A DNA stretch of 64,000 nucleotides, from NCBI RefSeq assembly GCF_013745115.1, contig NZ_CP051151.1, forward strand, positions 930,001-994,000, written 5' to 3'. Below are positions 1 through 64,000 of the stretch, one piece after another. Position numbers and translations under genes: made by a program. The notes under the pieces were generated by a model. That model searched no databases. It was not told where the DNA came from and saw only the letters and a program-made list of their open reading frames with translations. Within the stretch, counting starts at the first letter, position 1; each line of letters starts with the position of its first letter. The stretch comes from Hujiaoplasma nucleasis (GTDB lineage: Bacteria > Bacillota_I > Bacilli_A > Izemoplasmatales > Hujiaoplasmataceae).

Positions 1-1
1 T

Positions 2-1129
2 TGTGATTTAAACGGAAATATCACAAGTGATACACAGCAAACCACTGACCTTAACTCAACTGAAGAAATATTTATTCCGAGTTATTGTGATACCACAAGA
101 GTCAATGGGGTTTATAAATGTACCAAAGAATTCTTTGCTTTTGATACGGTTATTTCTACCACATTCTATATCAATGGTCAAGAAGACTATCAAATCGAAA
201 ATCTATACGATATGGTTGAATCAATCATTTTAGAATATGATAAATTATTTGATCCCTATGAAGCCTTCCCTGACATGAATAATATTTATACCATCAACAA
301 CAGCCAAGGACCAATTGTTATCGATCAAAAATTATATGATGCTATTGAATATGCTTTAGACAATCAAGATATTGACCCTAATAGTGAAGAACTATTATTC
401 AACATTGCTTATGAACCCGTCTTAGAATTATGGCATGATGCCCGATATAGTGAAGATTGTCAAACAGGTTTATTTTATGATTTGTGTCCATTGCCTAGTC
501 AAGAAGACTTAGAAGCAGACTACAATACAAATCCAGATGATATTCTTTTAAATAGAGATGACCAAAGCATCGAATTTTTAAAAGATAATATGGGCTTAGA
601 TTTGGGTGGTTTTGCTAAAGGTTATGTTTCGATGATTATCCAAGATGCTTTAGCAAACTATGATGCTAATTATATTCTAAATCTTGGTGCCTCAAATGTA
701 TTGGTTGCTGGTAAGAACATTTCTAATCCAAGTGCTGATACTTACGCTATTGGAGTTACAAGACCAGATTTTGAATCCTTATCAACATCTTATTATGGTG
801 CAGCTATCATTGAAGACTCTTTTTCAGTAGTAAGTTCTGGATCTTATCAAAGATACTTTAAAAACATTAATGATTTGGATGATGAAACCATCTACCATCA
901 CATCATCGACCCAAGAACTAACCAACCCGGGGGTCAAGCTTTAGCTTTAACCATTATTACGACCAATACAGGACAATCTGATATTTTATCAACTGCAATT
1001 TTCTTAATGGACTTTGACTATGCTTTAGATTATGTCAATAGTGTTGAAGGGCTTGAAGCAATTTGGTACTTCAGTGAAGATGATATTAGAGTATCAGAAA
1101 ATTTCATGGATTATTTTGTTTACTTATAA
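2..1129 (+). CDS. apbE: FAD:protein FMN transferase (ApbE family), 5' end outside window
   Basis: ApbE proteins attach FMN covalently to threonine in flavoprotein subunits and use Mg2+. Family motifs are visible: DLGGFAKGY near 598-625, the SSGSYQRYF segment near 835-855, HHIIDPRTNQPG near 897-932 and SDILST near 978. The frame is open without a stop from base 2, and the residues before the first ATG (212) match the normal N-terminal part of the family (FDTVIST-like). The gene is therefore cut by the window edge and does not start at 212. The missing 5' end would show whether it is an exported lipoprotein. A Gx transporter gene lies convergent on the other side of a shared terminator, a pairing seen near RNF or extracellular electron-transfer loci. 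Confidence 0.9.
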   Translation, partial: CDLNGNITSDTQQTTDLNSTEEIFIPSYCDTTRVNGVYKCTKEFFAFDTVISTTFYINGQEDYQIENLYDMVESIILEYDKLFDPYEAFPDMNNIYTINNSQGPIVIDQKLYDAIEYALDNQDIDPNSEELLFNIAYEPVLELWHDARYSEDCQTGLFYDLCPLPSQEDLEADYNTNPDDILLNRDDQSIEFLKDNMGLDLGGFAKGYVSMIIQDALANYDANYILNLGASNVLVAGKNISNPSADTYAIGVTRPDFESLSTSYYGAAIIEDSFSVVSSGSYQRYFKNINDLDDETIYHHIIDPRTNQPGGQALALTIITTNTGQSDILSTAIFLMDFDYALDYVNSVEGLEAIWYFSEDDIRVSENFMDYFVYL

Positions 1130-1136
1130 AAAAAAT

Positions 1137-1163
1137 AATACCTTTGATCATTTCAAAGGTATT
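1137..1163. terminator. Bidirectional intrinsic terminator
   Basis: An 11-bp perfect stem (1137-1147 with 1153-1163) with a 5-nt loop is followed by a T-run, and A-rich sequence precedes it on the other side. It lies between the convergent apbE and Gx-transporter genes and can serve both. Confidence 0.85.
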
Positions 1164-1165
1164 TT

Positions 1166-1669
1166 TTATTTAGAAAAATATGTAAACTGATCTGTTAAAC
1201 TACCAATTATTTTGTTTGCAAGAAATGCAGTCAATAAACCAGTAGGTACCGATAACATAACTAAATATGGTAGTATAACCGCCAATGCGGGATCAGCCAA
1301 AGTCATTGCAGCTAAAACCTGACCAACCATATGCATGGTCGATCCTAGGACTGATATACCATAGATAGAAAAACTAAATTTCTTAATGATAATCATGGAT
1401 ACAATCGCAAATATACCACCCGTTAAAGAAATCCAAAATGAATTAGAAAACAATCCACTGTAAGTCAATGCCACTATTAATAATCGAGCTAAAACCACAA
1501 TAAATGCATCTTTTTCCGAAAAAGTTAATAAAATAATCAATGTAATGACATTGGCTAAGCCAAGTTTAACACCTGGAATAAAAATTACAGATATCATCGA
1601 TTCAACGATACTCAACACTACAGCCAATGCAATCATAATTGCTAAAAAAACTAATTTTCTTGTTTTCAC
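1166..1669 (-). CDS. Gx transporter family membrane protein (HepI-like, PF07456 type)
   Basis: This 167-residue protein is almost entirely hydrophobic, with about five membrane segments. It has the family pattern VKLGLANVITL near residues 34-44 and a TGGIFAIVSM segment mid-protein. The family was first annotated as heptaprenyl diphosphate synthase component I, but it is membrane-embedded and often sits beside ApbE, FMN-binding or RNF genes. A role in quinone or flavin-linked electron transfer is therefore more plausible here. It is the last gene of degV-padR-HAAS-Gx, 9 nt after its neighbour. The family is clear; the substrate is not. Confidence 0.8.
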   Translation of the reverse strand: MKTRKLVFLAIMIALAVVLSIVESMISVIFIPGVKLGLANVITLIILLTFSEKDAFIVVLARLLIVALTYSGLFSNSFWISLTGGIFAIVSMIIIKKFSFSIYGISVLGSTMHMVGQVLAAMTLADPALAVILPYLVMLSVPTGLLTAFLANKIIGSLTDQFTYFSK

Positions 1670-1678
1670 TAAAATCCC

Positions 1679-2095
1679 CTATTTCTTTATAAGTAAATAC
1701 CTGTATAGCATGGTGATCGGCCAAAATAATAAACCCAAACACACAATAACAAACCAAGGTATTTTAGCAAAAATTTCGAAAAAAGTAAAGTTAATAAATA
1801 TAGCTAAGCCTACAATAATTATATAACCCCAAATAGAGTACAAAAGTTGGTTTTTTCTCTTATTGATTAAAGAAGCTCGTTTTTGCTTATCAGGAAAGGC
1901 TTTTAAAACATCTTCAGTATCTCCAAATTCTTGAATAGACTTTTCAATTGCTTCGTCTCTAGGTGTCCCTTGTTCGACTAAATCTTCAACTTTTTCTTCT
2001 AAAGAGATTGTCAATAACTCTATTAATTCTTTTTTATCTTCTTCGTTAAAGTAGTCTTTTAATAATTTAGATATAAATGATTTTATTTTATTCAT
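1679..2095 (-). CDS. HAAS/permease-prefix domain membrane protein
   Basis: This 138-residue protein has an N-terminal helical domain (about residues 1-65) with the pattern EEKVEDLVEQGTPRDEAIEK and FGDTEDVLKAF. That is the HAAS or permease-prefix fold commonly partnered with PadR regulators. Two membrane segments follow at about 83-105 and 110-132. The gene overlaps the 3' end of padR by 8 nt, so the two are translationally coupled. In other bacteria such pairs sense or modulate membrane functions under PadR control. No catalytic function is visible. Confidence 0.75.
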   Translation of the reverse strand: MNKIKSFISKLLKDYFNEEDKKELIELLTISLEEKVEDLVEQGTPRDEAIEKSIQEFGDTEDVLKAFPDKQKRASLINKRKNQLLYSIWGYIIIVGLAIFINFTFFEIFAKIPWFVIVCLGLLFWPITMLYRYLLIKK

Positions 2096-2423
2096 CTTTT
2101 TGGACCCCTAACATGTGATGCATGATATTTTTAAGTATTTTCCATTCTTCAATCATTTCTTTTAAATAGGCTCTACCTAAAGGTGTTATTTTATAATAAC
2201 GACGTTTTCTCCCGTGACTTTTCTCGCCAAAATAAGAAACAATCAATTCTTTTGTTTCTAGTCTTTGGAGCACAGAGTAAAGTGTAGCTTCCTTGATGTT
2301 AAATAAACTATTTGATTTTTCTTTAATGACAGAGACCAATTCATAACCATACATATCTTTATCAGTTAAAAGATTTAAGATGATGGTATCAATATGTCCG
2401 CGAATAACATCAGAACTTATCAT
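2088..2423 (-). CDS. PadR family transcriptional regulator
   Basis: This 111-residue winged-helix protein has the PadR signature: DKDMYGYELVSVIKE near residues 22-36, TLYSVLQRLE, then GRKRRYYKITPLGRAYL. The length is typical of the short PadR class that lacks a long C-terminal dimerisation domain. The gene starts 6 nt after degV stops and overlaps the HAAS gene by 8 nt. It probably autoregulates the operon, but I did not identify a clear operator. Confidence 0.9.
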   Translation of the reverse strand: MISSDVIRGHIDTIILNLLTDKDMYGYELVSVIKEKSNSLFNIKEATLYSVLQRLETKELIVSYFGEKSHGRKRRYYKITPLGRAYLKEMIEEWKILKNIMHHMLGVQKDE

Positions 2424-2429
2424 AAATTT

Positions 2430-3287
2430 CTACTTTCTAGTTTTAATATAACCTATAGTAATCGCTCCTGGGCCAGAATGTGCACCCACAGCTGGAGTTA
2501 ATAAATAATCTTTAATTTCTTTATATTCTGGTCTAACTTCTAAAACTTGTTCTCTTACATATTGAGCAGTTTCTGGATTATTAGCATGAATGATAAATGG
2601 CTCAACATCAGTGTTTTCAGTTTCTTCTAAGAATTTTTCAATCACACGATTTACTGCTTTTTTAAATGTTCTAATTTTTTCAATACTAACAACTTTCCCT
2701 TCATTATTGATTTCTAATAAAGGTTTTATTTTTAATATATTTGCCATAAAAGCTTGAGCATTGGTTAATCTACCATTTTTTACTAAATATCTTAAGTCAT
2801 TGACCGCAAAATATATGTGATTGTTATCACGAATATATTCTAAGTCTTTGATGATTTCATCAATAGATTTTCCTTCTTGGTAAGCTTTATAGGCTTCAAA
2901 GATCATTTTACATTCAATATATCCTACAGACTTAGAGTTAAAAACATGAACATCTACGCCTTCAACCATTTTAGCTGCCATCATTGCATTATCATAAATT
3001 CCACTCATGCCTGATGAAATAGTCACAAATAAAATAGTATCGCAACCTTCATCTCTTAAAGTTTCATAAAACTCTAACATTTTTCCTGTAGATGCCATTG
3101 AAGTTCTTGGAAATAAACTTGAATCTTCCTCTAATTTATCATAAAATTTATCCGCTGTTAATTCTTCATAATCAACATATTCTTTATCGCCTAAAAGAAT
3201 AGTAGATCGTACGACCCTTACATCAATATTGTGATCGATATAATCGATCGCTGAATTTGTGCACACCATCAATCCTAATTTTTTCAT
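2430..3287 (-). CDS. DegV family fatty-acid-binding protein
   Basis: DegV/FakB proteins bind a fatty acid and, in Firmicutes, present it to the FakA kinase. This 285-residue copy has the family pattern: an SGMSGIYDNAMMAA segment near residues 90-105, the DLRYLVKNGRLTNAQAF motif near 160-178, and a C-terminal AVGAHSGPGAITIGY. It leads a four-gene operon and has its own promoter immediately upstream. A second, divergent DegV is encoded at 8305-9183. The ligand cannot be read from sequence. Confidence 0.9.
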   Translation of the reverse strand: MKKLGLMVCTNSAIDYIDHNIDVRVVRSTILLGDKEYVDYEELTADKFYDKLEEDSSLFPRTSMASTGKMLEFYETLRDEGCDTILFVTISSGMSGIYDNAMMAAKMVEGVDVHVFNSKSVGYIECKMIFEAYKAYQEGKSIDEIIKDLEYIRDNNHIYFAVNDLRYLVKNGRLTNAQAFMANILKIKPLLEINNEGKVVSIEKIRTFKKAVNRVIEKFLEETENTDVEPFIIHANNPETAQYVREQVLEVRPEYKEIKDYLLTPAVGAHSGPGAITIGYIKTRK

Positions 3288-3308
3288 AAATCCCCCTTAT
3301 TCCCTTCT

Positions 3309-3336
3309 ATTATAAATGAAGACTCTTATTTGTCAA
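3309..3336 (-). promoter_or_regulatory. Sigma-A-type promoter of the degV-padR operon
   Basis: On the minus strand a perfect TTGACA (3336-3331) and a perfect TATAAT (3314-3309) are separated by 16 nt. Transcription would start about 15 nt upstream of degV. The -35 box abuts the stop codon of the GGDEF gene. Confidence 0.8.
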
Positions 3337-4857
3337 TTATTCTTTATATCGAGCCTTCTTTTTTAAGGTTTCTTCTAGTTTATTCTTAGCTACTTCTCTT
3401 GTTACTTTCATTTGATACATATTAATATCGGCTTTAGACAATACTTGTGACATTTTTTCACCAGCTTCTTTAGCGTGGTAACCATAGGAAAATCCTATTT
3501 GCTTAAGAGGATCTTCATCTTTGGTTTCTTCTTGGATCATATTAAGAATATTTAATATATCTTTTTCGCTTTTATTGGTCGCAATAATTAAAAATTCATC
3601 TCCACCCATTCGGATAGGCAAAATATTTTGATCTTCCTCTGATAATTTATTTAATACAGAAGCAAATCTTTTTAATAAATCATCCCCCGCATGATGGCCA
3701 AAATAGTCATTGAATAATTTTAAACCATCTAAGTCAAATAAGATACAAGTATAATTTTCAATATTTTCGTGTTTAGAACGTATAGATTCTAAATAATTAC
3801 GATTATAGAGTTGAGTCATTAAATCATGGTTCATTAAATATTCCATATCATGGATATACTTTTGTATTTGTGTTTCGTCATAAAACAATATCATATGGGC
3901 TTGGTATTTGAAAAAAGGCAAATTAATGTTTTTTGTTTGCATATGGATATACATTTTATCACTATCATATTCTAAACCTTTAGAATCAGAATAGACAATG
4001 GCTTTTTCATGAATTATCATCATGAAATCATCCATAGGTATCCCTTCATTTAGTTTTATATTAAACTTATTTAACAATGATTTAGAAGCGGCCACGACTT
4101 CATCATGGTGATTGACAATCAAATACATTTCTCTTAAATTTTGTAAAACAAATTGATTGTTATTCATTTTTAAAATCAAACGGACATCACGAATATAGAA
4201 AATAAAATAAATTACCGAAGAAAATACAACATAAATGATCAAGGTTGGATCAATGGTAAATTGTTCAATAAAAACATGAATAAAGTTTAATATGATACCT
4301 ATGATCATTACAATAATGATTAACACAAAAGGAAAGGTGTCTTTGTATTTTTTTAAAGAACTGTACATCTTAAAGATAATTAAAATTAAAGATATCAAAA
4401 GTAATAAATAACAAATCACTGTGTGTATCAAAAAGAAGGTTCCAGTAGAAGCAGTTAAAATCATTTGAGCAGTAATGTCTTCTGAAAAAGTAATATCCAA
4501 AAATAATTGATGCCAATGATTTGTACTGGCAATACCAATCTCTATAAATAAAAACAACCATAAAGCTCCTATAAGAAATTTAGGAATTTTCATATCTAAA
4601 TATCTCATAAAAGCAACAACAGTCACTCCAGTCGCAAAAAATATAACTGGATACTTAACCAGTAACATAGGATATAAAATATAGGAATCCTCAATGACAT
4701 GGGTTAAACCAGTTATTGCTGCCCAGATAAATAAGGAAATGCTTAAGTATTTGAAATAAGTATATTTTTTACTTACTGAAAACAAATCAATTCTTACAAT
4801 AGGAAGAAAAGAAAGTATTCCAATAATGATGTATACAATCCAAAAATATACATTCAT
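3337..4857 (-). CDS. Membrane-bound diguanylate cyclase (GGDEF)
   Basis: This 506-residue protein has about seven membrane segments in the first 225 residues, resembling the 7TM sensor module of some histidine kinases. A PAS-like linker follows at about 235-335, then a GGDEF domain near 340-500. The catalytic motif is a canonical GGDEF (about residue 418), so cyclic-di-GMP synthesis is expected. The RxxD inhibitory site five residues before the motif is absent. It is monocistronic by context. The input signal is unknown. Confidence 0.88.
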   Translation of the reverse strand: MNVYFWIVYIIIGILSFLPIVRIDLFSVSKKYTYFKYLSISLFIWAAITGLTHVIEDSYILYPMLLVKYPVIFFATGVTVVAFMRYLDMKIPKFLIGALWLFLFIEIGIASTNHWHQLFLDITFSEDITAQMILTASTGTFFLIHTVICYLLLLISLILIIFKMYSSLKKYKDTFPFVLIIIVMIIGIILNFIHVFIEQFTIDPTLIIYVVFSSVIYFIFYIRDVRLILKMNNNQFVLQNLREMYLIVNHHDEVVAASKSLLNKFNIKLNEGIPMDDFMMIIHEKAIVYSDSKGLEYDSDKMYIHMQTKNINLPFFKYQAHMILFYDETQIQKYIHDMEYLMNHDLMTQLYNRNYLESIRSKHENIENYTCILFDLDGLKLFNDYFGHHAGDDLLKRFASVLNKLSEEDQNILPIRMGGDEFLIIATNKSEKDILNILNMIQEETKDEDPLKQIGFSYGYHAKEAGEKMSQVLSKADINMYQMKVTREVAKNKLEETLKKKARYKE

Positions 4858-4931
4858 ACTATCGCCGACTTTCTATCAAATATATACTTATTTTACCATA
4901 TTATTGATATTTTTTTATCATAAAGAAAAAA

Positions 4932-4950
4932 AAGCCAACTAAGTTGGCTT
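4932..4950 (-). terminator. Intrinsic terminator after DUF523 gene
   Basis: A 9-bp stem AAGCCAACT/AGTTGGCTT surrounds a one-base centre and is followed on the minus strand by a run of T. It overlaps the stop codon of the DUF523 gene and ends the rpsP operon. Confidence 0.85.
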
Positions 4951-5365
4951 AATCAATTTCAATAACTTCAATTTGATTGCTTAATAAATGTTTTGTTGTT
5001 ACGCCTTGACCTTTAATTTTAGTATTGGTAAAACTACCATCATAAATAGTCTTATAACCACAAGATGGAGACCCATCTTTTAAAATTACTTTTTTAACTT
5101 GGTTATTATTAAGTTTTTCTAAACTTAAGTCCTTACCTAAGTTGAAAAAATAAGTAACATCTTCAAAGTCTTGATTGATAATACGACCATCACTTTGAAT
5201 TTCGCTAGGAATTCTCGGTGTAGATAATCCACCCATAACTTCTGGACAGATAAGAACTAATTCTTTTCCTTTTAAAGTTTTTATCAAATCAATATTTAAA
5301 TTATGTTTTCCGTTATACTTACAACCTACACCTAATAAACAAGCACTAAGACCAATTTTATCCAT
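4949..5365 (-). CDS. DUF523 domain protein
   Basis: This 138-residue protein matches the DUF523 (YbbK-like) family. It has SACLLGVGCKYNG near the N-terminus, CPEVMGGLSTPR near residue 40, and KDGSPSCG near 97. Conserved cysteines (CLLG, CPE, SPSCG) suggest metal or sulfur chemistry, but no activity is established. Its ATG overlaps the khpA stop by one base (TAATG). It occupies the place where rimM and trmD usually follow rpsP-khpA in Firmicutes. Confidence 0.85.
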   Translation of the reverse strand: MDKIGLSACLLGVGCKYNGKHNLNIDLIKTLKGKELVLICPEVMGGLSTPRIPSEIQSDGRIINQDFEDVTYFFNLGKDLSLEKLNNNQVKKVILKDGSPSCGYKTIYDGSFTNTKIKGQGVTTKHLLSNQIEVIEID

Positions 5366-5616
5366 TATTCAAATGAATCAATGTCAATCTTTACTCTTTT
5401 ACCAATTTTAGATGCAGCCGCGTAAGAGATTGTACGAATTGCATTAGCAATTCTTCCACCCTTACCAATAACTCTACCTAAGTCTTCTTTATTAACAAGG
5501 ACTTGAATTGTAATCAATTCTTCATCTTCAGAGAATTTTTTTACTAAAAGATCTTCAGGATGGATGACTAATGGCATAACTAAATCAAAAACTAGTTTTT
5601 CAAAATCTATCGCCAT
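5365..5616 (-). CDS. khpA: KH-domain RNA-binding protein KhpA
   Basis: This 83-residue single-KH protein carries the RNA-contacting GKGG loop followed by RIANAIRTISYAAA, typical of KhpA (YlqC), which pairs with KhpB/Jag in global RNA binding. It lies 11 nt after rpsP, its usual neighbour, and overlaps the DUF523 start codon. Confidence 0.92.
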   Translation of the reverse strand: MAIDFEKLVFDLVMPLVIHPEDLLVKKFSEDEELITIQVLVNKEDLGRVIGKGGRIANAIRTISYAAASKIGKRVKIDIDSFE

Positions 5617-5627
5617 TGTAATACCTA

Positions 5628-5897
5628 CTACTTATGATTCTTTTCTGATAAGAATTCGCTCATAACACCAGCTTTAGTAAATAAGCTTTTTACAGTGTCA
5701 GTTGGTTGAGCACCTAAGTGTAACCATTTTTTTGCTAATTCATTGTCAATTTCAACTAAGGCAGGTTGAGTTGTTGGATCATATGTCCCAACGATTTCTA
5801 AATATCTACCATCACGTTTTTTTCTTGAATCTGCAGCTACAACTCTGTAGAACGGTCTCTTTTTAGTACCGAATCTTTGTAATCTTAATTTTACCAT
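5628..5897 (-). CDS. rpsP: 30S ribosomal protein S16
   Basis: This 89-residue protein begins [20 protein letters not shown] and continues with [19 protein letters not shown], diagnostic of bS16. The start ATG has a strong AGGAGGT site 6 nt upstream. A near-consensus promoter lies just upstream and shares bases with the ylbG terminator. It heads rpsP-khpA-DUF523. Confidence 0.97.
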
Positions 5898-5928
5898 TTT
5901 ATTACCTCCTATAATTTAATCCTTAACA

Positions 5929-5957
5929 ATATTAACATAAAAAAAAAGACCTGTCAA
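5929..5957 (-). promoter_or_regulatory. rpsP promoter embedded in upstream terminator
   Basis: On the minus strand TTGACA (5957-5952) and TAATAT (5934-5929) are exactly 17 nt apart. The -35 box is the 3' part of the ylbG terminator stem and the spacer contains the terminator T-run, so the two signals share DNA. Confidence 0.8.
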
Positions 5958-5976
5958 GGTTTTTTACTTGACAGGT
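5939..5976 (-). terminator. Intrinsic terminator of ylbG
   Basis: A 9-bp stem (5949-5957 with 5968-5976; ACCTGTCAA/TTGACAGGT) has a 10-nt loop and is followed on the minus strand by nine T (5947-5939). It lies 3 nt after the ylbG stop codon. Confidence 0.88.
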
Positions 5977-5979
5977 ATA

Positions 5980-6219
5980 TTATCCTATAAAACTTAAATC
6001 TTCCATATCAATACGAGAGCTTTCTACATATTTAATCATTTTCATTTTCTTCAATTCTTTTTCAATTTGATTATAATCACTCTCATCGACATAGCCTGTT
6101 AAATACTTGCCAAGCTTATTGATATAGGTAATATTTATTTTATACTCAGATAATCTTTTAATAACTTTATGGCTCTTAAAATAAACCACAATTCCTTTTC
6201 TTTTTACCATGCATACCAC
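5980..6219 (-). CDS. ylbG: YlbG family protein (DUF2129)
   Basis: This 79-residue protein matches the UPF0298/YlbG family. It has VKRKGIVVYFKSHKVIKRL at the N-terminus, then LGKYLTGYVDESDYNQIEKE and a C-terminal KYVESSR. In Bacillus ylbG lies beside the RNase Y regulator YlbF, but here it is alone. The true start may be the second ATG (MVKRK). Function is unknown. Confidence 0.8.
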   Translation of the reverse strand: MVCMVKRKGIVVYFKSHKVIKRLSEYKINITYINKLGKYLTGYVDESDYNQIEKELKKMKMIKYVESSRIDMEDLSFIG

Positions 6220-6276
6220 CCTTTTGTTCTATAAATAATATATCATAAGTCCTTTAGATTTTCAATCAAACAAGCG

Positions 6277-6313
6277 TATAATGCTTTATTTTTCACTTTA
6301 AGAATGCTATAAT
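6277..6313 (+). promoter_or_regulatory. Probable promoter region of def
   Basis: Two TATAAT boxes occur, at 6277-6282 and 6308-6313. The second is an extended -10 (TGC before TATAAT). Neither has a strong -35. Transcription from the second box would begin almost at the start codon. Confidence 0.5.
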
Positions 6314-6329
6314 TTATATGGTGATAATT

Positions 6330-6917
6330 ATGTTATTAATGAAAGATATTATTCAAGATGGCCATCCTACTTTAAGATTAAGAGCTAAAGAGGTAGACTT
6401 GCCATTGAGTGAAGAAAATTTAAATACTTTAAGAGAAATGATGAATTATATAGAGAACTCTCAAAATGATGACTTGGTTGAGGAATATGATTTAAGACCA
6501 TCAGTAGGTCTCGCTGCACCTCAAATTAATTTATCATTAAAAATGTTTTGTATGAAAACTTTGGATGAAAACTTTGAAACTATGCATCAATATGCCGTAG
6601 TTAACCCAAAAATTGTTTCATATTCAGAAGCCCAAACTTATTTACCTGGTGGTGAAGGTTGTTTATCGGTTGATGAAGATACAACTGGTATTGTTTTAAG
6701 ATCAAAGTGGATTAGAGTCAAAGCTCATTTTGTTGATTTAAAAACCGGTTTTATCGAATTCAAGGAAATGAAAATTAAGGGTTATCCTGCCATCGTATTC
6801 CAACATGAATATGATCATTTATTAGGGGTTATGTTTACTGATAAAATAGAAGAAAGCAAACCTGATGTAAATGCCATTGAATTTAAAATTTATGAAGATG
6901 AATTAGATGAAGAATAA
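6330..6917 (+). CDS. def: Peptide deformylase
   Basis: Peptide deformylase removes the formyl group from the initiator methionine. All three zinc-enzyme motifs are present: GLAAPQI, EGCLSV (metal Cys) and QHEYDH (HExxH with both His). The length and the long insertion between motifs fit the type 2 class of Gram-positive bacteria. I place the start at 6330 because GGTGA lies 5 nt upstream; an in-frame ATG at 6318 would overlap that site. It is monocistronic, with a palindromic terminator after it. Confidence 0.95.
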   Translation: MLLMKDIIQDGHPTLRLRAKEVDLPLSEENLNTLREMMNYIENSQNDDLVEEYDLRPSVGLAAPQINLSLKMFCMKTLDENFETMHQYAVVNPKIVSYSEAQTYLPGGEGCLSVDEDTTGIVLRSKWIRVKAHFVDLKTGFIEFKEMKIKGYPAIVFQHEYDHLLGVMFTDKIEESKPDVNAIEFKIYEDELDEE

Positions 6918-6922
6918 TAAAT

Positions 6923-6948
6923 TGGTCAAGTTCCTAGGAACTTGACCA
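6923..6948. terminator. Bidirectional palindromic terminator
   Basis: A 26-nt perfect palindrome centred on CCTAGG is followed by a T-run on the plus side. It separates the convergent def and fprA genes. Confidence 0.85.
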
Positions 6949-6954
6949 TATTTT

Positions 6955-8169
6955 TTATAATTTTTTTAACTCTTCCCCGAAGTTTTTACCAAATTCTTTA
7001 ACTTCTATTAGTTGATCTTCAGAAGGTTTAAACTTAATCCTAATACCTTCTAAAGTTTTTGTTTTCAATTGTTTCAATCTTTCAGTCAAGTTTTGAACAG
7101 CTTCTCCACTCCAACCATAAGACCCAAAAGCAGCCGCTAATTTACCCTTAGTTACTTCAACATTCAAGGAAGAAAGTATATCCCAAATAGGTTTGACAGC
7201 ATCTCTAACAAGGGTTGCAGAACCTACTAAGAATCCATCAGCTATATTGATAACTTCAACAATTTCTTCTGTTTTACTTTCTACAACATCAAACATCCTA
7301 ATATCAATATCATTATTAAAGCTTTCTTCAATACCTTCTTTAATGGCTTCTGCCATCATTTTCGTGTATTTATAAGCACTAGCATATGGGATTGCCACAA
7401 TCTTAGGTTGATTCTTTGGTCTTTCTTTTGACCATGTTTCATACCATTCAATCACCTTATTAATATAAGGTTTTGATATAACAGCTCCATGAGATACAGC
7501 AATCATATCCGGCTTAAGTTCTTTGATTTTTTCAACCCCTCTTCTCACATCTCTTGGAAACGGACTCATAATAGAGTCATAATAATGCTTGATGCTACGA
7601 TCATAATCAGCTTTATTAGGAATCTTATCTTCCATAACACCATCAAAAGCATAGTGAGCTCCAAAGAAATCACAGGTAAATAAGACTTTATCTTCTTCTA
7701 AATATGTGAACATAGTGTCTGGCCAATGTAAATTAGGTTGCAAAGTAAATCTTAAGGTTTTATCGCCCAATGATAAGCTTTGCCCTTCTTTTACAACATT
7801 GAAATCAGCTTCACCGTTGATGATAGCTTTTAGATTCATACGTCCTGGACCTGAAGAAAATATTTTAATTTGAGGATTGATTTCTAATATATCTGAAACA
7901 GTTCCTGAATGATCAGGTTCTGCATGATTAATAATCAAGTAATCTATATCCTTTATATCCATAATATCTTGGATTCTTTCAATAAATTGATCTTTAAATG
8001 GTGCTTTAGCAGTGTCTATTAAAGCAGTTTTTTCACTACCTTTGATCAAATAAGAATTATATGTAGAACCGAATTCGGTATCCATCATAATATCGAAGAC
8101 TCTTAAATCCTTATCAACTGCACCGACAAAAAAAATATCTTTTTTTATTTCTAATGAATGAAAATTCAT
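6955..8169 (-). CDS. fprA: FprA family flavodiiron protein
   Basis: A-type flavoproteins reduce O2 or NO using a diiron centre and FMN. The N-terminal metallo-beta-lactamase-like domain shows HAEPDHSG (iron ligands) near residue 80 and an SHG motif near residue 225. A flavodoxin domain follows, with AFGSYGWSGEA near 345. I start at 8169 because AGGTGAT lies 5 nt upstream of that ATG, giving 404 residues; an upstream ATG at 8202 lacks a site. No rubredoxin domain is fused. It is probably an oxygen-defence enzyme of an anaerobe. Confidence 0.93.
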   Translation of the reverse strand: MNFHSLEIKKDIFFVGAVDKDLRVFDIMMDTEFGSTYNSYLIKGSEKTALIDTAKAPFKDQFIERIQDIMDIKDIDYLIINHAEPDHSGTVSDILEINPQIKIFSSGPGRMNLKAIINGEADFNVVKEGQSLSLGDKTLRFTLQPNLHWPDTMFTYLEEDKVLFTCDFFGAHYAFDGVMEDKIPNKADYDRSIKHYYDSIMSPFPRDVRRGVEKIKELKPDMIAVSHGAVISKPYINKVIEWYETWSKERPKNQPKIVAIPYASAYKYTKMMAEAIKEGIEESFNNDIDIRMFDVVESKTEEIVEVINIADGFLVGSATLVRDAVKPIWDILSSLNVEVTKGKLAAAFGSYGWSGEAVQNLTERLKQLKTKTLEGIRIKFKPSEDQLIEVKEFGKNFGEELKKL

Positions 8170-8242
8170 ATTTATCACCTCGTTAGATATTATACTAAAC
8201 ATTAGATTTTATGACAAATAAAGTGATTAAAGTTTATTGTTC

Positions 8243-8271
8243 TTGACACATTTTAAAATAATTGATAATGT
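8243..8271 (+). promoter_or_regulatory. Probable promoter of second degV
   Basis: A perfect TTGACA (8243-8248) lies 15-17 nt before a GATAAT/TAATGT stretch (8264-8271). The -10 assignment is uncertain. The start codon at 8305 has a strong GGAGGGG site. Confidence 0.55.
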
Positions 8272-8304
8272 TATATTATAAATAAAGTCATTGGAGGGGA
8301 ATTT

Positions 8305-9183
8305 ATGTTTAGAATTATTTCAGATTCATGTGTTGATTTACCAGATGTTTTAGCCAAAGAACTTGACATTCAAATTTTACCTTTAAAAGTTACCATTAAG
8401 GGTAAAGAGTACAGTAATTTTTTAGATCACAGAGAAATTAATCCCAAACAATTTTATGATTTATTAAGGAACAAAGAAACCGCCACGACTGCGCAAGCTA
8501 ATCCTCAAGAGTGTATTGAAATCATGGAAGAAGTTTTAAAAAATGGGGAAGATGTTTTATTTATTGTTTTCTCAAGCCAATTGTCTGGCACATACAATTC
8601 TTGTTTGATTGCTCAAAAAGAATTGGCTGAGAAATATCCGGATAGAAAAATAATTATCTTAGATTCACTTTCTGCATCAATGGGACAAGGTCTCTTGGTT
8701 GTTAAGGCTGCACAACTAAAACAAAGTGGAAAATCAATCAATGAAGTGGCTGATTTTGTAGAAAATACTAAAAAAGATATCTGTCATTTATTTACCGTTA
8801 GTGATTTAGGTCACTTAAAAAGAGGCGGTAGATTATCAAATGCATCTTTTATTTTAGGCAAATTAATCAATATTAAACCTCTATTACATGTAAGCATTGA
8901 TGGAAAATTAAAAGTCTATGGAAAAGCAAGAGGAAGATTTAAATCACTTAATGACTTAATAAGTAGATTAGAAGCTACATATGATAAAGATAGAAATGAT
9001 CAAATCTATATATCTCATGGTGATTCTTTACAAGATGCCTTATATGTAAGAGATCAAATCATTAAAAAAATAGGACTTACTAAAGAAGATTTTCTAATCA
9101 ATGAAATTGGACCAGTTATTGGTGCTCACTCAGGTGTTGATACAATTGCCATCTTCTACGTAGGAAATGAAAGAACTGAATAA
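8305..9183 (+). CDS. DegV family fatty-acid-binding protein (second copy)
   Basis: This 292-residue DegV/FakB-type protein has FSSQLSGTYNSCLIA near residue 92, VSDLGHLKRGGRLSNA near 168 and VIGAHSGVDTIAIFY at the C-terminus. It is only moderately similar in sequence to the other DegV (2430-3287). The pair therefore looks like old paralogues with different fatty-acid preferences, not a recent duplication. It is monocistronic, with promoter and terminator visible. Confidence 0.9.
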   Translation: MFRIISDSCVDLPDVLAKELDIQILPLKVTIKGKEYSNFLDHREINPKQFYDLLRNKETATTAQANPQECIEIMEEVLKNGEDVLFIVFSSQLSGTYNSCLIAQKELAEKYPDRKIIILDSLSASMGQGLLVVKAAQLKQSGKSINEVADFVENTKKDICHLFTVSDLGHLKRGGRLSNASFILGKLINIKPLLHVSIDGKLKVYGKARGRFKSLNDLISRLEATYDKDRNDQIYISHGDSLQDALYVRDQIIKKIGLTKEDFLINEIGPVIGAHSGVDTIAIFYVGNERTE

Positions 9184-9192
9184 CATACTTTT

Positions 9193-9221
9193 GGCGGGAG
9201 TATTCTACTTCCGCTTTTTTT
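9193..9221 (+). terminator. Intrinsic terminator of second degV
   Basis: An 8-bp stem (GGCGGGAG with CTTCCGCT, two G-U pairs) and a 7-nt loop are followed by seven T. Confidence 0.8.
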
Positions 9222-9250
9222 ATAATAAAATATTCTTTGAGGTGATATCA

Positions 9251-10557
9251 ATGGAAAAAATGAAAGATCAATGGATTCAAAACTGGAATGAAGAACTTAA
9301 TCAGGATTTAAAGCATAAAACATTAAGAAGAGCTCTCGTTGAAAACGATTTATCTAAGATTGCTATTAAACAAGAAAGAGCGTCTTTAAATACCTTTAGA
9401 TTTTCTAAAGAGATAGAAACCCTTCCTGTAACCAACCAAGAAAAAACTGGTCGATGCTGGATTATGGCTGGTTTAAATTTCATAAGGGAACGAATCGCAA
9501 AGAAATATAACCTTCAAGAGTTTGAGTTTTCACAAAACTATATTGCTTTCTATGATAAATTAGAAAAAGTTAATTATTTCATTGAAAGTATTGATGATTT
9601 CCTAAATTGTGAAAAAGATGACAGAACCCTCCAACATATATTGTCTGTAGGTATTCAAGATGGAGGACAATGGGATATGTTTGTATCATTAGTAGAAAAA
9701 TATGGCTTAGTTCCTAAAGACGCTATGATAGAAACTAAAGTAAGTTCCCAAACTTATCCGTTGAACAAAATTATAAATACGAAATTAAGGCAATATACTG
9801 CCAAGGCAAGAGAAATCGGAAATGTTAGCCAATTGGCCTCATTAAAGAACAAACCTTAAAAGAACTCTATAAATTATTGGTCGCTTCTTTTGGTTTACCA
9901 CCACAGTCTTTCTCATTTGAATATGTGGACAAAGATAAAAATTATCATATCATTAATAACATTAAACCCTTAGATTTCTATCATAAGTATGGTGGTGGTG
10001 ATTTACTCGACTATGTTTCTATCATTAACTCTCCAACCGATGATAAACCTTTTCATCAAACTTATGGCATTGACTATTTAGGTAATGTTATCGGAGGTCA
10101 TCCTATAAGACACCTTAACTTACCTATGAATGAACTAAAGGATTTTAATCATCAAACAAATGGATGATGAAGTCGTCTGGTTTGGATGTGATGTAGGATT
10201 CTTTGGTGATAGAGATTTAGGTATTTGGGATGATGGACGTTTTGATTATGATGAAATTTTAAACATTGACTTATCTATATCAAAAGCCAATATGTTAGAT
10301 TACAATCATTCAAGGATGAATCATGCCATGGTATTAACAGGTGTATCTATCCATAATGGTCAAGCAAGAAAATGGAAAATCGAAAATTCTTGGGGCGATA
10401 AATCAGAAAAAAAGGATATTATATGGCTAGTGATTCATGGTTTAATCAATTTGTTTATCAGGCAGTCATCAATAAAAAATATTTCTCAGAAGAACAATTA
10501 AAAGCCCTTAAAACGAAAAGTATTCAATTAAGACCTTGGACCCAATGGGCGCCCTAG
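9251..10557 (+). pseudogene. pepC: Aminopeptidase C (PepC/bleomycin hydrolase, C1B), three frameshifts
   Basis: PepC is a cytosolic cysteine aminopeptidase. Across three frames the translation covers a full-length enzyme of about 435 residues. It retains the catalytic Cys (KTGRCWIMAGLNF), His (MNHAMVLTG) and Asn (IENSWG), and the usual C-terminal end. The frame breaks near 9834-9843, in the T-run at 10143-10146 and in the seven-A run at 10407-10413. The start is ATG 9251 with GAGGTGAT upstream. Two breaks lie in homopolymers, so sequencing error is possible, but most neighbouring genes are intact. No single frame could yield an active enzyme. Confidence 0.85.
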
Positions 10558-10570
10558 CTCAATAGTAATT

Positions 10571-10600
10571 TCAGCTTATCCTAGGATAAGCTGATTTTTT
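10571..10600 (+). terminator. Intrinsic terminator after pepC
   Basis: A 24-nt perfect palindrome centred on CCTAGG (10571-10594) is followed by six T. Confidence 0.88.
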
Positions 10601-10646
10601 ATATCAAACACGAGATTTATTTGATATAATAATTGTGGGTGATGTT

Positions 10647-11468
10647 ATGTATAAGATACTTAAAAAAGAAATATTAAATCCTGATGTTGAACTCATGAAA
10701 ATAGAAGCTCCTTTGCTTTCTAAAAATACAAAAGCTGGTCATTTCATGATTTTGAGAACCAATAAAGATAGTGAGAGAATTCCTCTAACCATCGTAAAAA
10801 ATGATGAAAGATCGATCACCATCATTTATCAAAAGCTTGGTTTTTCTACACTTGAATTGAGTCAAAAAAACCAAGGAGAATATATTGAAGATGTTGTGGG
10901 TCCACTTGGTAAAGCCAAAACAATCAACTACCACCAACGGATTCTTGCGGTAGCTGGAGGTGTAGGAGCCGCCCCTCTTTATCCACAAATTAAAGCTTAC
11001 AAAGACTTAGGATGCCAAATAGACCTTATCATAGGGGCAAAAGATAAAGAACATTTAATCTTACTAAGTGAATACCAAGAAATTTGTAATCATGTTTATA
11101 TTTGCACTGATGATGGTTCTTTAGGCAGAAAAGGTTTCGTAACAAGTGTCATGAAAGATTTGCTTGAAAAAGAGCATTATGATTTATCCATCATTATCGG
11201 ACCCTTAATCATGATGAAAAACTCAGCCCTTCTTACCCAAGAAAAAAATATAGAAACCGAAGTCTCTTTAAACCCCATTATGATTGATGGGACGGGTATG
11301 TGCGGAAACTGCCGAGTCAGTATCCATGGAAAAAATTATTTTGCTTGTGTTGACGGTCCAGACTTTAATGCCGATGGCATAGATTTTGACGAACTTATAC
11401 ATAGACAAAACTATTATAAGAATGAAGAACACCAATGTCGCATGAAGTTAGGTAACAACCATGAATAA
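10647..11468 (+). CDS. nfnA: Ferredoxin-NADP+ reductase-type subunit (NfnA / sulfide dehydrogenase beta-like)
   Basis: This FAD/NAD-binding oxidoreductase subunit has the FAD motif RIPLT near residue 50 and the nucleotide motif AVAGGVGAAPLYP near 100. The C-terminal cysteine cluster GMCGNCRVSI and FACVDGP binds a [2Fe-2S] centre in NfnA. Paired with the next gene it forms the NfnAB/SudAB complex, which couples NADH, ferredoxin and NADPH in anaerobes. An extended -10 (TGATATAAT, 10622-10630) precedes it. I choose ATG 10647 over an upstream GTG at 10635 because GGTGAT lies just before it. Confidence 0.88.
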   Translation: MYKILKKEILNPDVELMKIEAPLLSKNTKAGHFMILRTNKDSERIPLTIVKNDERSITIIYQKLGFSTLELSQKNQGEYIEDVVGPLGKAKTINYHQRILAVAGGVGAAPLYPQIKAYKDLGCQIDLIIGAKDKEHLILLSEYQEICNHVYICTDDGSLGRKGFVTSVMKDLLEKEHYDLSIIIGPLIMMKNSALLTQEKNIETEVSLNPIMIDGTGMCGNCRVSIHGKNYFACVDGPDFNADGIDFDELIHRQNYYKNEEHQCRMKLGNNHE

Positions 11469-12837
11469 TCGCCAAATAATGTCTTTATTAGATAAAGATA
11501 CAAGAAATAAAAACTTTGAAGAAGTCGCTTTAGGTTTTAATCTTTCACAAGTTCACATTGAAGCAAGTCGGTGTTTAGACTGTAAAGACCCTAGATGTGT
11601 TAAAGCCTGTCCCGTAAATATTAATATTCCTAAATTCATCAAAGAAATCCTTGATAAAGACTATGAAAAAGCATATCAAACCATCTATGAAGATAATATT
11701 TTACCTAGTGTTTGTGGTAGAGTATGCCCCCAAGAAAACCAATGTGAAGGTTCTTGTATTTTAGGAATAAAATATCAACCAGTTGCTATAGGGGCTTTAG
11801 AAAGATTCTTAGGTGATTATTCATTAAAAAATGATTGCTGTATAGATGAACATATTGTTGATAACCATGACAAAGTTTGTGTTGTTGGCAGCGGACCTGC
11901 TGGATTAAGTTTTGCCGCCAGCATTCGTAGACTAGGCTATACAACTCATGTTTATGAAGCATTACATGATTTTGGTGGTGTTTTAAGATATGGTATTCCT
12001 GAATTTAGATTACCAAAATCAGTTGTTGATAAAGAGATTCACCGTTTAGAATCACTAAATATAGAATTTTTTAAAAATGTTATTGTTGGAAAAACATTAA
12101 CCATTAAACAACTTCAAGAAGAATATAAATACAAGGCTATTTTTATTGCTAGTGGCGCTGGACTACCTAATTCACTAAATATTAAAGGCGAAAACTTGAA
12201 TGGCGTCTATTACGCCAATGAATTCTTAACCAGAGTAAACTTAATGAAAGCCTATGATTTCCCTAATCATCCTACCCCTGTTAAAGTTGGCGATAATGTA
12301 TGTGTTGTTGGTGGCGGTAATGTAGCCATGGATGCTGCTAGAGTCGCTAAGAGATTAGGATCTAAAAATGTTTTTATCCTCTACCGAAGAAACATGGATG
12401 CTCTCCCAGCTCGTAAAGAAGAAATTCATCACGCAATTGAAGAAGGCATTGAATTTAAATTACTCTTGAATCCTGTAGAAATCTATGGTGAAAATTATCA
12501 AGTTAATTCAATTAAAGCCCAAGTCATGAGACTTGGAGAAAAAGACCAATCAGGAAGACAGAAACCTATGCCTACTGATGATTTCATAACTATCGATATT
12601 GATTCATGTATCATAGCCATAGGTCAAAGTCCCAATCCAATCATTAAAAATCATACTGAAAATTTAATTACAGATCAAAAAGGTAGAATCACTGTAAAAG
12701 ATTGTGAAACATCTATTCCAGGCGTTTTCGCAGGTGGAGATATCGTCACTGGTGCCGCTACAGTTATCGAAGCTATGGGGGCAGGAAAATGTGCTGCTCA
12801 ACAAGTTGATGATTACATCAAGAACACTTTTCATTAA
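11461..12837 (+). CDS. nfnB: NfnB / glutamate synthase small-subunit-type oxidoreductase
   Basis: This 458-residue protein has two N-terminal iron-sulfur cysteine clusters (CLDCKDPRCVKACP and CGRVCPQENQCEGSC). An FAD site follows (VVGSGPAGLSFAASIRRLG near residue 140), then an NADP site (VVGGGNVAMDAARVAKRLG near 280) and a terminal GDIVTGAATV FAD contact. It overlaps nfnA by 8 nt. GltD has the same fold, but no glutamate synthase large subunit is nearby and the nfnA partner makes NfnAB the better call. Confidence 0.88.
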   Translation: MNNRQIMSLLDKDTRNKNFEEVALGFNLSQVHIEASRCLDCKDPRCVKACPVNINIPKFIKEILDKDYEKAYQTIYEDNILPSVCGRVCPQENQCEGSCILGIKYQPVAIGALERFLGDYSLKNDCCIDEHIVDNHDKVCVVGSGPAGLSFAASIRRLGYTTHVYEALHDFGGVLRYGIPEFRLPKSVVDKEIHRLESLNIEFFKNVIVGKTLTIKQLQEEYKYKAIFIASGAGLPNSLNIKGENLNGVYYANEFLTRVNLMKAYDFPNHPTPVKVGDNVCVVGGGNVAMDAARVAKRLGSKNVFILYRRNMDALPARKEEIHHAIEEGIEFKLLLNPVEIYGENYQVNSIKAQVMRLGEKDQSGRQKPMPTDDFITIDIDSCIIAIGQSPNPIIKNHTENLITDQKGRITVKDCETSIPGVFAGGDIVTGAATVIEAMGAGKCAAQQVDDYIKNTFH

Positions 12838-12851
12838 GTGTTCTTTTATTT
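12820..12851 (+). terminator. Intrinsic terminator of nfnAB
   Basis: A 10-bp stem (AAGAACACTT with AAGTGTTCTT) and 6-nt loop overlap the nfnB stop codon and are followed by a T-rich tract. Confidence 0.85.
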
Positions 12852-12854
12852 TTA

Positions 12855-12900
12855 TTGACAAATTTAACTTTATCAATTATAATTATGACAAGGTTGTCAT
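12855..12900 (+). promoter_or_regulatory. Consensus promoter with TetR operator
   Basis: TTGACA (12855-12860) and TATAAT (12878-12883) are a perfect sigma-A pair with 17-nt spacing. Immediately downstream, over the expected start point, lies a perfect inverted repeat ATGACAA-GG-TTGTCAT (12885-12900). This is very likely the operator by which the TetR protein represses its own operon. Confidence 0.85.
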
Positions 12901-12912
12901 GTGAGGTGAGTT

Positions 12913-13533
12913 ATGCCAAAAAATACATTTTTTAATTTAGAATATTCTAAAAGAAAAAAAATTCTCGAATCAGCTATTAATGAATTTTCTGATAAGGCCT
13001 ATGAACAAGTTCATTTATCAGTTATTATTAAAAATGCTGATATACCAAGAGGAAGTTTTTATCAATATTTTACTGATAAAAAAGATTTATACTTATATAT
13101 CATAGACATCATCAAAGAAAAGAAAATGGAATATCTTTCAGATGCTTTTAACCGTTCAGATATTCCTTTTTTAGATTTAGTATTATCTCTATATAAACTA
13201 GGCATAATATTTGCTATAGACCATCCAAAATACGTTAAAATATTTGATAAACTGCTACACAATCAAAATGAAATTTATGAAAACATAATGAAAGAAAATC
13301 TTAAATATGCAGTAGACTATTATTCAAAACTTATAAACCAAGATAAAGATAAGGGCTTAATAAGAAAAGATATAGACACTTATACTTTAGCTAAAATTAT
13401 TTCTGATCTTACAACCAACGTTACTATAAACGATTTAGATTTAAGTCATCCTAAAGAGAGTTATGAAAAAATGAATAAGAATATTCATCATATACTTAAT
13501 ATATTAAGAAAGGGCGTAGAAACGCATGAATAA
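12913..13533 (+). CDS. TetR/AcrR family regulator
   Basis: This 206-residue regulator has an N-terminal HTH with IPRGSFYQYFTDKKDLYLYI at about residues 38-58, the classic TetR recognition-helix region, and a variable ligand-binding C-terminal domain. It is the first gene of an operon with an ABC exporter and a methyltransferase and overlaps the ATPase gene by 8 nt. Local repression through the 16-bp palindrome in its promoter is expected. The inducer is unknown, probably an exported toxic compound. Confidence 0.92.
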   Translation: MPKNTFFNLEYSKRKKILESAINEFSDKAYEQVHLSVIIKNADIPRGSFYQYFTDKKDLYLYIIDIIKEKKMEYLSDAFNRSDIPFLDLVLSLYKLGIIFAIDHPKYVKIFDKLLHNQNEIYENIMKENLKYAVDYYSKLINQDKDKGLIRKDIDTYTLAKIISDLTTNVTINDLDLSHPKESYEKMNKNIHHILNILRKGVETHE

Positions 13534-14395
13534 AATTTTCCAAGTTAAAGATTTAAGTTTCAAATATAAAAACAATGAAAATAATGTATTGAAAAATATT
13601 TCATTTGATATATATGAAGGTGAAATATTTGGTTTCTTAGGGCCTAGTGGGGCTGGAAAATCAACCACACAAAAAATCATTATAAAAATCCTCGAAGATT
13701 ATCAAGGACAAATTCATTACAAGGGTAAAAATTTATCAGACTACCATCAAGAATTCTTCGAAGATATTGGGGTTAGTTTTGAAATGCCTATTCATTTTTC
13801 AAAAATGACAGCTTTAGAAAATATTAAATTCTTTCAAAATTTATACAAACAAAAGGCTGATATAGAAACTTTAATGAAAAGAGTTGGCCTATGGGAAGAT
13901 AAGGATAAAATGGTGGCTGAATATTCAAAAGGTATGAAAATAAGATTGAATATTGTAAGGGCCTTACTCAATTCTCCAAACATGTTATTTTTAGATGAAC
14001 CAACCAACGGTTTAGATCCTAGCAACTCAAAAATACTAAAAGATTTGATTAAAGAATTTAGAAATTCCGGTGGCACAGTCTTTATTACTTCTCACATCAT
14101 GTCAGATATTGATCAACTATGTGATAGGGTCGCTTTTATCGTCAATGGAGAAATCAAAGAAATTGATTCTCCAAGAAATTTAAAAATTAGATATGGTGAA
14201 AGAAATATCAAAGTAGAATATAAAGAAAATAATCAAATTATTGAAAAGAAATTCGCTATGGAAAAGATTGGTGATAATGAAGAATTCTTAAAAACTATTA
14301 AAGAAAAGGATATAGAAACCATCCATAGTGGTGAAACAACCCTAGAAGACATCTTTATTAAAGTGACTGGAGTGACTTTAAATGAAGAACAATAG
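13526..14395 (+). CDS. ABC transporter ATP-binding protein
   Basis: This 289-residue ATPase has Walker A GPSGAGKST near residue 40, a YSKGMKIRL signature, Walker B LFLDEPTNGLD near 155 and a TSHIM switch histidine. The C-terminal extension of about 70 residues fits drug or bacteriocin exporters of the ABC-2 class. It overlaps both neighbours, so the operon is translationally coupled. Confidence 0.93.
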   Translation: MNKIFQVKDLSFKYKNNENNVLKNISFDIYEGEIFGFLGPSGAGKSTTQKIIIKILEDYQGQIHYKGKNLSDYHQEFFEDIGVSFEMPIHFSKMTALENIKFFQNLYKQKADIETLMKRVGLWEDKDKMVAEYSKGMKIRLNIVRALLNSPNMLFLDEPTNGLDPSNSKILKDLIKEFRNSGGTVFITSHIMSDIDQLCDRVAFIVNGEIKEIDSPRNLKIRYGERNIKVEYKENNQIIEKKFAMEKIGDNEEFLKTIKEKDIETIHSGETTLEDIFIKVTGVTLNEEQ

Positions 14396-15119
14396 GCTCA
14401 TATATTTAATAAAAGGTGAACTAATAAGGTTACACAAATATAAAGTCACAAGTATAAGTATATTGATAGCTCTTATTTGGTCTATTGTATTATATTTCGT
14501 TGAAGCTGATATTTTTAATTCATTATTACCAGTCTTAATCCTAGTGGATGGGACCATGATGTCTTTACTTTATATTGGATCTGTAATGTTTTTTGAAAAA
14601 AAAGAATCGACGATGTCAACAATGCTTGTGACACCTTCTAAAAATTCTGAAATTATTTTATCTAAAATATTATCAAATACGATCCATAATTTTCTATCTA
14701 CTTTTCTTATTATTATTGTTTTTTATTTTCTTAAAGACGTTCAAATCAATTTTCTATTAATTGCTTTAGCTGTCTTAATTGTTACAATTTACCATACCAG
14801 CTTAGGATTACTATTATCTTATTACCAAAAAGACTTCACAACATTGCTAATGACAGTCATGTTCATATCCTTTGTTTTATTGATTCCATCAATGTTGTTA
14901 ATGCTTGGTGTGATTAAAGGAGAAATATGGGAATATGTGTTTTTAATTAATCCAATTCAAGCAGCCAATGTGATTATTAGTCAAAGTTTCTTACCCATAA
15001 ATTTGGATTGGAAGTACTTCTTTTCTTTATTTTATTTAATCATTAGTGGAGCTTTGATATATAAATACTTGGTCTTAGATAAGTTTAAAGCCTATGCAGT
15101 CTCTATAAGTGGGGTGTAA
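14382..15119 (+). CDS. ABC-2 type transporter permease
   Basis: This 245-residue membrane protein has about six hydrophobic segments and overlaps the ATPase gene by 14 nt. The fold pattern (cytosolic N-terminus, EKKESTMSTMLVTPSK loop after the second segment) is that of ABC-2 export permeases. It probably forms a heterodimer with the next gene product. Confidence 0.85.
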   Translation: MKNNRLIYLIKGELIRLHKYKVTSISILIALIWSIVLYFVEADIFNSLLPVLILVDGTMMSLLYIGSVMFFEKKESTMSTMLVTPSKNSEIILSKILSNTIHNFLSTFLIIIVFYFLKDVQINFLLIALAVLIVTIYHTSLGLLLSYYQKDFTTLLMTVMFISFVLLIPSMLLMLGVIKGEIWEYVFLINPIQAANVIISQSFLPINLDWKYFFSLFYLIISGALIYKYLVLDKFKAYAVSISGV

Positions 15120-15123
15120 ATAT

Positions 15124-15846
15124 ATGTTAAAACATATTATCAAAGCCGAAATCAAGAATATTTTTAGAGATTCTATGTATTTATTTTTTATGTTATATCC
15201 AGTTATTTTAGGTGTTGTTGGCTACTTCTTGATTCCCTATATTGAAGATCAAGTATCAGCTAATTCATTAGTACCAGAAATTATCTCAATGATTTTTATT
15301 TTGATGACAGGTTTTATTTTTGGTGCCATTACAGCTTTTACTTTATTAGATGATAAAGATGATAATGTATTAATTAGTTTAAAAATAACACCAATATCTG
15401 TGAAAGCATATGTCGCTTTTAAGTTATTAATCTCTTTTATTTTTGGTTTTACAGCAAGTTTGGTTATTATACTAACTACGAATTTTTTACCGAATGCTAG
15501 TTTTTGGACAATCTTATTAATATCTATATTAGGCGCTTTACAGGCACCAGGAGTTGCTCTAATTATTAATAGTTTTGCAACAAATAAAGTTGAAGGGTTC
15601 GTCATTATGAAAATGTCAGCTTTAATACTTGCCTTTCCAGTAATAGCATTTTTTGTTCAATCTTGGCAAGAAGTTTTTTTAGTCTTCGCACCTGGATTTT
15701 GGCCAGCGAGATTAATCCAAATTGAATTATTACCAACGATTAATGTAAACTTTACATTTACCATCTATTTTATTATTGGTGTTATCTATAATCTTATATT
15801 CACTTTACTATTTATGAAAATTTACTCCAAAAAAAGCAATTTATAG
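15124..15846 (+). CDS. ABC-2 type transporter permease (second subunit)
   Basis: This protein of about 240 residues has six predicted membrane segments and the family-like loop DDKDDNVLISLKITPIS near residue 80. I choose ATG 15124, just after the stop of the preceding permease, over a GTG at 15109. Together the two permeases and one ATPase form a complete exporter. Confidence 0.85.
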   Translation: MLKHIIKAEIKNIFRDSMYLFFMLYPVILGVVGYFLIPYIEDQVSANSLVPEIISMIFILMTGFIFGAITAFTLLDDKDDNVLISLKITPISVKAYVAFKLLISFIFGFTASLVIILTTNFLPNASFWTILLISILGALQAPGVALIINSFATNKVEGFVIMKMSALILAFPVIAFFVQSWQEVFLVFAPGFWPARLIQIELLPTINVNFTFTIYFIIGVIYNLIFTLLFMKIYSKKSNL

Positions 15847-15857
15847 AAAGGACTCTT

Positions 15858-16490
15858 ATGACGCAAAAATGTAGATTATGCCAACATCCTATGGACTTCT
15901 TTGATTCAGCGAGAAACAGAGATTATTATCGTTGTCCTCAATGCGATTCAATTCAGTTGGATCATGAACAGTTACTTAACCCTATGGATGAAAAGAAAAG
16001 GTATGATACCCATAATAACGATATTATGGATAAAGGTTATCAAAGCTTTGTATCACCCATCACCAATTATATTCTTAATCACTTTGATAAAGATGATCAA
16101 GGTTTAGATTTCGGGGCTGGTCCTGGCCCAGTAATTTCAAAACTGCTGATGGATCAATCATATTCAATTTCTCAGTATGATCCATTTTTTCATCCTGATA
16201 ATGAATTACTTAATAAATCTTATGACTATATTATTGCTTGTGAAGTGATTGAACATTTTAATCATCCTAAATCATCTTTTAACGCAATAAAAAAATCCAC
16301 TAAAACCAATGGCCAATGGATTTTTATGACTTATCTCTATGATGATTCTATTGACTTTCAAAAATGGCATTATAAAAATGACGAAACTCATGTAATTTTT
16401 TACAGTAAAAAAACTTTAGAATATATAAAAAACATATATCAATTCAAGTCTTTAATAATAAATAATAGATTGATAATTTTCTCAAATTAA
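15858..16490 (+). CDS. Class I SAM-dependent methyltransferase with zinc ribbon
   Basis: This 210-residue protein has an N-terminal ribbon (CRLC...CPQC, residues 5-33) followed by a Rossmann methyltransferase with GLDFGAGPGPVISKLL near residue 82 and ACEVIEHF near 133. It lies 11 nt after the exporter, so it may modify the exported compound or its target. The acceptor is unknown. Confidence 0.85.
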   Translation: MTQKCRLCQHPMDFFDSARNRDYYRCPQCDSIQLDHEQLLNPMDEKKRYDTHNNDIMDKGYQSFVSPITNYILNHFDKDDQGLDFGAGPGPVISKLLMDQSYSISQYDPFFHPDNELLNKSYDYIIACEVIEHFNHPKSSFNAIKKSTKTNGQWIFMTYLYDDSIDFQKWHYKNDETHVIFYSKKTLEYIKNIYQFKSLIINNRLIIFSN

Positions 16491-16513
16491 GCCATGATTA
16501 CATGGCTTTTTTT
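16489..16513. terminator. Bidirectional intrinsic terminator
   Basis: An 8-bp stem AAGCCATG/CATGGCTT with an ATTA loop and a T-run overlaps the ends of the convergent methyltransferase and patB genes. Confidence 0.85.
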
Positions 16514-17655
16514 ATTTGTGTGATTATAATATCCAAACCTTTAAGTAACTGTTCTTTGGAGCAAGCAAGACTAAGCCTAATAAATGAATCACCATGACCA
16601 AATTTGCTTCCTTCAGAAATGAAGACTCCCTGTAGTTGAAGTTTTTCTAATAATTCTGAAATATTTAAGTGTTTACTTGTTAGCTTTACCCAAGCCAAAT
16701 ATGTTCCTTCTAAAGGAAATACTTTGACAAAATCAAAGTCTTGCAATGCACTTTTTAGTAATACGAAATTATCGTGTATATGTTTATTTTGGGCTATTAA
16801 CCATTTATCAGAATTTTGATAGGCTGCCTTAATAGCTGTTAAGGCAAATAAATTTGGAGAAGATAAATGTAATTTAGCATATGCTTTTTCTAGTTTCGAA
16901 AAGAAATCATTAGATTTCAGAATCATTGTCGCAATCTTTATACCAGCGATATTAAAAACTTTTGTCGGCGCTTGCAAAACAATGATTTTTTCATAATTAT
17001 CCATATAAGAAGATAAGGACACCATTTCATTTCCTGGCATAATGATATCTGCGTGAATTTCATCTGAAATAATCGTTACATCATATTTTTTTGATAAGTC
17101 TACTAGATCATCCAATTCTTGTTTTGTCCAAACTCTTCCTACAGGATTATGAGGGTGACAAAAAACCAATGTGTTGATTCCTTTTTTATATAAGTCTTCT
17201 AAATGTTTAAAATTAATTTGATAAGTATCACCTTCAATTAGCGGATTATCTACCATGATTCGATTGTTTTCTTCAATAACCATTTTGAACATATGATACA
17301 CAGGACTTTGAATAATTACCCGATCCATAGGATTTGTTAATTCTTGTAATATCATGGCCAATCCGTTTAAAACTGAAGGAATCGCTATGATTTTATCTTT
17401 TTCAATTTGACTATGGTATCTTTTTAAATTCCAAGTTTGGATTATTTCTTCATAGTTATCACCCTTATAAGTATAACCAAAAGCCCCGTGTTCAACTCTC
17501 TCTAAAAGAGCTTGTTTTATTGATGGTGCTGTTTCATAATCACTATCGGCGATATCAAATGTCAAGCATTCTTTACTTTGACAATTATTTTTCGCTAGTA
17601 TCCATTTAATAGAATCTGAATGACTTCTATCTAAAGTTTTAAACCAATCACTCAT
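16498..17655 (-). CDS. patB: MalY/PatB family aminotransferase (cystathionine beta-lyase)
   Basis: This 385-residue fold-type I PLP enzyme has CHPHNPVGRVWTKQEL near residue 165, ISDEIHADI near 196 and the Schiff-base lysine in QAPTKVFNIAGIKIA near 232. That is the PatB/MalY pattern, whose members cleave cystathionine or cysteine conjugates. It is monocistronic. It could also act as an aromatic or branched aminotransferase. Confidence 0.9.
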   Translation of the reverse strand: MSDWFKTLDRSHSDSIKWILAKNNCQSKECLTFDIADSDYETAPSIKQALLERVEHGAFGYTYKGDNYEEIIQTWNLKRYHSQIEKDKIIAIPSVLNGLAMILQELTNPMDRVIIQSPVYHMFKMVIEENNRIMVDNPLIEGDTYQINFKHLEDLYKKGINTLVFCHPHNPVGRVWTKQELDDLVDLSKKYDVTIISDEIHADIIMPGNEMVSLSSYMDNYEKIIVLQAPTKVFNIAGIKIATMILKSNDFFSKLEKAYAKLHLSSPNLFALTAIKAAYQNSDKWLIAQNKHIHDNFVLLKSALQDFDFVKVFPLEGTYLAWVKLTSKHLNISELLEKLQLQGVFISEGSKFGHGDSFIRLSLACSKEQLLKGLDIIITQIKKAM

Positions 17656-17695
17656 TGTCTTCTCCCCTTATCTAAAACGAAATCGAGTATTCACC

Positions 17696-18655
17696 CTAAT
17701 ATTTAATAGTATTCCTACCTGAGCTTTTTGCTAGATACATTAAATCATCAACCCTTTTTATGGCTTGATCAATGCTTTCGCCTTTATTGTGTTCAATAAG
17801 GCCCATGCTAACCGTAATACTTTCAACCTTTGGAATAAACATCTTTTGAATCATTTTATGGAGTCTTTTTGCAACAATGATAGCCCCTTGTAGATTGGTA
17901 TCAGGTAATAGCAAGAAAAACTCTTCTCCACCATAGCGACATACAATATCATCAGTTCTTTTATCATTAATGATTAACTCAGTTAATCTTCTTAGAACAT
18001 CATCACCAACTAAATGCCCAAATTGATCATTTACTTTTTTAAAATGATCAATATCAAACATAATCAAAGAAAAAGATTGGTCATAATTATTATGGACTTC
18101 TATCATTTCTTCAAGTTTCATATTCATGGTTCTTCGGTTATATACATTGGTTAGAGAATCTCTTTCAGATAAATATCTAAGTTTTTCTTCTATCTTCTTA
18201 GATTCTGTAATATCAAACACTATACCTTGTAACAATAAAGGTTTGCCATCGTCTGATCGTTTTGTGACAGTTCCTCGATCATAATACCAAACATAATGAC
18301 CCTTTTTATGTTTAATTCGATATTCAACTTCATATGCCGGAGATAACCCATACATATGATTTCTCATACTTTCCATAACCCTTTCATAGTCATTGGCATG
18401 AATTTTATCAGTAAAAAATTCAAAACCTACTTGACCAACATCTTTAGGATCATATCCTAAAGCAAGTACTTTTCTATCATTAAATATGACTTTATTTTCT
18501 TTGATATACCAATACCACTGACCCAAATTACCAGCCCAAGGAAATTCTACAAAAAACTTATAGTTTTCCTTTTTTAATAGATCATCTAATCTCTGATTTA
18601 AATGTTCAATGTGTTCAATTAAATCATTCTTTGACCATGATTCATATTTATTCAT
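17696..18655 (-). CDS. PAS-GGDEF diguanylate cyclase
   Basis: This soluble protein of about 319 residues has an N-terminal coiled region, a PAS/PAC domain near 35-150 (YEVEYRIKHKKGHYVWYYDRG) and a GGDEF domain near 160-319. The active-site motif is GGEEF. An RTDD inhibitory I-site lies five residues before it, so product inhibition by c-di-GMP is expected, unlike the membrane cyclase at 3337-4857. I start at 18655 because GGAGG lies 5 nt upstream. Confidence 0.88.
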   Translation of the reverse strand: MNKYESWSKNDLIEHIEHLNQRLDDLLKKENYKFFVEFPWAGNLGQWYWYIKENKVIFNDRKVLALGYDPKDVGQVGFEFFTDKIHANDYERVMESMRNHMYGLSPAYEVEYRIKHKKGHYVWYYDRGTVTKRSDDGKPLLLQGIVFDITESKKIEEKLRYLSERDSLTNVYNRRTMNMKLEEMIEVHNNYDQSFSLIMFDIDHFKKVNDQFGHLVGDDVLRRLTELIINDKRTDDIVCRYGGEEFFLLLPDTNLQGAIIVAKRLHKMIQKMFIPKVESITVSMGLIEHNKGESIDQAIKRVDDLMYLAKSSGRNTIKY

Positions 18656-18676
18656 ACAAGCCTCCAAGGGTTATTA

Positions 18677-19687
18677 TTATAACCATTTTCTTTTTTTAAA
18701 AAACCATATCATGAATACAATGACTAAGATACAGAAACCAACAAATAACCATACAGCATGCTCATAGGACAAAATTTCAAAATGAACAAAGTTCATTCCA
18801 AAGAAACCAGTTAAAAATGATAATGGAATAAATATTGCTGAAAACAAAGTCAATGTCATCATGATTTGATTCATCTTATTAGATTGATTATTAATATTAA
18901 CATCCACTAAGTTTCTTAGATTTTCTCTAGATAAATTAATTTGTGAATCAAGTCTTTTCAAATGGTCAATCAAATCATCAAAATATTCCTTTTCGTCACT
19001 TTTCATAAAAACATGATTATGGATTAACAATCTCTCCAAATGCTCTAATAAATAATAGACATTATTCTTTAGTCGAACAAAAGATTTTCTAACCCTATAA
19101 AATTCTTCTTGTGGTAAAATTTGTTCATTCAATGTAACATCTTCAAAATGACTGATAACTTCGTTCAGTTTATCAAATACATCAATGTGATTATCGGTAA
19201 TTAAGTCAAGAATATGATAATACAAAAAATCACTAGATTTTTGTCTAAGTTCTGTGTAATTATCTAAGGCATTGATGGTTGCTTCTAAATACCATGGTTC
19301 AATTTCGTGAAAACTAATAACAATATTTTCAAGGCAAACCATACTCATATATTCTTTTATATAGCGATTATCTTTTAAAAACAAACCATGTATTACTGAG
19401 AATATATAATCTTTAAAAACATCAATCTTCTCTCTTTGAGTAACATTGAAAATATCTTCAAAAACTAAATTATCAATAGAAATAATTGTCTTTACTTGTT
19501 CTATCTTCTTTATATCTGATAATCCAATGACTTGAATATAGGATTTATATCCATCAATCATCTTAAAATCAGATGTCTCAATAACTTCAGAATCATTATA
19601 GTGAAAATGTCTAATGATCGTTTCCTTGTTTTGATGTTTACCAGAATATACAAATGATTTTGGTGTGAAATAATCTTTAATTTTCAT
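18677..19687 (-). CDS. corA: CorA family magnesium/divalent cation channel
   Basis: This 336-residue protein has a long cytosolic N-terminal domain and two C-terminal membrane helices. The signature GMNF sits at the end of the first helix (LTGFFGMNFVHFEIL), as required for CorA ion selection. Its 5' end overlaps the 3' end of the ATL gene by 11 nt. Confidence 0.92.
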   Translation of the reverse strand: MKIKDYFTPKSFVYSGKHQNKETIIRHFHYNDSEVIETSDFKMIDGYKSYIQVIGLSDIKKIEQVKTIISIDNLVFEDIFNVTQREKIDVFKDYIFSVIHGLFLKDNRYIKEYMSMVCLENIVISFHEIEPWYLEATINALDNYTELRQKSSDFLYYHILDLITDNHIDVFDKLNEVISHFEDVTLNEQILPQEEFYRVRKSFVRLKNNVYYLLEHLERLLIHNHVFMKSDEKEYFDDLIDHLKRLDSQINLSRENLRNLVDVNINNQSNKMNQIMMTLTLFSAIFIPLSFLTGFFGMNFVHFEILSYEHAVWLFVGFCILVIVFMIWFFKKRKWL

Positions 19688-20003
19688 TTTCTCTCCAATC
19701 TAAGTTGTGGTGATATTGATATTTACGTAAATTAATTTTATCGTTTTTAAATTCCACATCTTCATCTATCAGCATTGACTTTTGAATGAAACCCATCTCT
19801 CCACCTAAGGAAATTTGTCCTTTAGAGTTAATTACCCTATGCCAAGGTAATTTTTCCTTAACACTTAAAGTATGTAAAATTCTTGATACTTGTCTAGCCC
19901 CAAAAGGATTTCCAGCTATAAAAGCTATTTGACCATATGTCATAACCTTGCCTTTGGGTATAGCTTTGATAATCTCGATTACATTCAATGTAAATTTTTC
20001 CAT
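19677..20003 (-). CDS. Alkyltransferase-like protein (ATL, MGMT fold)
   Basis: This 108-residue protein has the DNA-binding MGMT C-terminal fold: MTYGQIAFIAGNP, GARQVSRILH, then PWHRVINSKGQISL. The methyl-accepting cysteine of the PCHRV motif is replaced by tryptophan, which defines ATL proteins. These bind O6-alkylguanine without repairing it and flag it for nucleotide excision repair. It is coupled to corA by an 11-nt overlap, probably by chance of gene order. Confidence 0.9.
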   Translation of the reverse strand: MEKFTLNVIEIIKAIPKGKVMTYGQIAFIAGNPFGARQVSRILHTLSVKEKLPWHRVINSKGQISLGGEMGFIQKSMLIDEDVEFKNDKINLRKYQYHHNLDWRENEN

Positions 20004-20150
20004 ATTCCCTCTTCTTTATGACTTTATTTTATCATGATTCAATCATTGTTACAAAAGCTATCATGAAAATAATCAATTATAAGAACCAATTTACAATAAT
20101 TATTAAAAAATATCTTATGTATGATAAAATATACAAAAGAGGGGGATTCT

Positions 20151-21101
20151 ATGCAATTTGAAATTGAAATCATAAAATGGCTACAACAATTTAGAACATC
20201 GTTCCTAGATTTTCTTTTTGAGTTTATTACATATTTTGGTGAAGAAATGATCGTCATAGCTTTATTAGGCTTTATCTATTGGGTTATTAATAAGGATATA
20301 GGAAAAAGATTGGCCATGACAGTTTTTGTCTCTATAGGAATTAACAGTATGTTAAAAGTGTTAATCGCTAGACCAAGACCTTTTCAGGTTGATGATTCTA
20401 TATCTAATTTAAGACCGGAAACTTCATCCTCATATGCTATGCCAAGTGGTCATACTCAAACTGCAGGAACAACATTTTTTGGACTTGCTTACTTCTTTAA
20501 AAAGAAATACCTTATTATAAGCGCTATATTAATTACCTTATTGGTTGGATTTAGTCGACTCTATATTGGTGTACATTACTTAAGTGATGTAGTCGTCGGC
20601 GCCATATTATCATTAATTATTGTTTATGTCTTTAATTATTTTCTTACTAAAACGCTTCATCCATCTAAAGTTTATAGATCTGTTGGCTATATTGCCTTTT
20701 TAGCTTATATTTTGTTTATTATCATATATGGAATCAAGTCCAACTCTGATCAGTTTTTTGATGGTAATTTATTCTATTACAACCTAGAAACAATTTCCAA
20801 AATGATTGGAGCTCTCATTGGCTTTATTATTGGTATTGAAATTGAAGAAAAATATGTTAATTTTTCACATCATAAAAACTTAACTCACAATATTATAAGA
20901 TTTATATTAGGTCTTGCTATTGTCATGATAATAAGAGTCTTTTTAAGTTTTATATTTTCTATGATTATTGATACAAGTGACTTAACAGACTTAAGCATCT
21001 TATCTGTACTTGCCGTTCTTTTAGACTTCATAAGATACGCTTTAATGGTTATTGTTGCTATTGGACTTTATCCATTATTATTTAAAAAATTTAATTTTTA
21101 A
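20151..21101 (+). CDS. PAP2-family membrane phosphatase
   Basis: This multi-spanning protein of about 316 residues has all three PAP2 motifs: KVLIARPRPF, PSGHTQTAG and SRLYIGVHYLSD, spaced normally in the first 160 residues. Four or more further membrane segments follow, making it longer than minimal PgpB proteins. The substrate is probably a lipid phosphate such as phosphatidic acid or undecaprenyl pyrophosphate. The start at 20151 is preceded by GAGGGGG. Confidence 0.9.
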   Translation: MQFEIEIIKWLQQFRTSFLDFLFEFITYFGEEMIVIALLGFIYWVINKDIGKRLAMTVFVSIGINSMLKVLIARPRPFQVDDSISNLRPETSSSYAMPSGHTQTAGTTFFGLAYFFKKKYLIISAILITLLVGFSRLYIGVHYLSDVVVGAILSLIIVYVFNYFLTKTLHPSKVYRSVGYIAFLAYILFIIIYGIKSNSDQFFDGNLFYYNLETISKMIGALIGFIIGIEIEEKYVNFSHHKNLTHNIIRFILGLAIVMIIRVFLSFIFSMIIDTSDLTDLSILSVLAVLLDFIRYALMVIVAIGLYPLLFKKFNF

Positions 21102-21112
21102 TAAAATAATTC

Positions 21113-21141
21113 TTGCATTTTAAAAACTTCTTTGATAGCAT
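21113..21141 (+). promoter_or_regulatory. Probable promoter of the riboswitch-permease transcript
   Basis: TTGCAT (21113-21118) and TAGCAT (21136-21141) are 17 nt apart, with a TG extension before the -10. Both boxes are imperfect, but the position just before the aptamer fits. Confidence 0.5.
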
Positions 21142-21154
21142 ATTTAAGAAGGTT

Positions 21155-21224
21155 GTATTATATATGATTGAAGATTTGGTTCAATCGTCTCTACCCCATA
21201 CCGTTAAACTTGGGACTATAATAC
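21155..21224 (+). promoter_or_regulatory. Purine riboswitch aptamer, guanine type
   Basis: P1 (GTATTATA with TATAATAC), P2 (GATTGAA with TTCAATC, 7-nt loop), the J2/3 core GTCTCTACC, the P3 loop ACCGTTAA and the J3/1 GACT are all in place. The base equivalent to position 74 is C (21216), which selects guanine-type ligands, and U51 is kept, arguing against 2'-deoxyguanosine. A terminator follows within 25 nt, so ligand binding should stop transcription. Confidence 0.9.
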
Positions 21225-21245
21225 ATGATATAAACTAAAGAGATT

Positions 21246-21295
21246 AAATCTCCTTTCAGTATGTGTACAACCAACATAGAAAGGAGATTTTTTTT
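21246..21295 (+). terminator. Riboswitch expression-platform terminator
   Basis: A 12-bp perfect stem (21246-21257 with 21279-21290) has an inner TATGT/ACATA extension and is followed by five more T. Its 3' arm contains the AAAGGAG that would serve as ribosome site for the short ORF at 21296. The loop TACAACC (21266-21272) is complementary to GGTTGTA (21151-21157) at the base of P1. Confidence 0.85.
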
Positions 21296-21478
21296 ATGCG
21301 AATGAAAAAACTAAAAAAGTTAAATATTTGTCCCCCAATCCTAGTTCTCATAAAAAAATCTCTCGTTTTTTCTATCTTTAAATTCAAAAAAACAATAAAT
21401 TCATTTCTGATGATACTTAAAAACACCTTTTCATATATTATACTGATATTTATTTTCTTATTTTCAGTTATTATATGA
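21296..21478 (+). CDS. Possible 60-residue leader ORF between two attenuators
   Basis: An ATG at 21296 lies 9 nt after AAAGGAG and opens a 60-codon frame. It has a basic N-terminus (MRMKKLKKL) and a hydrophobic C-terminal tail (YIILIFIFLFSVII). The last third is encoded by the 5' arm and loop of the second terminator, so translation would melt that hairpin. No homologue is recognised. Low complexity and AT bias make a chance ORF possible. Confidence 0.35.
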   Translation: MRMKKLKKLNICPPILVLIKKSLVFSIFKFKKTINSFLMILKNTFSYIILIFIFLFSVII

Positions 21479-21493
21479 AAAGGTGTTTTTTTT
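21419..21493 (+). terminator. Second tandem terminator before the permease
   Basis: A 19-bp perfect stem (21419-21437 with 21472-21490) has a long loop that itself can pair (ACTGA with TCAGT) and is followed by more T. It lies about 60 nt before the permease start and is separate from the riboswitch terminator. Confidence 0.85.
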
Positions 21494-21550
21494 ATAATAA
21501 TGTTTTGAAACATAGTTTCTTAATATAAAAAAATAGAAAGAAGGGTTATT

Positions 21551-22816
21551 ATGGAAAACAATTTAATTATTGGTATTAATGAAAAACCAAAATCAATCAC
21601 CAAATGGATTGTCCTCAGTCTTCAGCATGTATTTGCGATGTTCGGCGCGACCATCCTAGTCCCAATTGTCACAGGTTTAGATCATGGAGTTGCTTTAGTC
21701 GCAAGTGGTATAGGTACTTTAATTTATATCTTATGTACAAAAGGTAAAGTCCCTGTATACCTAGGATCAAGTTTCGCCTATATGACCGCCATTTCATTAG
21801 CTGGGGCAGCTACTGGTTACGACTCTGCTTATGTCGGCTTAATGCTTGTCGGTATCGTTTATGTTGTTGTCGCTTTTATCATTAGATTCTTTGGTAGTGA
21901 ATGGATCAAGAAATTATTACCACCGATTGTGATTGGTCCAATGATTATCATTATTGGATTGTACTTATCACCTATTGCAATTGGTTATTCAGGCTTAGAT
22001 GGTTCTAAGGACATCTTATCAGTCCTTGTAGCTATCATTACATTTATAACCATAGTTATCATATCAGTATTTGGTAAAGGATTTTTCAAAATAATCCCAT
22101 TTATTATAGCGATCCTTATTGGCTATATCGCTTCAATCATATTTGGTATTGTGGATGTTAAAGAAGTCTTTAAAGATATCAACTTTTTCCAAGTTCCTGA
22201 TTTTGTATTCTTAGGAACTTACAAACTTGATTTCTCAGCCGCACTCTTATTCTTGCCCATAGCTTTTGTGACCATTGCAGAACATATTGGTGATCACGTT
22301 GTATTAGGTGAAATCACTCAAAAAGATTTTCTAGAAGATCCAGGCCTAAAAAACACCTTAGTTGGAGATGGTATTGCAACTTTTGTAAGTGCTGCTTTAG
22401 GTGGACCAGCCAATACAACCTATGGCGAAAACACTGGTGTAGTAGCGATGACTAGAGTCGGCAGTGTCTATGTAGTAGCCTTAGCAGCTATTATTGCGAT
22501 TTCATTAGGATTCTTAGGTTATATTCAAGCCTTTGTTGGTAGTATTCCTGAAGTTGTTTTGGGAGGAATGACCATTGTACTCTATGGATTAATTGCGAGT
22601 AATGGTATTAAAGTATTAATTAAAGCAAAAACAAACATGGCGAATATAAGAAATATTATTATTGTATCAACCATGCTTGTTATTGGTTTAGGTGGCGCCG
22701 CTATCCCTATTAATGAAGCATCTTCTTTAACCGGAATGTCTTTGGCAGCCATGGTCGGTATCATTTTAAACCTAGCTTTACCTGAAAATTTAAAAAGCAA
22801 AAAGGACAATCAATAA
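21551..22816 (+). CDS. NCS2 uracil/xanthine-type permease (UraA-like)
   Basis: This 421-residue NCS2 transporter has HVFAMFGATILVPIVTGL near residue 27, AEHIGDHVVLGEITQKDFL near 240, and the signature GGPANTTYGENTGVVAMTRV near 280. The NTTYGENTG string is closest to uracil permeases, yet the leader carries a guanine riboswitch. The cargo may therefore be a purine such as guanine, hypoxanthine or xanthine. About 14 membrane segments are expected. Confidence 0.9.
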   Translation: MENNLIIGINEKPKSITKWIVLSLQHVFAMFGATILVPIVTGLDHGVALVASGIGTLIYILCTKGKVPVYLGSSFAYMTAISLAGAATGYDSAYVGLMLVGIVYVVVAFIIRFFGSEWIKKLLPPIVIGPMIIIIGLYLSPIAIGYSGLDGSKDILSVLVAIITFITIVIISVFGKGFFKIIPFIIAILIGYIASIIFGIVDVKEVFKDINFFQVPDFVFLGTYKLDFSAALLFLPIAFVTIAEHIGDHVVLGEITQKDFLEDPGLKNTLVGDGIATFVSAALGGPANTTYGENTGVVAMTRVGSVYVVALAAIIAISLGFLGYIQAFVGSIPEVVLGGMTIVLYGLIASNGIKVLIKAKTNMANIRNIIIVSTMLVIGLGGAAIPINEASSLTGMSLAAMVGIILNLALPENLKSKKDNQ

Positions 22817-22818
22817 AC

Positions 22819-22847
22819 TTGTAATCAAAGATTACCTGTGATATAAT
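22819..22847 (+). promoter_or_regulatory. Promoter of Mn2+ riboswitch transcript
   Basis: TTGTAA (22819-22824) and a perfect extended -10 TGATATAAT (22839-22847) are separated by 17 nt. The transcript would begin just before the aptamer. Confidence 0.75.
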
Positions 22848-22857
22848 ATTTTCGCTT

Positions 22858-22954
22858 TCATAATGGGGAGTAACAACCTATATTAGGTGATAAAGTCAAC
22901 AACCGATCTTTGATCTGGCTTTATCCTTTGTTATACAAAGTGTAAGACCATTAA
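22858..22954 (+). promoter_or_regulatory. yybP-ykoY manganese riboswitch aptamer
   Basis: The conserved GGGGAGTAAC core, the P2 hairpin ACCTATATTAGGT, the ATAAAGTC/GGCTTTAT arm, the P4 hairpin CTTTGT/ACAAAG and the closing TGTAAGACC all match the yybP-ykoY architecture. P1 is AATGG (22862-22866) with CCATT (22948-22952). The 3' P1 strand is also the 5' arm of the following terminator. Mn2+ binding should therefore prevent termination and switch expression on. Confidence 0.88.
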
Positions 22955-22978
22955 CAATTACAGTTAATGGTCTTTTCT
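22944..22978 (+). terminator. Expression-platform terminator of Mn2+ riboswitch
   Basis: A 12-bp stem (22944-22955 with 22963-22974) with a 7-nt loop and T-run shares AGACCATT with aptamer P1, giving mutually exclusive folding. Confidence 0.88.
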
Positions 22979-22997
22979 ATTGAACAGGAGTAATAAG

Positions 22998-23957
22998 ATG
23001 ATATATTTACTATTAATTTTAGGCTTTATTTTATTAATAAAAGGCGCAGATTTATTCGTTTCTGGTTCATCAGGTCTTGCTAAATTCTTTAAAATACCAC
23101 CAATAATCATTGGTTTAACTATTGTTGCTTTTGGTACTAGCGCTCCTGAAGCAGCTGTAAGTATTTCAGCTGCTATTAAAGGAAGTGAAAGTATTTCTGT
23201 GGGAAATATTGTAGGTTCAAACTTAATCAATATTTCTTTGATTATCGGGATAACAGCCTGTATTTTTCCTTTAAAAGTAGAAAGAGCCACCATTAGAAAA
23301 GAAATTCCCCTAGCTCTCTTAGGATCAATAGCCTTACTTATTCTCATTTTAGATAAAAGTTTGCAAAATTCTTTGGTATCATCTTTATCAAGGGCTGATG
23401 GTTTGATTTTATTATCTTTCTTCTCTGTATTCTTATACTATATCATTGAAGTTGCTTTAAAAAGCCAAAATAATGGTCATTATTTGTTAAATGAAACACA
23501 TTCTATAAATATTAAAAAAGCAACAATACAAACAATCTTAGGTTTGGGTGGAATCATTTTAGGGGGATGGCTTGTTGTAGAAAATGCAAAATCAATTGCT
23601 TTATCTTTAGGTATGAGTGAAACATTGGTTGGATTAACCATTGTCGCAATAGGAACATCACTACCAGAAATGGTTACAGCGATAACAGCTGCTCTCAAAA
23701 AAGAAAGCGAAATTGCTTTAGGAAATATTATAGGTAGTAATATATTTAATATTTTATTTGTATTAGGAATATCTGCAACAATAACTGAATTAGTTGTTGA
23801 ATCAAAAATATTATTTGATGTTCTTTTAATGATCGGATTGACTTTACTCTTACTTATATTTTCAACAACACACCAACGTAAAATCAATAGAACAGAAGGC
23901 TTATTATTATCTATTGTATATGTAGCCTATATAATCTTTATCATCATTCGTAATTAG
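22998..23957 (+). CDS. CaCA-family cation exchanger (YrbG-like)
   Basis: This 319-residue protein has ten or so membrane segments in two homologous halves, each with the ion-binding alpha repeat: FGTSAPEAAVSISAA...GNIVGSNLINI and IGTSLPEMVTAITAA...GNIIGSNIFNI. That is the Ca2+/Na+ or cation:H+ antiporter pattern. An Mn2+-responsive riboswitch in its leader suggests that it exports Mn2+, perhaps besides Ca2+. I start at ATG 22998, 7 nt after CAGGAG, and reject an upstream TTG. Confidence 0.9.
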   Translation: MIYLLLILGFILLIKGADLFVSGSSGLAKFFKIPPIIIGLTIVAFGTSAPEAAVSISAAIKGSESISVGNIVGSNLINISLIIGITACIFPLKVERATIRKEIPLALLGSIALLILILDKSLQNSLVSSLSRADGLILLSFFSVFLYYIIEVALKSQNNGHYLLNETHSINIKKATIQTILGLGGIILGGWLVVENAKSIALSLGMSETLVGLTIVAIGTSLPEMVTAITAALKKESEIALGNIIGSNIFNILFVLGISATITELVVESKILFDVLLMIGLTLLLLIFSTTHQRKINRTEGLLLSIVYVAYIIFIIIRN

Positions 23958-23980
23958 TTGCTATTGTACATAAAAAATCA

Positions 23981-24006
23981 AGACATCATAATTGATGTCT
24001 TTTTTT
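23981..24006. terminator. Intrinsic terminator after exchanger
   Basis: An 8-bp stem AGACATCA/TGATGTCT with a TAAT loop is followed by six T. Convergent transcription from the right also ends near here. Confidence 0.85.
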
Positions 24007-24037
24007 ATATTTACAAGTATTTTATTATTTACTTAAT

Positions 24038-24535
24038 TTACCAAATAGGCTCTAGTTTAACATCAATATGATGACTAATATTATCTGTATCAACTAAATC
24101 TTCACTTATATCAAATTGATATCCTATTTTTTCTTTATGTACATACCCCTTATATGGCGTGGCTTTAACATAACAAACACTTTCTAAATCTTCATTGTTA
24201 ACTTCTTTATACCAGTTATGAAATACTTTCATAAAGATTTCGCGAATTGACTCATTATTTGGATTTAAGGGATGTCCAGTAACGAATGCATTACACCAAA
24301 ATCTATTATGACCACCGTCAGAGATCATCACTTTCTGATTTTCTTGGATTTCCTTAACATAATTACATCTTGTGTCAGTGACAATCCAAAAAGAATCTTC
24401 ATAGTAAAAACTATCTACACTTCTAACAGATGGTACATTGTTGTTTGAAGTGGCTATCAACAATATAGTATCATTGGCATATCTTTCTGTTAATAATTCT
24501 TTAACTCCACTGTTTTTATAATTTGATTTTCTCAT
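24038..24535 (-). CDS. Pyridoxamine 5'-phosphate oxidase-like flavin protein
   Basis: This protein of about 165 residues has the split-barrel pattern: TILLIATSNNNVPSVRSVD, FWIVTDTRCNYVKEIQENQKVMI and later VTGHPL. It fits the PNPOx-like FMN or F420-binding superfamily, but the small size does not indicate a true PdxH. I start at 24535, preceded by GGAG; a longer frame would run into the Fic gene. It lies 10 nt after the Fic gene and is probably cotranscribed with it. Confidence 0.75.
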   Translation of the reverse strand: MRKSNYKNSGVKELLTERYANDTILLIATSNNNVPSVRSVDSFYYEDSFWIVTDTRCNYVKEIQENQKVMISDGGHNRFWCNAFVTGHPLNPNNESIREIFMKVFHNWYKEVNNEDLESVCYVKATPYKGYVHKEKIGYQFDISEDLVDTDNISHHIDVKLEPIW

Positions 24536-24545
24536 ATTTTCTCCA

Positions 24546-25478
24546 TCACTCATAACTAATATTAAACATATCAAGTAATTTCTTATATTTGTCTTGTCCA
24601 GACAGACAGGTATCAATAAGATATCCTTTATCACTTTTCCACTCTTTTAGACCTCTATAATAAAATAGTTTAATACTTTCATCTATCGTGAATGGAGCAA
24701 ATCCGTGACGTAAACATTCTTTAAATGCTATTAATCTTCCGACTCTACCATTACCATCTTGAAAAGGGTGTATACATTCAAATTGATAATGAAACTCTAT
24801 GATATCTTCAAAAGAATACTCTTTTTTATTTTCATATTTACCTATCAATGATATTAATTCGTTTTGAACTTTAACAGGTTTAGTTGTCGCTATACCACCT
24901 ACTGTATTTGGTCTTTGTTTGTATTCACCAACAATAAACCAATCGAGTTTAGCATCACTTGTCCCAGTTTTTAATATTCTATGTAAATCCTTTATTAATG
25001 ATTCAGATAATGGTTCTAAAGTAGATTCAATCATATAGTCAATACACCTAAAATGATTTTGAGTTTCTATAATATCATCAACATTAATTAAACTATCTTT
25101 ATCTATTTTAATGGTGTTAGTTTCAAAAATATACCTAGTCTGATCAGGTGATAGCTGGCTTCCTTCAATATGGTTTGAATTATAAGTTAATAGTATTTGT
25201 GTTTCATGATAAATACTTCCTTTAATTTTATGAGACATTTCTTCTCTTAATCTTTGATATAAGATAGATGAATTTTCTACAGTCAGAAATGATACGATAT
25301 CGTTGATACCCACTGATAAGTATTTACAGATAGATTCTAATGTCTGAAGCGAAACATATTCGCCTTTTCTAAATTTAGCTTGAGTTGCCGATGATATGTT
25401 CAAGTCTTTCGACATTTCTGATATAGAAATATTTTTCTTACTTAACACTTCAAATAATCCTTTATAAACGATTGACAT
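24546..25478 (-). CDS. HTH-Fic family AMP transferase-like protein
   Basis: Fic enzymes transfer AMP or related groups to target hydroxyls. This 310-residue protein has an N-terminal XRE-type HTH (ISEMSKDLNISSATQAKFRK, residues 18-37) and a Fic domain with the intact catalytic HPFQDGNGRVGR near residue 225. An inhibitory-helix motif SNHIEG (S/TxxxEG/N) near residue 105 indicates self-inhibition within the same chain. It is probably chromosomal or a mobile remnant; the target is unknown. Confidence 0.88.
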   Translation of the reverse strand: MSIVYKGLFEVLSKKNISISEMSKDLNISSATQAKFRKGEYVSLQTLESICKYLSVGINDIVSFLTVENSSILYQRLREEMSHKIKGSIYHETQILLTYNSNHIEGSQLSPDQTRYIFETNTIKIDKDSLINVDDIIETQNHFRCIDYMIESTLEPLSESLIKDLHRILKTGTSDAKLDWFIVGEYKQRPNTVGGIATTKPVKVQNELISLIGKYENKKEYSFEDIIEFHYQFECIHPFQDGNGRVGRLIAFKECLRHGFAPFTIDESIKLFYYRGLKEWKSDKGYLIDTCLSGQDKYKKLLDMFNISYE

Positions 25479-25563
25479 TGCAAATCACCTCTCACATACA
25501 TTATAGCATAAATATTTAGTTTTGCGAATATTGATTCACTATATATTTGCTTTTATAAATATA

Positions 25564-25725
25564 TTATACGCTGTTGTTATCTTCTCCCATAAAGAGAGGG
25601 CTTGTGTATCTATTTTTCATAGCAGAGCAACCAATTCCAATAAATGTAAATGTTTTATTCCAATTATTATGTTTCTTTTTTTTCGATTTTTGTTGATTTG
25701 TTTTCTCTTCCAATGTTAGTTTCAT
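25564..25725 (-). pseudogene. Small ORF with one frame break, unknown
   Basis: Starting at ATG 25725, codons read MKLTLEEKTNQQKSKKRN and stop after 35 residues. Shifting frame in the seven-A run after residue 14 gives a coherent end, KTFTFIGIGCSAMKNRYTS then PLFMGEDNNSV, stopping at 25564. The ATG follows the GGAGGG of repeat copy 1. I recognise no family; it may be a decayed small protein or chance coding. The rest of 25479-25736 holds only the Fic gene's upstream region. Confidence 0.35.
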
Positions 25726-25736
25726 AATAAAAAATA

Positions 25737-25798
25737 GCTCCCTCCATTAGAGTGTATGGTTTAGTATACCATATCTCCAACTTTTGGAAGCCACTTCA
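25737..25798. repeat. 62-bp direct repeat, copy 1
   Basis: This copy matches 28611-28672 at 61 of 62 positions. Read on the minus strand it can form GGCTTCC/GGGAGCT closing stems around TTCCAA/TTGGAG and TATGGT/ACCATA hairpins and is followed by a T-run, so it may be a branched terminator. It lies after the SWIM gene. Confidence 0.85.
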
Positions 25799-25824
25799 TT
25801 TCAATATGGGTTGAATGAACTATT

Positions 25825-26280
25825 TTAATACAATTCATCATCAAAAAATTCAGAATCAATTATATATTCCATAAGCTTTTCCTTTAGCTCTTTTTTTGTA
25901 AGTTTATTTACATATTTCTCAATGTCTTTTATTCGTTCTTCTCGCATAATTAGAGATTGTTGGAAACGTTCTTCTTCCTCTCTCTCATAACGCTCAATTT
26001 CTTCAATATATTCTCTTGCCTCTTCTGGGAAAATAGCAAAGTAAGATGAAACCATATGTTTGCAAATTACTCTTCTTCCGTCTGCATGAGGACAATTACA
26101 TGTAGATTTTCGTGGATGATTTAAGTCTAAGTGAATATTATATATCTTATCTTTATCATTTCTTACTTTTGCATTAAACTCTTGATTGTTCACTTTCTCT
26201 ATTTCTAAAACATTTCCTTGTATGTAATAATTATAGCCTTTCCACAAGGACCTATAACTGCTTAACTCTTTCAATCCCAT
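25825..26280 (-). CDS. SWIM zinc-finger protein
   Basis: This protein of about 151 residues has the SWIM signature CNCPHADGRRVICKHM near residues 62-77 (CxC...CxH), a zinc-binding module for DNA or protein contacts. The C-terminal half is highly charged and coiled-coil-like (EEIERYEREEEERFQQS). I start at 26280, after GGAGGTAAAT; a longer TTG start at 26292 would overlap that site. It is the last gene of the three-gene cassette between the 62-bp repeats. Confidence 0.8.
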   Translation of the reverse strand: MGLKELSSYRSLWKGYNYYIQGNVLEIEKVNNQEFNAKVRNDKDKIYNIHLDLNHPRKSTCNCPHADGRRVICKHMVSSYFAIFPEEAREYIEEIERYEREEEERFQQSLIMREERIKDIEKYVNKLTKKELKEKLMEYIIDSEFFDDELY

Positions 26281-26297
26281 ATTTACCTCCAAAAATA

Positions 26298-27128
26298 CTA
26301 TAGATTTTCATATTTAGGTGGTGTATTCTTCCTGATTGCATCTTTATACTTTCTAGCACACATATTAAGCTCTATTGGATTTAAATAATCAACCAGCTTA
26401 ATTGTCTGTTTGTTATGTTGAAGCGCACTAATAAGGTCTTTTTGCAGTTTTTTTAAGCATTCAACAAGTTCAGTTTCTCCCTCAAACTCTAACAATGGTA
26501 TTGGAGAAAGTAATAGTCCAGCAAATAATGATTCTTTTACTTCTCGTATCTCATCAGAAGTATGTTCATTTGAACAAAATTCAATTATATCTACTACATA
26601 TTTATCCAGGTATCCATTTGAATGACCATATAGTTCTAACTTAGGTTCTGTATTTCTTGGATTATGATTAATGTAGCCAATAGTCACTTTATCATCTAGT
26701 AGTACAAGTAATTCTTGTTCTGAATAATTAAAAAAGTCAACAGCACCATCATTCTCATAATGAGGATTAAAGAATCTGAAGCGTTGTGTTTCTGATGGAC
26801 AATAAACCATAGCGTGTTTACCGGTTTTTAAATTTATCCCCATCATTAATTTTCTGTTCGATTTCTTAATAACAGACAATGCATCAACTTTATTGTACTT
26901 ATCTTCCATAAACTCTAATAAGTGTCGATTCAAGAATAAATCAAACCATCGCTTCCCTTGTAACATTGCTCCAGATAAATATTCATCTTTCTTTAAGTCA
27001 TTATAAAAAAGATAAGCTAGTTTCATTTCAATCGCTATATCTTTATCTGTATATTCTAAACCATAGTCCCCAATCATATAAGCTAAACATATATATGAAC
27101 ATGAACGATTAAAACTCATATATTTCAT
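26298..27128 (-). CDS. Unknown protein, possibly papain/C39-like fold
   Basis: I do not recognise this 276-residue protein with confidence. The N-terminal NRSCSYICLAYMIGDYG resembles the active-site cysteine region of C39-type peptidases. NLKTGKHAMVY around residue 105, followed by FFNPHYE, resembles the matching His and Asp/Asn segment. No signal peptide is seen. It is the middle gene of the ATPase-unknown-SWIM cassette, 41 nt after the ATPase and 17 nt before the SWIM start. Confidence 0.5.
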   Translation of the reverse strand: MKYMSFNRSCSYICLAYMIGDYGLEYTDKDIAIEMKLAYLFYNDLKKDEYLSGAMLQGKRWFDLFLNRHLLEFMEDKYNKVDALSVIKKSNRKLMMGINLKTGKHAMVYCPSETQRFRFFNPHYENDGAVDFFNYSEQELLVLLDDKVTIGYINHNPRNTEPKLELYGHSNGYLDKYVVDIIEFCSNEHTSDEIREVKESLFAGLLLSPIPLLEFEGETELVECLKKLQKDLISALQHNKQTIKLVDYLNPIELNMCARKYKDAIRKNTPPKYENL

Positions 27129-27169
27129 GTGATCAACTCCCTCCTACTTCGTTTTAGATCTAGTTTGTT

Positions 27170-28420
27170 CTAATAATCCAGCCCAACTTTTCCTAATAAA
27201 AAATCATACAAACCAATTGTAATAACTCCAAACTCATCACGTTTTGGCATTATATTATCCTTTACAATGATTACTTTTTTGAAGGAATCAGAGATATTTA
27301 ATAATGATTTTTCTTCTTGTTTTCTTTTTTCTATATTACTCATTTCATAAGCTGATTGAATATAATATTTTTCATTCCCTTTTTGTGCAATAAAATCAAC
27401 CTCTAGTTTTTTCTTAAGTGACTTACCTTCATGTTGCTCTCTAACTTCAACAACACCAACATCTATATTAAAACCACGTACTCTCAATTCATTGTAAATG
27501 ATATTTTCCATAATATGATTTTCTTCTTGCTGTCTAAAATTCAGTCTACCGTTCCTCAACCCTAAATCTGTAAAGTAATACTTACTTGGAGTTGAAATGT
27601 ACTTCTTACCTTTTACATCATACCGCATTGACTTCTCTACCAAAAATGAGTCTTCTAGATATGTTAAATACGATTTTATCGTTGGTTCTGTAACAGATAC
27701 TCCTTTCATACTTTTAAATGTATTTGAAAGTTTTTTAGGATTTGTAAGTGAACCAATACTTGATGATAATACATTCACCAATTCTTCTAATTCACTGATG
27801 TTTCTAATGTTATATCGATCAACAATATCACTAATATATACTTTATCAAATTGTTTCATTAAATAATTAGATTTTTCTTCATGCTCTGTAAAATTCAGGA
27901 TCAAAGGTAATCCACCATAAGTATAGTATTGATTCCATGCTTCATTTACGTCACCATCGAATACCGAAGTGAATTCTTTAAATGTTAGCGGATATACTCT
28001 TATTTCATCACTTCTTCCCCTAAACTCAGTAATTAAATCTTTTGAGAGAAACTTCGAGTTACTTCCTGTAACATATGTGTCTGTGTTTTTCATATGCAAC
28101 AAGCTATTTAAAACATCTTCAAACTCATCAACCATTTGTATTTCATCTAGCAAGATGTAATACATTTCATTATCTTTTATCCCTTCTTCAATTGCCTTTA
28201 ATAAATTATCTGGATTTCTCAATCCCTTATTTCTTCTATCATCTAACGCATATGTTATTATGTGGTTTTTATCAATACCATTATTAATTAAATAATCGTA
28301 ATACAAATTAAACAACAGATATGATTTACCAACTCTTCTCATACCCGTAATTACTTTTATCAATCCGTTATTTTTATGCCTGATGATTTTATCTAAATAC
28401 TCGTTTCTTTCAATAACCAT
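27170..28420 (-). CDS. AAA-family ATPase with DUF4143 (archaeal ATPase type)
   Basis: This 416-residue protein has Walker A GMRRVGKS near residue 26 and a Walker B-like LLDEIQMVD near 90. A DUF4143 C-terminal domain has the nuclease-like core EVDFIAQKGNEKYYIQSAY near 340. Such ATPases are common orphan or island genes, and several have been proposed to act in conflict or toxin-like roles. Its promoter is flanked by two copies of a GGGTA-TTTT-ACCC palindrome. The start has AGGTGAT upstream. Confidence 0.85.
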   Translation of the reverse strand: MVIERNEYLDKIIRHKNNGLIKVITGMRRVGKSYLLFNLYYDYLINNGIDKNHIITYALDDRRNKGLRNPDNLLKAIEEGIKDNEMYYILLDEIQMVDEFEDVLNSLLHMKNTDTYVTGSNSKFLSKDLITEFRGRSDEIRVYPLTFKEFTSVFDGDVNEAWNQYYTYGGLPLILNFTEHEEKSNYLMKQFDKVYISDIVDRYNIRNISELEELVNVLSSSIGSLTNPKKLSNTFKSMKGVSVTEPTIKSYLTYLEDSFLVEKSMRYDVKGKKYISTPSKYYFTDLGLRNGRLNFRQQEENHIMENIIYNELRVRGFNIDVGVVEVREQHEGKSLKKKLEVDFIAQKGNEKYYIQSAYEMSNIEKRKQEEKSLLNISDSFKKVIIVKDNIMPKRDEFGVITIGLYDFLLGKVGLDY

Positions 28421-28436
28421 TCATATCACCTATTTT

Positions 28437-28531
28437 ACTTTTTGGGTATTTTTACCCTTTTTATAAACTAATTATACCAAGAAATCATAAATTTTCAAAC
28501 GCTATTTGACTTTTTGGGTAATTTTACCCTT
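28437..28531 (-). promoter_or_regulatory. ATPase promoter flanked by two palindromic operators
   Basis: On the minus strand TTGAAA (28498-28493) and an extended TGGTATAAT (28479-28471) form a promoter with 16-nt spacing. Two 23-bp copies of a GGGTA(T/A)TTTTACCC-centred palindrome, 22 of 23 identical, lie at 28437-28459 (just after the start point) and 28509-28531 (upstream of the -35). They are 72 bp apart, close to seven helical turns, so looping repression is plausible. Confidence 0.75.
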
Positions 28532-28610
28532 ATCATATATTAAATCCACCGTAAACTTATTAAATCGTGTATTTTGAAATGTAATCGTGTAGAATTTTCA
28601 TATAAAAAAG

Positions 28611-28672
28611 GCTCCCTTCATTAGAGTGTATGGTTTAGTATACCATATCTCCAACTTTTGGAAGCCACTTCA
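28611..28672. repeat. 62-bp direct repeat, copy 2
   Basis: This copy is 61/62 identical to 25737-25798 and ends 8 nt from the 3' end of tRNA-Ala. On the minus strand it follows the tRNA and ends with GGGAGCC and six T, so it could be the tRNA terminator. Between this repeat and the ATPase promoter nothing else is seen except a 13-codon ORF. Confidence 0.85.
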
Positions 28673-28680
28673 ATATAAAG

Positions 28681-28756
28681 TGGTGGAGACGATGGGGCTC
28701 GAACCCACGACCTTATGGCTGCCAGCCATACGCTCTCCCAGCTGAGCTACGCCCCC
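28681..28756 (-). tRNA. tRNA-Ala (GGC)
   Basis: The 76-nt cloverleaf has acceptor GGGGGCG/CGTCTCC, anticodon stem TATGG/CCATA with loop CTGGCAG (anticodon GGC), T-arm GTGGG-TTCGAGC-CCCAT, and an encoded CCA end. Confidence 0.96.
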
Positions 28757-28795
28757 TCCTTAAATAAAGATTACTAATATAAATTCATATATAAT

Positions 28796-28827
28796 GTCGA
28801 TTTATTAATCTAAATCAACAAATCGAC
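28796..28827. repeat. Inverted repeat upstream of tRNA-Ala
   Basis: Eight-base arms GTCGATTT and AAATCGAC flank a 16-nt centre. There is no T-run. It could be a weak terminator for 28861-29154 or an operator. Confidence 0.4.
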
Positions 28828-28860
28828 AAATTACTCATATAATATTATAAACTATTTTGA

Positions 28861-29154
28861 TTAAATCCTCAAGATTGTAAAAATAAAATTTATAATCGAA
28901 ACAACAATTAAAGCTATTTGACTTTTCAAGTAAAAATTCATATTATCCTGTTTCAATTTTTTTAAGAAAATAAGCATAGGTATAGTTAATATCAAAGCTA
29001 TAACAATAAATACAATAGCCATTAATAATAGCCCTAAATCTTCCCAGCCATCTCCGCCAGTAGATGGCATCATTAAAGAAGAAATCATAAAAATCACTAT
29101 AAATATTGTTAATACAAACGAAATAATACCAAGAACTTTTGAAGCTGTTTTCAT
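28861..29154 (-). CDS. Small membrane protein, three TM segments, unknown
   Basis: This 97-residue protein has hydrophobic segments at about 5-28, 40-66 and 75-96. A GGGGG ribosome site precedes it. It resembles generic DUF4064-like or PrgI-like small membrane proteins, but I assign no family. It is monocistronic. Confidence 0.6.
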   Translation of the reverse strand: MKTASKVLGIISFVLTIFIVIFMISSLMMPSTGGDGWEDLGLLLMAIVFIVIALILTIPMLIFLKKLKQDNMNFYLKSQIALIVVSIINFIFTILRI

Positions 29155-29213
29155 AAAAAATCCCCCTATTTTTTAAAATTAATTATTTACTAGAAAACAT
29201 TCAAATCTTTATT

Positions 29214-29678
29214 TTAAGAAATCAACATCCTTAGGATTTGTTCGCCATCATTAATCCCTGTATCCTCAAATCCATACTTAATATAAAAGTCATAAGGTTG
29301 GTTCCCACTCATCTCACAAGAAGTATACAAAGTTTTAATTTTATCTTCTTTACACTTATTAACGATGATGTCTAAAACCTTTTTACCATAACCTTTAGCT
29401 TGATGCTGAGCCGAAATCATTAAACGCCATAAATAATAAGCTGGCCAATCTTCTTTAGGAATATCATCATCCCAAAGAGCCAACATCATAAAACCAATGG
29501 GTTCATCATGCAAATAAATGACTCTTGGCCAAGCTCTTTCATATTCAACATAAGCTTGAGCGAGTGAGACCATATTTGGCGCAACACACCTCTTCTGATA
29601 ATCATTTAGGGTTTCAGATAATTTAATCACTTGATCAAAATTGTCTATCGTTATTTTTTTTAAAGAAATTTCACTCAT
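29214..29678 (-). CDS. GNAT family N-acetyltransferase
   Basis: This 154-residue acetyltransferase has the acetyl-CoA loop QAKGYGKKVLDI near residues 92-103, a WRLMISAQ beta-4 strand before it and FYIKYGFEDTG at the end. The pattern resembles spermidine/spermine or diamine acetyltransferases (PaiA/BltD-like), but the substrate is unproven. The ribosome site GAGAGG is clear. Confidence 0.85.
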   Translation of the reverse strand: MSEISLKKITIDNFDQVIKLSETLNDYQKRCVAPNMVSLAQAYVEYERAWPRVIYLHDEPIGFMMLALWDDDIPKEDWPAYYLWRLMISAQHQAKGYGKKVLDIIVNKCKEDKIKTLYTSCEMSGNQPYDFYIKYGFEDTGINDGEQILRMLIS

Positions 29679-29726
29679 AGTATACCTCTCTTTTATTATA
29701 ACCTAAATACTAGTAAAAAAAGAAAA

Positions 29727-29751
29727 AAACCGCTTCGCTAAGAAACGATTT
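29727..29751 (-). terminator. Intrinsic terminator of the Sua5 gene
   Basis: A 10-bp stem with G-U pairs (29727-29736 with 29742-29751) and a 5-nt loop is followed by a T-run on the minus strand. Confidence 0.75.
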
Positions 29752-29773
29752 AATGTAAATTTATTATAATAAA

Positions 29774-30814
29774 TTAAACTTTAATTATATTGTTGTTTGC
29801 GGCTTTTAACAACCTATTCATAATAGCTTCACTATATATACCTTGATTAAAAGAAAAAGAATAAATATATTCAATATTTTTTGAGTCCATTTCTCTTAAA
29901 GAAGCAAATATATTTGATGCTATTTCAATTTCATTATCAGCTGATCCAATTTCATATATACAGTCACAATGAATTAAATCCTTATAATCCCTAGTTATAA
30001 TAACACCAACACTTTGATTATTGCTTTTATGAAAATCAATTTTTTTGTTAATATACGATACAACCTTAGAAGGATTCCCTTCAACAATCATTAATTTACC
30101 TTTTGGAGCATAATGTTTATATTTCATACCAGGCGCTTTAGGGATTTGATCTTCATTAATTTCGTTTGATATGTATACTTTTCCAACGATATTAGAAATC
30201 ATATCATAAGTAATCATGCCAGGTCTTAAAATGACTGGGACCTCTTTAGTAACATCCAATACTGTTGACTCTAAACCGACTTCTGATTTACCACCGTCTA
30301 TTAGTATATCTACCTTATGATTAAAGTCTTCTAAGACATGCTTAAATAAAGTTGAAGAAGGTCTTCCACTAATATTAGCACTAGGTGCACAAATAGGGAC
30401 ATTAGCAATTTGAATAATTTTTCTGGCAATGTCACTTCCAGGAATTCTAACACCTACAGTGTCTAATCCTCCAGTAAAATAATCAGGAACGGTAAATTTT
30501 TTATCAAAAACCAAAGTCAAAGGACCTGGCCAAAAAGCTTTTATTAACTTATCAACATAATCTTGTTTTATATATACATATTCATCAAGCACATCACTTG
30601 ATGCTAGATGCATTATAAGAGGATTATCACTTGGTCTTCCCTTAATCTTATAGATATTATTAACGCCTTCTTGACTTAAAACATTAGCACCAATACCATA
30701 AACTGTCTCAGTGGGAAAAACAACATTTTTACCATGTTGCAAACTTTTCTTTATGTCTTCCTGTACTTTTAAATCATCTAGGTCTTTTAATGTATATATT
30801 CGTGTATTAACCAT
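29774..30814 (-). CDS. ywlC: L-threonylcarbamoyladenylate synthase (Sua5 type)
   Basis: This 346-residue enzyme makes threonylcarbamoyl-AMP for the t6A37 tRNA modification. The YrdC domain has FPTETVYGIGANV near residue 34, KGRPSDNPLIMHL near 60, and PSANISGRPSST near 145. The C-terminal Sua5 domain follows a linker containing PKAPGMKYKHYAPKG, which closes over the active site. This two-domain form is typical of Gram-positives. It has a good ribosome site and stands alone between tRNA-Lys and a GNAT gene. Confidence 0.95.
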   Translation of the reverse strand: MVNTRIYTLKDLDDLKVQEDIKKSLQHGKNVVFPTETVYGIGANVLSQEGVNNIYKIKGRPSDNPLIMHLASSDVLDEYVYIKQDYVDKLIKAFWPGPLTLVFDKKFTVPDYFTGGLDTVGVRIPGSDIARKIIQIANVPICAPSANISGRPSSTLFKHVLEDFNHKVDILIDGGKSEVGLESTVLDVTKEVPVILRPGMITYDMISNIVGKVYISNEINEDQIPKAPGMKYKHYAPKGKLMIVEGNPSKVVSYINKKIDFHKSNNQSVGVIITRDYKDLIHCDCIYEIGSADNEIEIASNIFASLREMDSKNIEYIYSFSFNQGIYSEAIMNRLLKAANNNIIKV

Positions 30815-30886
30815 AGGTACCCTTTCAATTATTTCATATAATTATTATACTAGTTAAAATAAAATATTAAAACTATTTTATAAAAT

Positions 30887-30907
30887 TAAAAAAACTTCCG
30901 AAGAAGT
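30887..30907 (-). terminator. UUCG-tetraloop terminator after tRNA-Lys
   Basis: On the minus strand ACTTC-TTCG-GAAGT is followed by seven T, about 14 nt after the tRNA 3' end. Confidence 0.88.
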
Positions 30908-30920
30908 CTTTATTTATAAA

Positions 30921-30996
30921 TGGTGGAGGATATCGGATTCGAACCGATGACCCCCTGATTAAGAGTCAGGTGCTCTACCAACTAAGCTAATCCTCC
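30921..30996 (-). tRNA. tRNA-Lys (CTT)
   Basis: The 76-nt cloverleaf has acceptor GGAGGAT/ATCCTCC, anticodon arm CCTGA-CTCTTAA-TCAGG (anticodon CTT), T-arm ATCGG-TTCGAAT-CCGAT and an encoded CCA. Confidence 0.96.
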
Positions 30997-31090
30997 GTAT
31001 TTAACATATGTTTATACCATGAAAAATTGTAACACAAAAACATATAAAATACAATCAATTCATACCTAAAATATAGTATAAATCGAGGAA

Positions 31091-31450
31091 TTAACCAATA
31101 TTATTTTCATATACCTTTAGTTTTTCTTCCCAATTTAGCAAAAAAGCATTTACAATTTTCTTTGTAAAAAAATGATAATATAAAATTCTATATAGGAAAA
31201 ATAAAAACATTAATCCAGATAAGATTAATCCTGCATACCAATAAGGATTGTCTAAATTTCTGTCTCGATTAATAAAATAGGTTGATAAAAAATGAATTAA
31301 GGCATATATTGATATCCAAATAAAAGTACTAGTATGAAATCCAACATATGTATCATACTTTTTTATTAATTTTTCTAAAGCTTTTTTTTCCTCATATTTA
31401 TGTAAATATTTATTTTCTATTTTTAAAAGTCTATCTTCAAATCTCAACAT
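31091..31450 (-). CDS. Two-TM membrane protein, unknown
   Basis: This 119-residue protein has two membrane segments (about 38-58 and 70-92) between charged ends. The layout resembles 2TM-domain proteins (PF13239-like), but key residues are not clear enough to assign it. An AAGGAAAT ribosome site lies upstream. Confidence 0.55.
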   Translation of the reverse strand: MLRFEDRLLKIENKYLHKYEEKKALEKLIKKYDTYVGFHTSTFIWISIYALIHFLSTYFINRDRNLDNPYWYAGLILSGLMFLFFLYRILYYHFFTKKIVNAFLLNWEEKLKVYENNIG

Positions 31451-31540
31451 TCAATTTCCTTTCTATAAATATCAATAATTATTATCATTATACAGGATTA
31501 AAAAACAAGAAACAAGAAGATATGAGATACTATCATAATT

Positions 31541-31978
31541 TTATATCGCTTTAGCTTTTATAAGGTTAGAAGATGTATCTACATATCTATGATATTGATT
31601 GTAAAAGCGCGAGTGTATATCATCATCTACAGCTTCCAATTGAATTCTAAAAGCCCCTAGTTCTTTAGCTTTTTTTTCAAATTCAATCAATAGCTTTGAT
31701 CCATAACCTTTTGATTGTAATTCGCTTATAACAAAAATTTCATTTAAATGCATAATAACCCCATCATCAAACTGCGATAGATTTCCAACACAAAAGCCTA
31801 TAATTCTCGAACCATCATAAATTCCTAAACCAAAATAATCAAATCGAATTGTTAATTGCTTTAAACGCCTCAATACATTTTCTTCAGTCCAATGGTCGCC
31901 CTCAATATCATTAAAGTATTTCATATAATCTACAACAATTTCTTTAATATCATTGAAATCAATCTCTTTTATTTTCAT
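31541..31978 (-). CDS. GNAT family N-acetyltransferase
   Basis: This acetyltransferase of about 145 residues has LNEIFVISELQSKGYGSKLL (acetyl-CoA loop QSKGYGS) near residues 75-94 and a typical AFRIQLEAVDDDIHSRFY ending. I start at 31978 because GAGGTGG lies upstream; the longer frame to 32029 has no site. The substrate is unknown. Confidence 0.85.
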   Translation of the reverse strand: MKIKEIDFNDIKEIVVDYMKYFNDIEGDHWTEENVLRRLKQLTIRFDYFGLGIYDGSRIIGFCVGNLSQFDDGVIMHLNEIFVISELQSKGYGSKLLIEFEKKAKELGAFRIQLEAVDDDIHSRFYNQYHRYVDTSSNLIKAKAI

Positions 31979-32153
31979 TTTCCACCTCTTAGAAATATTA
32001 TTTTTATTAGTCAATAGGTTAAAATTCAATTGATTATTTCCATCTATAGTATGGATAGTATTATTGATTTAAATCTATTTATATCTAACAATTTCATCTT
32101 GAACTATTCTATCTAGTTACTTTCATTATGCATATGATATAACAACCCCCTGT

Positions 32154-32324
32154 TCAAAAACTAGACCAATCCAGTGTTGGCATTTGATATAAGAGAGCTT
32201 TTGAATCTTTATCAAAAAAAATCTTATTTCTTAATATATAATAATCAACAGAGTCCTCATCATGTAGATCGTTTCGAAACACGGCTTCATATGCCTTTCC
32301 AAAAACGTCAAATCCTTTTTTTAT
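32154..32324 (-). pseudogene. Small gene after fic, ATA in place of start codon
   Basis: A 56-codon frame (IKKGFDVFGKAYEAVFRND, ending ALLYQMPTLDWSSF) begins with ATA at 32324, 8 nt after a perfect GGAGG and 23 nt after the Fic stop. Apart from the ATA it has the form of a normal downstream gene. Either the start was lost by an ATG-to-ATA change or ATA is used poorly. I recognise no family. The rest of 32030-32153 holds nothing I can identify. Confidence 0.5.
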
Positions 32325-32347
32325 AAGCTATTCCTCCAAATTTACAC

Positions 32348-33397
32348 TTAATCTTTTACAAGATTTAATAATTGGATATTCTTATAAATAACTTCCTTAC
32401 CTACTTGTTCTGATGTTATAAAACCTTCTTTTTCAAGAAGTTTTAAATATTTTGTTGCTGTCGCTCTAGAAATGCCGATATCATCTCTAAAGAATTCGTT
32501 CTTTGTATACATATGAGAAAATAAATGTTCTACTATCTCATACCTATAAATGTCAGGAAGTCTCTTTCTCATTTCACTTTTTGTAAGTTCAATAGATTGA
32601 TTAATTCTTAAAATAAGATCAACAGTATGTTGAGATGTTTCAGAAATACCTTTTAATATGTACATAACGAAATCTTCAATATAAATAAGATTTTCATTAC
32701 ATTTTCTCAATAACTCATAGTATTTATCTTTATACTCAATAATATACTTGCTTAAGTATAAAATAGGTTGGTGAATTTTTTCTTTTAAAACTAAATATAG
32801 GATATTTAATATTCTCCCAGTTCTTCCATTACCATCATAAAATGGATGAATACTTTCAAATTGAAAATGAATGAGCGCTAATTGAATAAGTGGATCATAG
32901 TCTTCATTTTCATTGATAAATATTTCTAAATTTTGCATTAAATCTCTAATCTCGGCTTCTTCTTTCGATGGAGTATGTACAATTTCATTGTTTTTATCGT
33001 TCATAATTACAGTTCCTGGTAACTTTCTAATACCACCTTTGTTTAGCTCAATGATATTTTGAATATCTACGAGAATATTCGTGCTTATAAATCCTTTTTG
33101 CTTAATAAGTTCTAAACCATATTCTATCGCTTTCTTGTAATTAATAACTTCTTTTGGTTTACCACCTAATGGTGTTTTAGTAACAATTTCTTTGAAAATT
33201 TCATCATAAGTAGTAATAATGTTTTCAATTGCAGATGAGTCTTTTGATTCACTTAAATTAATCAAACTTAAAACTACTGCCGGATTAGGCAACAATTTCA
33301 AGATGCCTTTTAATTCACCAATATGATGATTTGCAGCATTTAGTTGTTTAAGTATCTCAACTTTGTTTAGATTGATACTAAAAGGTAATTTGTTCAT
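32348..33397 (-). CDS. Fic family protein with C-terminal winged helix
   Basis: This 349-residue protein has a Fic_N region, an inhibitory-helix motif SSAIEN near residue 54 and the intact catalytic motif HPFYDGNGRTGR near 190. A C-terminal winged-helix domain (about 280-345, GISRATATKYLKLLEKEGFI) follows. This is the common Fic/DUF4172-like regulatory layout, distinct from the N-terminal-HTH Fic at 24546. A promoter between inverted repeats suggests autoregulation through the winged helix. Confidence 0.88.
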   Translation of the reverse strand: MNKLPFSINLNKVEILKQLNAANHHIGELKGILKLLPNPAVVLSLINLSESKDSSAIENIITTYDEIFKEIVTKTPLGGKPKEVINYKKAIEYGLELIKQKGFISTNILVDIQNIIELNKGGIRKLPGTVIMNDKNNEIVHTPSKEEAEIRDLMQNLEIFINENEDYDPLIQLALIHFQFESIHPFYDGNGRTGRILNILYLVLKEKIHQPILYLSKYIIEYKDKYYELLRKCNENLIYIEDFVMYILKGISETSQHTVDLILRINQSIELTKSEMRKRLPDIYRYEIVEHLFSHMYTKNEFFRDDIGISRATATKYLKLLEKEGFITSEQVGKEVIYKNIQLLNLVKD

Positions 33398-33430
33398 AAA
33401 AACACCTCGCGACTAATTTTTTATTTATTT

Positions 33431-33485
33431 TATCCTCGTATGTATCATATCACAAGTATTTAGTCACGTCAAGGTAACGAGGATA
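33431..33485 (-). promoter_or_regulatory. Promoter of fic flanked by operator arms
   Basis: TTGACG (33472-33467) and TATGAT (33449-33444) are 17 nt apart on the minus strand. They sit between inverted arms TATCCTCGT (33431-33439) and ACGAGGATA (33477-33485). A third related half-site, TATCCTTG, lies near 33507. A repressor binding both arms would enclose the promoter. Confidence 0.7.
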
Positions 33486-33573
33486 GTTTATTGATTATTT
33501 TATCCTTGTTTTGTTATTTTCATAATTGAATTAAACATGATATTTGACTATGTCGTTAATAAGAAGAAAAAAA

Positions 33574-33595
33574 GATGCCTTTAAAAAAGCATCTC
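33574..33595 (-). terminator. Intrinsic terminator in intergenic region
   Basis: A 6-bp stem AGATGC/GCATCT is followed on the minus strand by seven or more T. It does not directly follow any recognised gene. Confidence 0.65.
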
Positions 33596-33623
33596 TATAA
33601 TTTATACATTGTCTTGTCATTCC

Positions 33624-33668
33624 GGAGTTTTACTCCAAAATCACTGTTTTCATACGGAGTTTTACTCC
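33624..33668. repeat. Two palindromes GGAGTTTTACTCC
   Basis: Identical 13-bp palindromes lie at 33624-33636 and 33656-33668, 32 bp apart (about three helical turns). The second is also enclosed by CATACG/CGTATG, and a half copy follows near 33699. They lie in a 390-bp gap (33398-33788) that holds no protein gene, between two minus-strand terminators. Confidence 0.7.
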
Positions 33669-33739
33669 TTTTCGTATGGAAAGTTGTATGCTTTATTACG
33701 GAGTTGCTTTTTATTCAGATCAAATACTAAACTATGAAA

Positions 33740-33767
33740 AAGAATACCACCCTAAGGTGATATTCTT
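33740..33767 (-). terminator. Intrinsic terminator after the PH-like membrane gene
   Basis: A 12-bp stem (33740-33751 with 33756-33767, one G-U pair) and 4-nt loop are followed by T on the minus strand. Confidence 0.8.
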
Positions 33768-33788
33768 CTGTTAAATATTATAATAATT

Positions 33789-34376
33789 TTAGTGATTTTG
33801 AGGTAAGGAATTCCTTAGTTCTTGTTGAGCATCTTTATCTGTAAGATTATCTAATAGTATTTTAAATACTTCTTCTTTTGAATCTTCCTCTAAGTTAGAT
33901 AAATCTATAAAGAACACAAATCTTGCTAGCTTGCTCTTTGAGAAAAATATTCCTCCTAAATCACTTCTATAAGTAATATGTTTTATGGAGTCTAGGGAGA
34001 ATAATCTGCTTTTTTTACCTTCATAGCTAATAGTTATTTGATTTTCATCTATAATAACTTTGCGTTGTAATTTTAATTTGTTTTTATATAATTTTAGTGT
34101 TTGATTTTGTAATGCTTTTATTTGTAATTCTTCGCCTTTATAAAGTATAGCTATAGATATTAATACCGTAATGACAAATAGTAGCATAAGTGGGAGTGCA
34201 AACTTAGTAAATAAGTCTTTGAAAATTAAAGTCCAAATAAAACCAAATAGCCCTATAATCGCCAAAGTAGTAAACCCTTTTTTTGCTAACACTTTCCGAA
34301 AAGCCCAACCATATATCACATTTTCTTTCGCAACAATTTACGCTTTCCCTTTACTTAGCTGATAACTAAATTCCAT
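33789..34376 (-). pseudogene. YcxB/PH-like membrane protein with in-frame stop near the start
   Basis: From ATG 34376, which has AGGAGG 9 nt upstream, the frame reads MEFSYQLSKGKA, then an in-frame TAA (34340-34338), and continues without another stop for 182 codons. The rest has two membrane segments and a PH-like C-terminal domain (VIIDENQITISYEGKKSR). A GTG at 34319 could restart but lacks a ribosome site. It begins 14 nt after the Rhs fragment ends, so it might have been its immunity gene. Confidence 0.65.
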
Positions 34377-34389
34377 ATACATAATCCTC

Positions 34390-34989
34390 CTATAAGTTCA
34401 AATATATAATAAATGAAGCGCCAGCAGGTGCGGTAACTTTAAATATTACTGGTAATAATCCAGGAACAGTTATTGCTAAAAACCATGTTAAACCAGCTAA
34501 TGCTGCTACACCAGCAACTATTCCAACTCCTATTAAAACTTTTCTTCCTATAACGCCCCAATCAACACTTTGAACTTTTTCTTTAATATAGTTATATGCA
34601 TTGGCTGCATAATTATATGTCTTAACTGTTGCATAAGCAAATGCATATGGCACAATTCTAATTCCGTGTGTTGTTGTTACAACACCATTAGCTGTTTCAA
34701 AAGAATGACCGTAACCAAAATAAAAACCATTTTCGCTAGTGAGTCCTAATGAGAAGTTTGTTGTGCTTCTTACACCAAACAAATTAAGGATGGATGGCAT
34801 ATTGACAGTGCATACACCACCTTCACATGATGCATCCCATAGTTTATCAATTTCACCTACACTAAATTGGCTTTCAAAGAATCCAAAACCATAATCTATT
34901 TCTGGATTATAATATCTTGATTGTAAATAATACAAGCCTGTATCTTTATCATAGTAATAACCTTTATAGATAAATGGGTTAATGTTCAC
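34390..34989 (-). pseudogene. Orphan Rhs/YD-repeat C-terminal tip
   Basis: The 199-residue frame opens with the end of an Rhs core, NINPFIYKGYYYDKDTGLYY then LQSRYYNPEIDYG. A unique C-terminal domain with two membrane segments (about 148-195) follows. The upstream Rhs shell is missing: the frame meets TAG about 24 nt before the GTG. It is therefore a displaced or truncated polymorphic-toxin tip, either relic or recombination reservoir. The toxin activity is not recognisable. Confidence 0.75.
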
Positions 34990-35094
34990 TAATGTATACC
35001 CTAAGTACTACATAATATTTCAGTGCCCCTCATTGCTGGTGGTTTTTCTTTTAGAATGGGTAAAATCTTAAATAAGTTTCGGATTCACAGCCCA

Positions 35095-35277
35095 TTATAA
35101 ATCCTTTTTTTCTTTTTCTTCACAAGATTCATAAAACAACCAAATGGCAAAAATATACATAACAAAAACTAAAAAGTCAATAAACCTTGTTTTAGGGATC
35201 CACCATTCATATGCAGTTTTTTCAAACATTAATACTAATGAAATTATTGTAAAACTTGTATATCTACTTTTGGACAT
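35095..35277 (-). CDS. Small membrane protein, unknown
   Basis: This 60-residue protein has AGAGG 7 nt upstream of its start. One or two hydrophobic stretches (about 8-20 and 34-50) are followed by a charged CEEKEKKDL end. It belongs to the secreted/Rhs gene cluster. Function is unknown. Confidence 0.5.
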   Translation of the reverse strand: MSKSRYTSFTIISLVLMFEKTAYEWWIPKTRFIDFLVFVMYIFAIWLFYESCEEKEKKDL

Positions 35278-35313
35278 AATATACCTCTTTTTATTTTATA
35301 TAAATAACTAAGT

Positions 35314-36486
35314 TTAATTGACATTAAAAATTTCTATATCGTCCAGCGGAATTACAGTAAACGTACCAAAATCCGCGCCATTAAACCTTTCGACACCAGT
35401 AGTTATATCCCACAAAGTAATTTCTGTGGATCTCATCTCCGGAAGTGGATTATAATAAGTTGGCCTAAAAGTTTGAAAAGATTGCTTAAAAAGTATACCT
35501 CTATCAAAACCATTCACACCATCGGTATCAGCTGACTCTAGAATATTATTATAGCTTGAATCATATAGAGAGTCAACTATTGAATCATAAATTTCAGTTG
35601 TTGAAAACGAAATTATTCCGGCAGATAAACTACCTAATAATGAACTATAGTTTTTAACCTTATCCATGACTTCAGAAAGTAGTTTAGAACCTGATGTATA
35701 TATCAAATAAGCATATAAAGAATAGATTGTAATTTTTGCATATGGTGTTTCTAATATTTCTTGCATCCATTCTAATGAGGAGTTAATAGGATAAGTCGTA
35801 AATATTAGATCATAGTAATTCAAGGCTTCAGGACTAAAATATATCATTCTTTCTACATAAGATCGATGTCCACTAAGATTATTATAATTACTTATACTAG
35901 CTCTGAAATCATAATTCCATACTATAATACCTTGAAAATCACTTGGTAGAAAAGTAACATTATTAAATTCTACATCTTCATCCTCCGAAATAGGAACAGT
36001 CAACCTATTATCATTGAGAGTGGCGGGTCCATAATAGTCATAGTCATCAAATAGGTCATATTTATAGTTAGTGCAATTTTCTTCAACTATCGGACCTACA
36101 AAGTCAATATTACAATAGTAAGGACCCATATATTCTGTCACATCAACAGTTAAGTATTTTGTTATGGCTCTGTTTCCTGCCAAGTCAATAGCATTGTGCG
36201 CAACAATATAAGTCCCTGGAACATCATCATTCACTTCTCCACTAATAATGCAACTTAGTTGGTTTTTATTATCTGTCACAGAACAAAGAGGCGGAATGTA
36301 ATTGTCCTTCACCGCCTCTAAAGAAATACTGGTCTCACTCAAATGTATTACCGGCTTTATAGTGTCTTCATCAGGGTATGTCGTGCCTCCACCAGTTCCA
36401 TCATCAAAATGATTAACTCCCGCAAAAACACTTGTTGTAGATAATGAAACAAAAATTAACATAAATATTATAAACAATTTTTTCAT
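35314..36486 (-). CDS. Secreted protein with Ig-like domain, unknown
   Basis: This 390-residue protein has a clear signal peptide (MKKLFIIFMLIFVSLSTTSV, then FAG). A bacterial Ig-like domain of the DUF5011 kind follows at about 40-120 (CSVTDNKNQL, GTYIVAHNAIDLAGNRA), and then a unique region rich in Tyr and Asp. It has no anchor motif. No ribosome site lies close to the ATG; the nearest AAAGGAG is about 36 nt upstream. It may be a surface or toxin-associated protein. Confidence 0.7.
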   Translation of the reverse strand: MKKLFIIFMLIFVSLSTTSVFAGVNHFDDGTGGGTTYPDEDTIKPVIHLSETSISLEAVKDNYIPPLCSVTDNKNQLSCIISGEVNDDVPGTYIVAHNAIDLAGNRAITKYLTVDVTEYMGPYYCNIDFVGPIVEENCTNYKYDLFDDYDYYGPATLNDNRLTVPISEDEDVEFNNVTFLPSDFQGIIVWNYDFRASISNYNNLSGHRSYVERMIYFSPEALNYYDLIFTTYPINSSLEWMQEILETPYAKITIYSLYAYLIYTSGSKLLSEVMDKVKNYSSLLGSLSAGIISFSTTEIYDSIVDSLYDSSYNNILESADTDGVNGFDRGILFKQSFQTFRPTYYNPLPEMRSTEITLWDITTGVERFNGADFGTFTVIPLDDIEIFNVN

Positions 36487-36534
36487 TTTTACTATTATAT
36501 ACTAATTTTTTTAAGTATATTTCTCCTTTCATAA

Positions 36535-36591
36535 TTATTTTAATACTTTTACTTGCATGTTTGGTTCATATGATACTGAATATACTGGCAT
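36535..36591 (-). CDS. Possible 18-residue peptide ORF
   Basis: The frame MPVYSVSYEPNMQVKVLK is preceded by GGGGGGAGT 5 nt before its ATG, the best ribosome site of the local cluster. It has no signal peptide. It lies 15 nt after the 102-residue gene and before the secreted protein. Evidence rests on the ribosome site alone. Confidence 0.35.
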   Translation of the reverse strand: MPVYSVSYEPNMQVKVLK

Positions 36592-36606
36592 TTTTACTCC
36601 CCCCTT

Positions 36607-36915
36607 TCAATTATAATTATTGAGTTGTTCTTTTAACTCTTTTAGAATTTCATAACTTTTATAATGTGCATCCTTTGAAACAACATAATCACTAGATTCT
36701 ATTACATCAATTTTCTTTGAATACCAGTCCACTAAATAACTGACTAATTTTTCAAGTAATTGTTTGTCACTAGGATATTCAATACTCAATATTTGTTTTG
36801 CATAGCTTTTAATAAAATTATCATTTGTGTATTGAATAATAGTTTGCGATATACCTTCTAATTCAATTCTTATGATTTCTTCAATATTCATTTGTTTTTT
36901 TAAATGAAAAATCAA
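36607..36915 (-). CDS. Unknown helical protein
   Basis: This protein of up to 102 residues is helix-rich and charged (EEIIRIELEGISQTIIQYT and EILKELKEQLNNYN), with no recognised family. The start is uncertain: TTG at 36915 or ATG at 36891, and neither has a good ribosome site. It lies just beyond the terminator of the exported-peptide gene. Confidence 0.5.
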   Translation of the reverse strand: MIFHLKKQMNIEEIIRIELEGISQTIIQYTNDNFIKSYAKQILSIEYPSDKQLLEKLVSYLVDWYSKKIDVIESSDYVVSKDAHYKSYEILKELKEQLNNYN

Positions 36916-36924
36916 AAGCGAAAA

Positions 36925-36942
36925 CGTAGATAAATATCTACG
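36925..36942 (-). terminator. Hairpin terminator after the exported-peptide gene
   Basis: CGTAGATA and TATCTACG face each other across two bases and are followed by TTTT on the minus strand. It separates the 44-residue peptide gene from the rest of the cluster. Confidence 0.65.
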
Positions 36943-36963
36943 GTTTTCTTACTTACTCCTAAT

Positions 36964-37098
36964 CTATTGTGATCCGATATCTACTTCTTCATAATCAATA
37001 TCATCAAAACCATCAGCTTGTATAGTAATTTGATTCGAAAAAGCAAAAGCGAAAAAACTAAAGAATAAGATTGCAAGTATCGCTATTCTCTTTTTCAT
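36964..37098 (-). CDS. 44-residue exported peptide, candidate signalling pro-peptide
   Basis: ATG 37098 has a perfect GGAGG 5 nt upstream. The product starts MKKRIAILAILFFSFFAFAF, a Sec-type signal peptide, and ends with an acidic tail (QADGFDDIDYEEVDIGSQ). It is divergent from an HTH/TPR regulator, 87 bp apart, with a palindrome in the shared promoter. That is the layout of PlcR-PapR and related RRNPP cell-cell signalling pairs. The acidic tail differs from the hydrophobic peptides of many such systems. A bacteriocin or small secreted factor is an alternative. Confidence 0.6.
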   Translation of the reverse strand: MKKRIAILAILFFSFFAFAFSNQITIQADGFDDIDYEEVDIGSQ

Positions 37099-37100
37099 TT

Positions 37101-37139
37101 TTGCCTCCTTGTGAGTTTATGTTATAATATAAACATAAA
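37101..37139. promoter_or_regulatory. Divergent promoter with 8-bp-arm palindrome
   Basis: TTTATGTT (37116-37123) and AACATAAA (37132-37139) form a perfect palindrome with an 8-bp centre. The plus-strand TATAAT (37123-37128) lies inside it, with TTGCCT (37101-37106) as -35. On the minus strand TATATT or TATAAC is available but no -35 box is seen, as expected for an activated promoter. The TATG-N12-CATA form recalls, but does not equal, the PlcR box. Confidence 0.65.
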
Positions 37140-37185
37140 TTCGCATAGGACCTGAGAGTTCCGTTTTTCAAAAAGTGAGGTAGCC

Positions 37186-38127
37186 ATGGATAGGATAAGA
37201 CAACAATATATGTTTCACCTAGACAATATTAGACTCAAAAAAAACATCACAATAAAGGAACTCTGTGATGGCATATGCGACGATCGTCAATATAGAAAAT
37301 ACAGAAGCGGAGATAATAATATAAGTGACATTAGACTTCTTGAGTTCTGTGAAAAATTAGGAATTAGCTCTAGAGATTTTTATTACACATTAAATGAAAA
37401 AGATGAATATGATTTTAATCTTCTTAAAGAACTTTATAATTTAATTGTAAATCATAAGTTCTCTGATGCGAAGAAAATCCTAGACAAAGGATTTAAATAT
37501 TCATACTTAACTATTCAAAATAAACGACTACTAGAATATTGTAAGATAAGATTTTTCTATACACAAAAAGAATACAAAGGTGACCAAGCAGTAGAAGAGA
37601 TCAGTAAGAACATTAACATTCAAGAATGTTGTAAGAAAGAAATTTTTGATTTTGTGGATGTGTTATTCTTTCTATTGTTAGCAGAAATCCAAGTAAAGAC
37701 AGAGAAGGTTCAAGCTTTAAATCAGTTAATTAAAATTCTAAATAATCCAAACCACTTATATTTAAGTCCGGAAAAAAGGGATTTGATAGCCCCTATATAT
37801 TCAAATGTATCTATAATGCTTGGAAAACTTAATAGGTTCAATGACCTACTAAGGATTAACTCTTTAGGCATTGAATACTGTATTAAGAATTCCTTCTCAA
37901 AATCACTGACAAAATTATATCAGACAAGAGCTTTAGCTTTATATAAACTTGAAAGGTTCTCAGAAGCTGATGAATTCATAGCAAAATCCTTATCTAATTC
38001 AATATCCATAGAAAGTATTGAAGCAAACCATAAACTTTTCAAGCAACTTGTTAAGGATTTTAATAAAAATCCATTTGAAGTCCTCAATGAATATTTCATA
38101 AGAAAAAAAGAAGAAATCAATATGTGA
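37186..38127 (+). CDS. HTH-TPR regulator, RRNPP-like (Rgg/PlcR type)
   Basis: This 313-residue protein has a degenerate XRE-type HTH in residues 5-65 (ITIKELCDGICDDRQYRKYR then SGDNNISDIRLLEFCEKLGI). About 230 residues of helical hairpins follow, with TPR-like repeats (for example KLYQTRALALYKLERFSEAD near 245). This is the architecture and size of Rgg, PlcR and PrgX peptide receptors. It starts at ATG with GAGG upstream and is followed by a strong terminator. Binding of the palindrome and of the exported peptide is inferred. Confidence 0.75.
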   Translation: MDRIRQQYMFHLDNIRLKKNITIKELCDGICDDRQYRKYRSGDNNISDIRLLEFCEKLGISSRDFYYTLNEKDEYDFNLLKELYNLIVNHKFSDAKKILDKGFKYSYLTIQNKRLLEYCKIRFFYTQKEYKGDQAVEEISKNINIQECCKKEIFDFVDVLFFLLLAEIQVKTEKVQALNQLIKILNNPNHLYLSPEKRDLIAPIYSNVSIMLGKLNRFNDLLRINSLGIEYCIKNSFSKSLTKLYQTRALALYKLERFSEADEFIAKSLSNSISIESIEANHKLFKQLVKDFNKNPFEVLNEYFIRKKEEINM

Positions 38128-38139
38128 TTTCTTCTTTTT
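38108..38139. terminator. Bidirectional intrinsic terminator
   Basis: A 12-bp stem (38108-38119 with 38125-38136) with a 5-nt loop lies between T- and A-runs. It overlaps the regulator stop and also follows the minus-strand operon ending at 38152. Confidence 0.88.
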
Positions 38140-38151
38140 GAATGAAGTTAG

Positions 38152-38937
38152 CTAAATTTCAGAACTAACCATATGTTTTGAGTTATATTGAATTGTTTCT
38201 ATGCTTAACTTATTCAATTCATAAATGATAACTTTTGGTAAGTCTTGCTTCTTCCTATCAGAAAGTTCAAAATAACTAAATGGCTTATACCATATCAGAT
38301 AATCTGCATTACTATTCTTAATTGCCTCAACCATTATTTTATCAGCCCAAAAACAATGTGGCTTTCCTAGCAATGTTGTTCCTAACTCAACATTAATTTT
38401 TTCATGACTATACTCTTCAAAGTATATCCCTGAAGATTCATCTAGAACAAAAAATATTAATTTATATCCTGGATGATTCTTTTTGTAATAAGTGACTTTC
38501 TTTGCATGCTTTGAGATAACTCTATTAAAATTTTCTCTATATCTAGTAAAGTTATGATCTTCTTCTAAAGGCAATCCACTATCACCAAAGAGAAAAACTT
38601 GTTTTAGATTAGGAAAGTTACCTTCTACACCCAAATCCCTTAATTGTCTTAACATTTTGTTTTCCTTAGCCTTTGTTACATGAGTCTTACCTTTATTGGT
38701 TGCTTGGTCATCAAATCTCATGACTTCCATCATTAGTTTTAAATCATCATTGTAAAAATCTGGTGGAGGATCTGATTTTAAAGAACTATTTTCCCATGTT
38801 TTCCAGATATCTTCATCATTAGTCGCTTGAAAAATATCCCATACATCATCAGATTCAGGGAATGCTAGTGGACGATTATCATGACAGCGGTAATAATCTA
38901 GAATATTTTCTTCGTTATCAAAAGTAAACTTTCTCAT
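38152..38937 (-). CDS. Unknown protein in Pycsar-type operon
   Basis: I do not recognise this 261-residue soluble protein. It is rich in charged and aromatic residues, with no signal peptide or membrane segment. Notable strings are HDNRPLAFPESDDVWDIFQ at the start, KLIFFVLDESSGIYFEEY near 165 and ADYLIWYKPFSYFELSDR near 215. It begins 6 nt after the PycTM-like gene, so it is almost certainly cotranscribed with the cyclase-effector pair. It may be an accessory or second effector. Confidence 0.6.
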   Translation of the reverse strand: MRKFTFDNEENILDYYRCHDNRPLAFPESDDVWDIFQATNDEDIWKTWENSSLKSDPPPDFYNDDLKLMMEVMRFDDQATNKGKTHVTKAKENKMLRQLRDLGVEGNFPNLKQVFLFGDSGLPLEEDHNFTRYRENFNRVISKHAKKVTYYKKNHPGYKLIFFVLDESSGIYFEEYSHEKINVELGTTLLGKPHCFWADKIMVEAIKNSNADYLIWYKPFSYFELSDRKKQDLPKVIIYELNKLSIETIQYNSKHMVSSEI

Positions 38938-38943
38938 TCTACT

Positions 38944-39468
38944 TTAACCCGCTAGTAACATTAAGACAATAGTCAAAGGTATTAGTGCTATACCATACTT
39001 CAAAGCATCATTAAAATATCTCATTTTACTTATAGCAATCTTTGAGTTGATTGATATTTGAGAGAGAATCATTTCACGGGCTTTTTTTTCATCAACTTCC
39101 TTAGTTTCTTTAATAAAATCTTCATCATCCATTTCTGCAATTGATACAAAAGAGAATAGATTATCAGAAAAAATATCAACATTCTTTGTTCTTGCTATAA
39201 AAACAGATACTAAATTGAAGATTGTCAATCCAAGAATCACTAAATATGCCAAACCAAATACAATAACTATTGTAATTAGAGGTATACTTCCATTAACCAA
39301 TAATTCAGATAGTTTTCCATATGTACTAGCAGATAAGCCAACAATCAATCCAATAAATGCTACTAAAATAGAAGTTTTACTATCAGCTGCTCTTATCCAT
39401 GAGTTTACTATCTCGAGCATTCTTAATGAAGTTTCCTTATCAAATACATTCTCTACTCTATTTCCCAT
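38944..39468 (-). CDS. pycTM: PycTM-like membrane effector (Pycsar)
   Basis: Pycsar effectors sense a cyclic pyrimidine nucleotide made by a phage-triggered cyclase and damage the membrane. This 174-residue protein has the family pattern LEIVNSWIRAADSKTSILVA at about 17-36, membrane segments near 30-50 and 62-88, a cytosolic linker, and a C-terminal hydrophobic segment (152-172). It overlaps the cyclase gene by 16 nt, with AAGGAGG inside it. The family call rests on motif and context. Confidence 0.75.
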   Translation of the reverse strand: MGNRVENVFDKETSLRMLEIVNSWIRAADSKTSILVAFIGLIVGLSASTYGKLSELLVNGSIPLITIVIVFGLAYLVILGLTIFNLVSVFIARTKNVDIFSDNLFSFVSIAEMDDEDFIKETKEVDEKKAREMILSQISINSKIAISKMRYFNDALKYGIALIPLTIVLMLLAG

Positions 39469-40127
39469 GTTGCCTCCTTTATAATATATGTGTTTGGCAT
39501 GCTTGTTTGATATGGTTCACAGTACTCTTTAAACTTCTTATTTAAATGATCATATGTTTTAGAGTCAATTATTACTTGATTCTTTTCAGCTAATCCACAA
39601 AATTTTGATGCATAGTTTGTAATATCGCTCGGATAGGCCACTTCGCTACCATTATCAGTAGTTAATCTTGTTACATATACATGACCCGTACGAATCCCTA
39701 TTCCGCAACTTATTTCCCACTCTTTACTCAACAACGGATTCATCGATTCAGCTATATAAGTATGAATACTGAGTGCAGTATAAACTGCTCGTTGTCCTGA
39801 ATTTCCAGTTGAATCATTCGTAAAAGCACATAAAATGCCATCACCAACAATTTGTAAAATCATACCATTATTTTCATTAATCGCTTTCTTACAAAGTTTG
39901 GTATACATTTGATATATTTTTACCATTGTTTTTCGCCCAACTGTACTAGATAGAACTGTTGAACTTCTTATATCTATAAACATCAAGGATGTTTCAATAT
40001 TATATACTTTTTTACCACTTGGAATCTGATTTCGGTCCAAAAATCCGTTCTGATTAGTAACTTCAATCTTTCTGTCATAGATTTGTTTTAATTCATTTTT
40101 TAAAGAATCTAATTCATTCTGTTTCAT
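39453..40127 (-). CDS. pycC: Class III nucleotide cyclase, PycC-like (Pycsar)
   Basis: This 224-residue single-domain class III cyclase has both metal-binding aspartates (LMFIDIRSSTVLS near residue 48 and QIVGDGILCAF near 92) and an IGIRTGHVYV segment near 140. Stand-alone cyclases of this size next to a PycTM gene define Pycsar anti-phage systems, which make cCMP or cUMP. Which base is used cannot be read here. It lies 17 nt after a multi-TM gene and has a GGAGG site. Confidence 0.82.
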   Translation of the reverse strand: MKQNELDSLKNELKQIYDRKIEVTNQNGFLDRNQIPSGKKVYNIETSLMFIDIRSSTVLSSTVGRKTMVKIYQMYTKLCKKAINENNGMILQIVGDGILCAFTNDSTGNSGQRAVYTALSIHTYIAESMNPLLSKEWEISCGIGIRTGHVYVTRLTTDNGSEVAYPSDITNYASKFCGLAEKNQVIIDSKTYDHLNKKFKEYCEPYQTSMPNTYIIKEATWEIE

Positions 40128-40144
40128 AATAACCTCCTTTACTA

Positions 40145-41116
40145 TTAACGACTGCTAGTTCTTTTTCTAGGTCGTCTTACAACTATATTTGTAGATTTCT
40201 TAAAGTTATTTATTGTATAAAGAAACAGTGGAATAAATACTGAAGTTATTATCCATTTAACAACTCCAAGAGTTTGCAAATACATCGTTCTTTCTATTTC
40301 GGTCATAAAACTTAAGTCATAATCAGTTATATACAATATTCCAAAAAAACAAGAAGCAATAAATATAAATAATAACTGATGTAACCTAATTATTTTATGA
40401 TTACTCGTATTCTTTGTAAAAATATTTTTTATACGAATAACCAGTGCAAAAATGTTTGTAATCAGTAATGCATAAAATAACATTGGAATGATGATTGAAA
40501 GCAAGTTGTTAAGTGTGATATCCCACTCAAAAGGTACCAAAACCATACTATTTACTTCTAATGGATACCCAAAAGCAGCTAGAAAAACTAGCAAACTTAG
40601 CATAGAAAATTGTATTGCATCCATAATTAATATTCTTTGTTGCCTCTTCTTGTCAACTTTAGCTAGCCTTAGTAAGCCAAAACCTAAGAGAAACATAATT
40701 ATTTTAAAAGCAAATAGAAATAAAACTGCATATAATAGTCCAAAGTAAATTGCTATAAGAGTTGTTCCCCATATGCTTGCAGTGGGAATTCCTATGCACA
40801 ATATAATAATTGCTAATCCAATACCAATCAATATTATTGCACCAATTAAATTAAGAGCAAATAATAGCAAATCTAAAACGCAATCCCATATTCTTTGTAA
40901 TAAACTGCGCTTCTTTTCTTGTGTCTCTTCAGTACCTTCATTTAGATCTTCTACTAGCTCTTGTTTCTTATTTTTCTCTGGAACTGAATTTTTAATTTTC
41001 TGAATAAAATCTTTAAAACTCGATATTTTAAATACTCTCAAATAGAATTTTACATTACCAATAAATAAAAGGACAAAATCTATTGATATTAAAACAATTA
41101 ATCCTACGTTCAACAT
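40145..41116 (-). CDS. Multi-TM membrane protein of the Pycsar-type operon
   Basis: This 323-residue protein has one N-terminal membrane segment, a charged cytosolic loop (about 30-75, QELVEDLNEGTEETQEKKRS), then six or so further segments and a basic tail (VVRRPRKRTSSR). No family is recognised. It is the first gene of the operon and lies 17 nt before the cyclase. It could be a sensor, a second membrane effector or unrelated. A GAGGTG ribosome site is present. Confidence 0.65.
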   Translation of the reverse strand: MLNVGLIVLISIDFVLLFIGNVKFYLRVFKISSFKDFIQKIKNSVPEKNKKQELVEDLNEGTEETQEKKRSLLQRIWDCVLDLLLFALNLIGAIILIGIGLAIIILCIGIPTASIWGTTLIAIYFGLLYAVLFLFAFKIIMFLLGFGLLRLAKVDKKRQQRILIMDAIQFSMLSLLVFLAAFGYPLEVNSMVLVPFEWDITLNNLLSIIIPMLFYALLITNIFALVIRIKNIFTKNTSNHKIIRLHQLLFIFIASCFFGILYITDYDLSFMTEIERTMYLQTLGVVKWIITSVFIPLFLYTINNFKKSTNIVVRRPRKRTSSR

Positions 41117-41142
41117 ACTCTACACCTCGTTCACTAAACTCG

Positions 41143-41610
41143 TTATCGTTTTTCTTTAATCTCATCAGGCACAATTGTTTTAACTCCAAAATGTTCTTGC
41201 ATCATCTGATGTGCAAAGCTAATTGCATCGATTTCAATATCTTGAATCAAATACTCTTTATCCTTAGTTTTATCACCAGAAGGTGTATGATATTGATTAA
41301 AATCACTTTTCCATAATTCTATTGTATTGTTACTAATGATTTCAGTCCCTTTGTAGTTACCTTTAATCATCTGGTACTGAAACGCATGCCTTGACTCATG
41401 AAAACAAGTGATCATAATCTCCATATTATTCTTAACACTTTCAATCCAATTCTCATTAAAGGCGATGATGTAATCTTCTTTTTGGAATATTGCATTAATG
41501 CCTTTTTTATCTAGTAACTCGTTATTAAAATAACGCACTTCAGGCGTCTTAATCTGTAATATCTTAGATGCAATCTTAACGCCCATCATAGCTAATTCAA
41601 AATTATCCAT
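41143..41610 (-). CDS. M78-like (ImmA/IrrE-type) metalloprotein
   Basis: This 155-residue protein has HESRH (HExxH) near residue 90, within MITCFHESRHAFQYQM, and a downstream IQDIEIDAISFAHQM with a likely third ligand. That matches small gluzincin-like or M78 phage peptidases. It lies beyond the phage late-gene terminator and has an extended -10 (TGATATACT) upstream. It may be a lysogenic-conversion gene. The cleavage target is unknown. Confidence 0.7.
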   Translation of the reverse strand: MDNFELAMMGVKIASKILQIKTPEVRYFNNELLDKKGINAIFQKEDYIIAFNENWIESVKNNMEIMITCFHESRHAFQYQMIKGNYKGTEIISNNTIELWKSDFNQYHTPSGDKTKDKEYLIQDIEIDAISFAHQMMQEHFGVKTIVPDEIKEKR

Positions 41611-41676
41611 CTGTACCCCCTAAGTTGCCTAATTTAATATAAGTATATCATGATAAAGTTGCTTTTAAAATACGAA

Positions 41677-41710
41677 AAGCCATATTCATTTTAATAACTG
41701 AATATGGCTT
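41677..41710. terminator. Terminator ending the phage late operon
   Basis: A 12-bp perfect stem (41677-41688 with 41699-41710) with a 10-nt loop has T-runs for both strands. Confidence 0.88.
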
Positions 41711-41733
41711 TTTTCTATCTATTTACTTTTAAT

Positions 41734-41991
41734 TTATTTTTTGGTGTTTATAAATGTGACTTTTTCTGCAACTATCCTTAGAATGTCGTCATCGATATTT
41801 AAGGATGCTTTAACTCCAATGATCGCTCCTTCAATTAGATATTCAAGAACGTTGTCCATCAATATCTCATTTAACTTAACAGGAATCAAATCAGAATCTT
41901 TATTATTGGCTCTATTGATATGAACCAGAACAATACCTGCTTGTTTATCTAGCTTAGATACTTTTCCAACTAAAACAACTTGGTTTAACAT
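41734..41991 (-). CDS. SSB-like OB-fold protein
   Basis: This protein of about 85 residues starts MLNQVVLVGKVSKL, the typical opening of single-stranded DNA-binding proteins, and ends after the OB-fold without the acidic C-terminal tail. The start at 41991 has AGGAGG. It is the last gene of the phage late transcript, an unusual place for an SSB. Confidence 0.65.
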   Translation of the reverse strand: MLNQVVLVGKVSKLDKQAGIVLVHINRANNKDSDLIPVKLNEILMDNVLEYLIEGAIIGVKASLNIDDDILRIVAEKVTFINTKK

Positions 41992-42051
41992 AATTTCCTC
42001 CTCAGTTTTCTTGTGATACATGTTACCTAAATATAGGACTTATATCAAGCA

Positions 42052-42546
42052 TTACTCACATTTATAATTTAATCTATCTGCGATGATTTTTTCTGCTTCA
42101 GAAAGGGTTGATTTACCATGCATTTTATTAGAAAACGATATATAGTCATCAATAATAGATTCAATCTTACTTTGGTTATCTTCTACAAAGCCAATGGCTT
42201 TTTCTGTAGAACCAGAAAGGTTAGCTACCCATTCACTAAGACGTTTAATAACTGCGTGTTTTTTCTCATTACCCATTAAAAATGATTCACCTTTTTCTTT
42301 GGCAATTTGATTTTTCTCTTCAACGATCATAATGAACTCTTTTATAGTCTTTTGGATACTTTCATCAAAGACAATATCAGTTGCTTTGCTTACCAAATCT
42401 GAAACAACTTCTGATGAGCTTTTAATATCATCTTTAACTTCTTTAATGATAGTTGACAGATTGGTGCCTTCTTTATACTTTGATGACACATATAAAACAA
42501 GTGTTAAAACATTAGTAACTAGCAATATGCTTTCAAGTGTTGTCAT
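42052..42546 (-). CDS. Phage holin-like protein (LLH type)
   Basis: This 164-residue protein has one N-terminal membrane segment (about 5-22) and a long charged helical region (EKNQIAKEKGESFLMGNEKK near 80-100), like phage holins of the LLH family. It overlaps the next upstream gene by 14 nt. No endolysin accompanies it. Confidence 0.6.
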   Translation of the reverse strand: MTTLESILLVTNVLTLVLYVSSKYKEGTNLSTIIKEVKDDIKSSSEVVSDLVSKATDIVFDESIQKTIKEFIMIVEEKNQIAKEKGESFLMGNEKKHAVIKRLSEWVANLSGSTEKAIGFVEDNQSKIESIIDDYISFSNKMHGKSTLSEAEKIIADRLNYKCE

Positions 42547-42859
42547 TTGCTTTTCCTCCTATGTGGTTATAAATATTAACTTGTGAATCTTCTAATCTTG
42601 ATACTCGGTGTTCTAAGACATTAACATCTTTTTTTAGTGATTTAATATCTTGACCATGCATCTCCAATAAATTAAGCATTTTGATGTTTTGCTTTTCAAT
42701 CCCTTGTAACCTAATGATGATTTCATCATTTTTTGTTTTGTTATGTTTATCTTGTTTGCTGAATTGTTTTATCGTTGTAAGAATAACAACAACCATAGTT
42801 ACAATCCAATAAATTAAGTTTTCCATTCTAAATAAGTGTATAAGGTTATCCCAGTCCAC
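42533..42859 (-). CDS. Membrane-anchored coiled-coil protein (XhlA/BhlA-like)
   Basis: This protein of about 108 residues has a membrane segment at 12-32 and a coiled coil (EIIIRLQGIEKQNIKMLNLL and DIKSLKKDVNVLEHRVSRLE). The pattern recalls XhlA- or BhlA-type holin-associated proteins. The start is GTG 42859 (14-nt overlap with the preceding gene) or ATG 42826. Confidence 0.6.
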   Translation of the reverse strand: MDWDNLIHLFRMENLIYWIVTMVVVILTTIKQFSKQDKHNKTKNDEIIIRLQGIEKQNIKMLNLLEMHGQDIKSLKKDVNVLEHRVSRLEDSQVNIYNHIGGKANDNT

Positions 42860-43484
42860 ATTTAATCAACTCATTTCGGTAATTTTCTAAATAGTCTACT
42901 TGTTCTTTTATCTCTTTTATATAGGGTTTTGATTTCTCATTTTCCCAATTATGTTTAAAGTCCATCATCTTTGTAAACCAGGGTGCTTCTACAACAAGCT
43001 CATATTTATCTGTTTTATCATAATGATCAACCATACCCCTCATTCTAAAGATATGATAATGGGATTTAAAGTTCTTCTTTATTCCAAAGCGCATCTTTGT
43101 ATAGTTTAATAAGGCATCAAGTTGATTAATTAAAAACTTCTTATGATCAAATTGTTTTAAGTTTTGGTAATCTTGCTCAAAGTCATTATCTAGGTAAATC
43201 ACCTTATCTTTACAAACTAAAATATCATCAGCTGCACTCTTATAGTAATCAATGATAGTTTCATCAAAGAATTGTCTTTTAATGTAATCTTCTTTTGAAA
43301 AGGCAAAGATATCAATTTCACCCAATTGCACATGCATGTTACCTTTAAAACCATCTAAGACTGCCGTTATATCTATGTCACTAGTGTCATCATTAAAACC
43401 ATAACCTCTAGAGCCTGAATAATATAGAAGCAATACTTTACATGTTGGAAAGATATTCCTTACGAAAGACAATAAATCATCCAT
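42846..43484 (-). CDS. Nucleotidyltransferase-fold protein (RlaP/MNT-like)
   Basis: This 212-residue protein has the polymerase-beta fold signature YSGSRGYGFNDDTSDIDITA at about 23-42, with the GS and DxD residues intact, and a third carboxylate in GEIDIFAF near 60. Length and pattern resemble RlaP or other minimal nucleotidyltransferases that modify tRNA, protein or small molecules. Its place between tail-fibre and holin-like genes is unusual for a phage. It overlaps both neighbours. Confidence 0.75.
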   Translation of the reverse strand: MDDLLSFVRNIFPTCKVLLLYYSGSRGYGFNDDTSDIDITAVLDGFKGNMHVQLGEIDIFAFSKEDYIKRQFFDETIIDYYKSAADDILVCKDKVIYLDNDFEQDYQNLKQFDHKKFLINQLDALLNYTKMRFGIKKNFKSHYHIFRMRGMVDHYDKTDKYELVVEAPWFTKMMDFKHNWENEKSKPYIKEIKEQVDYLENYRNELIKCGLG

Positions 43485-43809
43485 CTATATCACCTTCTAA
43501 ATTAGTAAGCATAGGCTCTAATACATCAAAATCATCTAGAGCATCTTCAAAACCTATCACGTTTTCTTTAAGCCATTTATAAGATGCTACAATCGGATTA
43601 ACACCTAAAAACAAGGGATAATCTTCAAAAGGTATGGATATGTCTAGTTCTTCAATCGGCTTACTTTGCTTGGCTCTAGCTTCTTTCGATACATAAGATG
43701 CTAGGCAGATAGTAATCTTTTTATGAGCGTAACTTATATTAAAAGCTGTAATCCTGTGATAGCTTACCGATATATCAAACTTTGTGTATAACGCTTTTAT
43801 AATTGCCAT
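43477..43809 (-). CDS. Unknown phage protein
   Basis: This 110-residue soluble protein is not recognised. It is beta-rich at the start (KFDISVSYHRITAFNISYAH) and acidic at the end (EDALDDFDVLEPML). It overlaps the nucleotidyltransferase gene by 8 nt and could be its partner or a fibre-associated protein. Confidence 0.5.
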   Translation of the reverse strand: MAIIKALYTKFDISVSYHRITAFNISYAHKKITICLASYVSKEARAKQSKPIEELDISIPFEDYPLFLGVNPIVASYKWLKENVIGFEDALDDFDVLEPMLTNLEGDIDG

Positions 43810-43817
43810 TATTTTAC

Positions 43818-44498
43818 CTACTTTCTTTTCATCCTAAAGATTGTGACAGATATACTATCAGGTATACCAACTGAAACACCAGGATTAATATATATACCAC
43901 CAAGATTACCATTCACTGAATGGGCAAAATCAACCATCTTAATCGATGCATCATTTTGGTCATTATTTGTTGTGATACTTTTTCCATAAATAACCCACTG
44001 CTCTGTATCTAGATAATTTCTTTTGAATGTTGGTGATATTTCAAAATCTATGACTTTTGTAATACCACTTATGATACTTGGTCCTGATACATAACTATCC
44101 TCAATATAAAAGCGGTATTGATTTGAGTTTGATGCCTTTGTATGAGTTGTATTTTCAGTATTAACATGATGAGATACATATGAACCATATAGATTTGAGC
44201 TACTTGATGTTCTGTAATAAATGAAAGTATCAGATGTATCATTTGAGTTACCATAGGTACCTGCTATAACATGAACCTTATAAATATAATCTGGATCAAA
44301 GTCATATGATATGCTTCTGTAAGTTGATGAAGCCTCTGATAGATAAACTCTTTCAAAAGCTCCACCTATTTTTACAACGGATGACTGACCTCTGGCATAA
44401 AGAACCTCATTTGTATAATCAAAGGCAAGCTCACCCAAATGAGACATATTAGAAGTGGTGGGTTTGGTCGAGCCTCTTTTGACTCTGATAATAGCCAC
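43818..44498 (-). CDS. Phage tail fibre / tip protein
   Basis: This 226-residue protein opens with IRVKRGSTKPTTSNMSHLGE and LAFDYTNEVLYARGQ, a fibre N-terminal module like that of Mtd-type receptor-binding proteins. The rest is beta-rich, with many Ser, Thr and Tyr. GTG 44498 overlaps the stop of the preceding fibre gene (TAGTG). The N-terminus is related in pattern to that of the preceding gene. Confidence 0.65.
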   Translation of the reverse strand: MAIIRVKRGSTKPTTSNMSHLGELAFDYTNEVLYARGQSSVVKIGGAFERVYLSEASSTYRSISYDFDPDYIYKVHVIAGTYGNSNDTSDTFIYYRTSSSSNLYGSYVSHHVNTENTTHTKASNSNQYRFYIEDSYVSGPSIISGITKVIDFEISPTFKRNYLDTEQWVIYGKSITTNNDQNDASIKMVDFAHSVNGNLGGIYINPGVSVGIPDSISVTIFRMKRK

Positions 44499-45349
44499 TA
44501 GTAAGTCCCACCATCAATGACAGACGTTGGTTGAAGCACTTTTGTTTCATCAATACCTAATTGATATGTAATTCTTTTAGGAGTGTAATCACTGTCAATG
44601 ACCGGATACATGACAAGTCCCTTATAGATAGCTTTATTAGCATAATTTGTTGGAGACGTTGCTAGAGAGGTTCCTGTTGATTCATATATTCTAGCATCTG
44701 CAATTGTATTCAATGTGTTTCGCTGAATATCTGTTAAGTGTGATACATTTCCTTTATGGGCATTAAATGTTGCATTAGATACACCACCTAATCCTGCTAA
44801 AGATATAGTTACTGCTCCAGTTTGCCCATTCACACTAGAGACTGCATCTGTTGGGCTAAGTAGTTCTTGCCAACTGGCTAAGTTATTATAGCTTGAGTTC
44901 TTTAGGATATAAGACTTATTCTTATCGGTTCTAATGGCCACGTCCCCTTCTTGTGCATTAGATAAAGCAAGCATTGCTGATTGGCTTGATACTACATAAG
45001 TATTGGTCATGGCAATCTTTGGCACAATGCTATCAGCTAGTTTTCCACTAGAGTTTAGAACAGGAATATTTCCACTACTGGTTCCTGTATTTTTAGTAGA
45101 GGCTGTTCCTAGATTCAAAGCAGTTATTTTTGTATCGATTTGGTTATTTACCTTGCCTACACCTGGTATTTTTAAATAGTCTGATTCTGCTAATGGGTTA
45201 GAACTATTACCCGTTTTATCCCCTTTAGCAATATATAAATGCTCACCATTAAAATCAACTTGTGGTTCTCCTGCTTTTATAGAACCACTTGACCCAGTTA
45301 GTGGACCGGTTCCTGAAGTTGTTCTTCTTTTAATTTGAATTGTTGCCAT
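44498..45349 (-). CDS. Phage tail fibre protein
   Basis: This 283-residue protein has the same fibre-type N-terminus (IQIKRRTTSGTGPLTGSSGS, then EPQVDFNGEHLYIAKGD). The common fibre motif SVNGQTGAVTISLAGLGGV sits mid-protein, and a DIQRNTLNTIADARIYES segment follows. It probably forms a trimeric host-recognition fibre. Confidence 0.75.
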   Translation of the reverse strand: MATIQIKRRTTSGTGPLTGSSGSIKAGEPQVDFNGEHLYIAKGDKTGNSSNPLAESDYLKIPGVGKVNNQIDTKITALNLGTASTKNTGTSSGNIPVLNSSGKLADSIVPKIAMTNTYVVSSQSAMLALSNAQEGDVAIRTDKNKSYILKNSSYNNLASWQELLSPTDAVSSVNGQTGAVTISLAGLGGVSNATFNAHKGNVSHLTDIQRNTLNTIADARIYESTGTSLATSPTNYANKAIYKGLVMYPVIDSDYTPKRITYQLGIDETKVLQPTSVIDGGTY

Positions 45350-45361
45350 TTCTTATCTCCT

Positions 45362-46135
45362 TTACTTTTTCAAAAACACACTTGTAATATTATGTATGCT
45401 ACTACCTGCACTTAAGGTGACTGTGCCGTTTTCATAAACAACACCAAGTGAGTAATCACCACTCCCAAACCTATAAGCAATAGATGTATTAGATCCCACA
45501 AATAAAAATATGGCTTCACCTGGAAAGGTAATGATGGTTGAATTATTAATGGTGACATAAACTATAGAGTCCATTAATTCTACAGAACTCGCAACTGAAA
45601 AGGTATAAGTACCGCTCATCACTCTATTCAGTGTTTTCCTTTTAGGTAAATACCTGCTTTTTATGTCTGCATCTAAGTCATCTACTCTAATCTTATCTTT
45701 TTCAATCATAAATCTTTCATAGTTGGAAAGTGACAGAGCAGTTGTGGTTTTTGTGTAAGCACATAAGACCAGTTCATATAAACCACCGCTTTTATTTAAG
45801 TTTGTTCTAGTTAAAGACGGATAACTTCCTGTTTGTTCCTTTAAGTATAAACTAGCTGTCTGATCTGATGTATTAACACCTAAAACAACAAAACCATGTT
45901 TGTTTGAATCAGGTGAAACGCCAATACTTGTTTGATTTTCTATATAGATAATTCTTCCATAAATTGATACATAGCCATCACTAAAGGTAATGGTGTTATT
46001 GGCTAGTGTATAATCACATTCTCCCTTTAAGCCTTTTAAAATCCCTACATCAGCAGAAAACAAAAAATGATATAAGTCAGCATCTACTTTAGAGGTCACA
46101 TTACCACCCTCAAAGGTTATCTTTTGTATGCCCAT
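45362..46135 (-). CDS. Phage tail-tip / baseplate protein
   Basis: This 257-residue beta-rich protein (ITFEGGNVTSKVDADLYHFL at the start) resembles adapter or upper-baseplate proteins lying between the tail endopeptidase-like gene and the fibres. A C-terminal jelly-roll-like domain is likely. Its start overlaps the upstream stop by one base (TAATG). Confidence 0.6.
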   Translation of the reverse strand: MGIQKITFEGGNVTSKVDADLYHFLFSADVGILKGLKGECDYTLANNTITFSDGYVSIYGRIIYIENQTSIGVSPDSNKHGFVVLGVNTSDQTASLYLKEQTGSYPSLTRTNLNKSGGLYELVLCAYTKTTTALSLSNYERFMIEKDKIRVDDLDADIKSRYLPKRKTLNRVMSGTYTFSVASSVELMDSIVYVTINNSTIITFPGEAIFLFVGSNTSIAYRFGSGDYSLGVVYENGTVTLSAGSSIHNITSVFLKK

Positions 46136-47253
46136 TAAAACTCTCCTCCATCTATATTTGTGTTTGTTATGGTTATATTACTAGTTGTTTGCTTTGATTT
46201 ATTGTTACTTAGCAATTGTATTTTCTCTGTTAACTTGACTCTATATTCCCCTAAGGTAACTAATGCATAATTCATTGAATCTTTAAAGCTAATACCTGTC
46301 ACGATTGATTCATATGTTTTTCCCTTATGGATAAAGGAAACATAATCGCCTAAATTGATATTTTCAAATGGTATAAAGACTTTATTATTCATATCGATCA
46401 TAAATTCTATATTGTGATCTAACTTTGATTTGACCATGTCACTTCTTGCTTTAGTATCTAATGTATCAAAATCTTTATCTGTATACATATAAGTTCTAGA
46501 CATGACACTATTGTATCTTTTATCAGGTATTGGACTTTCTGTAATATGGCCATTTGTAAGCAAATAATAAGTTTTTATTGATTTGTGTATCTGATTATCA
46601 CTTCTTGGATAAAAGATTACCTTGTTTATAAGCTGACTAGTTGAGTCATTGGTTTTAATATTTAAGATAGAAGAAAAGTCACTTCTCATTTTAATTCCAC
46701 TTTTAACTGGAAGGATACGAAAAACAATGCCTGTGATTCGTCCTCTTAAATAAGTGACATCCGTTGAAAAACTCAAACCATAACTTTTTGATCCAAGTTC
46801 AAATATCTTTGATATATTAATAATTTTATCTGAGTCAAAGTTTAATTGTCCATTAACACTTGTTTCCTTCTCGATAGTTAAGTAATTTAAGTTTTGCATG
46901 CTATCTGAGTTATTTTTAAAATGACTTGTAATGACTTGATATATATAGTCTGCTACATCACCACTAAAACTAATGGCTGGTGTATCCAAATTAAAAATCT
47001 CTCTAAAATCGAGAGATTTAATCATGCTTGTAAAATCATCATTTAATTCGATACTTTCTAAGATACCAATATAAGAAAACTTATCCGTTTTTAGGACTAA
47101 AATATCCCCAATTTTACAATTTATATTTATTTTGTTAACTTTGAAACTCGATCGTTTAATTAAGACCATATCTAATACAAGTTGATAATTGTTAGAAATT
47201 CTTGCGTTATCCTTATATTGAAGTGTGTGTCTATCTAGGAATATTAGTTTCAT
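46135..47253 (-). CDS. Phage tail-associated protein (Tal / Gp37-like)
   Basis: This 372-residue protein sits where siphoviruses encode Tal, after Dit. It has the pattern of Gp37-like or prophage endopeptidase-tail proteins (NLGDYVSFIHKGKTYESIVT near 295-320). No lysin domain is fused. It would form the tail-tip hub. Confidence 0.65.
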   Translation of the reverse strand: MKLIFLDRHTLQYKDNARISNNYQLVLDMVLIKRSSFKVNKININCKIGDILVLKTDKFSYIGILESIELNDDFTSMIKSLDFREIFNLDTPAISFSGDVADYIYQVITSHFKNNSDSMQNLNYLTIEKETSVNGQLNFDSDKIINISKIFELGSKSYGLSFSTDVTYLRGRITGIVFRILPVKSGIKMRSDFSSILNIKTNDSTSQLINKVIFYPRSDNQIHKSIKTYYLLTNGHITESPIPDKRYNSVMSRTYMYTDKDFDTLDTKARSDMVKSKLDHNIEFMIDMNNKVFIPFENINLGDYVSFIHKGKTYESIVTGISFKDSMNYALVTLGEYRVKLTEKIQLLSNNKSKQTTSNITITNTNIDGGEF

Positions 47254-47255
47254 AA

Positions 47256-48086
47256 CTATATACCCAAGTAACCTTCAAGAACCTTAATCTTGCAGATAGA
47301 CTCAGATGAAACACCTGGCTTAAACTCAACTTCATAATCCCCATGATCTAAGAATATAAAGTTATCAAGTTCAAAATCTTGAAGACCATAGATGTCAGTA
47401 ATGACTCCTGATTCATCCATAGTCATTTCTTGTTGGCTAGGAATTGCATTAATTGTGATATTTGCATTTTCTGCACTTAGATATAAACGCAATATCGATA
47501 CCACTTCTTGGTTCTTCTTAATAAGCACTTCAGGGTTATTAACATTACCTAAGATTTCAATTACTAGTGGTGCTTGATCTAGTCCTTCATTTTTAATATA
47601 AGCCTTACCTTCATATGAACTTGAATAAAAGTATGGATACATGTAAGGATAGACTTTTCCACTTCTTGAGCCATTGGCAATAATCTCATATGTCTTTTCC
47701 TTTAACCATAAGGATAACTTTTTAAAGATAATCTGGCTTTGAATTGTACTTGCTACAAGTTCTGCTTTTGATAGACTTGCAATATCAACACAACAATACG
47801 CTTTAAATGCATCATTTTCATAATAGAGTTTAAATGCTTTATGACCCTTACTAATAAAATCCACAAAGGCTTTATAACCCTGATAACCTTTTAAAAAAAC
47901 TAAGGTTTCTGTAATTTCAGATAATGGTATATTATAATCTGAGCGTTGATAAAACTGACTATATTCTAGATACTTTAAATCTAGAGAAAAACCAAGACCA
48001 CTAATCTCTGAGATAATGGTCTGGTTTTTATGGTTGAAATAATAAATATCACCGTATTCATTTTCTAAGTAAAATTGTCTAATCAA
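47256..48086 (-). CDS. Distal tail protein (Dit-like)
   Basis: This 276-residue protein follows the tape measure, as Dit does, and has the family's layout of an N-terminal ring domain and a beta galectin-like C-terminal part. The start is TTG 48086, overlapping the tape-measure stop by 4 nt, with GGAGG 9 nt upstream inside that gene. Confidence 0.75.
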   Translation of the reverse strand: MIRQFYLENEYGDIYYFNHKNQTIISEISGLGFSLDLKYLEYSQFYQRSDYNIPLSEITETLVFLKGYQGYKAFVDFISKGHKAFKLYYENDAFKAYCCVDIASLSKAELVASTIQSQIIFKKLSLWLKEKTYEIIANGSRSGKVYPYMYPYFYSSSYEGKAYIKNEGLDQAPLVIEILGNVNNPEVLIKKNQEVVSILRLYLSAENANITINAIPSQQEMTMDESGVITDIYGLQDFELDNFIFLDHGDYEVEFKPGVSSESICKIKVLEGYLGI

Positions 48087-50092
48087 ATGACATTACCTCC
48101 TAATGCTTGATTAATAGAATCAATGTCAAAGGTTGGCGCTGTTGTATTAATCGTTATGTTGTTTGTATTGTTTGTTGATGAACTAGAGTTAGAGTTATTA
48201 ACAGTACTTGATCCTTTTAAATTAAAGGTATCTGAAAAGAAATCTCCAACACCACCAAAAAAGCCTCCAACTTTACTCGCTGCATTAGAGGCAAAGTCAC
48301 CTATGCCATCTGTAACCTTATTAGCAATATTAGATATGCCTTCTGTTACACTTGAAAAGGTATCCTTGACCTTACCACCAAAGTCCCCAATCTTTGAAGG
48401 AAGCTCACCAATCCACTCAAATATCTTTTGAATGAACTCAACTATTTTTTGAACAACTTTTAAGACTGGATCAAGAACAGTTTTTAAGATATTTATTGCT
48501 GGAACTAAGATTGCATTTAAAACTTCTCCTACGACAGTTATAAGTGGTGCTAATAAACCTAGTATCTCAGCAAACATCTGAATTTGAGTAATCAGTGGCA
48601 TTAAAATGACATCTAGTATAGGCACTAAGAGTTCAACTAGCATAATGACTAATTCAATGATGACATCAAGGATTGGTTGTAAAGCCGTCATGAGACTATC
48701 GACTATTGCAAGTATAGGCGGAAGTAACTGCATGAAAGTTTCCATAAGTCTTTCTAGCAAGGATCTAAACTCTTCACTTTGAAATAGCGCCATCACCAAT
48801 ATAGCAATTAAAGCACCAATACCAAGTGTCGCTGCATTGATACCAACTCCAGCAAATATACCTGATGTACCCACTGCTTTTAAACTCATTGAAACCATAT
48901 TTAACAAAGGTCCAACTTTACCTACAACACTTAAAACAGGTCCAATCGCAACTACAAGTCCTGTTAAAGTTCCAATGATTTTCTTTGTACTTGAGTCTAT
49001 ATTTTTCCATTTATCGATCCAGTCTTTTAAAGTTGGAATCACATTATCTCTTATCTTAATCGTTAGACTTTGAATGGCCGGAAGTAAGGTAGACGCTAGG
49101 TCTACACCTAAACTAGAGACCGCTTGTTTAGTTCTATCTAGTGCATCTGTAAACTCACCAGCTTGAGCGGCTTGTTCATTGGTAACGATACCTAGTTCTC
49201 TTGCTTCATTTCTTAAATCGTTTATAGTAGCTGCTTCTTGAGTTAAAACAGGAATAATATCAGCTGCCACTCTTTCGCTTAATAAATCATTAGCCACACC
49301 AACTCTTATGGCTTCATCTTCTACTTCACTTAAAGCATCTCTAATAAGTGCAAATGCTTGATCAGCATTCTTACCTTTTAAATCATCAATACTTAGCCCA
49401 ATTAACGCAAGGCTATCTGCATACTTGTCACCATTACCTGTCGCTATCTCACCCAAAAGACCATTAACCTTCATGAAGGCTTTTTCCATTCTTTCAGTTG
49501 AGACACCTAAAATAGTCGCAGAGTGATTCCACTCCTGCATTTGTTCTGCAGATAATCCTAGTTTTTCAGCTGTGTCACCTATCTCATCAGATGCATATGC
49601 AGATTTTATTGAGAATGCTGTTAAAGCAGAAACGGCTCCTAATATAGGAACCGTTACAGATTTTGTTAATGTAGAGCCAATTTTACCAATCTTTTCAAAA
49701 TTAGCATTACTCAATTCTTTTATCTTATTTCCTGTTTTTTCTAGTTGTCCATTGAACTTAGCAAGGGATGCTTCAGTATATTGAACATTTCGTTTTAACT
49801 TAGAAAATTCCTCTTGGCTCATATCACCAAGTTGGACAGCTTTTTTAGCTTTATCAAGTTCTTGATTTTGAGTACTTAACTTCTTTTTTGTTTGAACTAA
49901 GATATCATTTAGTTTATCTTGTTTTTGTTTCCAAAGTTCTAGATTAGTACTATCATATCTAAGGTTTGTATTAATAGCTCTTAAATCTTTGTTCTGTTCT
50001 TTAAGGTCTTTTTTGATACCTTTTAGTTCGTTTTCTAAATCTTTACCATCAAGGCTTAACTTTATATTTAATCCTTTGACTGTCTCAGCCAT
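48083..50092 (-). CDS. Phage tail tape measure protein
   Basis: This 669-residue protein has an N-terminal coiled coil (DGKDLENELKGIKKDLKEQN), a TMP segment (EEFSKLKRNVQYTEASLAKF), hydrophobic membrane-like stretches between about 355 and 520, and a Ser/Asn-rich end. Length sets the tail length; this one implies a tail near 100 nm (inference). The start has GGAGGTG. Confidence 0.88.
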   Translation of the reverse strand: MAETVKGLNIKLSLDGKDLENELKGIKKDLKEQNKDLRAINTNLRYDSTNLELWKQKQDKLNDILVQTKKKLSTQNQELDKAKKAVQLGDMSQEEFSKLKRNVQYTEASLAKFNGQLEKTGNKIKELSNANFEKIGKIGSTLTKSVTVPILGAVSALTAFSIKSAYASDEIGDTAEKLGLSAEQMQEWNHSATILGVSTERMEKAFMKVNGLLGEIATGNGDKYADSLALIGLSIDDLKGKNADQAFALIRDALSEVEDEAIRVGVANDLLSERVAADIIPVLTQEAATINDLRNEARELGIVTNEQAAQAGEFTDALDRTKQAVSSLGVDLASTLLPAIQSLTIKIRDNVIPTLKDWIDKWKNIDSSTKKIIGTLTGLVVAIGPVLSVVGKVGPLLNMVSMSLKAVGTSGIFAGVGINAATLGIGALIAILVMALFQSEEFRSLLERLMETFMQLLPPILAIVDSLMTALQPILDVIIELVIMLVELLVPILDVILMPLITQIQMFAEILGLLAPLITVVGEVLNAILVPAINILKTVLDPVLKVVQKIVEFIQKIFEWIGELPSKIGDFGGKVKDTFSSVTEGISNIANKVTDGIGDFASNAASKVGGFFGGVGDFFSDTFNLKGSSTVNNSNSSSSTNNTNNITINTTAPTFDIDSINQALGGNVI

Positions 50093-50118
50093 TAATAGTC
50101 ACCTCCAGTGTAAAAGAA

Positions 50119-50142
50119 AAACACATCAGTTTTGATGTGTTT
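50119..50142 (-). terminator. Terminator between nuclease-like moron and tape measure
   Basis: A 10-bp stem AAACACATCA/TGATGTGTTT with a 4-nt loop is followed by a T-rich tract on the minus strand, directly after the moron stop codon. Confidence 0.85.
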
Positions 50143-50926
50143 AATCTAGTTTTGTTATCAAGTATCCAATATAGACATTTAATTCATTAGATTTATATTT
50201 TATTTTGGCTTTATTGGTTTCTTTAAATTTCAAAGGAAATTCAATAATATCACCTGAACTTAACTCTTTATTTACACCAATAAATTTTAAATATTTTTTC
50301 AGGTCTCTTTTATTTGTTTCTAAAGAACTGGTTATAGTTTTATGAGTAACGAATTGATGAATGATAAATAGTGCAACATCTGACTTATTTAAATTTGCCT
50401 CAGTAATTGTTCCAATCAAACCTGAAAATAACTGATATCTTAATCCGCTAAACTCATCGTATGATAAATCATTATTATTACGATTCAGCGAATCAAAAAT
50501 TGCATCAAGTCTTAAATCTAAATTTGATTTTTTTCCTTTAGCTCTTGTATTAATAACATATTGATATTTATCTTTAATCAACTCAGCGTATTCTTCATTA
50601 CCTTTCGCTTCAATTCCAATTGTCATTTGCCCTTTGTTATATATTACTTTCTTAAAAAGAAGATCATGGTTTCTTGGTCCGCCTTTATAATTATCAAAAT
50701 ATGTTGTTGCCTCAAAATAGCCATCATTCAATTTAAATCCACTAAACTTTTCACTAATCATTTTATCAAATTCATTGTTATCTTCATTAAACCAATATCT
50801 ACAAAGTGACTCAGCACTTTTTCCTTCGCACCAATCTTTTTTCTTAGTTTTATTTTTTAAGAAGGCCTCTTTAATATCACCATAACTATCTACTTTAGAA
50901 TCTTTTTTCATAAAATACAAATTCAT
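50141..50926 (-). CDS. PD-(D/E)xK-like nuclease, phage moron
   Basis: This 261-residue protein interrupts the tail-gene order and carries its own promoter and terminator. GGPRNHDLLFKK followed by TIGIEAKGNEEYAEL (about residues 80-115) matches the D...ExK core of PD-(D/E)xK nucleases. The family is otherwise unknown. Such cargo often protects the lysogen from other phages or DNA. Confidence 0.6.
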   Translation of the reverse strand: MNLYFMKKDSKVDSYGDIKEAFLKNKTKKKDWCEGKSAESLCRYWFNEDNNEFDKMISEKFSGFKLNDGYFEATTYFDNYKGGPRNHDLLFKKVIYNKGQMTIGIEAKGNEEYAELIKDKYQYVINTRAKGKKSNLDLRLDAIFDSLNRNNNDLSYDEFSGLRYQLFSGLIGTITEANLNKSDVALFIIHQFVTHKTITSSLETNKRDLKKYLKFIGVNKELSSGDIIEFPLKFKETNKAKIKYKSNELNVYIGYLITKLD

Positions 50927-50953
50927 AAAACTTCACCATCCTCATCTAGAGCA

Positions 50954-50962
50954 ATTATACCA
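50954..50962 (-). promoter_or_regulatory. Extended -10 promoter of the nuclease-like moron
   Basis: TGGTATAAT lies on the minus strand 27 nt before the moron ATG. No good -35 box is seen, but an extended -10 does not need one. Confidence 0.65.
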
Positions 50963-50983
50963 TACAAATATCATAGAAACACC

Positions 50984-51217
50984 TTAAACTAAAAAGGCAT
51001 CAATATCACTTTGCGTTGCTTTTTTTGATGATTGATTACCATTAATCACATTCATTTCCAGTTCAACAATCTCAAAATATGTGTCTAGATCAAAGCTCTT
51101 GGTATCTTCAATTGATAAACCTAAGTGAGCCAGATTAAAGATGATGTTTGCAGTTATATTTGATTCATCATTTACTTTTTGAGGGGTGCTTGGGAGAGTC
51201 TCCTTTTTGAAAGGTAC
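50984..51217 (-). CDS. Tail assembly chaperone, frameshifted T part (gpT-like)
   Basis: After the chaperone gene stops at 51168, a second frame stays open from 51217 to a TAA at 50984. It encodes NDESNITANIIFNLAHLGLS then IEDTKSFDLDTYFEIVELEM and onwards. It has no start codon near its beginning, so it is expected only as a G-T fusion, as in lambda gpGT. The needed shift is +1 (or -2), within the 48-nt overlap. Confidence 0.7.
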   Translation of the reverse strand, partial: VPFKKETLPSTPQKVNDESNITANIIFNLAHLGLSIEDTKSFDLDTYFEIVELEMNVINGNQSSKKATQSDIDAFLV

Positions 51218-51524
51218 CTAGCATTTCACCTATTGTGTTGGTTAGATTCTCTAATTCACTATGATTACTTAAAATAGAAAAATCTAATGACATTAAAAAG
51301 TCATTGTAGGATTGTTTATTAAAAGGTCTTTGCAAGATATAGATGATACGAAATATCGTATCAATAGCCGTTGATAGGTCTGATTCTTTCTTTATTTTAG
51401 TTTTCTCTAATTTTTTAATATCACTAAATAGCTCAGTAGAGAAGACATTACGATAATCAATAATTGTAAATAGTGATGAATGAAGACGATATTCTTTATC
51501 GCCTAGTTTAAGTGTCTTTTCCAT
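51168..51524 (-). CDS. Tail assembly chaperone (gpG-like)
   Basis: This 118-residue acidic/helical protein lies between the major tail protein and the tape measure, the fixed place of tail chaperones (KTLKLGDKEYRLHSSLFTII at the start). Its end (QKGDSPKHPSKSK) overlaps the T frame, and runs such as CAAAAAGG and CTCCCAAG are candidate slip sites. Confidence 0.8.
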   Translation of the reverse strand: MEKTLKLGDKEYRLHSSLFTIIDYRNVFSTELFSDIKKLEKTKIKKESDLSTAIDTIFRIIYILQRPFNKQSYNDFLMSLDFSILSNHSELENLTNTIGEMLGTFQKGDSPKHPSKSK

Positions 51525-51538
51525 TTCTTCTTATCTCC

Positions 51539-52105
51539 TTAAATAAATGTAGGTAAAGCTGGTGTTTGTGTTAGGAAACCTGCATAGTTTGTATCTCCTA
51601 CACCTGCAATCACTCTTAAGATTTGATTGTCACCAGACTCAATCGGTCTAGCTGTAATATTTAATGTAATCGAATTTGCTTCTATTGAGTCTGCTTTAGA
51701 TTTACTAGCATCACCTGAAGGAGTCGCTGTACATAAAAAATACCAAATGCGTCTTGCTTTAATATCACCTTGTATTTCATAACCTAGAGCAAATGTTTTT
51801 GTTTCATTATTTACAACTTCTACAAGGTTACCATTTGTATCTTCTAAAACTCCAAATATATCCTTTTTAAATATATCATCTATTTCTGTAAACTTAAGTG
51901 TTACAGTTGTTCCTGAGTTTGATACTAAGGTTGCAATTACTTTATCATCTGCATAAACTTGTGTGCTACCACCGATTGCCTCAGTTGTAATTTCTTGTGC
52001 ACCAACTAATCGCTTAGGCGCGGCAAAGGTCCAAGACCCATCTTCAGCTTGAGTGGCTAATGCATAGTGCACATTGGTTAAACCAAATGTTACTTTATTA
52101 CTCAT
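51539..52105 (-). CDS. Major tail protein (phi13 family)
   Basis: This 188-residue protein starts NKVTFGLTNVHYALATQAED and has the phi13-type pattern of tail-tube proteins (KRLVGAQEITTEAIGGSTQV, YADDK). It polymerises into the tail tube. A strong AGGAGG site fits high expression. Confidence 0.88.
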   Translation of the reverse strand: MSNKVTFGLTNVHYALATQAEDGSWTFAAPKRLVGAQEITTEAIGGSTQVYADDKVIATLVSNSGTTVTLKFTEIDDIFKKDIFGVLEDTNGNLVEVVNNETKTFALGYEIQGDIKARRIWYFLCTATPSGDASKSKADSIEANSITLNITARPIESGDNQILRVIAGVGDTNYAGFLTQTPALPTFI

Positions 52106-52441
52106 TTAAAATACCTCCTGTTTGATTTCATATACCCTGTTAACTGAACCATCTTCATTGATGAATTCAGATAATAATTCATATTCATATCCCATAAAAT
52201 ATAGGGATGCTTCTAATCTTTCTTCAATAAATAGATCTTTTTTCTTAGTGATTAAATTAACTTGAAAGGTCGCAATTTTAATCAGTGATTTATCATCTGC
52301 ATAAACAAGATTTCTATTGCTTAAGACTTGATAAATAATATAGTTAGGATCATCAACTAAACTCTCTCTTCTTCCATATGATACCTTACCTGGTAATACA
52401 GAGTCTAGGGTATTAAACAAGGCCTCTAGTTTCTCTTGCAT
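52106..52441 (-). CDS. Tail terminator / completion protein
   Basis: This 111-residue protein is in the position of the tail-terminator gene (between HK97 gp10-like and the major tail protein) and has the matching alpha/beta pattern (NYIIYQVLSNRNLVYADDKS). Its start overlaps the previous stop (TAATG). Confidence 0.7.
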   Translation of the reverse strand: MQEKLEALFNTLDSVLPGKVSYGRRESLVDDPNYIIYQVLSNRNLVYADDKSLIKIATFQVNLITKKKDLFIEERLEASLYFMGYEYELLSEFINEDGSVNRVYEIKQEVF

Positions 52442-52833
52442 TAGCTATCACCTTTTTCAATAATCGATTTAATATCTTCTATCATCTTAGGTGTTAAGAT
52501 GTCATATGCTGGGCGCATAAAAGGACGTGGTCCTACATATTTACCACTCCTATGTGTAAAACCAAATTCTAATAGGTGGGTTAAGCCGCCTTTTTCATTT
52601 GAAAATATGGATATTGTTTTATTAACACCTGTGCCTTGAGGTTCAGCAATAAAAGAATCAGCGAAGGGCTTTGAACCACCACTTCTTGGTGCATGCATAC
52701 TAATATATTTAACAATATCATTAGCAGTCTCATCTAAGCGTTTTTCAAGTTTTTTAATGATGTCTTCTGCATAGTCTTCAACCATGTCTGCTATTTTTTC
52801 TCCTAAGTTATCAAATGTAGTCAATGATATCAC
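52441..52833 (-). CDS. HK97 gp10 family head-tail protein
   Basis: This protein of about 130 residues has RSGGSKPFADSFIAEPQGTG and the family-typical HLLEFGFTHRSGKYVGPRPF near residue 85. It joins head and tail. The start is GTG, overlapping the upstream gene by 23 nt. Confidence 0.85.
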   Translation of the reverse strand: MISLTTFDNLGEKIADMVEDYAEDIIKKLEKRLDETANDIVKYISMHAPRSGGSKPFADSFIAEPQGTGVNKTISIFSNEKGGLTHLLEFGFTHRSGKYVGPRPFMRPAYDILTPKMIEDIKSIIEKGDS

Positions 52834-53146
52834 GCTTTCTTATGTTAGATCGATTTAAGTATAGTTCAATAAATTGTCCTATTTGATAAGTTCTCTCTAT
52901 CTTATAAATGACACCTGCAATATCAGCGTACTTGCTATTGTCATAAAGAAAGCCCTGTATCTTTAAAGCAATATCAATTTTAATGTCTGATCGTTTACTT
53001 TCATAATATTCACTTGATCTGATAGAAAAATTAATGCCTAGGACTTCTTTAGCATTTTGTAATTGATAGATCGCAGATCCAATAGAGTTTTGAATGAGTT
53101 CCATTCTTAATAACTTTAATCTTACATTAGGGGAATTAGGATACAT
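52811..53146 (-). CDS. Head closure / head-tail adaptor protein
   Basis: This 111-residue protein (DIALKIQGFLYDNSKYADIA near residues 55-75) occupies the head-closure position after the connector gene. Size and beta pattern match SPP1 gp16-like adaptors. AAGGAGC precedes the ATG. Confidence 0.7.
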   Translation of the reverse strand: MYPNSPNVRLKLLRMELIQNSIGSAIYQLQNAKEVLGINFSIRSSEYYESKRSDIKIDIALKIQGFLYDNSKYADIAGVIYKIERTYQIGQFIELYLNRSNIRKRDIIDYI

Positions 53147-53431
53147 TCAGTTTGCTCCTTTTGTAAGTGCAACTTGGCCGACTAGCATATCAAATGTTTT
53201 TGGTAGTTCTTTTGCACTTCCATCATTTTTAAAACCAAAAAATGTTTTTACATAAATGATGATAATGGTTGATATCATTGGATTTGATTCATCACTTATA
53301 AAGGCAGGATCAATCCCACAGCTTGCAAGGTACGCTTTACATGAGTTGATATGTGTATTTAACTCTTCATCAGCAAATGATTCTGATAAAGGAATAAGTA
53401 ATGCTTTTTTTACAATATCTAATATGGCCAT
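53147..53431 (-). CDS. Phage head-tail connector protein (gp6-like)
   Basis: This 94-residue helical protein starts MAILDIVKKALLIPLSESFA then DEELNTHINSCKAYLASCGI, the pattern of DNA-packaging/gp6-like connectors that bind under the portal. It lies after the major capsid gene. Confidence 0.8.
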   Translation of the reverse strand: MAILDIVKKALLIPLSESFADEELNTHINSCKAYLASCGIDPAFISDESNPMISTIIIIYVKTFFGFKNDGSAKELPKTFDMLVGQVALTKGAN

Positions 53432-53467
53432 GAAATCAATCCTTTCTTAATTTAGTCTATACTACCT

Positions 53468-54604
53468 TTAAGCAGCAGCTTTCTTTTTAATACGCAAGAA
53501 GCCGTTATAGCCGACAACATTCCCACCTGTGAATACTGATGCTTTATAGCTAATGATGCCATCTTTAAATTTGTAATCTGTAGACTTACCGATTTCTACA
53601 GGTGAGAAGACTGGAACTTCATAGTTCTTAAGCGCTCCATAGGCAATACCATATTCTCCAGCTACAGTATTCTTATCAGAGATTGCCTTACAGTTTGAGT
53701 TGATGATATATGGAATGCCATCAATTGTTTTATTGACATAATCAATTGTATGAACCTTACGACCTTCTTGTGTTTTAAGTCCCGCAAATGCACGCAAGTC
53801 ATTCTTATTTAAAATAAGGACTGCCCCGCCTTCGACTTCTTCATCTCCACCATAGGCAAAGACAATATCATCTAAGGTTGAATCTGTGATTGCTTCAATT
53901 TCAAGTGGTGTAGTATCAGCAAGTGCAACTGCAGCATCACTGAAGATACCAGTGAAGGTATTGGTTGTTCCTGCACCTCTTAAGATTTGTTCACTAATTT
54001 TTTTCTTAAGTGAAATGTTAATGTTTCTAAGAACTTCTGCTTGATAAGGAATAGCAGGTAGTTTTTCTAACTCTTCAGTAATTTCTGTATAAGCCGTAAT
54101 CTTTACTTTAGAGATAGTTAAATAACCAAAGCTTGGTTCAGTAGTTGCATAAGCCCCGCCTTCAGTAGTCGTTCCAGCAACGCCATTACTCTTAACAAAA
54201 GACTTCTTATAAGTTTCTCCACCATTTAAGTTAATGACATTCACCCTATCAACAAGCGTTGATACTTGTTTAAATGGTAATGGATCTAATCCTGAAGCTG
54301 TGTGTTCAGGTAGTAAGATTTCTTCACTTGATACTTGGATGACTCTGCTTTCTCTTAAGCTAGTTGCTCTAAGTTCTAACTTTTCTTTATCAACCTTGCT
54401 TTTCTTCTCAATGACAATTGGTTTAATTTCCGCTTTACTGGCAATTGCCATTTTCTTATCAATGACACTACGTTCTTCTTGAAGATTAGTTGTTTCACTT
54501 TCTAATGCTTCAAGTGCTTTAATATCTTTTTCATTATCAACAAGACCTCTGATTTCAGTCAGTCTTGATTCAATTTCTTTTCGTCTTAATTCTAGGTTCA
54601 TCAT
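53468..54604 (-). CDS. Major capsid protein (HK97 fold)
   Basis: This 378-residue protein has an N-terminal coiled delta domain (about 1-75). The HK97 core follows, with LDPLPFKQVSTLVDRVNVI, TAYTEITEELEKLPAIPYQA and the GILIL-like AVLILNKNDLRAF near 255. It forms the icosahedral shell after protease maturation. GGAG precedes two tandem ATG codons. Confidence 0.93.
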   Translation of the reverse strand: MMNLELRRKEIESRLTEIRGLVDNEKDIKALEALESETTNLQEERSVIDKKMAIASKAEIKPIVIEKKSKVDKEKLELRATSLRESRVIQVSSEEILLPEHTASGLDPLPFKQVSTLVDRVNVINLNGGETYKKSFVKSNGVAGTTTEGGAYATTEPSFGYLTISKVKITAYTEITEELEKLPAIPYQAEVLRNINISLKKKISEQILRGAGTTNTFTGIFSDAAVALADTTPLEIEAITDSTLDDIVFAYGGDEEVEGGAVLILNKNDLRAFAGLKTQEGRKVHTIDYVNKTIDGIPYIINSNCKAISDKNTVAGEYGIAYGALKNYEVPVFSPVEIGKSTDYKFKDGIISYKASVFTGGNVVGYNGFLRIKKKAAA

Positions 54605-54612
54605 TTTCTCCT

Positions 54613-55203
54613 TTAGATTTGTGATTTGATTTTGATCCGTTTTTTTATTAGTTTCGATTGTTCTTCTTGCTCTACCATATCCATAGCCTTTAGTTCCAAC
54701 TCCATGGACTCTAAAGAACGAGCATATATACTCGTTGAATCATATGCCGGTGTATCCACAACCGACACATCATACAACCTTTCTATCTTTGTAATTGTTC
54801 TCTTAGGAATGCTACCTTCTCTATTCCATACTTGTTCATCAACTGTAAAAGCAAAACTCATTTTATCTAATAAGCCACTTCTTACCATTTTATAAATATC
54901 TTGGTTAGTATGGGTATCTAATAACTCCGCTCTAACTTTTAAACCGATACTATCCACTGTTAAAGTGAGTGATTTATTTCTTGTTCTTGCTAAAATCAAA
55001 AATGAGTCCATATGATTATATTTCATGGGAACATCTTTCATTTTTGTTTCACTTAAAGCTCTAGCATCGATTTCTTCAATAAAACCATAGGCTTCATCAC
55101 CAATTAAGGTTTCATTATTAAAGACTAAAGCATAGCCTTCTAATATCATCTTGTCATCTTCTTCATGAAGAGTAACATTAGCAAGTCTAGTTTCCTTTAT
55201 CAT
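54613..55203 (-). CDS. HK97 family prohead protease
   Basis: This serine protease of about 196 residues has the catalytic His in MKYNHMDSFLILARTRNKSL and the Ser in DKMSFAFTVDEQVW, as in peptidase S78. The likely start is ATG 55203, overlapping the preceding small gene by 17 nt; an upstream TTG at 55218 is less likely. Confidence 0.88.
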   Translation of the reverse strand: MIKETRLANVTLHEEDDKMILEGYALVFNNETLIGDEAYGFIEEIDARALSETKMKDVPMKYNHMDSFLILARTRNKSLTLTVDSIGLKVRAELLDTHTNQDIYKMVRSGLLDKMSFAFTVDEQVWNREGSIPKRTITKIERLYDVSVVDTPAYDSTSIYARSLESMELELKAMDMVEQEEQSKLIKKRIKIKSQI

Positions 55204-55402
55204 TTTTTCTGGTCTCAACTTTCTTTTGTTTTGGTCTTACTTGTTTTTGATACTCATATTCAAGTTCTGAGTCTTTATAACTAAGCTCACTTAGTTTTTC
55301 TTTTTTACAATACTCATCAATAATGATTGTTTTTTTCTTCTGTGTTTCTAAGATTGATTTAAGTGCATCTTCTGATATCTTTCCATTAATTGTTATCTTC
55401 AT
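55187..55402 (-). CDS. Small charged phage protein, unknown
   Basis: This protein of about 71 residues starts MKITINGKISEDALKSILET and ends in a basic tail (RPKQKKVETRKNDKGN). It overlaps both portal (17 nt) and protease (17 nt) genes. A good AGGAGG selects ATG 55402. It may be a scaffold or head accessory. Confidence 0.55.
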   Translation of the reverse strand: MKITINGKISEDALKSILETQKKKTIIIDEYCKKEKLSELSYKDSELEYEYQKQVRPKQKKVETRKNDKGN

Positions 55403-56606
55403 TTGTTTCTTCCTCCTTAGTACCGACTTGATATTGGTTTGCTTTATCTGCATCCACAAAGTTTAATGATTGAAGACGTTTATGGCCACCTTCTATTGGT
55501 TCTAGTCCTAATAAGGCTCTTGATTCATTAAGCGACATAATCCCTAGACTCATGAGTTTTTCTATGGCATTGACTTTTGTGTTCCACGAAGCATATTGTA
55601 ATCTTTCACTATAAAAAACTATTTGTTCTCCTCGTTCAAGTTGATTATCAGTTAATAAACCTAAAGAAAAAGCCTCGCTTAATTGAATAGCAAGAGGCTC
55701 TATGGTTGACTCATAAAATGAGTTATATTCATCTTCTGTATATTGACTTGTAAAGATTGGAACTGATACACCAAAGTAATCGGTTATTTTACTTTGTAAG
55801 AATTCTAAGGTATCTTTATCAATCATCTTTGGATCAACATCTAAAGGGATATATTCTGATTTCAAATCAATTGGAATAATTGAACTACCCTTTACATGTG
55901 TTGACTCTGATAATGCAGCATCAAATAGATCGCGTTGCTTTTTCTTGTCTGCTTCTGATAGCATGCCATTCATCTTTACAATACCCTTTATCTGCATGGA
56001 TGATTTTACAGCATTATCAATGCCTTGTAGCAAACTATCATTGATTGATATGGTTTTAAGAATAGCTTCATGATCACCAGATGATCCAGTCCCACCAAAG
56101 ATATCATTTTGTGCAAAGTGTCTTCTTAGATGAATGATGTTATCATATGGCAAGGTATAGGGTTTTCCATCTTCAAATATGAATTTAATGAAGTATGTAT
56201 CCACATCATCAACAATCATCTCTACTGTTACAGGTCTTAATGGATAAATCCCTTTAAGCTTACCAGTTTGTCTATCAAACTTTGGATAGATAAATGCATT
56301 ATCGTTTAACAAAAGTAAGGTTGTTGTTTTATAGATAAAATCATAAGGTGTCATTATTTCATTTGGTTTATATTTCAAAAGAAAAGACAGCCTACCTTTC
56401 TTCTCGGTTACTGTCTTATCGTTTTCTGTTTTTATATATCTTGGTTTGAGTTTCGCACATTGACTAGCGACTCTATCTATACAAATCTTTACCACATCAC
56501 TTTTAGAAATATTCGTTCCAAAGGGTGTGTAAAATTTATTAAGATTACTTGTTAACTGGATTGTATCAAATGATCCAGTTTTTTTCTTTCGTTTGAATAT
56601 TAACAT
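55386..56606 (-). CDS. Phage portal protein (HK97 family)
   Basis: This 406-residue protein has YDFIYKTTTLLLLNDNAFIY, YPLRPVTVEMIVDD, IIHLRRHFAQNDIFGGTG and ESRALLGLEPIEGGHKRL, all typical of HK97-type portals. It forms the dodecameric DNA gate. A moron lies between it and TerL. Confidence 0.92.
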   Translation of the reverse strand: MLIFKRKKKTGSFDTIQLTSNLNKFYTPFGTNISKSDVVKICIDRVASQCAKLKPRYIKTENDKTVTEKKGRLSFLLKYKPNEIMTPYDFIYKTTTLLLLNDNAFIYPKFDRQTGKLKGIYPLRPVTVEMIVDDVDTYFIKFIFEDGKPYTLPYDNIIHLRRHFAQNDIFGGTGSSGDHEAILKTISINDSLLQGIDNAVKSSMQIKGIVKMNGMLSEADKKKQRDLFDAALSESTHVKGSSIIPIDLKSEYIPLDVDPKMIDKDTLEFLQSKITDYFGVSVPIFTSQYTEDEYNSFYESTIEPLAIQLSEAFSLGLLTDNQLERGEQIVFYSERLQYASWNTKVNAIEKLMSLGIMSLNESRALLGLEPIEGGHKRLQSLNFVDADKANQYQVGTKEEETNEDNN

Positions 56607-56621
56607 AATTACCTCTTATAT

Positions 56622-57857
56622 TTATTGTTTCTTTAGAATTTTATCAACAATGTAATCTATTTCAAATTCAAGTTCTTCTGCTAAAAAATAACCGTTGCGA
56701 TAGTAAGCAACTTGCAAGTCTTTCACATGAGTGCAGTATCGTTCAAAAATACTATTTTCGCATAATTTTTTCAATACTATGAGAGACATAGCGGTACATA
56801 ATTTTTCTTCTTCCTCGCCTGCCATGGTTTTTGTAATGCCTTCAATTGAATAAAAAACATAATGACAAAGTTCATGCGCTAATTGAAAAATAATTTTTGC
56901 TTCATTTCCAAAATCATCAATACCTAGCTTAATGATTAATATCTGTTTTAATACAGGAGTAATTATTGGAGTATGTCCACAGTTTGCTTTTTCAACATTA
57001 TTACAGTTATCAATGAGTAGTGGATATTTATTCATGATCTTAGACCCAAATATTTGATTGAATTCTTTCATAACAATAGCGATTGTGTTGCTAAAAACAT
57101 TATACTTTCCAATGTTTGATAAGTTTCCATTTACTTCGTAATTAACATCATTTCTTTCATTGTTGATTTGATTCAAATTTTCTAATCCACCATAATATTT
57201 ATTTATTGTATCTAAATGCTGTATATTAAATTGCTCATACTCTTTGATGTCATCCCTATTTGCTAACCTTAATTTATCCGAGAATGAAACTTCGTATTTT
57301 TCATTAATGTATACAATAGCTTTATATACATTTTTACCAAGTGATATATAAGCATTAATTGTTTTGCCTATTATGATTTCTTCTTTAAGCATTAGAGAGA
57401 TACTTTCTGATACAACTAAGCTTAAGAAACCACTCATATTATCAAGTTCACTTTTATTTAGATTAAAACCGCTAGTTTTTAAAATATTTTCTACGACGAA
57501 TCTTGAAGTCTTAATAATTATTTCTTTATTTCTTTCAGAATTTATTTTATCAAATATGGAATCGTGTTTAGGTTTCCATGTTACAGTATTTCTAACGCTT
57601 TGAGGTCGATGAGCAGTTTGGTTTTTATGATTGTATTTTTTTTTAATTATTGGATCGTTTTTTTTAAGAGTAATTCCTTCATGTTTTCTGTTTTTAAGTA
57701 TTTTCTTTTTTTCATCTTCATACCTTTGCTTTATAGGTTTCCCAGATGAACTGAATCTAGCTTCCATAATAGCTTTACTATTTTCGTCCTTTGTTAATTT
57801 TTGATTTTTAGATAATGAGTTTTTCACGAGTGATAGTATTGATGATTTCTTAGCCAT
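56622..57857 (-). CDS. HExxH metalloprotein, phage moron
   Basis: This protein of about 411 residues is not a packaging gene. A basic disordered N-terminal third (about 1-100) precedes a zincin-like region with LAHELCHYVFYSIEG (HExxH) near residue 330 and GEEEEKLCTAM after it, a plausible third ligand. It has its own promoter overlapped by a perfect palindrome. ImmA/M78-like peptidase is the nearest idea. The start at 57857 has GGAGGG. Confidence 0.6.
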   Translation of the reverse strand: MAKKSSILSLVKNSLSKNQKLTKDENSKAIMEARFSSSGKPIKQRYEDEKKKILKNRKHEGITLKKNDPIIKKKYNHKNQTAHRPQSVRNTVTWKPKHDSIFDKINSERNKEIIIKTSRFVVENILKTSGFNLNKSELDNMSGFLSLVVSESISLMLKEEIIIGKTINAYISLGKNVYKAIVYINEKYEVSFSDKLRLANRDDIKEYEQFNIQHLDTINKYYGGLENLNQINNERNDVNYEVNGNLSNIGKYNVFSNTIAIVMKEFNQIFGSKIMNKYPLLIDNCNNVEKANCGHTPIITPVLKQILIIKLGIDDFGNEAKIIFQLAHELCHYVFYSIEGITKTMAGEEEEKLCTAMSLIVLKKLCENSIFERYCTHVKDLQVAYYRNGYFLAEELEFEIDYIVDKILKKQ

Positions 57858-57873
57858 ATAAATACCCTCCACA

Positions 57874-57896
57874 ATAGTTAATTAACTATAATTATA
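57874..57896 (-). promoter_or_regulatory. Moron promoter with 16-bp palindrome
   Basis: An extended -10 TGGTATAAT (57899-57891) is followed after one base by the perfect palindrome ATAGTTAATTAACTAT (57889-57874) over the expected start point. The -35 is poor. Repressor control is likely. Confidence 0.65.
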
Positions 57897-57917
57897 CCAT
57901 TGATTAAGTAAAAAAAA

Positions 57918-59564
57918 TCATGATAACATATTTTCGTAGTCAGTTTTATACCTGTTTAATACTACATAGGCAATTATCATTGCAACCGTTCCATCGATAC
58001 GCTTGTACTTCGAGTTCAGTTTCGATGGTTGGATGTTTCCATTCAAATCCACCTTAGCTTGTGTATTAGCAATGCACCATTTCATAATTGGATTATTATT
58101 ATAGTTTACTAAGTTATTTTTTAAATCAGCTTCTAATATCTTCATAGGTTCAGATAGAGAATATATACCTTGTCTGACCTTTTCCATATTGAACCCTAAG
58201 TCTTCCATCTCTTTTATCCAGTACTGAGAGTTCCATGGATCGTACCCAACCCATAAAGGTCTAATACCATAGGTTTGAATTATCTTCATAAACCATTGTG
58301 TGACTAAACTAAAGTCATTTTGATTGCCTTCAGTTAGAGTAATGAATCCTTTTTTAATCCAAATGTCATATGGAACATTATCTTCTTTGATTCTTTTTCC
58401 CACAACTTCACTTGGCATGAAGAAATGTGAGATAACATATTTTTGATTGCTGTCACGTTTTTGAATGATTAAAACTGCAGCTGTAAGGTCTGTTGTTGAT
58501 GACAAATCAACACCACCTACAGCATAAGAGTCTCTTAAATCATCGATTGAGTATTTAGCTTCATTGTTTAAATCCTCAAATGATAGCCATGAGCCAGAGT
58601 CAGATTGTTTTATATTAAAGTCTTTACATAGCATGGTGACTCTAGTAGACAAGTCATGTTTTGATTTATTCATAACATCTTCTAAGTAATTAGTTAGCTT
58701 TACCAATCCAAGGCTCGGGTTTGATTTTTGCCAAGTCTTTTGATCATCATATATTTCTTTTGTTGAGTCTTGTGTATATAGCCAAGGTAGAACACGTTCA
58801 TCTTCTATTTCACCTTTTAACATCTTTCTAACATAAGATAGTTTATTATCTAAAAAACCACCAACGGTAGTCCCTTCGGTGGTTATGACAAATATGAGTG
58901 GTTCTTTTTTAGTTGATTGAGATTGCTTGATTGCATCATACACTTTAGAATCAGTCATTTCATGCACTTCATCAATACAGCCAACTTCGATATTGTATCC
59001 ATCCTTATTTCTTGATTGAGCTGATAGTTTCTTTATCTTATTCTTTGTCTTTGGAGAATAGATGTGATAGATATTCTTCTTACTTCTTGTGTCTTTTGAT
59101 AAGGCAGGCGATTGTTCTCTCATATTGTTTATCTCTTCAAAGAGTATATTCGCTTGTTCAGTTGTGTTAGAAGCACAAACAATATCAACACCGCCTCTTG
59201 ATAAAAAGAACTCAGCTAAATCTATCCCAGCAACAAAGGTTGTCTTACCATTCTTTCTAGCAATGAGTAATATAACTTCATTAAATCTTCTAAGTTTTGA
59301 ATCAGATATTTTAAAGCCATATGCAGTTTGGATAAGTGCTTTTTCCCAAAGTTCTAATATAAAAGGCTTACCATTAAATGGTGACTTTGTGTGCTTACAG
59401 AATGTTTCAATAAAGTCTATTCTTAGATTGCCTGGTTTTTCATCAAAATAATATCTAGGATTATCAAGATCCTTTATCAGTTGATCTAGTTCTTTTCTTA
59501 ACTCTTCTCCAGCGACAATGTTGCCATCAATGATTTCCTTATAGTATTCAATTAAATAGTTCAT
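57918..59564 (-). CDS. terL: Phage terminase large subunit
   Basis: This 548-residue packaging motor has the ATPase motifs IARKNGKTTFVAG (Walker A, near residue 108) and VGCIDEVHEM (Walker B, near 200). The nuclease domain carries AVGGVDLSSTTDLTA near 340, GYDPWN near 440 and a terminal DGTVAM. It overlaps terS by 4 nt (ATGA). Confidence 0.94.
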   Translation of the reverse strand: MNYLIEYYKEIIDGNIVAGEELRKELDQLIKDLDNPRYYFDEKPGNLRIDFIETFCKHTKSPFNGKPFILELWEKALIQTAYGFKISDSKLRRFNEVILLIARKNGKTTFVAGIDLAEFFLSRGGVDIVCASNTTEQANILFEEINNMREQSPALSKDTRSKKNIYHIYSPKTKNKIKKLSAQSRNKDGYNIEVGCIDEVHEMTDSKVYDAIKQSQSTKKEPLIFVITTEGTTVGGFLDNKLSYVRKMLKGEIEDERVLPWLYTQDSTKEIYDDQKTWQKSNPSLGLVKLTNYLEDVMNKSKHDLSTRVTMLCKDFNIKQSDSGSWLSFEDLNNEAKYSIDDLRDSYAVGGVDLSSTTDLTAAVLIIQKRDSNQKYVISHFFMPSEVVGKRIKEDNVPYDIWIKKGFITLTEGNQNDFSLVTQWFMKIIQTYGIRPLWVGYDPWNSQYWIKEMEDLGFNMEKVRQGIYSLSEPMKILEADLKNNLVNYNNNPIMKWCIANTQAKVDLNGNIQPSKLNSKYKRIDGTVAMIIAYVVLNRYKTDYENMLS

Positions 59565-59881
59565 TCACTTGCCTTTTTAAGAAATTCATCAAACGCATCA
59601 TCTCCGTCATCAACTTGTGTTCCTAGTATTGTATTTAGAGTTTTAATCACCGTACCATAAGAGTTGACCATCTTTGTGTAGTATTTTGCTGCTTCAGTTT
59701 GACGTTGTGCACCTTTGTTTGATATTTGAATGGCACCATATTTCCGTATTTGGTCTTGTAGTTTATCAAGTTCTACTTTCATAAAAGCTGCTTGATATAT
59801 TAAATTGTCTACTAATTCTTTCTTTGATTCATCAACCAAAGAAAAAAGCGACTTTAGCCGCTTATATTCTATATTAATCAT
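59561..59881 (-). CDS. terS: Phage terminase small subunit (P27-like)
   Basis: This 106-residue helical protein directly before TerL has VDNLIYQAAFMKVELDKLQD and a QTEAAKYYTKMVNSYGTVIK segment, like P27-type small terminases. It recognises the packaging site. No strong ribosome site is seen. Confidence 0.8.
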   Translation of the reverse strand: MINIEYKRLKSLFSLVDESKKELVDNLIYQAAFMKVELDKLQDQIRKYGAIQISNKGAQRQTEAAKYYTKMVNSYGTVIKTLNTILGTQVDDGDDAFDEFLKKASE

Positions 59882-59890
59882 ATTTTTAAG

Positions 59891-60979
59891 TCATTCATAG
59901 ATTTTTTGTTTAGCATCTCCTGTATTATTAGATATAAAATTGCAGTTAGGATAATTGGAACATCCTATGAAAATATGTCCATCACTTTTTGCGAATCTGA
60001 CCTTCAAGGGAGAATCACACCTTGGACAAACCCAATTAACAGTACTAGATTCTACAAGTTCATAATCTTCTTTATAGAATGTTTTCCCAAATACCACTGC
60101 AGAAATAGATTTTGGTTTAGCTATTTTAAGAGTATCAATCACTTCAAATAAAGTTGTACCAGTAGTAACTATATCATCAATAAGAAGAAGATGTTTGTTC
60201 TCTAACAATTGTGCATTTTGATTTAGTTGGAACTTCCCTTTTACTAATTCTTGTCTTTCTTGTAATGAACTAGATGCTTTTAATGAACCATAAGTTTCTT
60301 TCAGATCTACAGCATCAATAGTTCTAACAAGTTCCAAAACATCCTTATCCCGTTTAGCAGGAACAGTAATTATATAATCATATTTAATGTTATTTCTTTC
60401 AAGAAATAATTCTATCAAATCTTTATAGAAATGCTTAGAATTATCATTCCCCCACTTATTGTAAAGTAGCCTATTAGAATAGTAGTCAAGATTAGAATGA
60501 TGATGCTTAGAACTAAAATATCTACCTAAAATAAAAACCTTATAATTGCCTTTATCATCTAAATACTCTTCAATTGATACATTAGGATTAGTCATTTCAT
60601 GTAACATAAGTGATGTGTTTTCTACATTACTAGTTGAGCTAAAATTATATTTTTCACCTATCAAAGTAAAAATATTACCATTGATAAAATCCTCAACATT
60701 CCGTACTTTTGCATCAATGTAGGAATCCTTTTCAAACCAAAATAAATTATCAGTAACTTGAATAATAGTTGGATGATAATACTTATCATTATACACTAAC
60801 CTAAATTTTGGAGCGTCGCTCGAACTGATATAAATTGAATTTAGTTCAGTTTGCAATTTTTCAACACATACACTATCTCCTGAAACTTCTAAAACTTTAT
60901 TCCCAAACCTATTATATTTTTCTTTAATCAATGACACACCCTTATTTGAAATTGTATCTAAGTCAACATAAATAATCAT
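59891..60979 (-). CDS. Phosphoribosyltransferase with topoisomerase-type zinc finger
   Basis: This 362-residue protein has a unique N-terminal half, a type I PRTase domain with the PRPP loop LLIDDIVTTGTTLFEV near residue 265, and a C-terminal zinc finger (CPRCDSPLKVRF...GCSNYPNC). ComF is the nearest known relative of the core. It overlaps the DprA-like gene by 4 nt, so the two likely act together. The location next to terS marks it as phage cargo. Confidence 0.78.
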   Translation of the reverse strand: MIIYVDLDTISNKGVSLIKEKYNRFGNKVLEVSGDSVCVEKLQTELNSIYISSSDAPKFRLVYNDKYYHPTIIQVTDNLFWFEKDSYIDAKVRNVEDFINGNIFTLIGEKYNFSSTSNVENTSLMLHEMTNPNVSIEEYLDDKGNYKVFILGRYFSSKHHHSNLDYYSNRLLYNKWGNDNSKHFYKDLIELFLERNNIKYDYIITVPAKRDKDVLELVRTIDAVDLKETYGSLKASSSLQERQELVKGKFQLNQNAQLLENKHLLLIDDIVTTGTTLFEVIDTLKIAKPKSISAVVFGKTFYKEDYELVESSTVNWVCPRCDSPLKVRFAKSDGHIFIGCSNYPNCNFISNNTGDAKQKIYE

Positions 60980-61869
60980 AACTGTATCTCACTCATCAAT
61001 CCTTTTAACTCTTCAAAACTATTGAACGAATATATCTTGTTATACTCCGTTCTAAATTTTGAAGGCCACGAGTTGTTTGGGTTTGAAAACACATTATAAG
61101 GAACAAGCAAGTATCTATCATTTCTCAATGTATGTCTGGCTTGAGAAATTGTACCGGATGTATCAGATGCTTCCATAACGATTGATGCTTTTGAAAATAA
61201 TGACATTACAAAATTTCTCCTAGTAAAACTCCATCTTTTAGTAGATTCAAAATATGGCATCTCAGAAATTAAACAACCAGTATCAGATACATATTTTTGT
61301 AATTCTCTATTTTCTTTTGGGTAAGACTTATTTAATGGTGTTCCAATAACACCGATCAATTTATTATATTCATATTCTTTACAAACTTTATGAGCTATGC
61401 CATCAATCCCTTTTGCAAGACCTGACACTATAGTAACATCACGATTTATAAGAAACCTAACTATTCTATTTGTGTTATTTATAGCATTATCACTAGGATT
61501 TCTTGTGCCAACAATACTAATAGCTCTTGAATGGTTATTTAATAATCCAACATTTCCTTTAGCAAAAAAACACAATGGATATTTATCAACATCAAACATG
61601 TATTTTGGATAATTCTCATTTTTATAAAAAATAACAGTCTCATCGCTACTCATTTCATCCAGAAAATGATTTACATTATCTAGCAATTTTCGGTCATACT
61701 TATCATACAATTTCATTGAATCTGAATCAAAATCAAATATACATTCTTCAAATGGCTTTAATAGTAAAAAGGACTCATTTTTAATATATTCAATATGAGC
61801 TTTATTTCTATTAAAATTACAAATTTGTAAAACTATCAAATAATTCACAATACCTATTCTATTTTCCAT
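60976..61869 (-). CDS. DprA/Smf-like Rossmann protein
   Basis: This protein of about 297 residues has the DprA core: AISIVGTRNPSDNAINN, VTIVSGLAKGIDGIAHKVC, GVIGTPLNKSYPKENREL and VMEASDTSGTISQARHTLRN. Chromosomal DprA loads RecA on incoming DNA, but this copy is in a prophage and coupled to a phosphoribosyltransferase. Smf/SLOG domains also appear in nucleotide-centred conflict systems. GGTGAT selects ATG 61869. Confidence 0.82.
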   Translation of the reverse strand: MENRIGIVNYLIVLQICNFNRNKAHIEYIKNESFLLLKPFEECIFDFDSDSMKLYDKYDRKLLDNVNHFLDEMSSDETVIFYKNENYPKYMFDVDKYPLCFFAKGNVGLLNNHSRAISIVGTRNPSDNAINNTNRIVRFLINRDVTIVSGLAKGIDGIAHKVCKEYEYNKLIGVIGTPLNKSYPKENRELQKYVSDTGCLISEMPYFESTKRWSFTRRNFVMSLFSKASIVMEASDTSGTISQARHTLRNDRYLLVPYNVFSNPNNSWPSKFRTEYNKIYSFNSFEELKGLMSEIQL

Positions 61870-61881
61870 ATAAATCACCAT

Positions 61882-62023
61882 AATAGATTATATCATTATA
61901 TTTGCACTTTATAAAGTGTTCAAGAAACCTCGATTTTCAAAATTTTCGCCTCGTGTATTTTAAGCGTCACCCTACGCGGTACCCTTAAATCTAACATCAT
62001 TCTGTAGCCGGGGGACGTATTAT
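61882..62023. other. GC-richer intergenic segment, candidate cos/packaging region
   Basis: This 142-bp gap contains an unusually GC-rich core (61964-62017) with CGTCACCCTACGCGGTACCC and CCGGGGGACG. HK97-type cos phages carry the cohesive-end site between HNH and terS, which fits the position. An extended -10-like ATGATATAAT lies near 61889-61898. No gene is seen. Confidence 0.4.
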
Positions 62024-62680
62024 TCAATAAATATTATCATTATAACCCCATCTTTGAGGATGTTTTGGATAACAAATTTTGCCACTAGATATTCCTTTAC
62101 ACTTTGATTTATACCTTGCTACTTCCTTAAGGACTATAGAATTCTTACAAGCAAAATTTAATATCTCTTTAATTCGAGCATCATAATATCCCCTAAAAAT
62201 ACCATTGGCATTACCACAAGCCAAAATGACATCAGGCTTTAATTCTTTATATTTATTATAGAGTTTTTCAATAACTTCAATATTTTTTAAATATCTGACA
62301 GCATCATTTGCTACTGGATTAGATTTTGGGTTTGACCTTTTCACAAATCCATAGTGCGAATTAATATTTCTTGCCACCGAATCATAATAAGGATACAAGT
62401 TCAACAAAAATATATCTGTATACCCTTTTTTCTTAGCTAGAGTTATGGCTTTCGTGGTAGTTATATCTAAGAACTTATCAGTGTAATTTTTTGTTTTTTT
62501 CAAATGATACCCTTTAAAGGATTCACTAGGGTTTTTCATAATAATAAAGACAATTTTTTTTCTCTTTTTTCTCTTTATTTTAAAGTACAAATAATACCTA
62601 TTCGCAAAAATTTTCCTTGGCCGATAATCAATATGTTTTAAATTGATAAAATTCGGAATTGTACAAGCCATATCAATCAT
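62024..62680 (-). CDS. DUF1643 domain protein
   Basis: This 218-residue protein has the DUF1643 pattern: VFIIMKNPSESF (family NPS), DIFLLNLYPYYDS, VILACGNANG and a terminal YPKHPQRWGY. The family is common in phages and has no established reaction. It overlaps the upstream nuclease-like gene by 8 nt. Confidence 0.8.
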   Translation of the reverse strand: MIDMACTIPNFINLKHIDYRPRKIFANRYYLYFKIKRKKRKKIVFIIMKNPSESFKGYHLKKTKNYTDKFLDITTTKAITLAKKKGYTDIFLLNLYPYYDSVARNINSHYGFVKRSNPKSNPVANDAVRYLKNIEVIEKLYNKYKELKPDVILACGNANGIFRGYYDARIKEILNFACKNSIVLKEVARYKSKCKGISSGKICYPKHPQRWGYNDNIY

Positions 62681-63752
62681 TGACTTTCTTGATTAGATTT
62701 TTAAAAAAATCTTCAATAACATTATCAATATCACTATCAATAAACTCGTGTCCGCCAAATCTATAAATTTCATATCCATGAAGTTTCATTTTTCTATCAT
62801 AACCGACCATTTCTGCGTATTTTTTTGGTGAAGGTTTCCCACCTTCTGAATAATGCTGAACCCCATCAATCTCTATAATTATTCTTCTACCAGCATATAA
62901 CATTAGAAAATCCATTCTCTGATGAATTAGCCTTTTTTCACCAAATAACTCTTTTATTGTCTTGGGATCGTAATGTAAATATACTTGCGGAAGCAAAGCA
63001 GGCAAATCAAAATCATTTTTTACAATTTGTTTATAATAAATATCAAAGAGTTTAATTTCGACTTCATTTCCTTTAATTGATTCTATAAGTCTAGGAAATA
63101 ACTTTTCTTCACTCTTATCTTTCCACCAATTTATTAAATCATTAATACTCAAACTCGAGTTATCAATATGTCTATCATAAATCAAAGAATATTTTTCATT
63201 CTTAACTATTTGTATGTTGTTCTCTAAAGCATCTTCTAGAACTATCTCAGGTTTCAATGTTGAAGCAAATATAATATTTTTAATATTACCATGTTTAAAA
63301 CTCTTGTCTAACTTAAAAATTGGCTCGTAATCTACTGTTTTAAATGGTTTTTGATAACCAGTAATTTTACTGCCTCCACTTTCACATAACTGTGGATCCA
63401 TAAACTCAATAAAATCTATATACGTTTGATTTATAACGAATGTTTGATTGACATTTGAAATTTGTTTTAGCTTATGAATAATACTGATAATAAAAATAAG
63501 TTCTCTGCTCTCATGAGCATTATAATGGATTGATTCCGTATCGGGATTATACATGTTGTGTGTTCTACCTTTATAAGATAAAAAAGATATTAAACTATCT
63601 AATTTCGAGTGTAGAATAGCAAGTATATCCCTAATTTCATTAGGGAAACTATCATAGATTTGATTATATTTTTCGTCAATCAAATTACCACTGTTACTTA
63701 GTTGCTTACGAATATCTTGTAAAGCAATCGAATAAGTTTTTTTATCAATCAT
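62673..63752 (-). CDS. DUF559-like nuclease domain protein, phage cargo
   Basis: This 359-residue protein has a helical N-terminal part (ALQDIRKQLSNSGNLIDEKY onwards). Its C-terminal domain has the core RMDFLMLYAGRRIIIEIDG then VQHYSEGGKPSPKKYAEMVG and YDRKMKLHGYEIYRFGGHEF, the Vsr/DUF559 type of PD-(D/E)xK nuclease. AbiJ-like abortive-infection proteins have a similar layout, but I cannot confirm that. AGAGG precedes the ATG. Confidence 0.7.
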   Translation of the reverse strand: MIDKKTYSIALQDIRKQLSNSGNLIDEKYNQIYDSFPNEIRDILAILHSKLDSLISFLSYKGRTHNMYNPDTESIHYNAHESRELIFIISIIHKLKQISNVNQTFVINQTYIDFIEFMDPQLCESGGSKITGYQKPFKTVDYEPIFKLDKSFKHGNIKNIIFASTLKPEIVLEDALENNIQIVKNEKYSLIYDRHIDNSSLSINDLINWWKDKSEEKLFPRLIESIKGNEVEIKLFDIYYKQIVKNDFDLPALLPQVYLHYDPKTIKELFGEKRLIHQRMDFLMLYAGRRIIIEIDGVQHYSEGGKPSPKKYAEMVGYDRKMKLHGYEIYRFGGHEFIDSDIDNVIEDFFKNLIKKVND

Positions 63753-63803
63753 TCTAATACCTCTTTTTTATAATTATACCAAAAACAAATTATAAAAACG
63801 AGG

Positions 63804-64000
63804 CTATCTAGAAATTAAGTTCCCCTCTTTATCAAATTGCTGTTGATTAGAGAAACGCTTGTGTTCTTTATTATGACATTTCTTACATAAGAGTTCTAAG
63901 TTATTTTGTTTCAAACTAATATTTGTATCACCAATATTATTTAATGTGAGACTTTTCTTATGATGAACTTCTTCACCTAATGCACCACATCTCTCGCATC
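63804..64000 (-). CDS. HNH endonuclease, 5' end outside window
   Basis: The 65 visible codons read CERCGALGEEVHHKKSLT, LKQNNLELLCKKCHNKEHKR and end FDKEGNLISR. They carry both zinc CxxC pairs and the catalytic HH. Small HNH genes beside terminase are needed for packaging in many HK97-type cos phages. The start lies beyond the window. Confidence 0.9.
   Translation of the reverse strand, partial: CERCGALGEEVHHKKSLTLNNIGDTNISLKQNNLELLCKKCHNKEHKRFSNQQQFDKEGNLISR

Follow-up and report, generated by a model that had tools for sequence, protein, structure and literature searches.

The question raised by two divergent genes of Hujiaoplasma nucleasis is whether a small exported peptide and the regulator encoded beside it form a signalling module and, if so, what that module would control. 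The pair lies in the window, a stretch of 64,000 nucleotides (positions 930001–994000) of a single-contig, 1.81-Mb genome. A 44-residue propeptide (MKKRIAILAILFFSFFAFAFSNQITIQADGFDDIDYEEVDIGSQ; 36964–37098, minus strand) begins with K/R residues, continues with a hydrophobic core and ends in an acidic tail, and a Shine-Dalgarno sequence, GGAGG, can be read ahead of it at 37104–37108 of the same strand. Across a gap of 87 bp, the plus strand encodes a 313-residue regulator (37186–38127) with an N-terminal HTH_3 domain and an all-helical, TPR-like C-terminal domain of the RRNPP fold; a hairpin at the 3′ end of its gene (38105–38139) is terminator-like on the minus strand. The original prediction had described the 44-codon frame with its GGAGG, signal-peptide-type start and acidic tail, and the divergent 313-codon HTH and helical-repeat frame 87 bp away, and all of these are present. 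Its reading of them as an RRNPP-type regulator–peptide pair is largely right, in view of a PlcR/Rgg/ComR-like profile and fold and a conserved divergent exported peptide.

We consider it highly probable that the locus is a self-contained RRNPP-type peptide quorum-sensing module with positive feedback. In our model, the propeptide would leave the cell through the Sec pathway, and cleavage by signal peptidase I would set free an acidic peptide of about DGFDDIDYEEVDIGSQ or a fragment of it, which an oligopeptide permease would return to the cell. The imported peptide would bind the divergent HTH regulator at its TPR domain, and the peptide-loaded dimer would bind an inverted repeat at about −43 and activate, as a class II activator, a propeptide promoter that has no −35 element. 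Activation would result both in positive feedback and in read-through into the SpbK-NTD-like gene that lies behind the propeptide.

The assignment of the regulator draws on several comparisons. HTH_3 covers residues 15–64 (E 1.4e-4, slightly under the cut-off for the window protein) and was matched in 12 of 42 family members. A nine-sequence profile run against the PDB found PlcR (2qfc, E 2e-6, positions 1–269) and Rgg (4yv6, 2e-6) and also recovered MutR and ElrR-type regulators. The TPR peptide-receptor fold proposed earlier for this protein was borne out by structure prediction: the AF2 model (pLDDT 83, pTM 0.69) has as its top Foldseek matches PlcR–PapR–DNA, PlcR–PapR, ComR, Rgg2, Rgg3 and PrgX, with a probability of 1.00, an E-value of 1e-6 for PlcR 3u3w and TM-scores near 0.55. 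As judged from this model, the 313-residue regulator is a member of the RRNPP receptor class. To our knowledge, an XRE-type N-terminal HTH is a criterion for that class and is absent only in Rap; the window pair has the HTH, the TPR-like superhelix and the adjacent exported-propeptide gene.

The regulator is found in 50 of 90 genomes of the order. Its nearest named relatives (80–81% identity) come from metagenome-assembled genomes labelled Candidatus Izemoplasmatales, Tenericutes and Bacillota, homologues in those genus relatives with a match reach at most ~25% identity, and its own genome holds one distant paralogue (20% identity). An origin on a phage or plasmid was considered and rejected: neither the regulator nor the third protein of the cassette matched phage records, the sister-clade regulator L034 matched nothing in plasmid records, and viral contigs gave no match.

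Is the small exported ORF a constant companion of the regulator? The order supplied 76 full-length, non-duplicate regulators, of which five lie too near a contig end, leaving 71 assessable. A divergent exported peptide ORF, with export judged by hydropathy, accompanies 52 of the 76, and 51 of these stand at 70–120 bp; the remaining peptide (L025) had been missed by the filter, having no N-terminal lysine. Eight regulators that have no peptide of their own are second receptors in two-receptor cassettes, and about ten have no recognisable one. The nearby exported small ORFs looked for beside homologues thus occur, within the order, at 52 of 71 assessable loci; of 20 loci fetched from other families of the class, at least 17 also carry one. 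Such ORF pairs exceed chance, because a divergent exported ORF with a Shine-Dalgarno site 40–125 bp upstream accompanies 53 of 85 regulator copies and 0 of 152 control genes (other genes of ≥200 aa in the same loci). The propeptide is divergent in all paired systems. In six loci (L065, L066, L069, L072, L074 and L076) one propeptide and an SpbK-NTD-like gene sit between two receptors; this arrangement is fixed, and the cassette always adjoins trpS (MKRILSGIQPTGS).

The three closest orthologues (L007–L009) have a 44-aa ORF of the same length ending DGFDDVDLEEVVIESQ, and the own-genome paralogue faces a divergent, exported 112-aa ORF built of GFEDDDFPDFVNI repeats. For the window peptide by itself, the signal of coding selection is weak (pN/pS 0.6, from few sites). 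A candidate signal peptidase I site, IQA followed by D, would leave a 16-residue acidic peptide. In most window-clade peptides the tail is preceded by [VI]-x-A and then D, E, G or A, which by inference is likely the signal peptidase I site of the clade. Two SBP_bac_5 (OppA-like) proteins and a single M50 protease are encoded in the genome, which could allow for import and processing. The two SBP_bac_5 proteins (L080 and L081) lie in very long frames of 1114 and 1998 aa, whose length suggests fused or unusually large oligopeptide-binding proteins.

The intergenic region contains two inverted repeats, either of which could be a binding site. A perfect palindrome, TTTATGTT-N8-AACATAAA, had been reported between the genes and is indeed there (37116–37139), overlapping both −10 elements. 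It occurs once in the genome, and by our own estimate ~0.1 perfect 8-bp inverted repeats would be expected in 87 bp of AT-rich DNA. Among the three 80%-identical orthologues it is perfect in L009, through a paired, compensating change, and mismatched in L007 and L008; it is missing from the aligned intergenic regions of more distant relatives. This palindrome is probably not the family operator and was rejected as such, since it is not kept past close orthologues and overlaps the peptide −10. The plus-strand −10 box predicted within it was recovered by a promoter scan as the TATAAT of TTGCCT-16-TATAAT (37101–37128, plus strand), a TG-extended candidate regulator promoter with 10 of 12 matches, a level at which chance matches are common. 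Scanning of the minus strand found no sigma-70 −35/−10 pair for the peptide, which agrees with the earlier observation that the peptide side has no −35. What is present there is a −10-like hexamer, TAACAT (37119–37124, minus strand; family consensus TAnnAT), at a fixed spacing from the second inverted repeat.

This second repeat, AGGACCTGAGAGTTCC (37147–37162), is our candidate operator and is centred at about −43 from the propeptide start site. Aligned intergenic regions of the window clade have an AGGACC-N-GGTCC type site in a constant place, and palindromy is retained in relatives through paired changes (GGGCC/GGCCC, GGCCC/GGGCC, GGAAC/GTTCC and TGCCA/TGGCA). Sister clades have CATATATG-type palindromes, e.g. 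GGTCATATATGACC and CGACATATATGTCG. Measured from TAnnAT, the operator centre lies exactly 31 bp away in 29 of 39 regions and 30 bp away in 17 of 21 (46 of 60 in total), a concentration that was reached by none of 2000 shuffles. From these alignments, the operator is more likely to be AGGACC...GTTCC at about −43 than the TTTATGTT palindrome. An operator located some 43 bp upstream of the start, at a promoter with no −35, points to class II activation of the peptide promoter.

It is also conceivable, though we think it unlikely, that the peptide signals by releasing a receptor that acts as a repressor (or as a basal DNA binder), so that the loop works by derepression. Some Rgg and PrgX receptors do repress, and HD-GYP-clade regions contain a second, long palindrome that overlaps the −10 region of the peptide, as the palindrome at 37116–37139 does in the window. 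The most conserved operator, however, is the one at about −43, and its spacing to a promoter lacking a −35 is fixed to 1 bp, an arrangement typical of class II activation. A somewhat smaller chance attaches to the reading that the repeat at 37147–37162 and the TTTTT that follows it act not as a DNA operator but as an attenuator, an RNA hairpin in the leader of the regulator. On the regulator strand the stem is rich in GC and has a T run after it, which, together with the paired changes in the clade, would fit such a hairpin, but the sister clades have their CATATATG palindromes at the same position with no GC-rich hairpin, and the fixed spacing is that to the −10 of the propeptide, which is on the opposite strand.

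If the regulator activates from this operator, as we favor, its targets would be few. No further exact copy of the window operator exists in the genome, and the one site with two mismatches falls within the count for controls. The operator being unique, the regulon is probably local and its target the regulator's own operon. A global regulon was rejected for lack of a second exact copy, and the direct control proposed earlier for the Rhs and secreted genes beyond the cassette finds no support except by way of read-through.

The propeptides themselves indicate what the signal may be. In 19 of 51, the tail consists of directly abutting acidic units of 13–14 aa (18 aa in one), with up to 10 complete copies and 11 or more in one contig-truncated propeptide; the L034 propeptide has nine copies of DFDDRDEPEFINI. 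Units of the same gene differ from one another at 44% of synonymous sites and at 0.8% of non-synonymous sites (pN/pS ~0.02). The units thus differ in DNA and are identical in protein, and therefore each unit is held constant by selection at the protein level. Their common pattern is approximately [DG]-F-D-D-x-D-[LFY]-P-E-[FLY]-[VI]. When the window tail, GFDDIDYEEVDIG, was compared with composition-preserving shuffles, 108 of 20000 fit the pattern as well (p ~0.005); the orthologue tail fits better (22 of 20000, p ~0.001). The motif is common to receptors that are only ~20% identical. Receptor and peptide distances are correlated (Mantel r 0.45, 0 of 5000 permutations), in agreement with the tree and paired descent, and this correlation may reflect shared descent only. 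Known mature RRNPP pheromones are 5–8 aa, and the unit here, at 13–16 aa, is longer. The acidic character, which had been called unlike that of most known peptides, is in fact a family rule, and the D-x-P-E-F/Y/L core resembles PapR7 ADLPFEF (PMC6568020).

The repeated units also bear on a different reading, namely that the cell exports the acidic peptide as an effector (a bacteriocin-like, ion-binding or surface peptide) and that the HTH/TPR protein is its local regulator, which senses something else. Repeated acidic units of 13–14 aa are unusual among RRNPP pheromones, and no dibasic or other obvious processing site was found between them. Against this, the receptor class is one that binds exported peptides, the motif is common to divergent receptors, and the single-copy forms, at ~43 aa, are of ordinary propeptide size; we regard an effector role as quite improbable. 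A toxin–antitoxin-like pair, or a chance small ORF beside an XRE regulator, is very hard to credit even though a small hydrophobic ORF next to an HTH gene is a common layout, given that the layout occurs in 0 of 152 control genes, that the tandem units are under strong purifying selection and that the geometry is constant over genera and families.

Returning to the peptide-activated module, one output would be the third cassette gene (36607–36891, minus strand), which lies directly behind the propeptide and encodes 94 aa from an ATG or 102 aa from an upstream TTG at 36915. There is no clear Shine-Dalgarno sequence before the ATG, and a terminator-like hairpin (36925–36942, minus strand), present also in L007–L009, separates it from the propeptide. 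Pfam and NCBIfam gave nothing credible for this protein. Its profile matches SpbK (PDB 9phb, E 4e-16) and the PADLOC spbK model (E 1e-11), and it is confidently modelled as a four-helix bundle (pLDDT 93). The fold search against the PDB gave no match with an E-value under 0.29; the likely reason is that the N-terminal domain is missing from the SpbK filament model (PMC12847820). In SpbK, that domain is a four-helix bundle and docks on the phage portal YonE, at the portal's clip domain, by means of F69 and F71 in the helix 3–4 loop (PMC12847820, PMC11984713). Judged from homology and predicted fold, the third gene is a stand-alone homologue of this portal-binding domain. It aligns with SpbK of ICEBs1 from B. 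subtilis over 89 of 92 positions, the portal-contact loop included (PMC12847820, PMC11984713), and differs in standing alone, encoded behind a pheromone gene. The loop is kept in the family, as EFVFN..H in several members and DYVVS in the window. Homologues are located behind 32 of the paired peptides examined, and there are 68 stand-alone copies in 48 of 90 genomes; none of the 68 is fused to a TIR domain, so that the C-terminal TIR NADase of SpbK is lacking. Behind the third gene, L007 has a conserved 90-aa protein (MPVYSVSYDLNSPGQKYQ...; 424–693, minus strand) with equivalents in L008 and L009 and no family match.

A different neighbor is seen in two clades with DFDD peptides, where the first co-directional gene 3′ of the receptor encodes a c-di-GMP enzyme in 18 sister loci (within L010, L012, L014, L017–L019 and L027–L047). 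Six are of the HD-GYP type (HD_5), among them that of the window genome's own paralogue, and 12 have GGDEF and/or EAL domains. As a tentative possibility, quorum sensing in the Izemoplasmatales lineage may switch on a stand-alone SpbK-NTD-like sensor of phage portals and so raise antiphage defence with cell density, and sister modules with the same receptor type may control c-di-GMP enzymes by means of tandem-array pheromones.

How does this module compare with known systems? PlcR–PapR of the Bacillus cereus group shares the HTH and TPR fold, PlcR being the top match in the profile and Foldseek searches, as well as an exported propeptide with a similar acidic D-L-P core (PapR7 ADLPFEF; PMC6568020). 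However, papR is downstream of plcR and co-directional, whereas the propeptide here is divergent; the global regulator PlcR uses a TATGNANNNNTNCATA box, whereas the operator here is another one and occurs once in the genome; and identity to PlcR is ~15–18%. The streptococcal Rgg–SHP systems are alike in their divergent layout, small local regulon, activator-type promoter and homologous receptor fold, but SHPs are short hydrophobic peptides, unlike a Sec-type signal peptide with an acidic tail. Tandem copies, common here, are not present in Rgg and ComR propeptides (PMC9765709). Several signal copies per exported propeptide are a feature of tandem Rap–Phr, NprR and PlcR propeptides (PMC11343458, PMC9765709), where the maxima are 6 to 8 copies with spacers in the studied cases (PMC9765709, PMC11343458), as against up to 10 complete, abutting copies here.

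Because the pair departs from PlcR in layout and operator and from Rgg–SHP in peptide type, it is best filed as an RRNPP-type receptor–propeptide pair of a new subfamily, with predicted peptide binding, outside the taxa of earlier surveys. One of these places nearly all of the family in Bacillus and Streptococcus (PMC9765709), and another covered complete Firmicutes genomes and propeptides of up to 100 aa (PMC10075063); the texts of the RRNPP surveys, which deal with Bacillales/Lactobacillales or complete Firmicutes, name no Mollicutes, Tenericutes or Acholeplasma. Our search, which covered part of the literature, found no earlier report in which peptide pheromones are tied to Izemoplasma or Mollicutes, or c-di-GMP enzymes to RRNPP. 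With this family, peptide quorum sensing reaches a sister lineage of wall-less bacteria as well as several further families of the class, and the links to c-di-GMP (18 sister loci) and to phage-portal sensing suggest outputs undescribed for RRNPP in the papers found. Tandem units that are identical in protein and different in DNA mark the signal sequence with no need of an experiment, which makes receptor specificity testable with synthetic 13-mers, and the fixed operator offers a ready reporter.

The surroundings of the cassette are also of some interest. A Fic protein (32348–33397, minus strand) matches the PADLOC SoFic model (E 1e-95), and for this reason the area resembles a defence island. 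On the other side of the pair, a PycTM effector (PADLOC E 3e-26) overlaps a Pycsar-type cyclase, PycC (E 3e-30; 38944–40127, minus strand), flanked by ORFs of 261 aa (38152–38937) and 323 aa (membrane; 40145–41116) with no family match; the PycC/PycTM pair also neighbors the orthologous pair in L009, with gene order kept. Within ~41000–64000, phage tail- or fibre-like genes at 43–46 kb may belong to a prophage adjoining the cassette. Downstream of the cassette are a secreted Ig-like protein (35314–36486, minus strand) and an Rhs-like C-terminal fragment (34390–34989, minus strand), which has the core motif GYYYDKDTGLYYLQSRYYNP by eye and no Pfam hit. The orthologous locus of L009 has a 1671-aa RHS-repeat protein there. 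Rhs/YD-repeat and HNH proteins are among the genes further out in the window clade, and small HNH nuclease-like proteins are encoded near the cassette in L026 (3016–3297), L036 (3025–3306) and L059 (2971–3273).

What the first reader, a model, noticed from the sequence alone, without database searches (positions are those of the whole stretch)
59891..63752. Prophage cargo block: nuclease, DUF1643, DprA-like and phosphoribosyltransferase between HNH and terS
Seen: four minus-strand genes, with 8-nt and 4-nt overlaps within two pairs, inserted where HK97-type phages normally keep HNH next to terS. Known: DprA/Smf belongs to the SLOG superfamily, proposed by comparative genomics to act in nucleotide-centred conflict systems; DUF559/Vsr nucleases recur in defence islands. 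Inference: DprA-like plus PRTase may make or sense a nucleotide-derived signal, and the DUF559 nuclease may be an effector. The fused zinc finger is unusual for a PRTase.
Basis: partly seen in the sequence, partly recalled or inferred. Interest (0 to 1): 0.62.

Follow-up and report, generated by a model that had tools for sequence, protein, structure and literature searches.

The report
Phage docking site for swappable defence genes
The four genes are two separate sets of probable anti-virus genes parked by a bacterial virus on either side of a conserved DNA element beside its packaging genes, a spot where related viruses each carry different cargo.

Summary
The four genes are real and correctly placed, but they are two cassettes, not one system. 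A conserved GC-rich noncoding element (window 62017-61925, putative cos site) separates DUF559+DUF1643 on the HNH side from DprA+PRTase on the terS side. The DprA-PRTase pair is of the known ShosTA/PsyrTA kind (DprA-like antitoxin, phosphoribosyltransferase toxin); such pairs recur in phages, and phiOH2 also carries one just before its terminase. The Zn ribbon is recurrent, not odd. DUF559+DUF1643 recurs in two related phage contigs without DprA-PRTase. In 80 relatives of this phage (terL 84-96% identical) the HNH-terS gap runs from 450 to 4575 nt and the terL-portal gap from 10 to 1693 nt, while five of seven other junctions are nearly fixed. The 183 slot ORFs fall into 115 clusters, including Lamassu, Shedu, bSEFIR and AbiH. 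The HNH-side slot opens with a conserved extended -10 promoter inside an inverted repeat with co-varying arms. In read-through RNA this repeat would hide the cargo's ribosome-binding site; promoter-started RNA would leave it open. This suggests cargo on in the prophage and off in late lytic transcripts. That switch and the cos reading are inference.

The parts
63804..64000 (-). HNH endonuclease, backbone gene; continues to genome 994088 (94 aa)
   Evidence: MetK-HNH distance -10 in 50 of 50 relatives
63760..63803 (-). Slot-1a leader: inverted repeat (CCTC 63803-63800 pairs with GAGG 63763-63760, plus 11 pairs) around an extended -10 promoter TTTGGTATAAT (63783-63773); the 3' arm holds the Shine-Dalgarno of the DUF559 gene
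   Evidence: sequence; conservation; co-variation; folding
62673..63752 (-). DUF559-like (Vsr/PD-(D/E)XK type) nuclease candidate with long unassigned N-terminus, cassette 1
   Evidence: DUF559 0.0013, below cut-off; 79-80% identical copies in L151 and L152
62024..62680 (-). DUF1643 protein, cassette 1
   Evidence: 4e-8; 72% identical in L151 and L152
61925..62017 (-). Conserved GC-rich noncoding element, putative cos; core GGGTACCGCGTAGGG 61984-61970
   Evidence: nhmmer 5.6e-12 in the window; found in 50 of 51 HNH-bearing relatives, always between HNH and terS; exact core match
61895..61923 (-). Promoter-like TTGAAC-17-TATAAT of cassette 2 with perfect 14-bp palindrome CACTTTATAAAGTG (61918-61905) in the spacer
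   Evidence: promoter count in the region is no higher than in shuffles
60976..61881 (-). DprA-like protein, ShosA type (probable start 61869)
   Evidence: PADLOC ShosA 2e-63; PDB 9vzo ShosA 2e-23; tree
59891..60979 (-). Phosphoribosyltransferase toxin candidate, ShosT/PsyrT-like: poorly matched N-terminal domain, PRTase core with intact LLLIDDIVTTGTTL loop, C-terminal Zn ribbon
59561..59881 (-). Small terminase subunit (by position; PHROG 1066 of unknown function)
   Evidence: touches terL in all 80 relatives
57918..59564 (-). Large terminase subunit
   Evidence: PHROG 9, 1.8e-143
56622..57872 (-). Slot-2 cargo: protein with a metallopeptidase-like HELCH motif (motif recognised from memory) between terL and portal
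   Evidence: no family except a weak NCBIfam hit; relatives at 62-64% in L205 and L170
55386..56606 (-). Portal protein, end of slot 2
   Evidence: PHROG 12, 1.3e-63

Best explanation
The block is the cargo region of a temperate HK97-type phage at its packaging genes. A conserved noncoding element, most likely the cos site, splits it into slot 1a (HNH side, here DUF559+DUF1643) and slot 1b (terS side, here DprA+PRTase). A third slot lies between terL and portal. Shown: the slots are hypervariable in relatives, reassort independently, and carry several known defence genes. Inferred: the DprA-PRTase pair works like ShosTA. The DprA-like protein restrains a PRTase that wrecks the purine nucleotide pool when infection disturbs it, stopping an incoming phage at the cost of the cell. 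Inferred: DUF559+DUF1643 is a second, independent defence pair. Inferred: slot 1a cargo is expressed in the lysogen from a backbone promoter lying inside an inverted repeat. Late read-through RNA folds that repeat and hides the Shine-Dalgarno, whereas RNA started at the promoter lacks the 5' arm and is translated. Inferred: cargo is exchanged through recombination at the DNA ends made at cos.
For: ShosA 2e-63, and PDB 9vzo 'DprA-like antitoxin protein ShosA' level with the best hit. DprA next to PRTase in 8 of 13 phage regions viewed. The tree puts the window DprA in an 11-row clade (100/96) with 8 other PRTase-linked DprAs and two of untested neighbourhood. The host has no other DprA. Slot distances: HNH-terS 450-4575 with 45 distinct values in 51 loci and terL-portal 10-1693 with 44 distinct in 78; MetK-HNH -10 in 50 of 50, terS-terL -4 to 3 in 80, portal-protease 162-192 in 55. 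183 ORFs in 115 clusters, 72 singletons. 13 of 31 individually scanned cargo proteins match PADLOC at 1e-4, including an adjacent LmuA+LmuB pair, SduA, bSEFIR and AbiH. Element in 50 of 51. 26 locus pairs share 1b but not 1a, and 4 share 1a but not 1b. TGnTATAAT 48 times in 4,000 nt of leader against 15 in 583,220 nt of backbone. Arms co-vary: 0 of 20,000 permutations as low, 30 of 20,000 with 8 group representatives. SD unpaired 0.19 in read-through, 0.39 with the 5' part shuffled, 0.61 promoter-started.
Against: The PRTase matches ShosT and PsyrT only weakly and over part of its length (8.4e-6, 5.1e-6). The ShosA model also rings in housekeeping DprA (10 of 14 control genomes). The deeper split between PRTase-linked and housekeeping DprA is poorly supported (80/9). 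PADLOC control: 2 of 10 chromosomal proteins also match, one of them strongly, so the enrichment is modest. No DprA-PRTase pair was found in the 80 relatives. DUF559 is just below its Pfam cut-off, and neither cassette-1 protein matches PADLOC. Type 2 leaders (7 distinct) are no better hidden than shuffles (p 0.69); in L218 and L219 the repeat does not cover the SD. A DNA operator would also give co-varying arms. No cos cleavage was shown, and a test at contig ends found nothing. Relatedness of the 80 contigs inflates all counts.
Confidence: 0.66

Rival explanations
1. One four-gene defence system: DprA senses phage DNA, the PRTase makes or alters a nucleotide signal, and DUF559 (with DUF1643) is the nuclease effector.
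For: All four are adjacent and co-directional; SLOG-type proteins occur in nucleotide-centred conflict systems (recalled).
Against: Each pair is found without the other: DUF559+DUF1643 in L151 and L152, DprA+PRTase in phiOH2 and other phages. The conserved element and a separate promoter-like site lie between them.
Confidence: 0.06
2. DprA and PRTase are competence-type helpers (DprA/ComF) of use to the phage or host for DNA uptake or recombination, with no defence role.
For: DprA family fold; the DprA-like protein may still bind DNA and aid recombination, as reported for ShosA.
Against: Below the dprA and comF curated cut-offs; PRTase fused to extra domains including a Zn ribbon; conserved PRTase adjacency in phages; host lacks any other DprA.
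Confidence: 0.08
3. The slot-1a repeat is a DNA operator overlapping the cargo promoter, bound by a phage repressor, rather than an RNA hairpin that hides the Shine-Dalgarno.
For: Arms flank the -10 with dyad symmetry; in L218 and L219 the repeat is near-perfect and does not reach the SD.
Against: 31 of 33 distinct leaders carry CTC in the 5' arm, opposite the SD; 36 of 414 arm pairs are G-U, which helps RNA but not DNA symmetry; arm sequences differ widely between phages; real 5' parts hide the SD better than shuffled ones in 29 of 33.
Confidence: 0.3
4. The element at 62017-61925 is not cos but another fixed feature, such as a replication origin, a terminator/promoter region for terS, or a recombination site.
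For: It contains hairpin-like T/A-rich stretches and abuts terS in 14 of 50 loci.
Against: Single copy in each phage locus, fixed between HNH and terS, GC-rich in an AT-rich genome, next to HNH and terminase genes, where cos lies in HK97-type phages (recalled); also present in a terL-less island of the same genome and beside a second locus on a viral contig, as expected of a shared packaging site.
Confidence: 0.3

Closest known systems
ShosTA / PsyrTA toxin-antitoxin defence systems (incl. the DprA-PRTase system of P2-like phages, Rousset et al. 2022, PMC9122126)
   Same: Adjacent DprA-like and PRTase genes; ShosA model 2e-63; carried by phages; DprA first, as in P2_4C9; the Pf phage PfAC02a ShosT also has PRTase plus Zn ribbons, with a HAD domain.
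   Different: PRTase matches the ShosT and PsyrT models only in its core; its N-terminal domain got no Pfam match; 33% identity to its closest relative found; activity untested.
[quoted passage not shown] passages read)
   Same: Diverse defence genes exchanged next to a conserved packaging site; DprA-PRTase is one of the cargoes there as well; the authors speculate about recombination at cos ends.
   Different: Here cargo lies on both sides of the element plus a third slot between terL and portal, in a low-GC HK97-type lineage, and slot 1a has a backbone promoter/hairpin leader.
Tab/anti-Tab between small and large terminase genes (PMC10884400, passages read) and Tai upstream of the packaging module (PMC11364771, passages read)
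   Same: Defence genes in the packaging region; Tab has its own promoter against the late operon.
   Different: Single defence families, not a multi-slot docking region; in phage JBD26 tab is on the opposite strand, whereas 166 of 183 slot ORFs here lie on the late strand.
Alternative transcripts with hidden ribosome-binding sites, e.g. phage T4 gene e (recalled); Gifsy-1 IsrK (abstract read)
   Same: Translation depends on which transcript isoform is made.
   Different: IsrK acts in trans; here the proposed switch is in cis and serves exchangeable cargo.

Membership tests
ShosTA / PsyrTA | DprA-like antitoxin gene | tested here: met
   ShosA PDLC03961 2e-63; PDB 9vzo ShosA 2e-23; caution: the model also rings in housekeeping DprA
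ShosTA / PsyrTA | PRTase toxin matching the family models | tested here: inconclusive
   ShosT 8.4e-6 and PsyrT 5.1e-6, PRTase core only; the phiOH2 partner likewise matches PsyrT at 6.1e-12
ShosTA / PsyrTA | The two genes adjacent and co-oriented, also in relatives | tested here: met
   4-nt overlap; six distinct adjacent pairs among fetched loci, window included; 7 of 12 phage regions viewed, plus phiOH2
ShosTA / PsyrTA | PRTase toxic, DprA-like protein neutralises, phage protection | not testable with these tools
   needs bench work
Competence DprA (TIGR00732) / ComF (TIGR00201) | Score above the curated cut-off | tested here: not met
   144.9 vs 191.15 and 31.2 vs 233.55 bits
cos-proximal phage defence hotspot (P2/P4 kind) | Variable cargo between fixed backbone genes | tested here: met
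cos-proximal phage defence hotspot (P2/P4 kind) | Cargo includes known defence systems | tested here: met
   13 of 31 cargo proteins at 1e-4, control 2 of 10
cos-proximal phage defence hotspot (P2/P4 kind) | Adjacent to the cos site | tested here: inconclusive
   conserved single element in 50 of 51 loci; cleavage not shown; contig-end test negative
DUF559 nuclease | Match above the Pfam cut-off | tested here: not met
   19.0 vs 20.6 bits; D...ExD-like residues seen by eye, motif recalled

The most novel reading that the evidence does not exclude
A plug-in dock for immunity genes: cargo dropped directly behind the phage's own HNH gene falls under a resident promoter and a self-masking leader, so any incoming defence gene is translated in the lysogen but not from the late lytic transcript. 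Cargo on the two sides of cos is swapped independently, and satellite-like islands (one at 617 kb in the same chromosome) share the packaging element and trade cargo with the phage.
Probability: 0.35. Interest if true: 0.78.

Novelty: new variant of a known kind. Interest (0 to 1): 0.6.

Why it matters
It turns an odd gene block into a map of a phage immunity dock in a little-studied low-GC lineage. Any gene in slots 1a, 1b or 2 of this lineage becomes a defence candidate: 72 of 115 clusters are singletons and 18 of the 31 proteins scanned singly have no PADLOC match. The leader offers a simple, testable answer to how a temperate phage carries toxic defence genes inside its late operon without poisoning its own lytic cycle.

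Tried and rejected
Structure prediction of the PRTase (3-row alignment) and the DUF559 protein (2-row) failed: mean pLDDT 48.4 and 32.8. No fold search was made on them.

Single-protein scans of viral contigs with P0001 and P0002 found no relatives. The genome-contig scan with the PRTase alignment returned 80 generic PRTases, none with a DprA neighbour within 3 kb on the same strand; they were dropped as non-members. Of seven other genomes matching P0001 in the phylum sample (392 genomes), two have the DprA neighbour and five do not within the fetched flanks.

A search for HNH at the far end of six contigs, meant to test whether contigs end at cos, found nothing. Most of the 72 stretches with the 14-base element core that lack genes of this lineage are probably chance matches. 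The promoter count in 56500-64000 (53 found, 48.9 in shuffles) is not evidence by itself. P0003 and P0004 have no match in phage records at 1e-3.

Papers: PMC9122126, PMC12593503, PMC10732053, PMC10884400, PMC11364771 and PMC12829572 were read as found passages only; PMC4825925 as abstract and section list; other search hits as listings. Pu et al. 2025 (PMC11961720) is not held and is cited through the review passage. The T4 gene e precedent, HNH-near-cos in HK97-type phages, and the PD-(D/E)XK and HELCH motifs are recalled.
Full report
OBSERVATION. The four ORFs, their strand and their 8-nt and 4-nt overlaps are as described. The window ends inside HNH. The genome (G000, one contig of 1.81 Mb; window = C1:930001-994000) continues with HNH, MetK, a ParB-MTase and recombinases (names by eye). 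Pfam gives PRTase plus Zn ribbon, DNA_processg_A, DUF1643 and a sub-threshold DUF559.

DPRA-PRTASE PAIR. PADLOC calls the DprA-like protein ShosA (2e-63) and the PRTase weakly ShosT and PsyrT (8.4e-6, 5.1e-6). The ShosA model also rings in 10 of 14 control genomes, so it is not diagnostic alone. Other tests point the same way. Both proteins fall well below the dprA and comF cut-offs. The best solved-structure matches are a DprA (8zva, 1.8e-23) and the ShosA antitoxin (9vzo, 2e-23), ahead of 3uqz (1.4e-19). The host has no other DprA, and the 13 listed genus, family and order relatives have no ShosA-model match at 1e-50. Adjacent DprA-PRTase pairs occur in G446 (33% and 45% identity to the window pair), G318, G407, phiOH2 and IMGVR_UViG_2547132099. 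Of 12 phage regions viewed (36 records matched), 7 have a PRTase next to DprA (Riah, Mana, P2_4C9, Vasanti, Bosnia, PfAC02a, SopEPhi). In the other 5 DprA has other neighbours: topA-like genes directly or one gene on in three, yrdC in one, and no PRTase in the fifth, as expected of chromosomal dprA. phiOH2 carries its pair immediately before the terminase genes, with one 70-aa ORF between. In a 46-row tree the window DprA joins G446 (100/100) inside an 11-row clade (100/96) made of nine PRTase-linked DprAs (window included) and two rows, L014 and L022, for which no PRTase was seen in the short flanks. The overall PRTase-linked label needs one change, but the branch setting it off is weak (80/9).

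LITERATURE ON THE PAIR. A DprA-PRTase system in the P2 cos-proximal hotspot protects against T7 and lambda (PMC9122126, passages). A review states that ShosT acts as phosphoribosyltransferase and pyrophosphatase, disturbs purine metabolism and leads to DNA duplications and cell death, that ShosA binds DNA and counters it, and that T7 Gp0.7 is a trigger (PMC12593503, passage; primary paper not held). The window PRTase keeps the LLLIDDIVTTGTTL loop and the cysteines of the ribbon. The Zn ribbon is shared: PfAC02a 2.1e-12, phiOH2 3.7e-5, G446 0.0026.

TWO CASSETTES, NOT ONE. The terL protein found 292 relatives in viral contigs, of which the best 80 were kept (L140-L219, 84-96% identity). DUF559 and DUF1643 occur together in L151 and L152 (79-80% and 72%) with no DprA or PRTase there. 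DprA and PRTase occur in none of the 80 at tblastn 1e-6. An ~90-nt noncoding element lies between HNH and terS in 50 of 51 HNH-bearing loci (all but L178). The model was built from 11 of these, so 39 of the other 40 count as found; 8 contigs without HNH also have it, and 21 without HNH do not. In the window it lies at 62017-61925, exactly between DUF1643 and DprA. Slot 1a (HNH to element) is never empty: 0 of 50 are under 200 nt. Slot 1b (element to terS) is under 60 nt in 14 of 50 and at least 150 nt in 36 of 50.

HYPERVARIABLE SLOTS. Junction distances: ParB-MTase to next gene 52-63 (n=17); next pair -10 to -9 (n=20); next -48 to 281 (n=34); next to MetK 30-2998 (n=34; median 33, a few outliers); MetK-HNH -10 (n=50); HNH-terS 450-4575 (n=51, 45 distinct); terS-terL -4 to 3 (n=80); terL-portal 10-1693 (n=78, 44 distinct); portal-protease 162-192 (n=55). 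The 183 slot ORFs make 115 clusters, 72 of them singletons, with 166 of 183 on the late strand. Ninety-four cluster representatives were scanned as a set. Thirty-one were scanned one by one or as first member: 13 of 31 match PADLOC at 1e-4 (1, 5 of 10, 4 of 10, 3 of 10, some weak). Strong named ones are LmuA+LmuB side by side in L186, SduA in L148, bSEFIR in L193 and AbiH in L161. Control: 2 of 10 chromosomal proteins match, one to a candidate family at 398 bits, so the excess is modest. Slots reassort: 26 locus pairs share a 1b cluster but not 1a, 4 share 1a but not 1b, and 5 share slot 2 but not slot 1. One family (DUF2971/PDC-S31) is found in 1a, 1b and slot 2. The window itself shares 1a but not 1b with L152. 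Many contigs are related, so these are counts and not independent events.

SLOT-1A LEADER. Directly after the HNH stop, 39 of 52 sequences (51 loci plus window) carry TTTGnTATAAT, 9 carry TGTTATAAT-like motifs, and 4 neither. TGnTATAAT occurs 48 times in 4,000 nt of leader against 15 times in 583,220 nt of backbone, same strand. In the window the repeat spans 63803-63760 with the -10 at 63778-63773; CCTC pairs with the Shine-Dalgarno GAGG. In 33 distinct type-1 leaders the two arms fit each other better than swapped arms (-8.42 vs -6.76 kcal/mol; 0 of 20,000 permutations; 30 of 20,000 using 8 group representatives). The SD is unpaired 0.19 in read-through RNA, 0.39 with the 5' part shuffled and 0.61 in promoter-started RNA (29 and 31 of 33 in that direction). 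Type 2 (n=7) shows the second contrast only. Mean folding z is -1.7, several leaders are near zero, and in L218 and L219 the repeat misses the SD. A transcript-dependent translation switch is my preferred reading; a DNA operator is the rival. Cassette 2 has a separate promoter-like site with a perfect 14-bp palindrome.

PUTATIVE COS. The element is GC-rich in an AT-rich genome, single-copy in each locus and fixed by HNH and terS. The same core occurs twice in the host chromosome: in this prophage and at 617008-617022. The second copy (nhmmer 3.4e-11) lies at one end of an island with a replication-type protein, excisionase-like and tyrosine integrase genes, two serine recombinases, a reverse transcriptase, AbiE-like genes, a HipA-like and an Mrr-like protein (names by eye). 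The chromosome holds only one terL of this kind. A viral contig also has two copies 34.8 kb apart, the second beside AbiE-like, SNF2-helicase and methyltransferase genes. This resembles satellites that share a helper's packaging site, but packaging was not shown.

KNOWN AND NEW. Defence hotspots next to cos (P2/P4) and defence genes by the terminase (Tab, Tai) are in print. My searches showed no description of this lineage's three slots or of the leader; subscription papers are mostly missing from that library. The block is therefore filed as a new variant of a known kind.

Noticed in passing
window 38944-40127 (minus): Pycsar pair in the same prophage: cyclase PycC (2.6e-30) and effector PycTM (3.2e-26).
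   Followed up: partly
L286 9949-20000 and L287 1-11000 (genome 617-638 kb): terL-less island with the same packaging-like element, integrase and excisionase-like genes, two serine recombinases, a reverse transcriptase (retron-like by eye), AbiE-like, HipA-like and Mrr-like genes; possible phage satellite or remnant.
   Followed up: partly
L272 1-7701 (IMGVR_UViG_3300000351_000079, second element copy at 54702): Second copy of the element 34.8 kb from the phage copy, between AbiEii-like and SNF2-helicase/methyltransferase genes, with no HNH, terS or terL match beside it.
   Followed up: partly
L004 8406-12594 (minus): Two DNA methyltransferase-like genes and an HNH-type nuclease in a row in the same prophage, likely a restriction-modification cassette (by eye).
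   Followed up: no
window 50141-50926 (minus): DUF6946 protein (1.7e-19) sitting just upstream of the tail tape-measure-like gene, another possible cargo spot.
   Followed up: no
window 27170-28420 (minus): Chromosomal gene matching the PADLOC candidate family PDC-S01 at 398 bits, met as a control.
   Followed up: no
L160 6020-6577 and one other slot representative: DUF1643 probably also appears in slot 1a apart from DUF559 (cluster of three; Pfam DUF1643 in 2 of 94 representatives), so DUF1643 itself may be recurrent defence cargo.
   Followed up: no
L004 4075-5214 (minus): The phage backbone carries its own S-adenosylmethionine synthetase-like gene (MetK), conserved in 50 relatives next to HNH.
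   Followed up: partly
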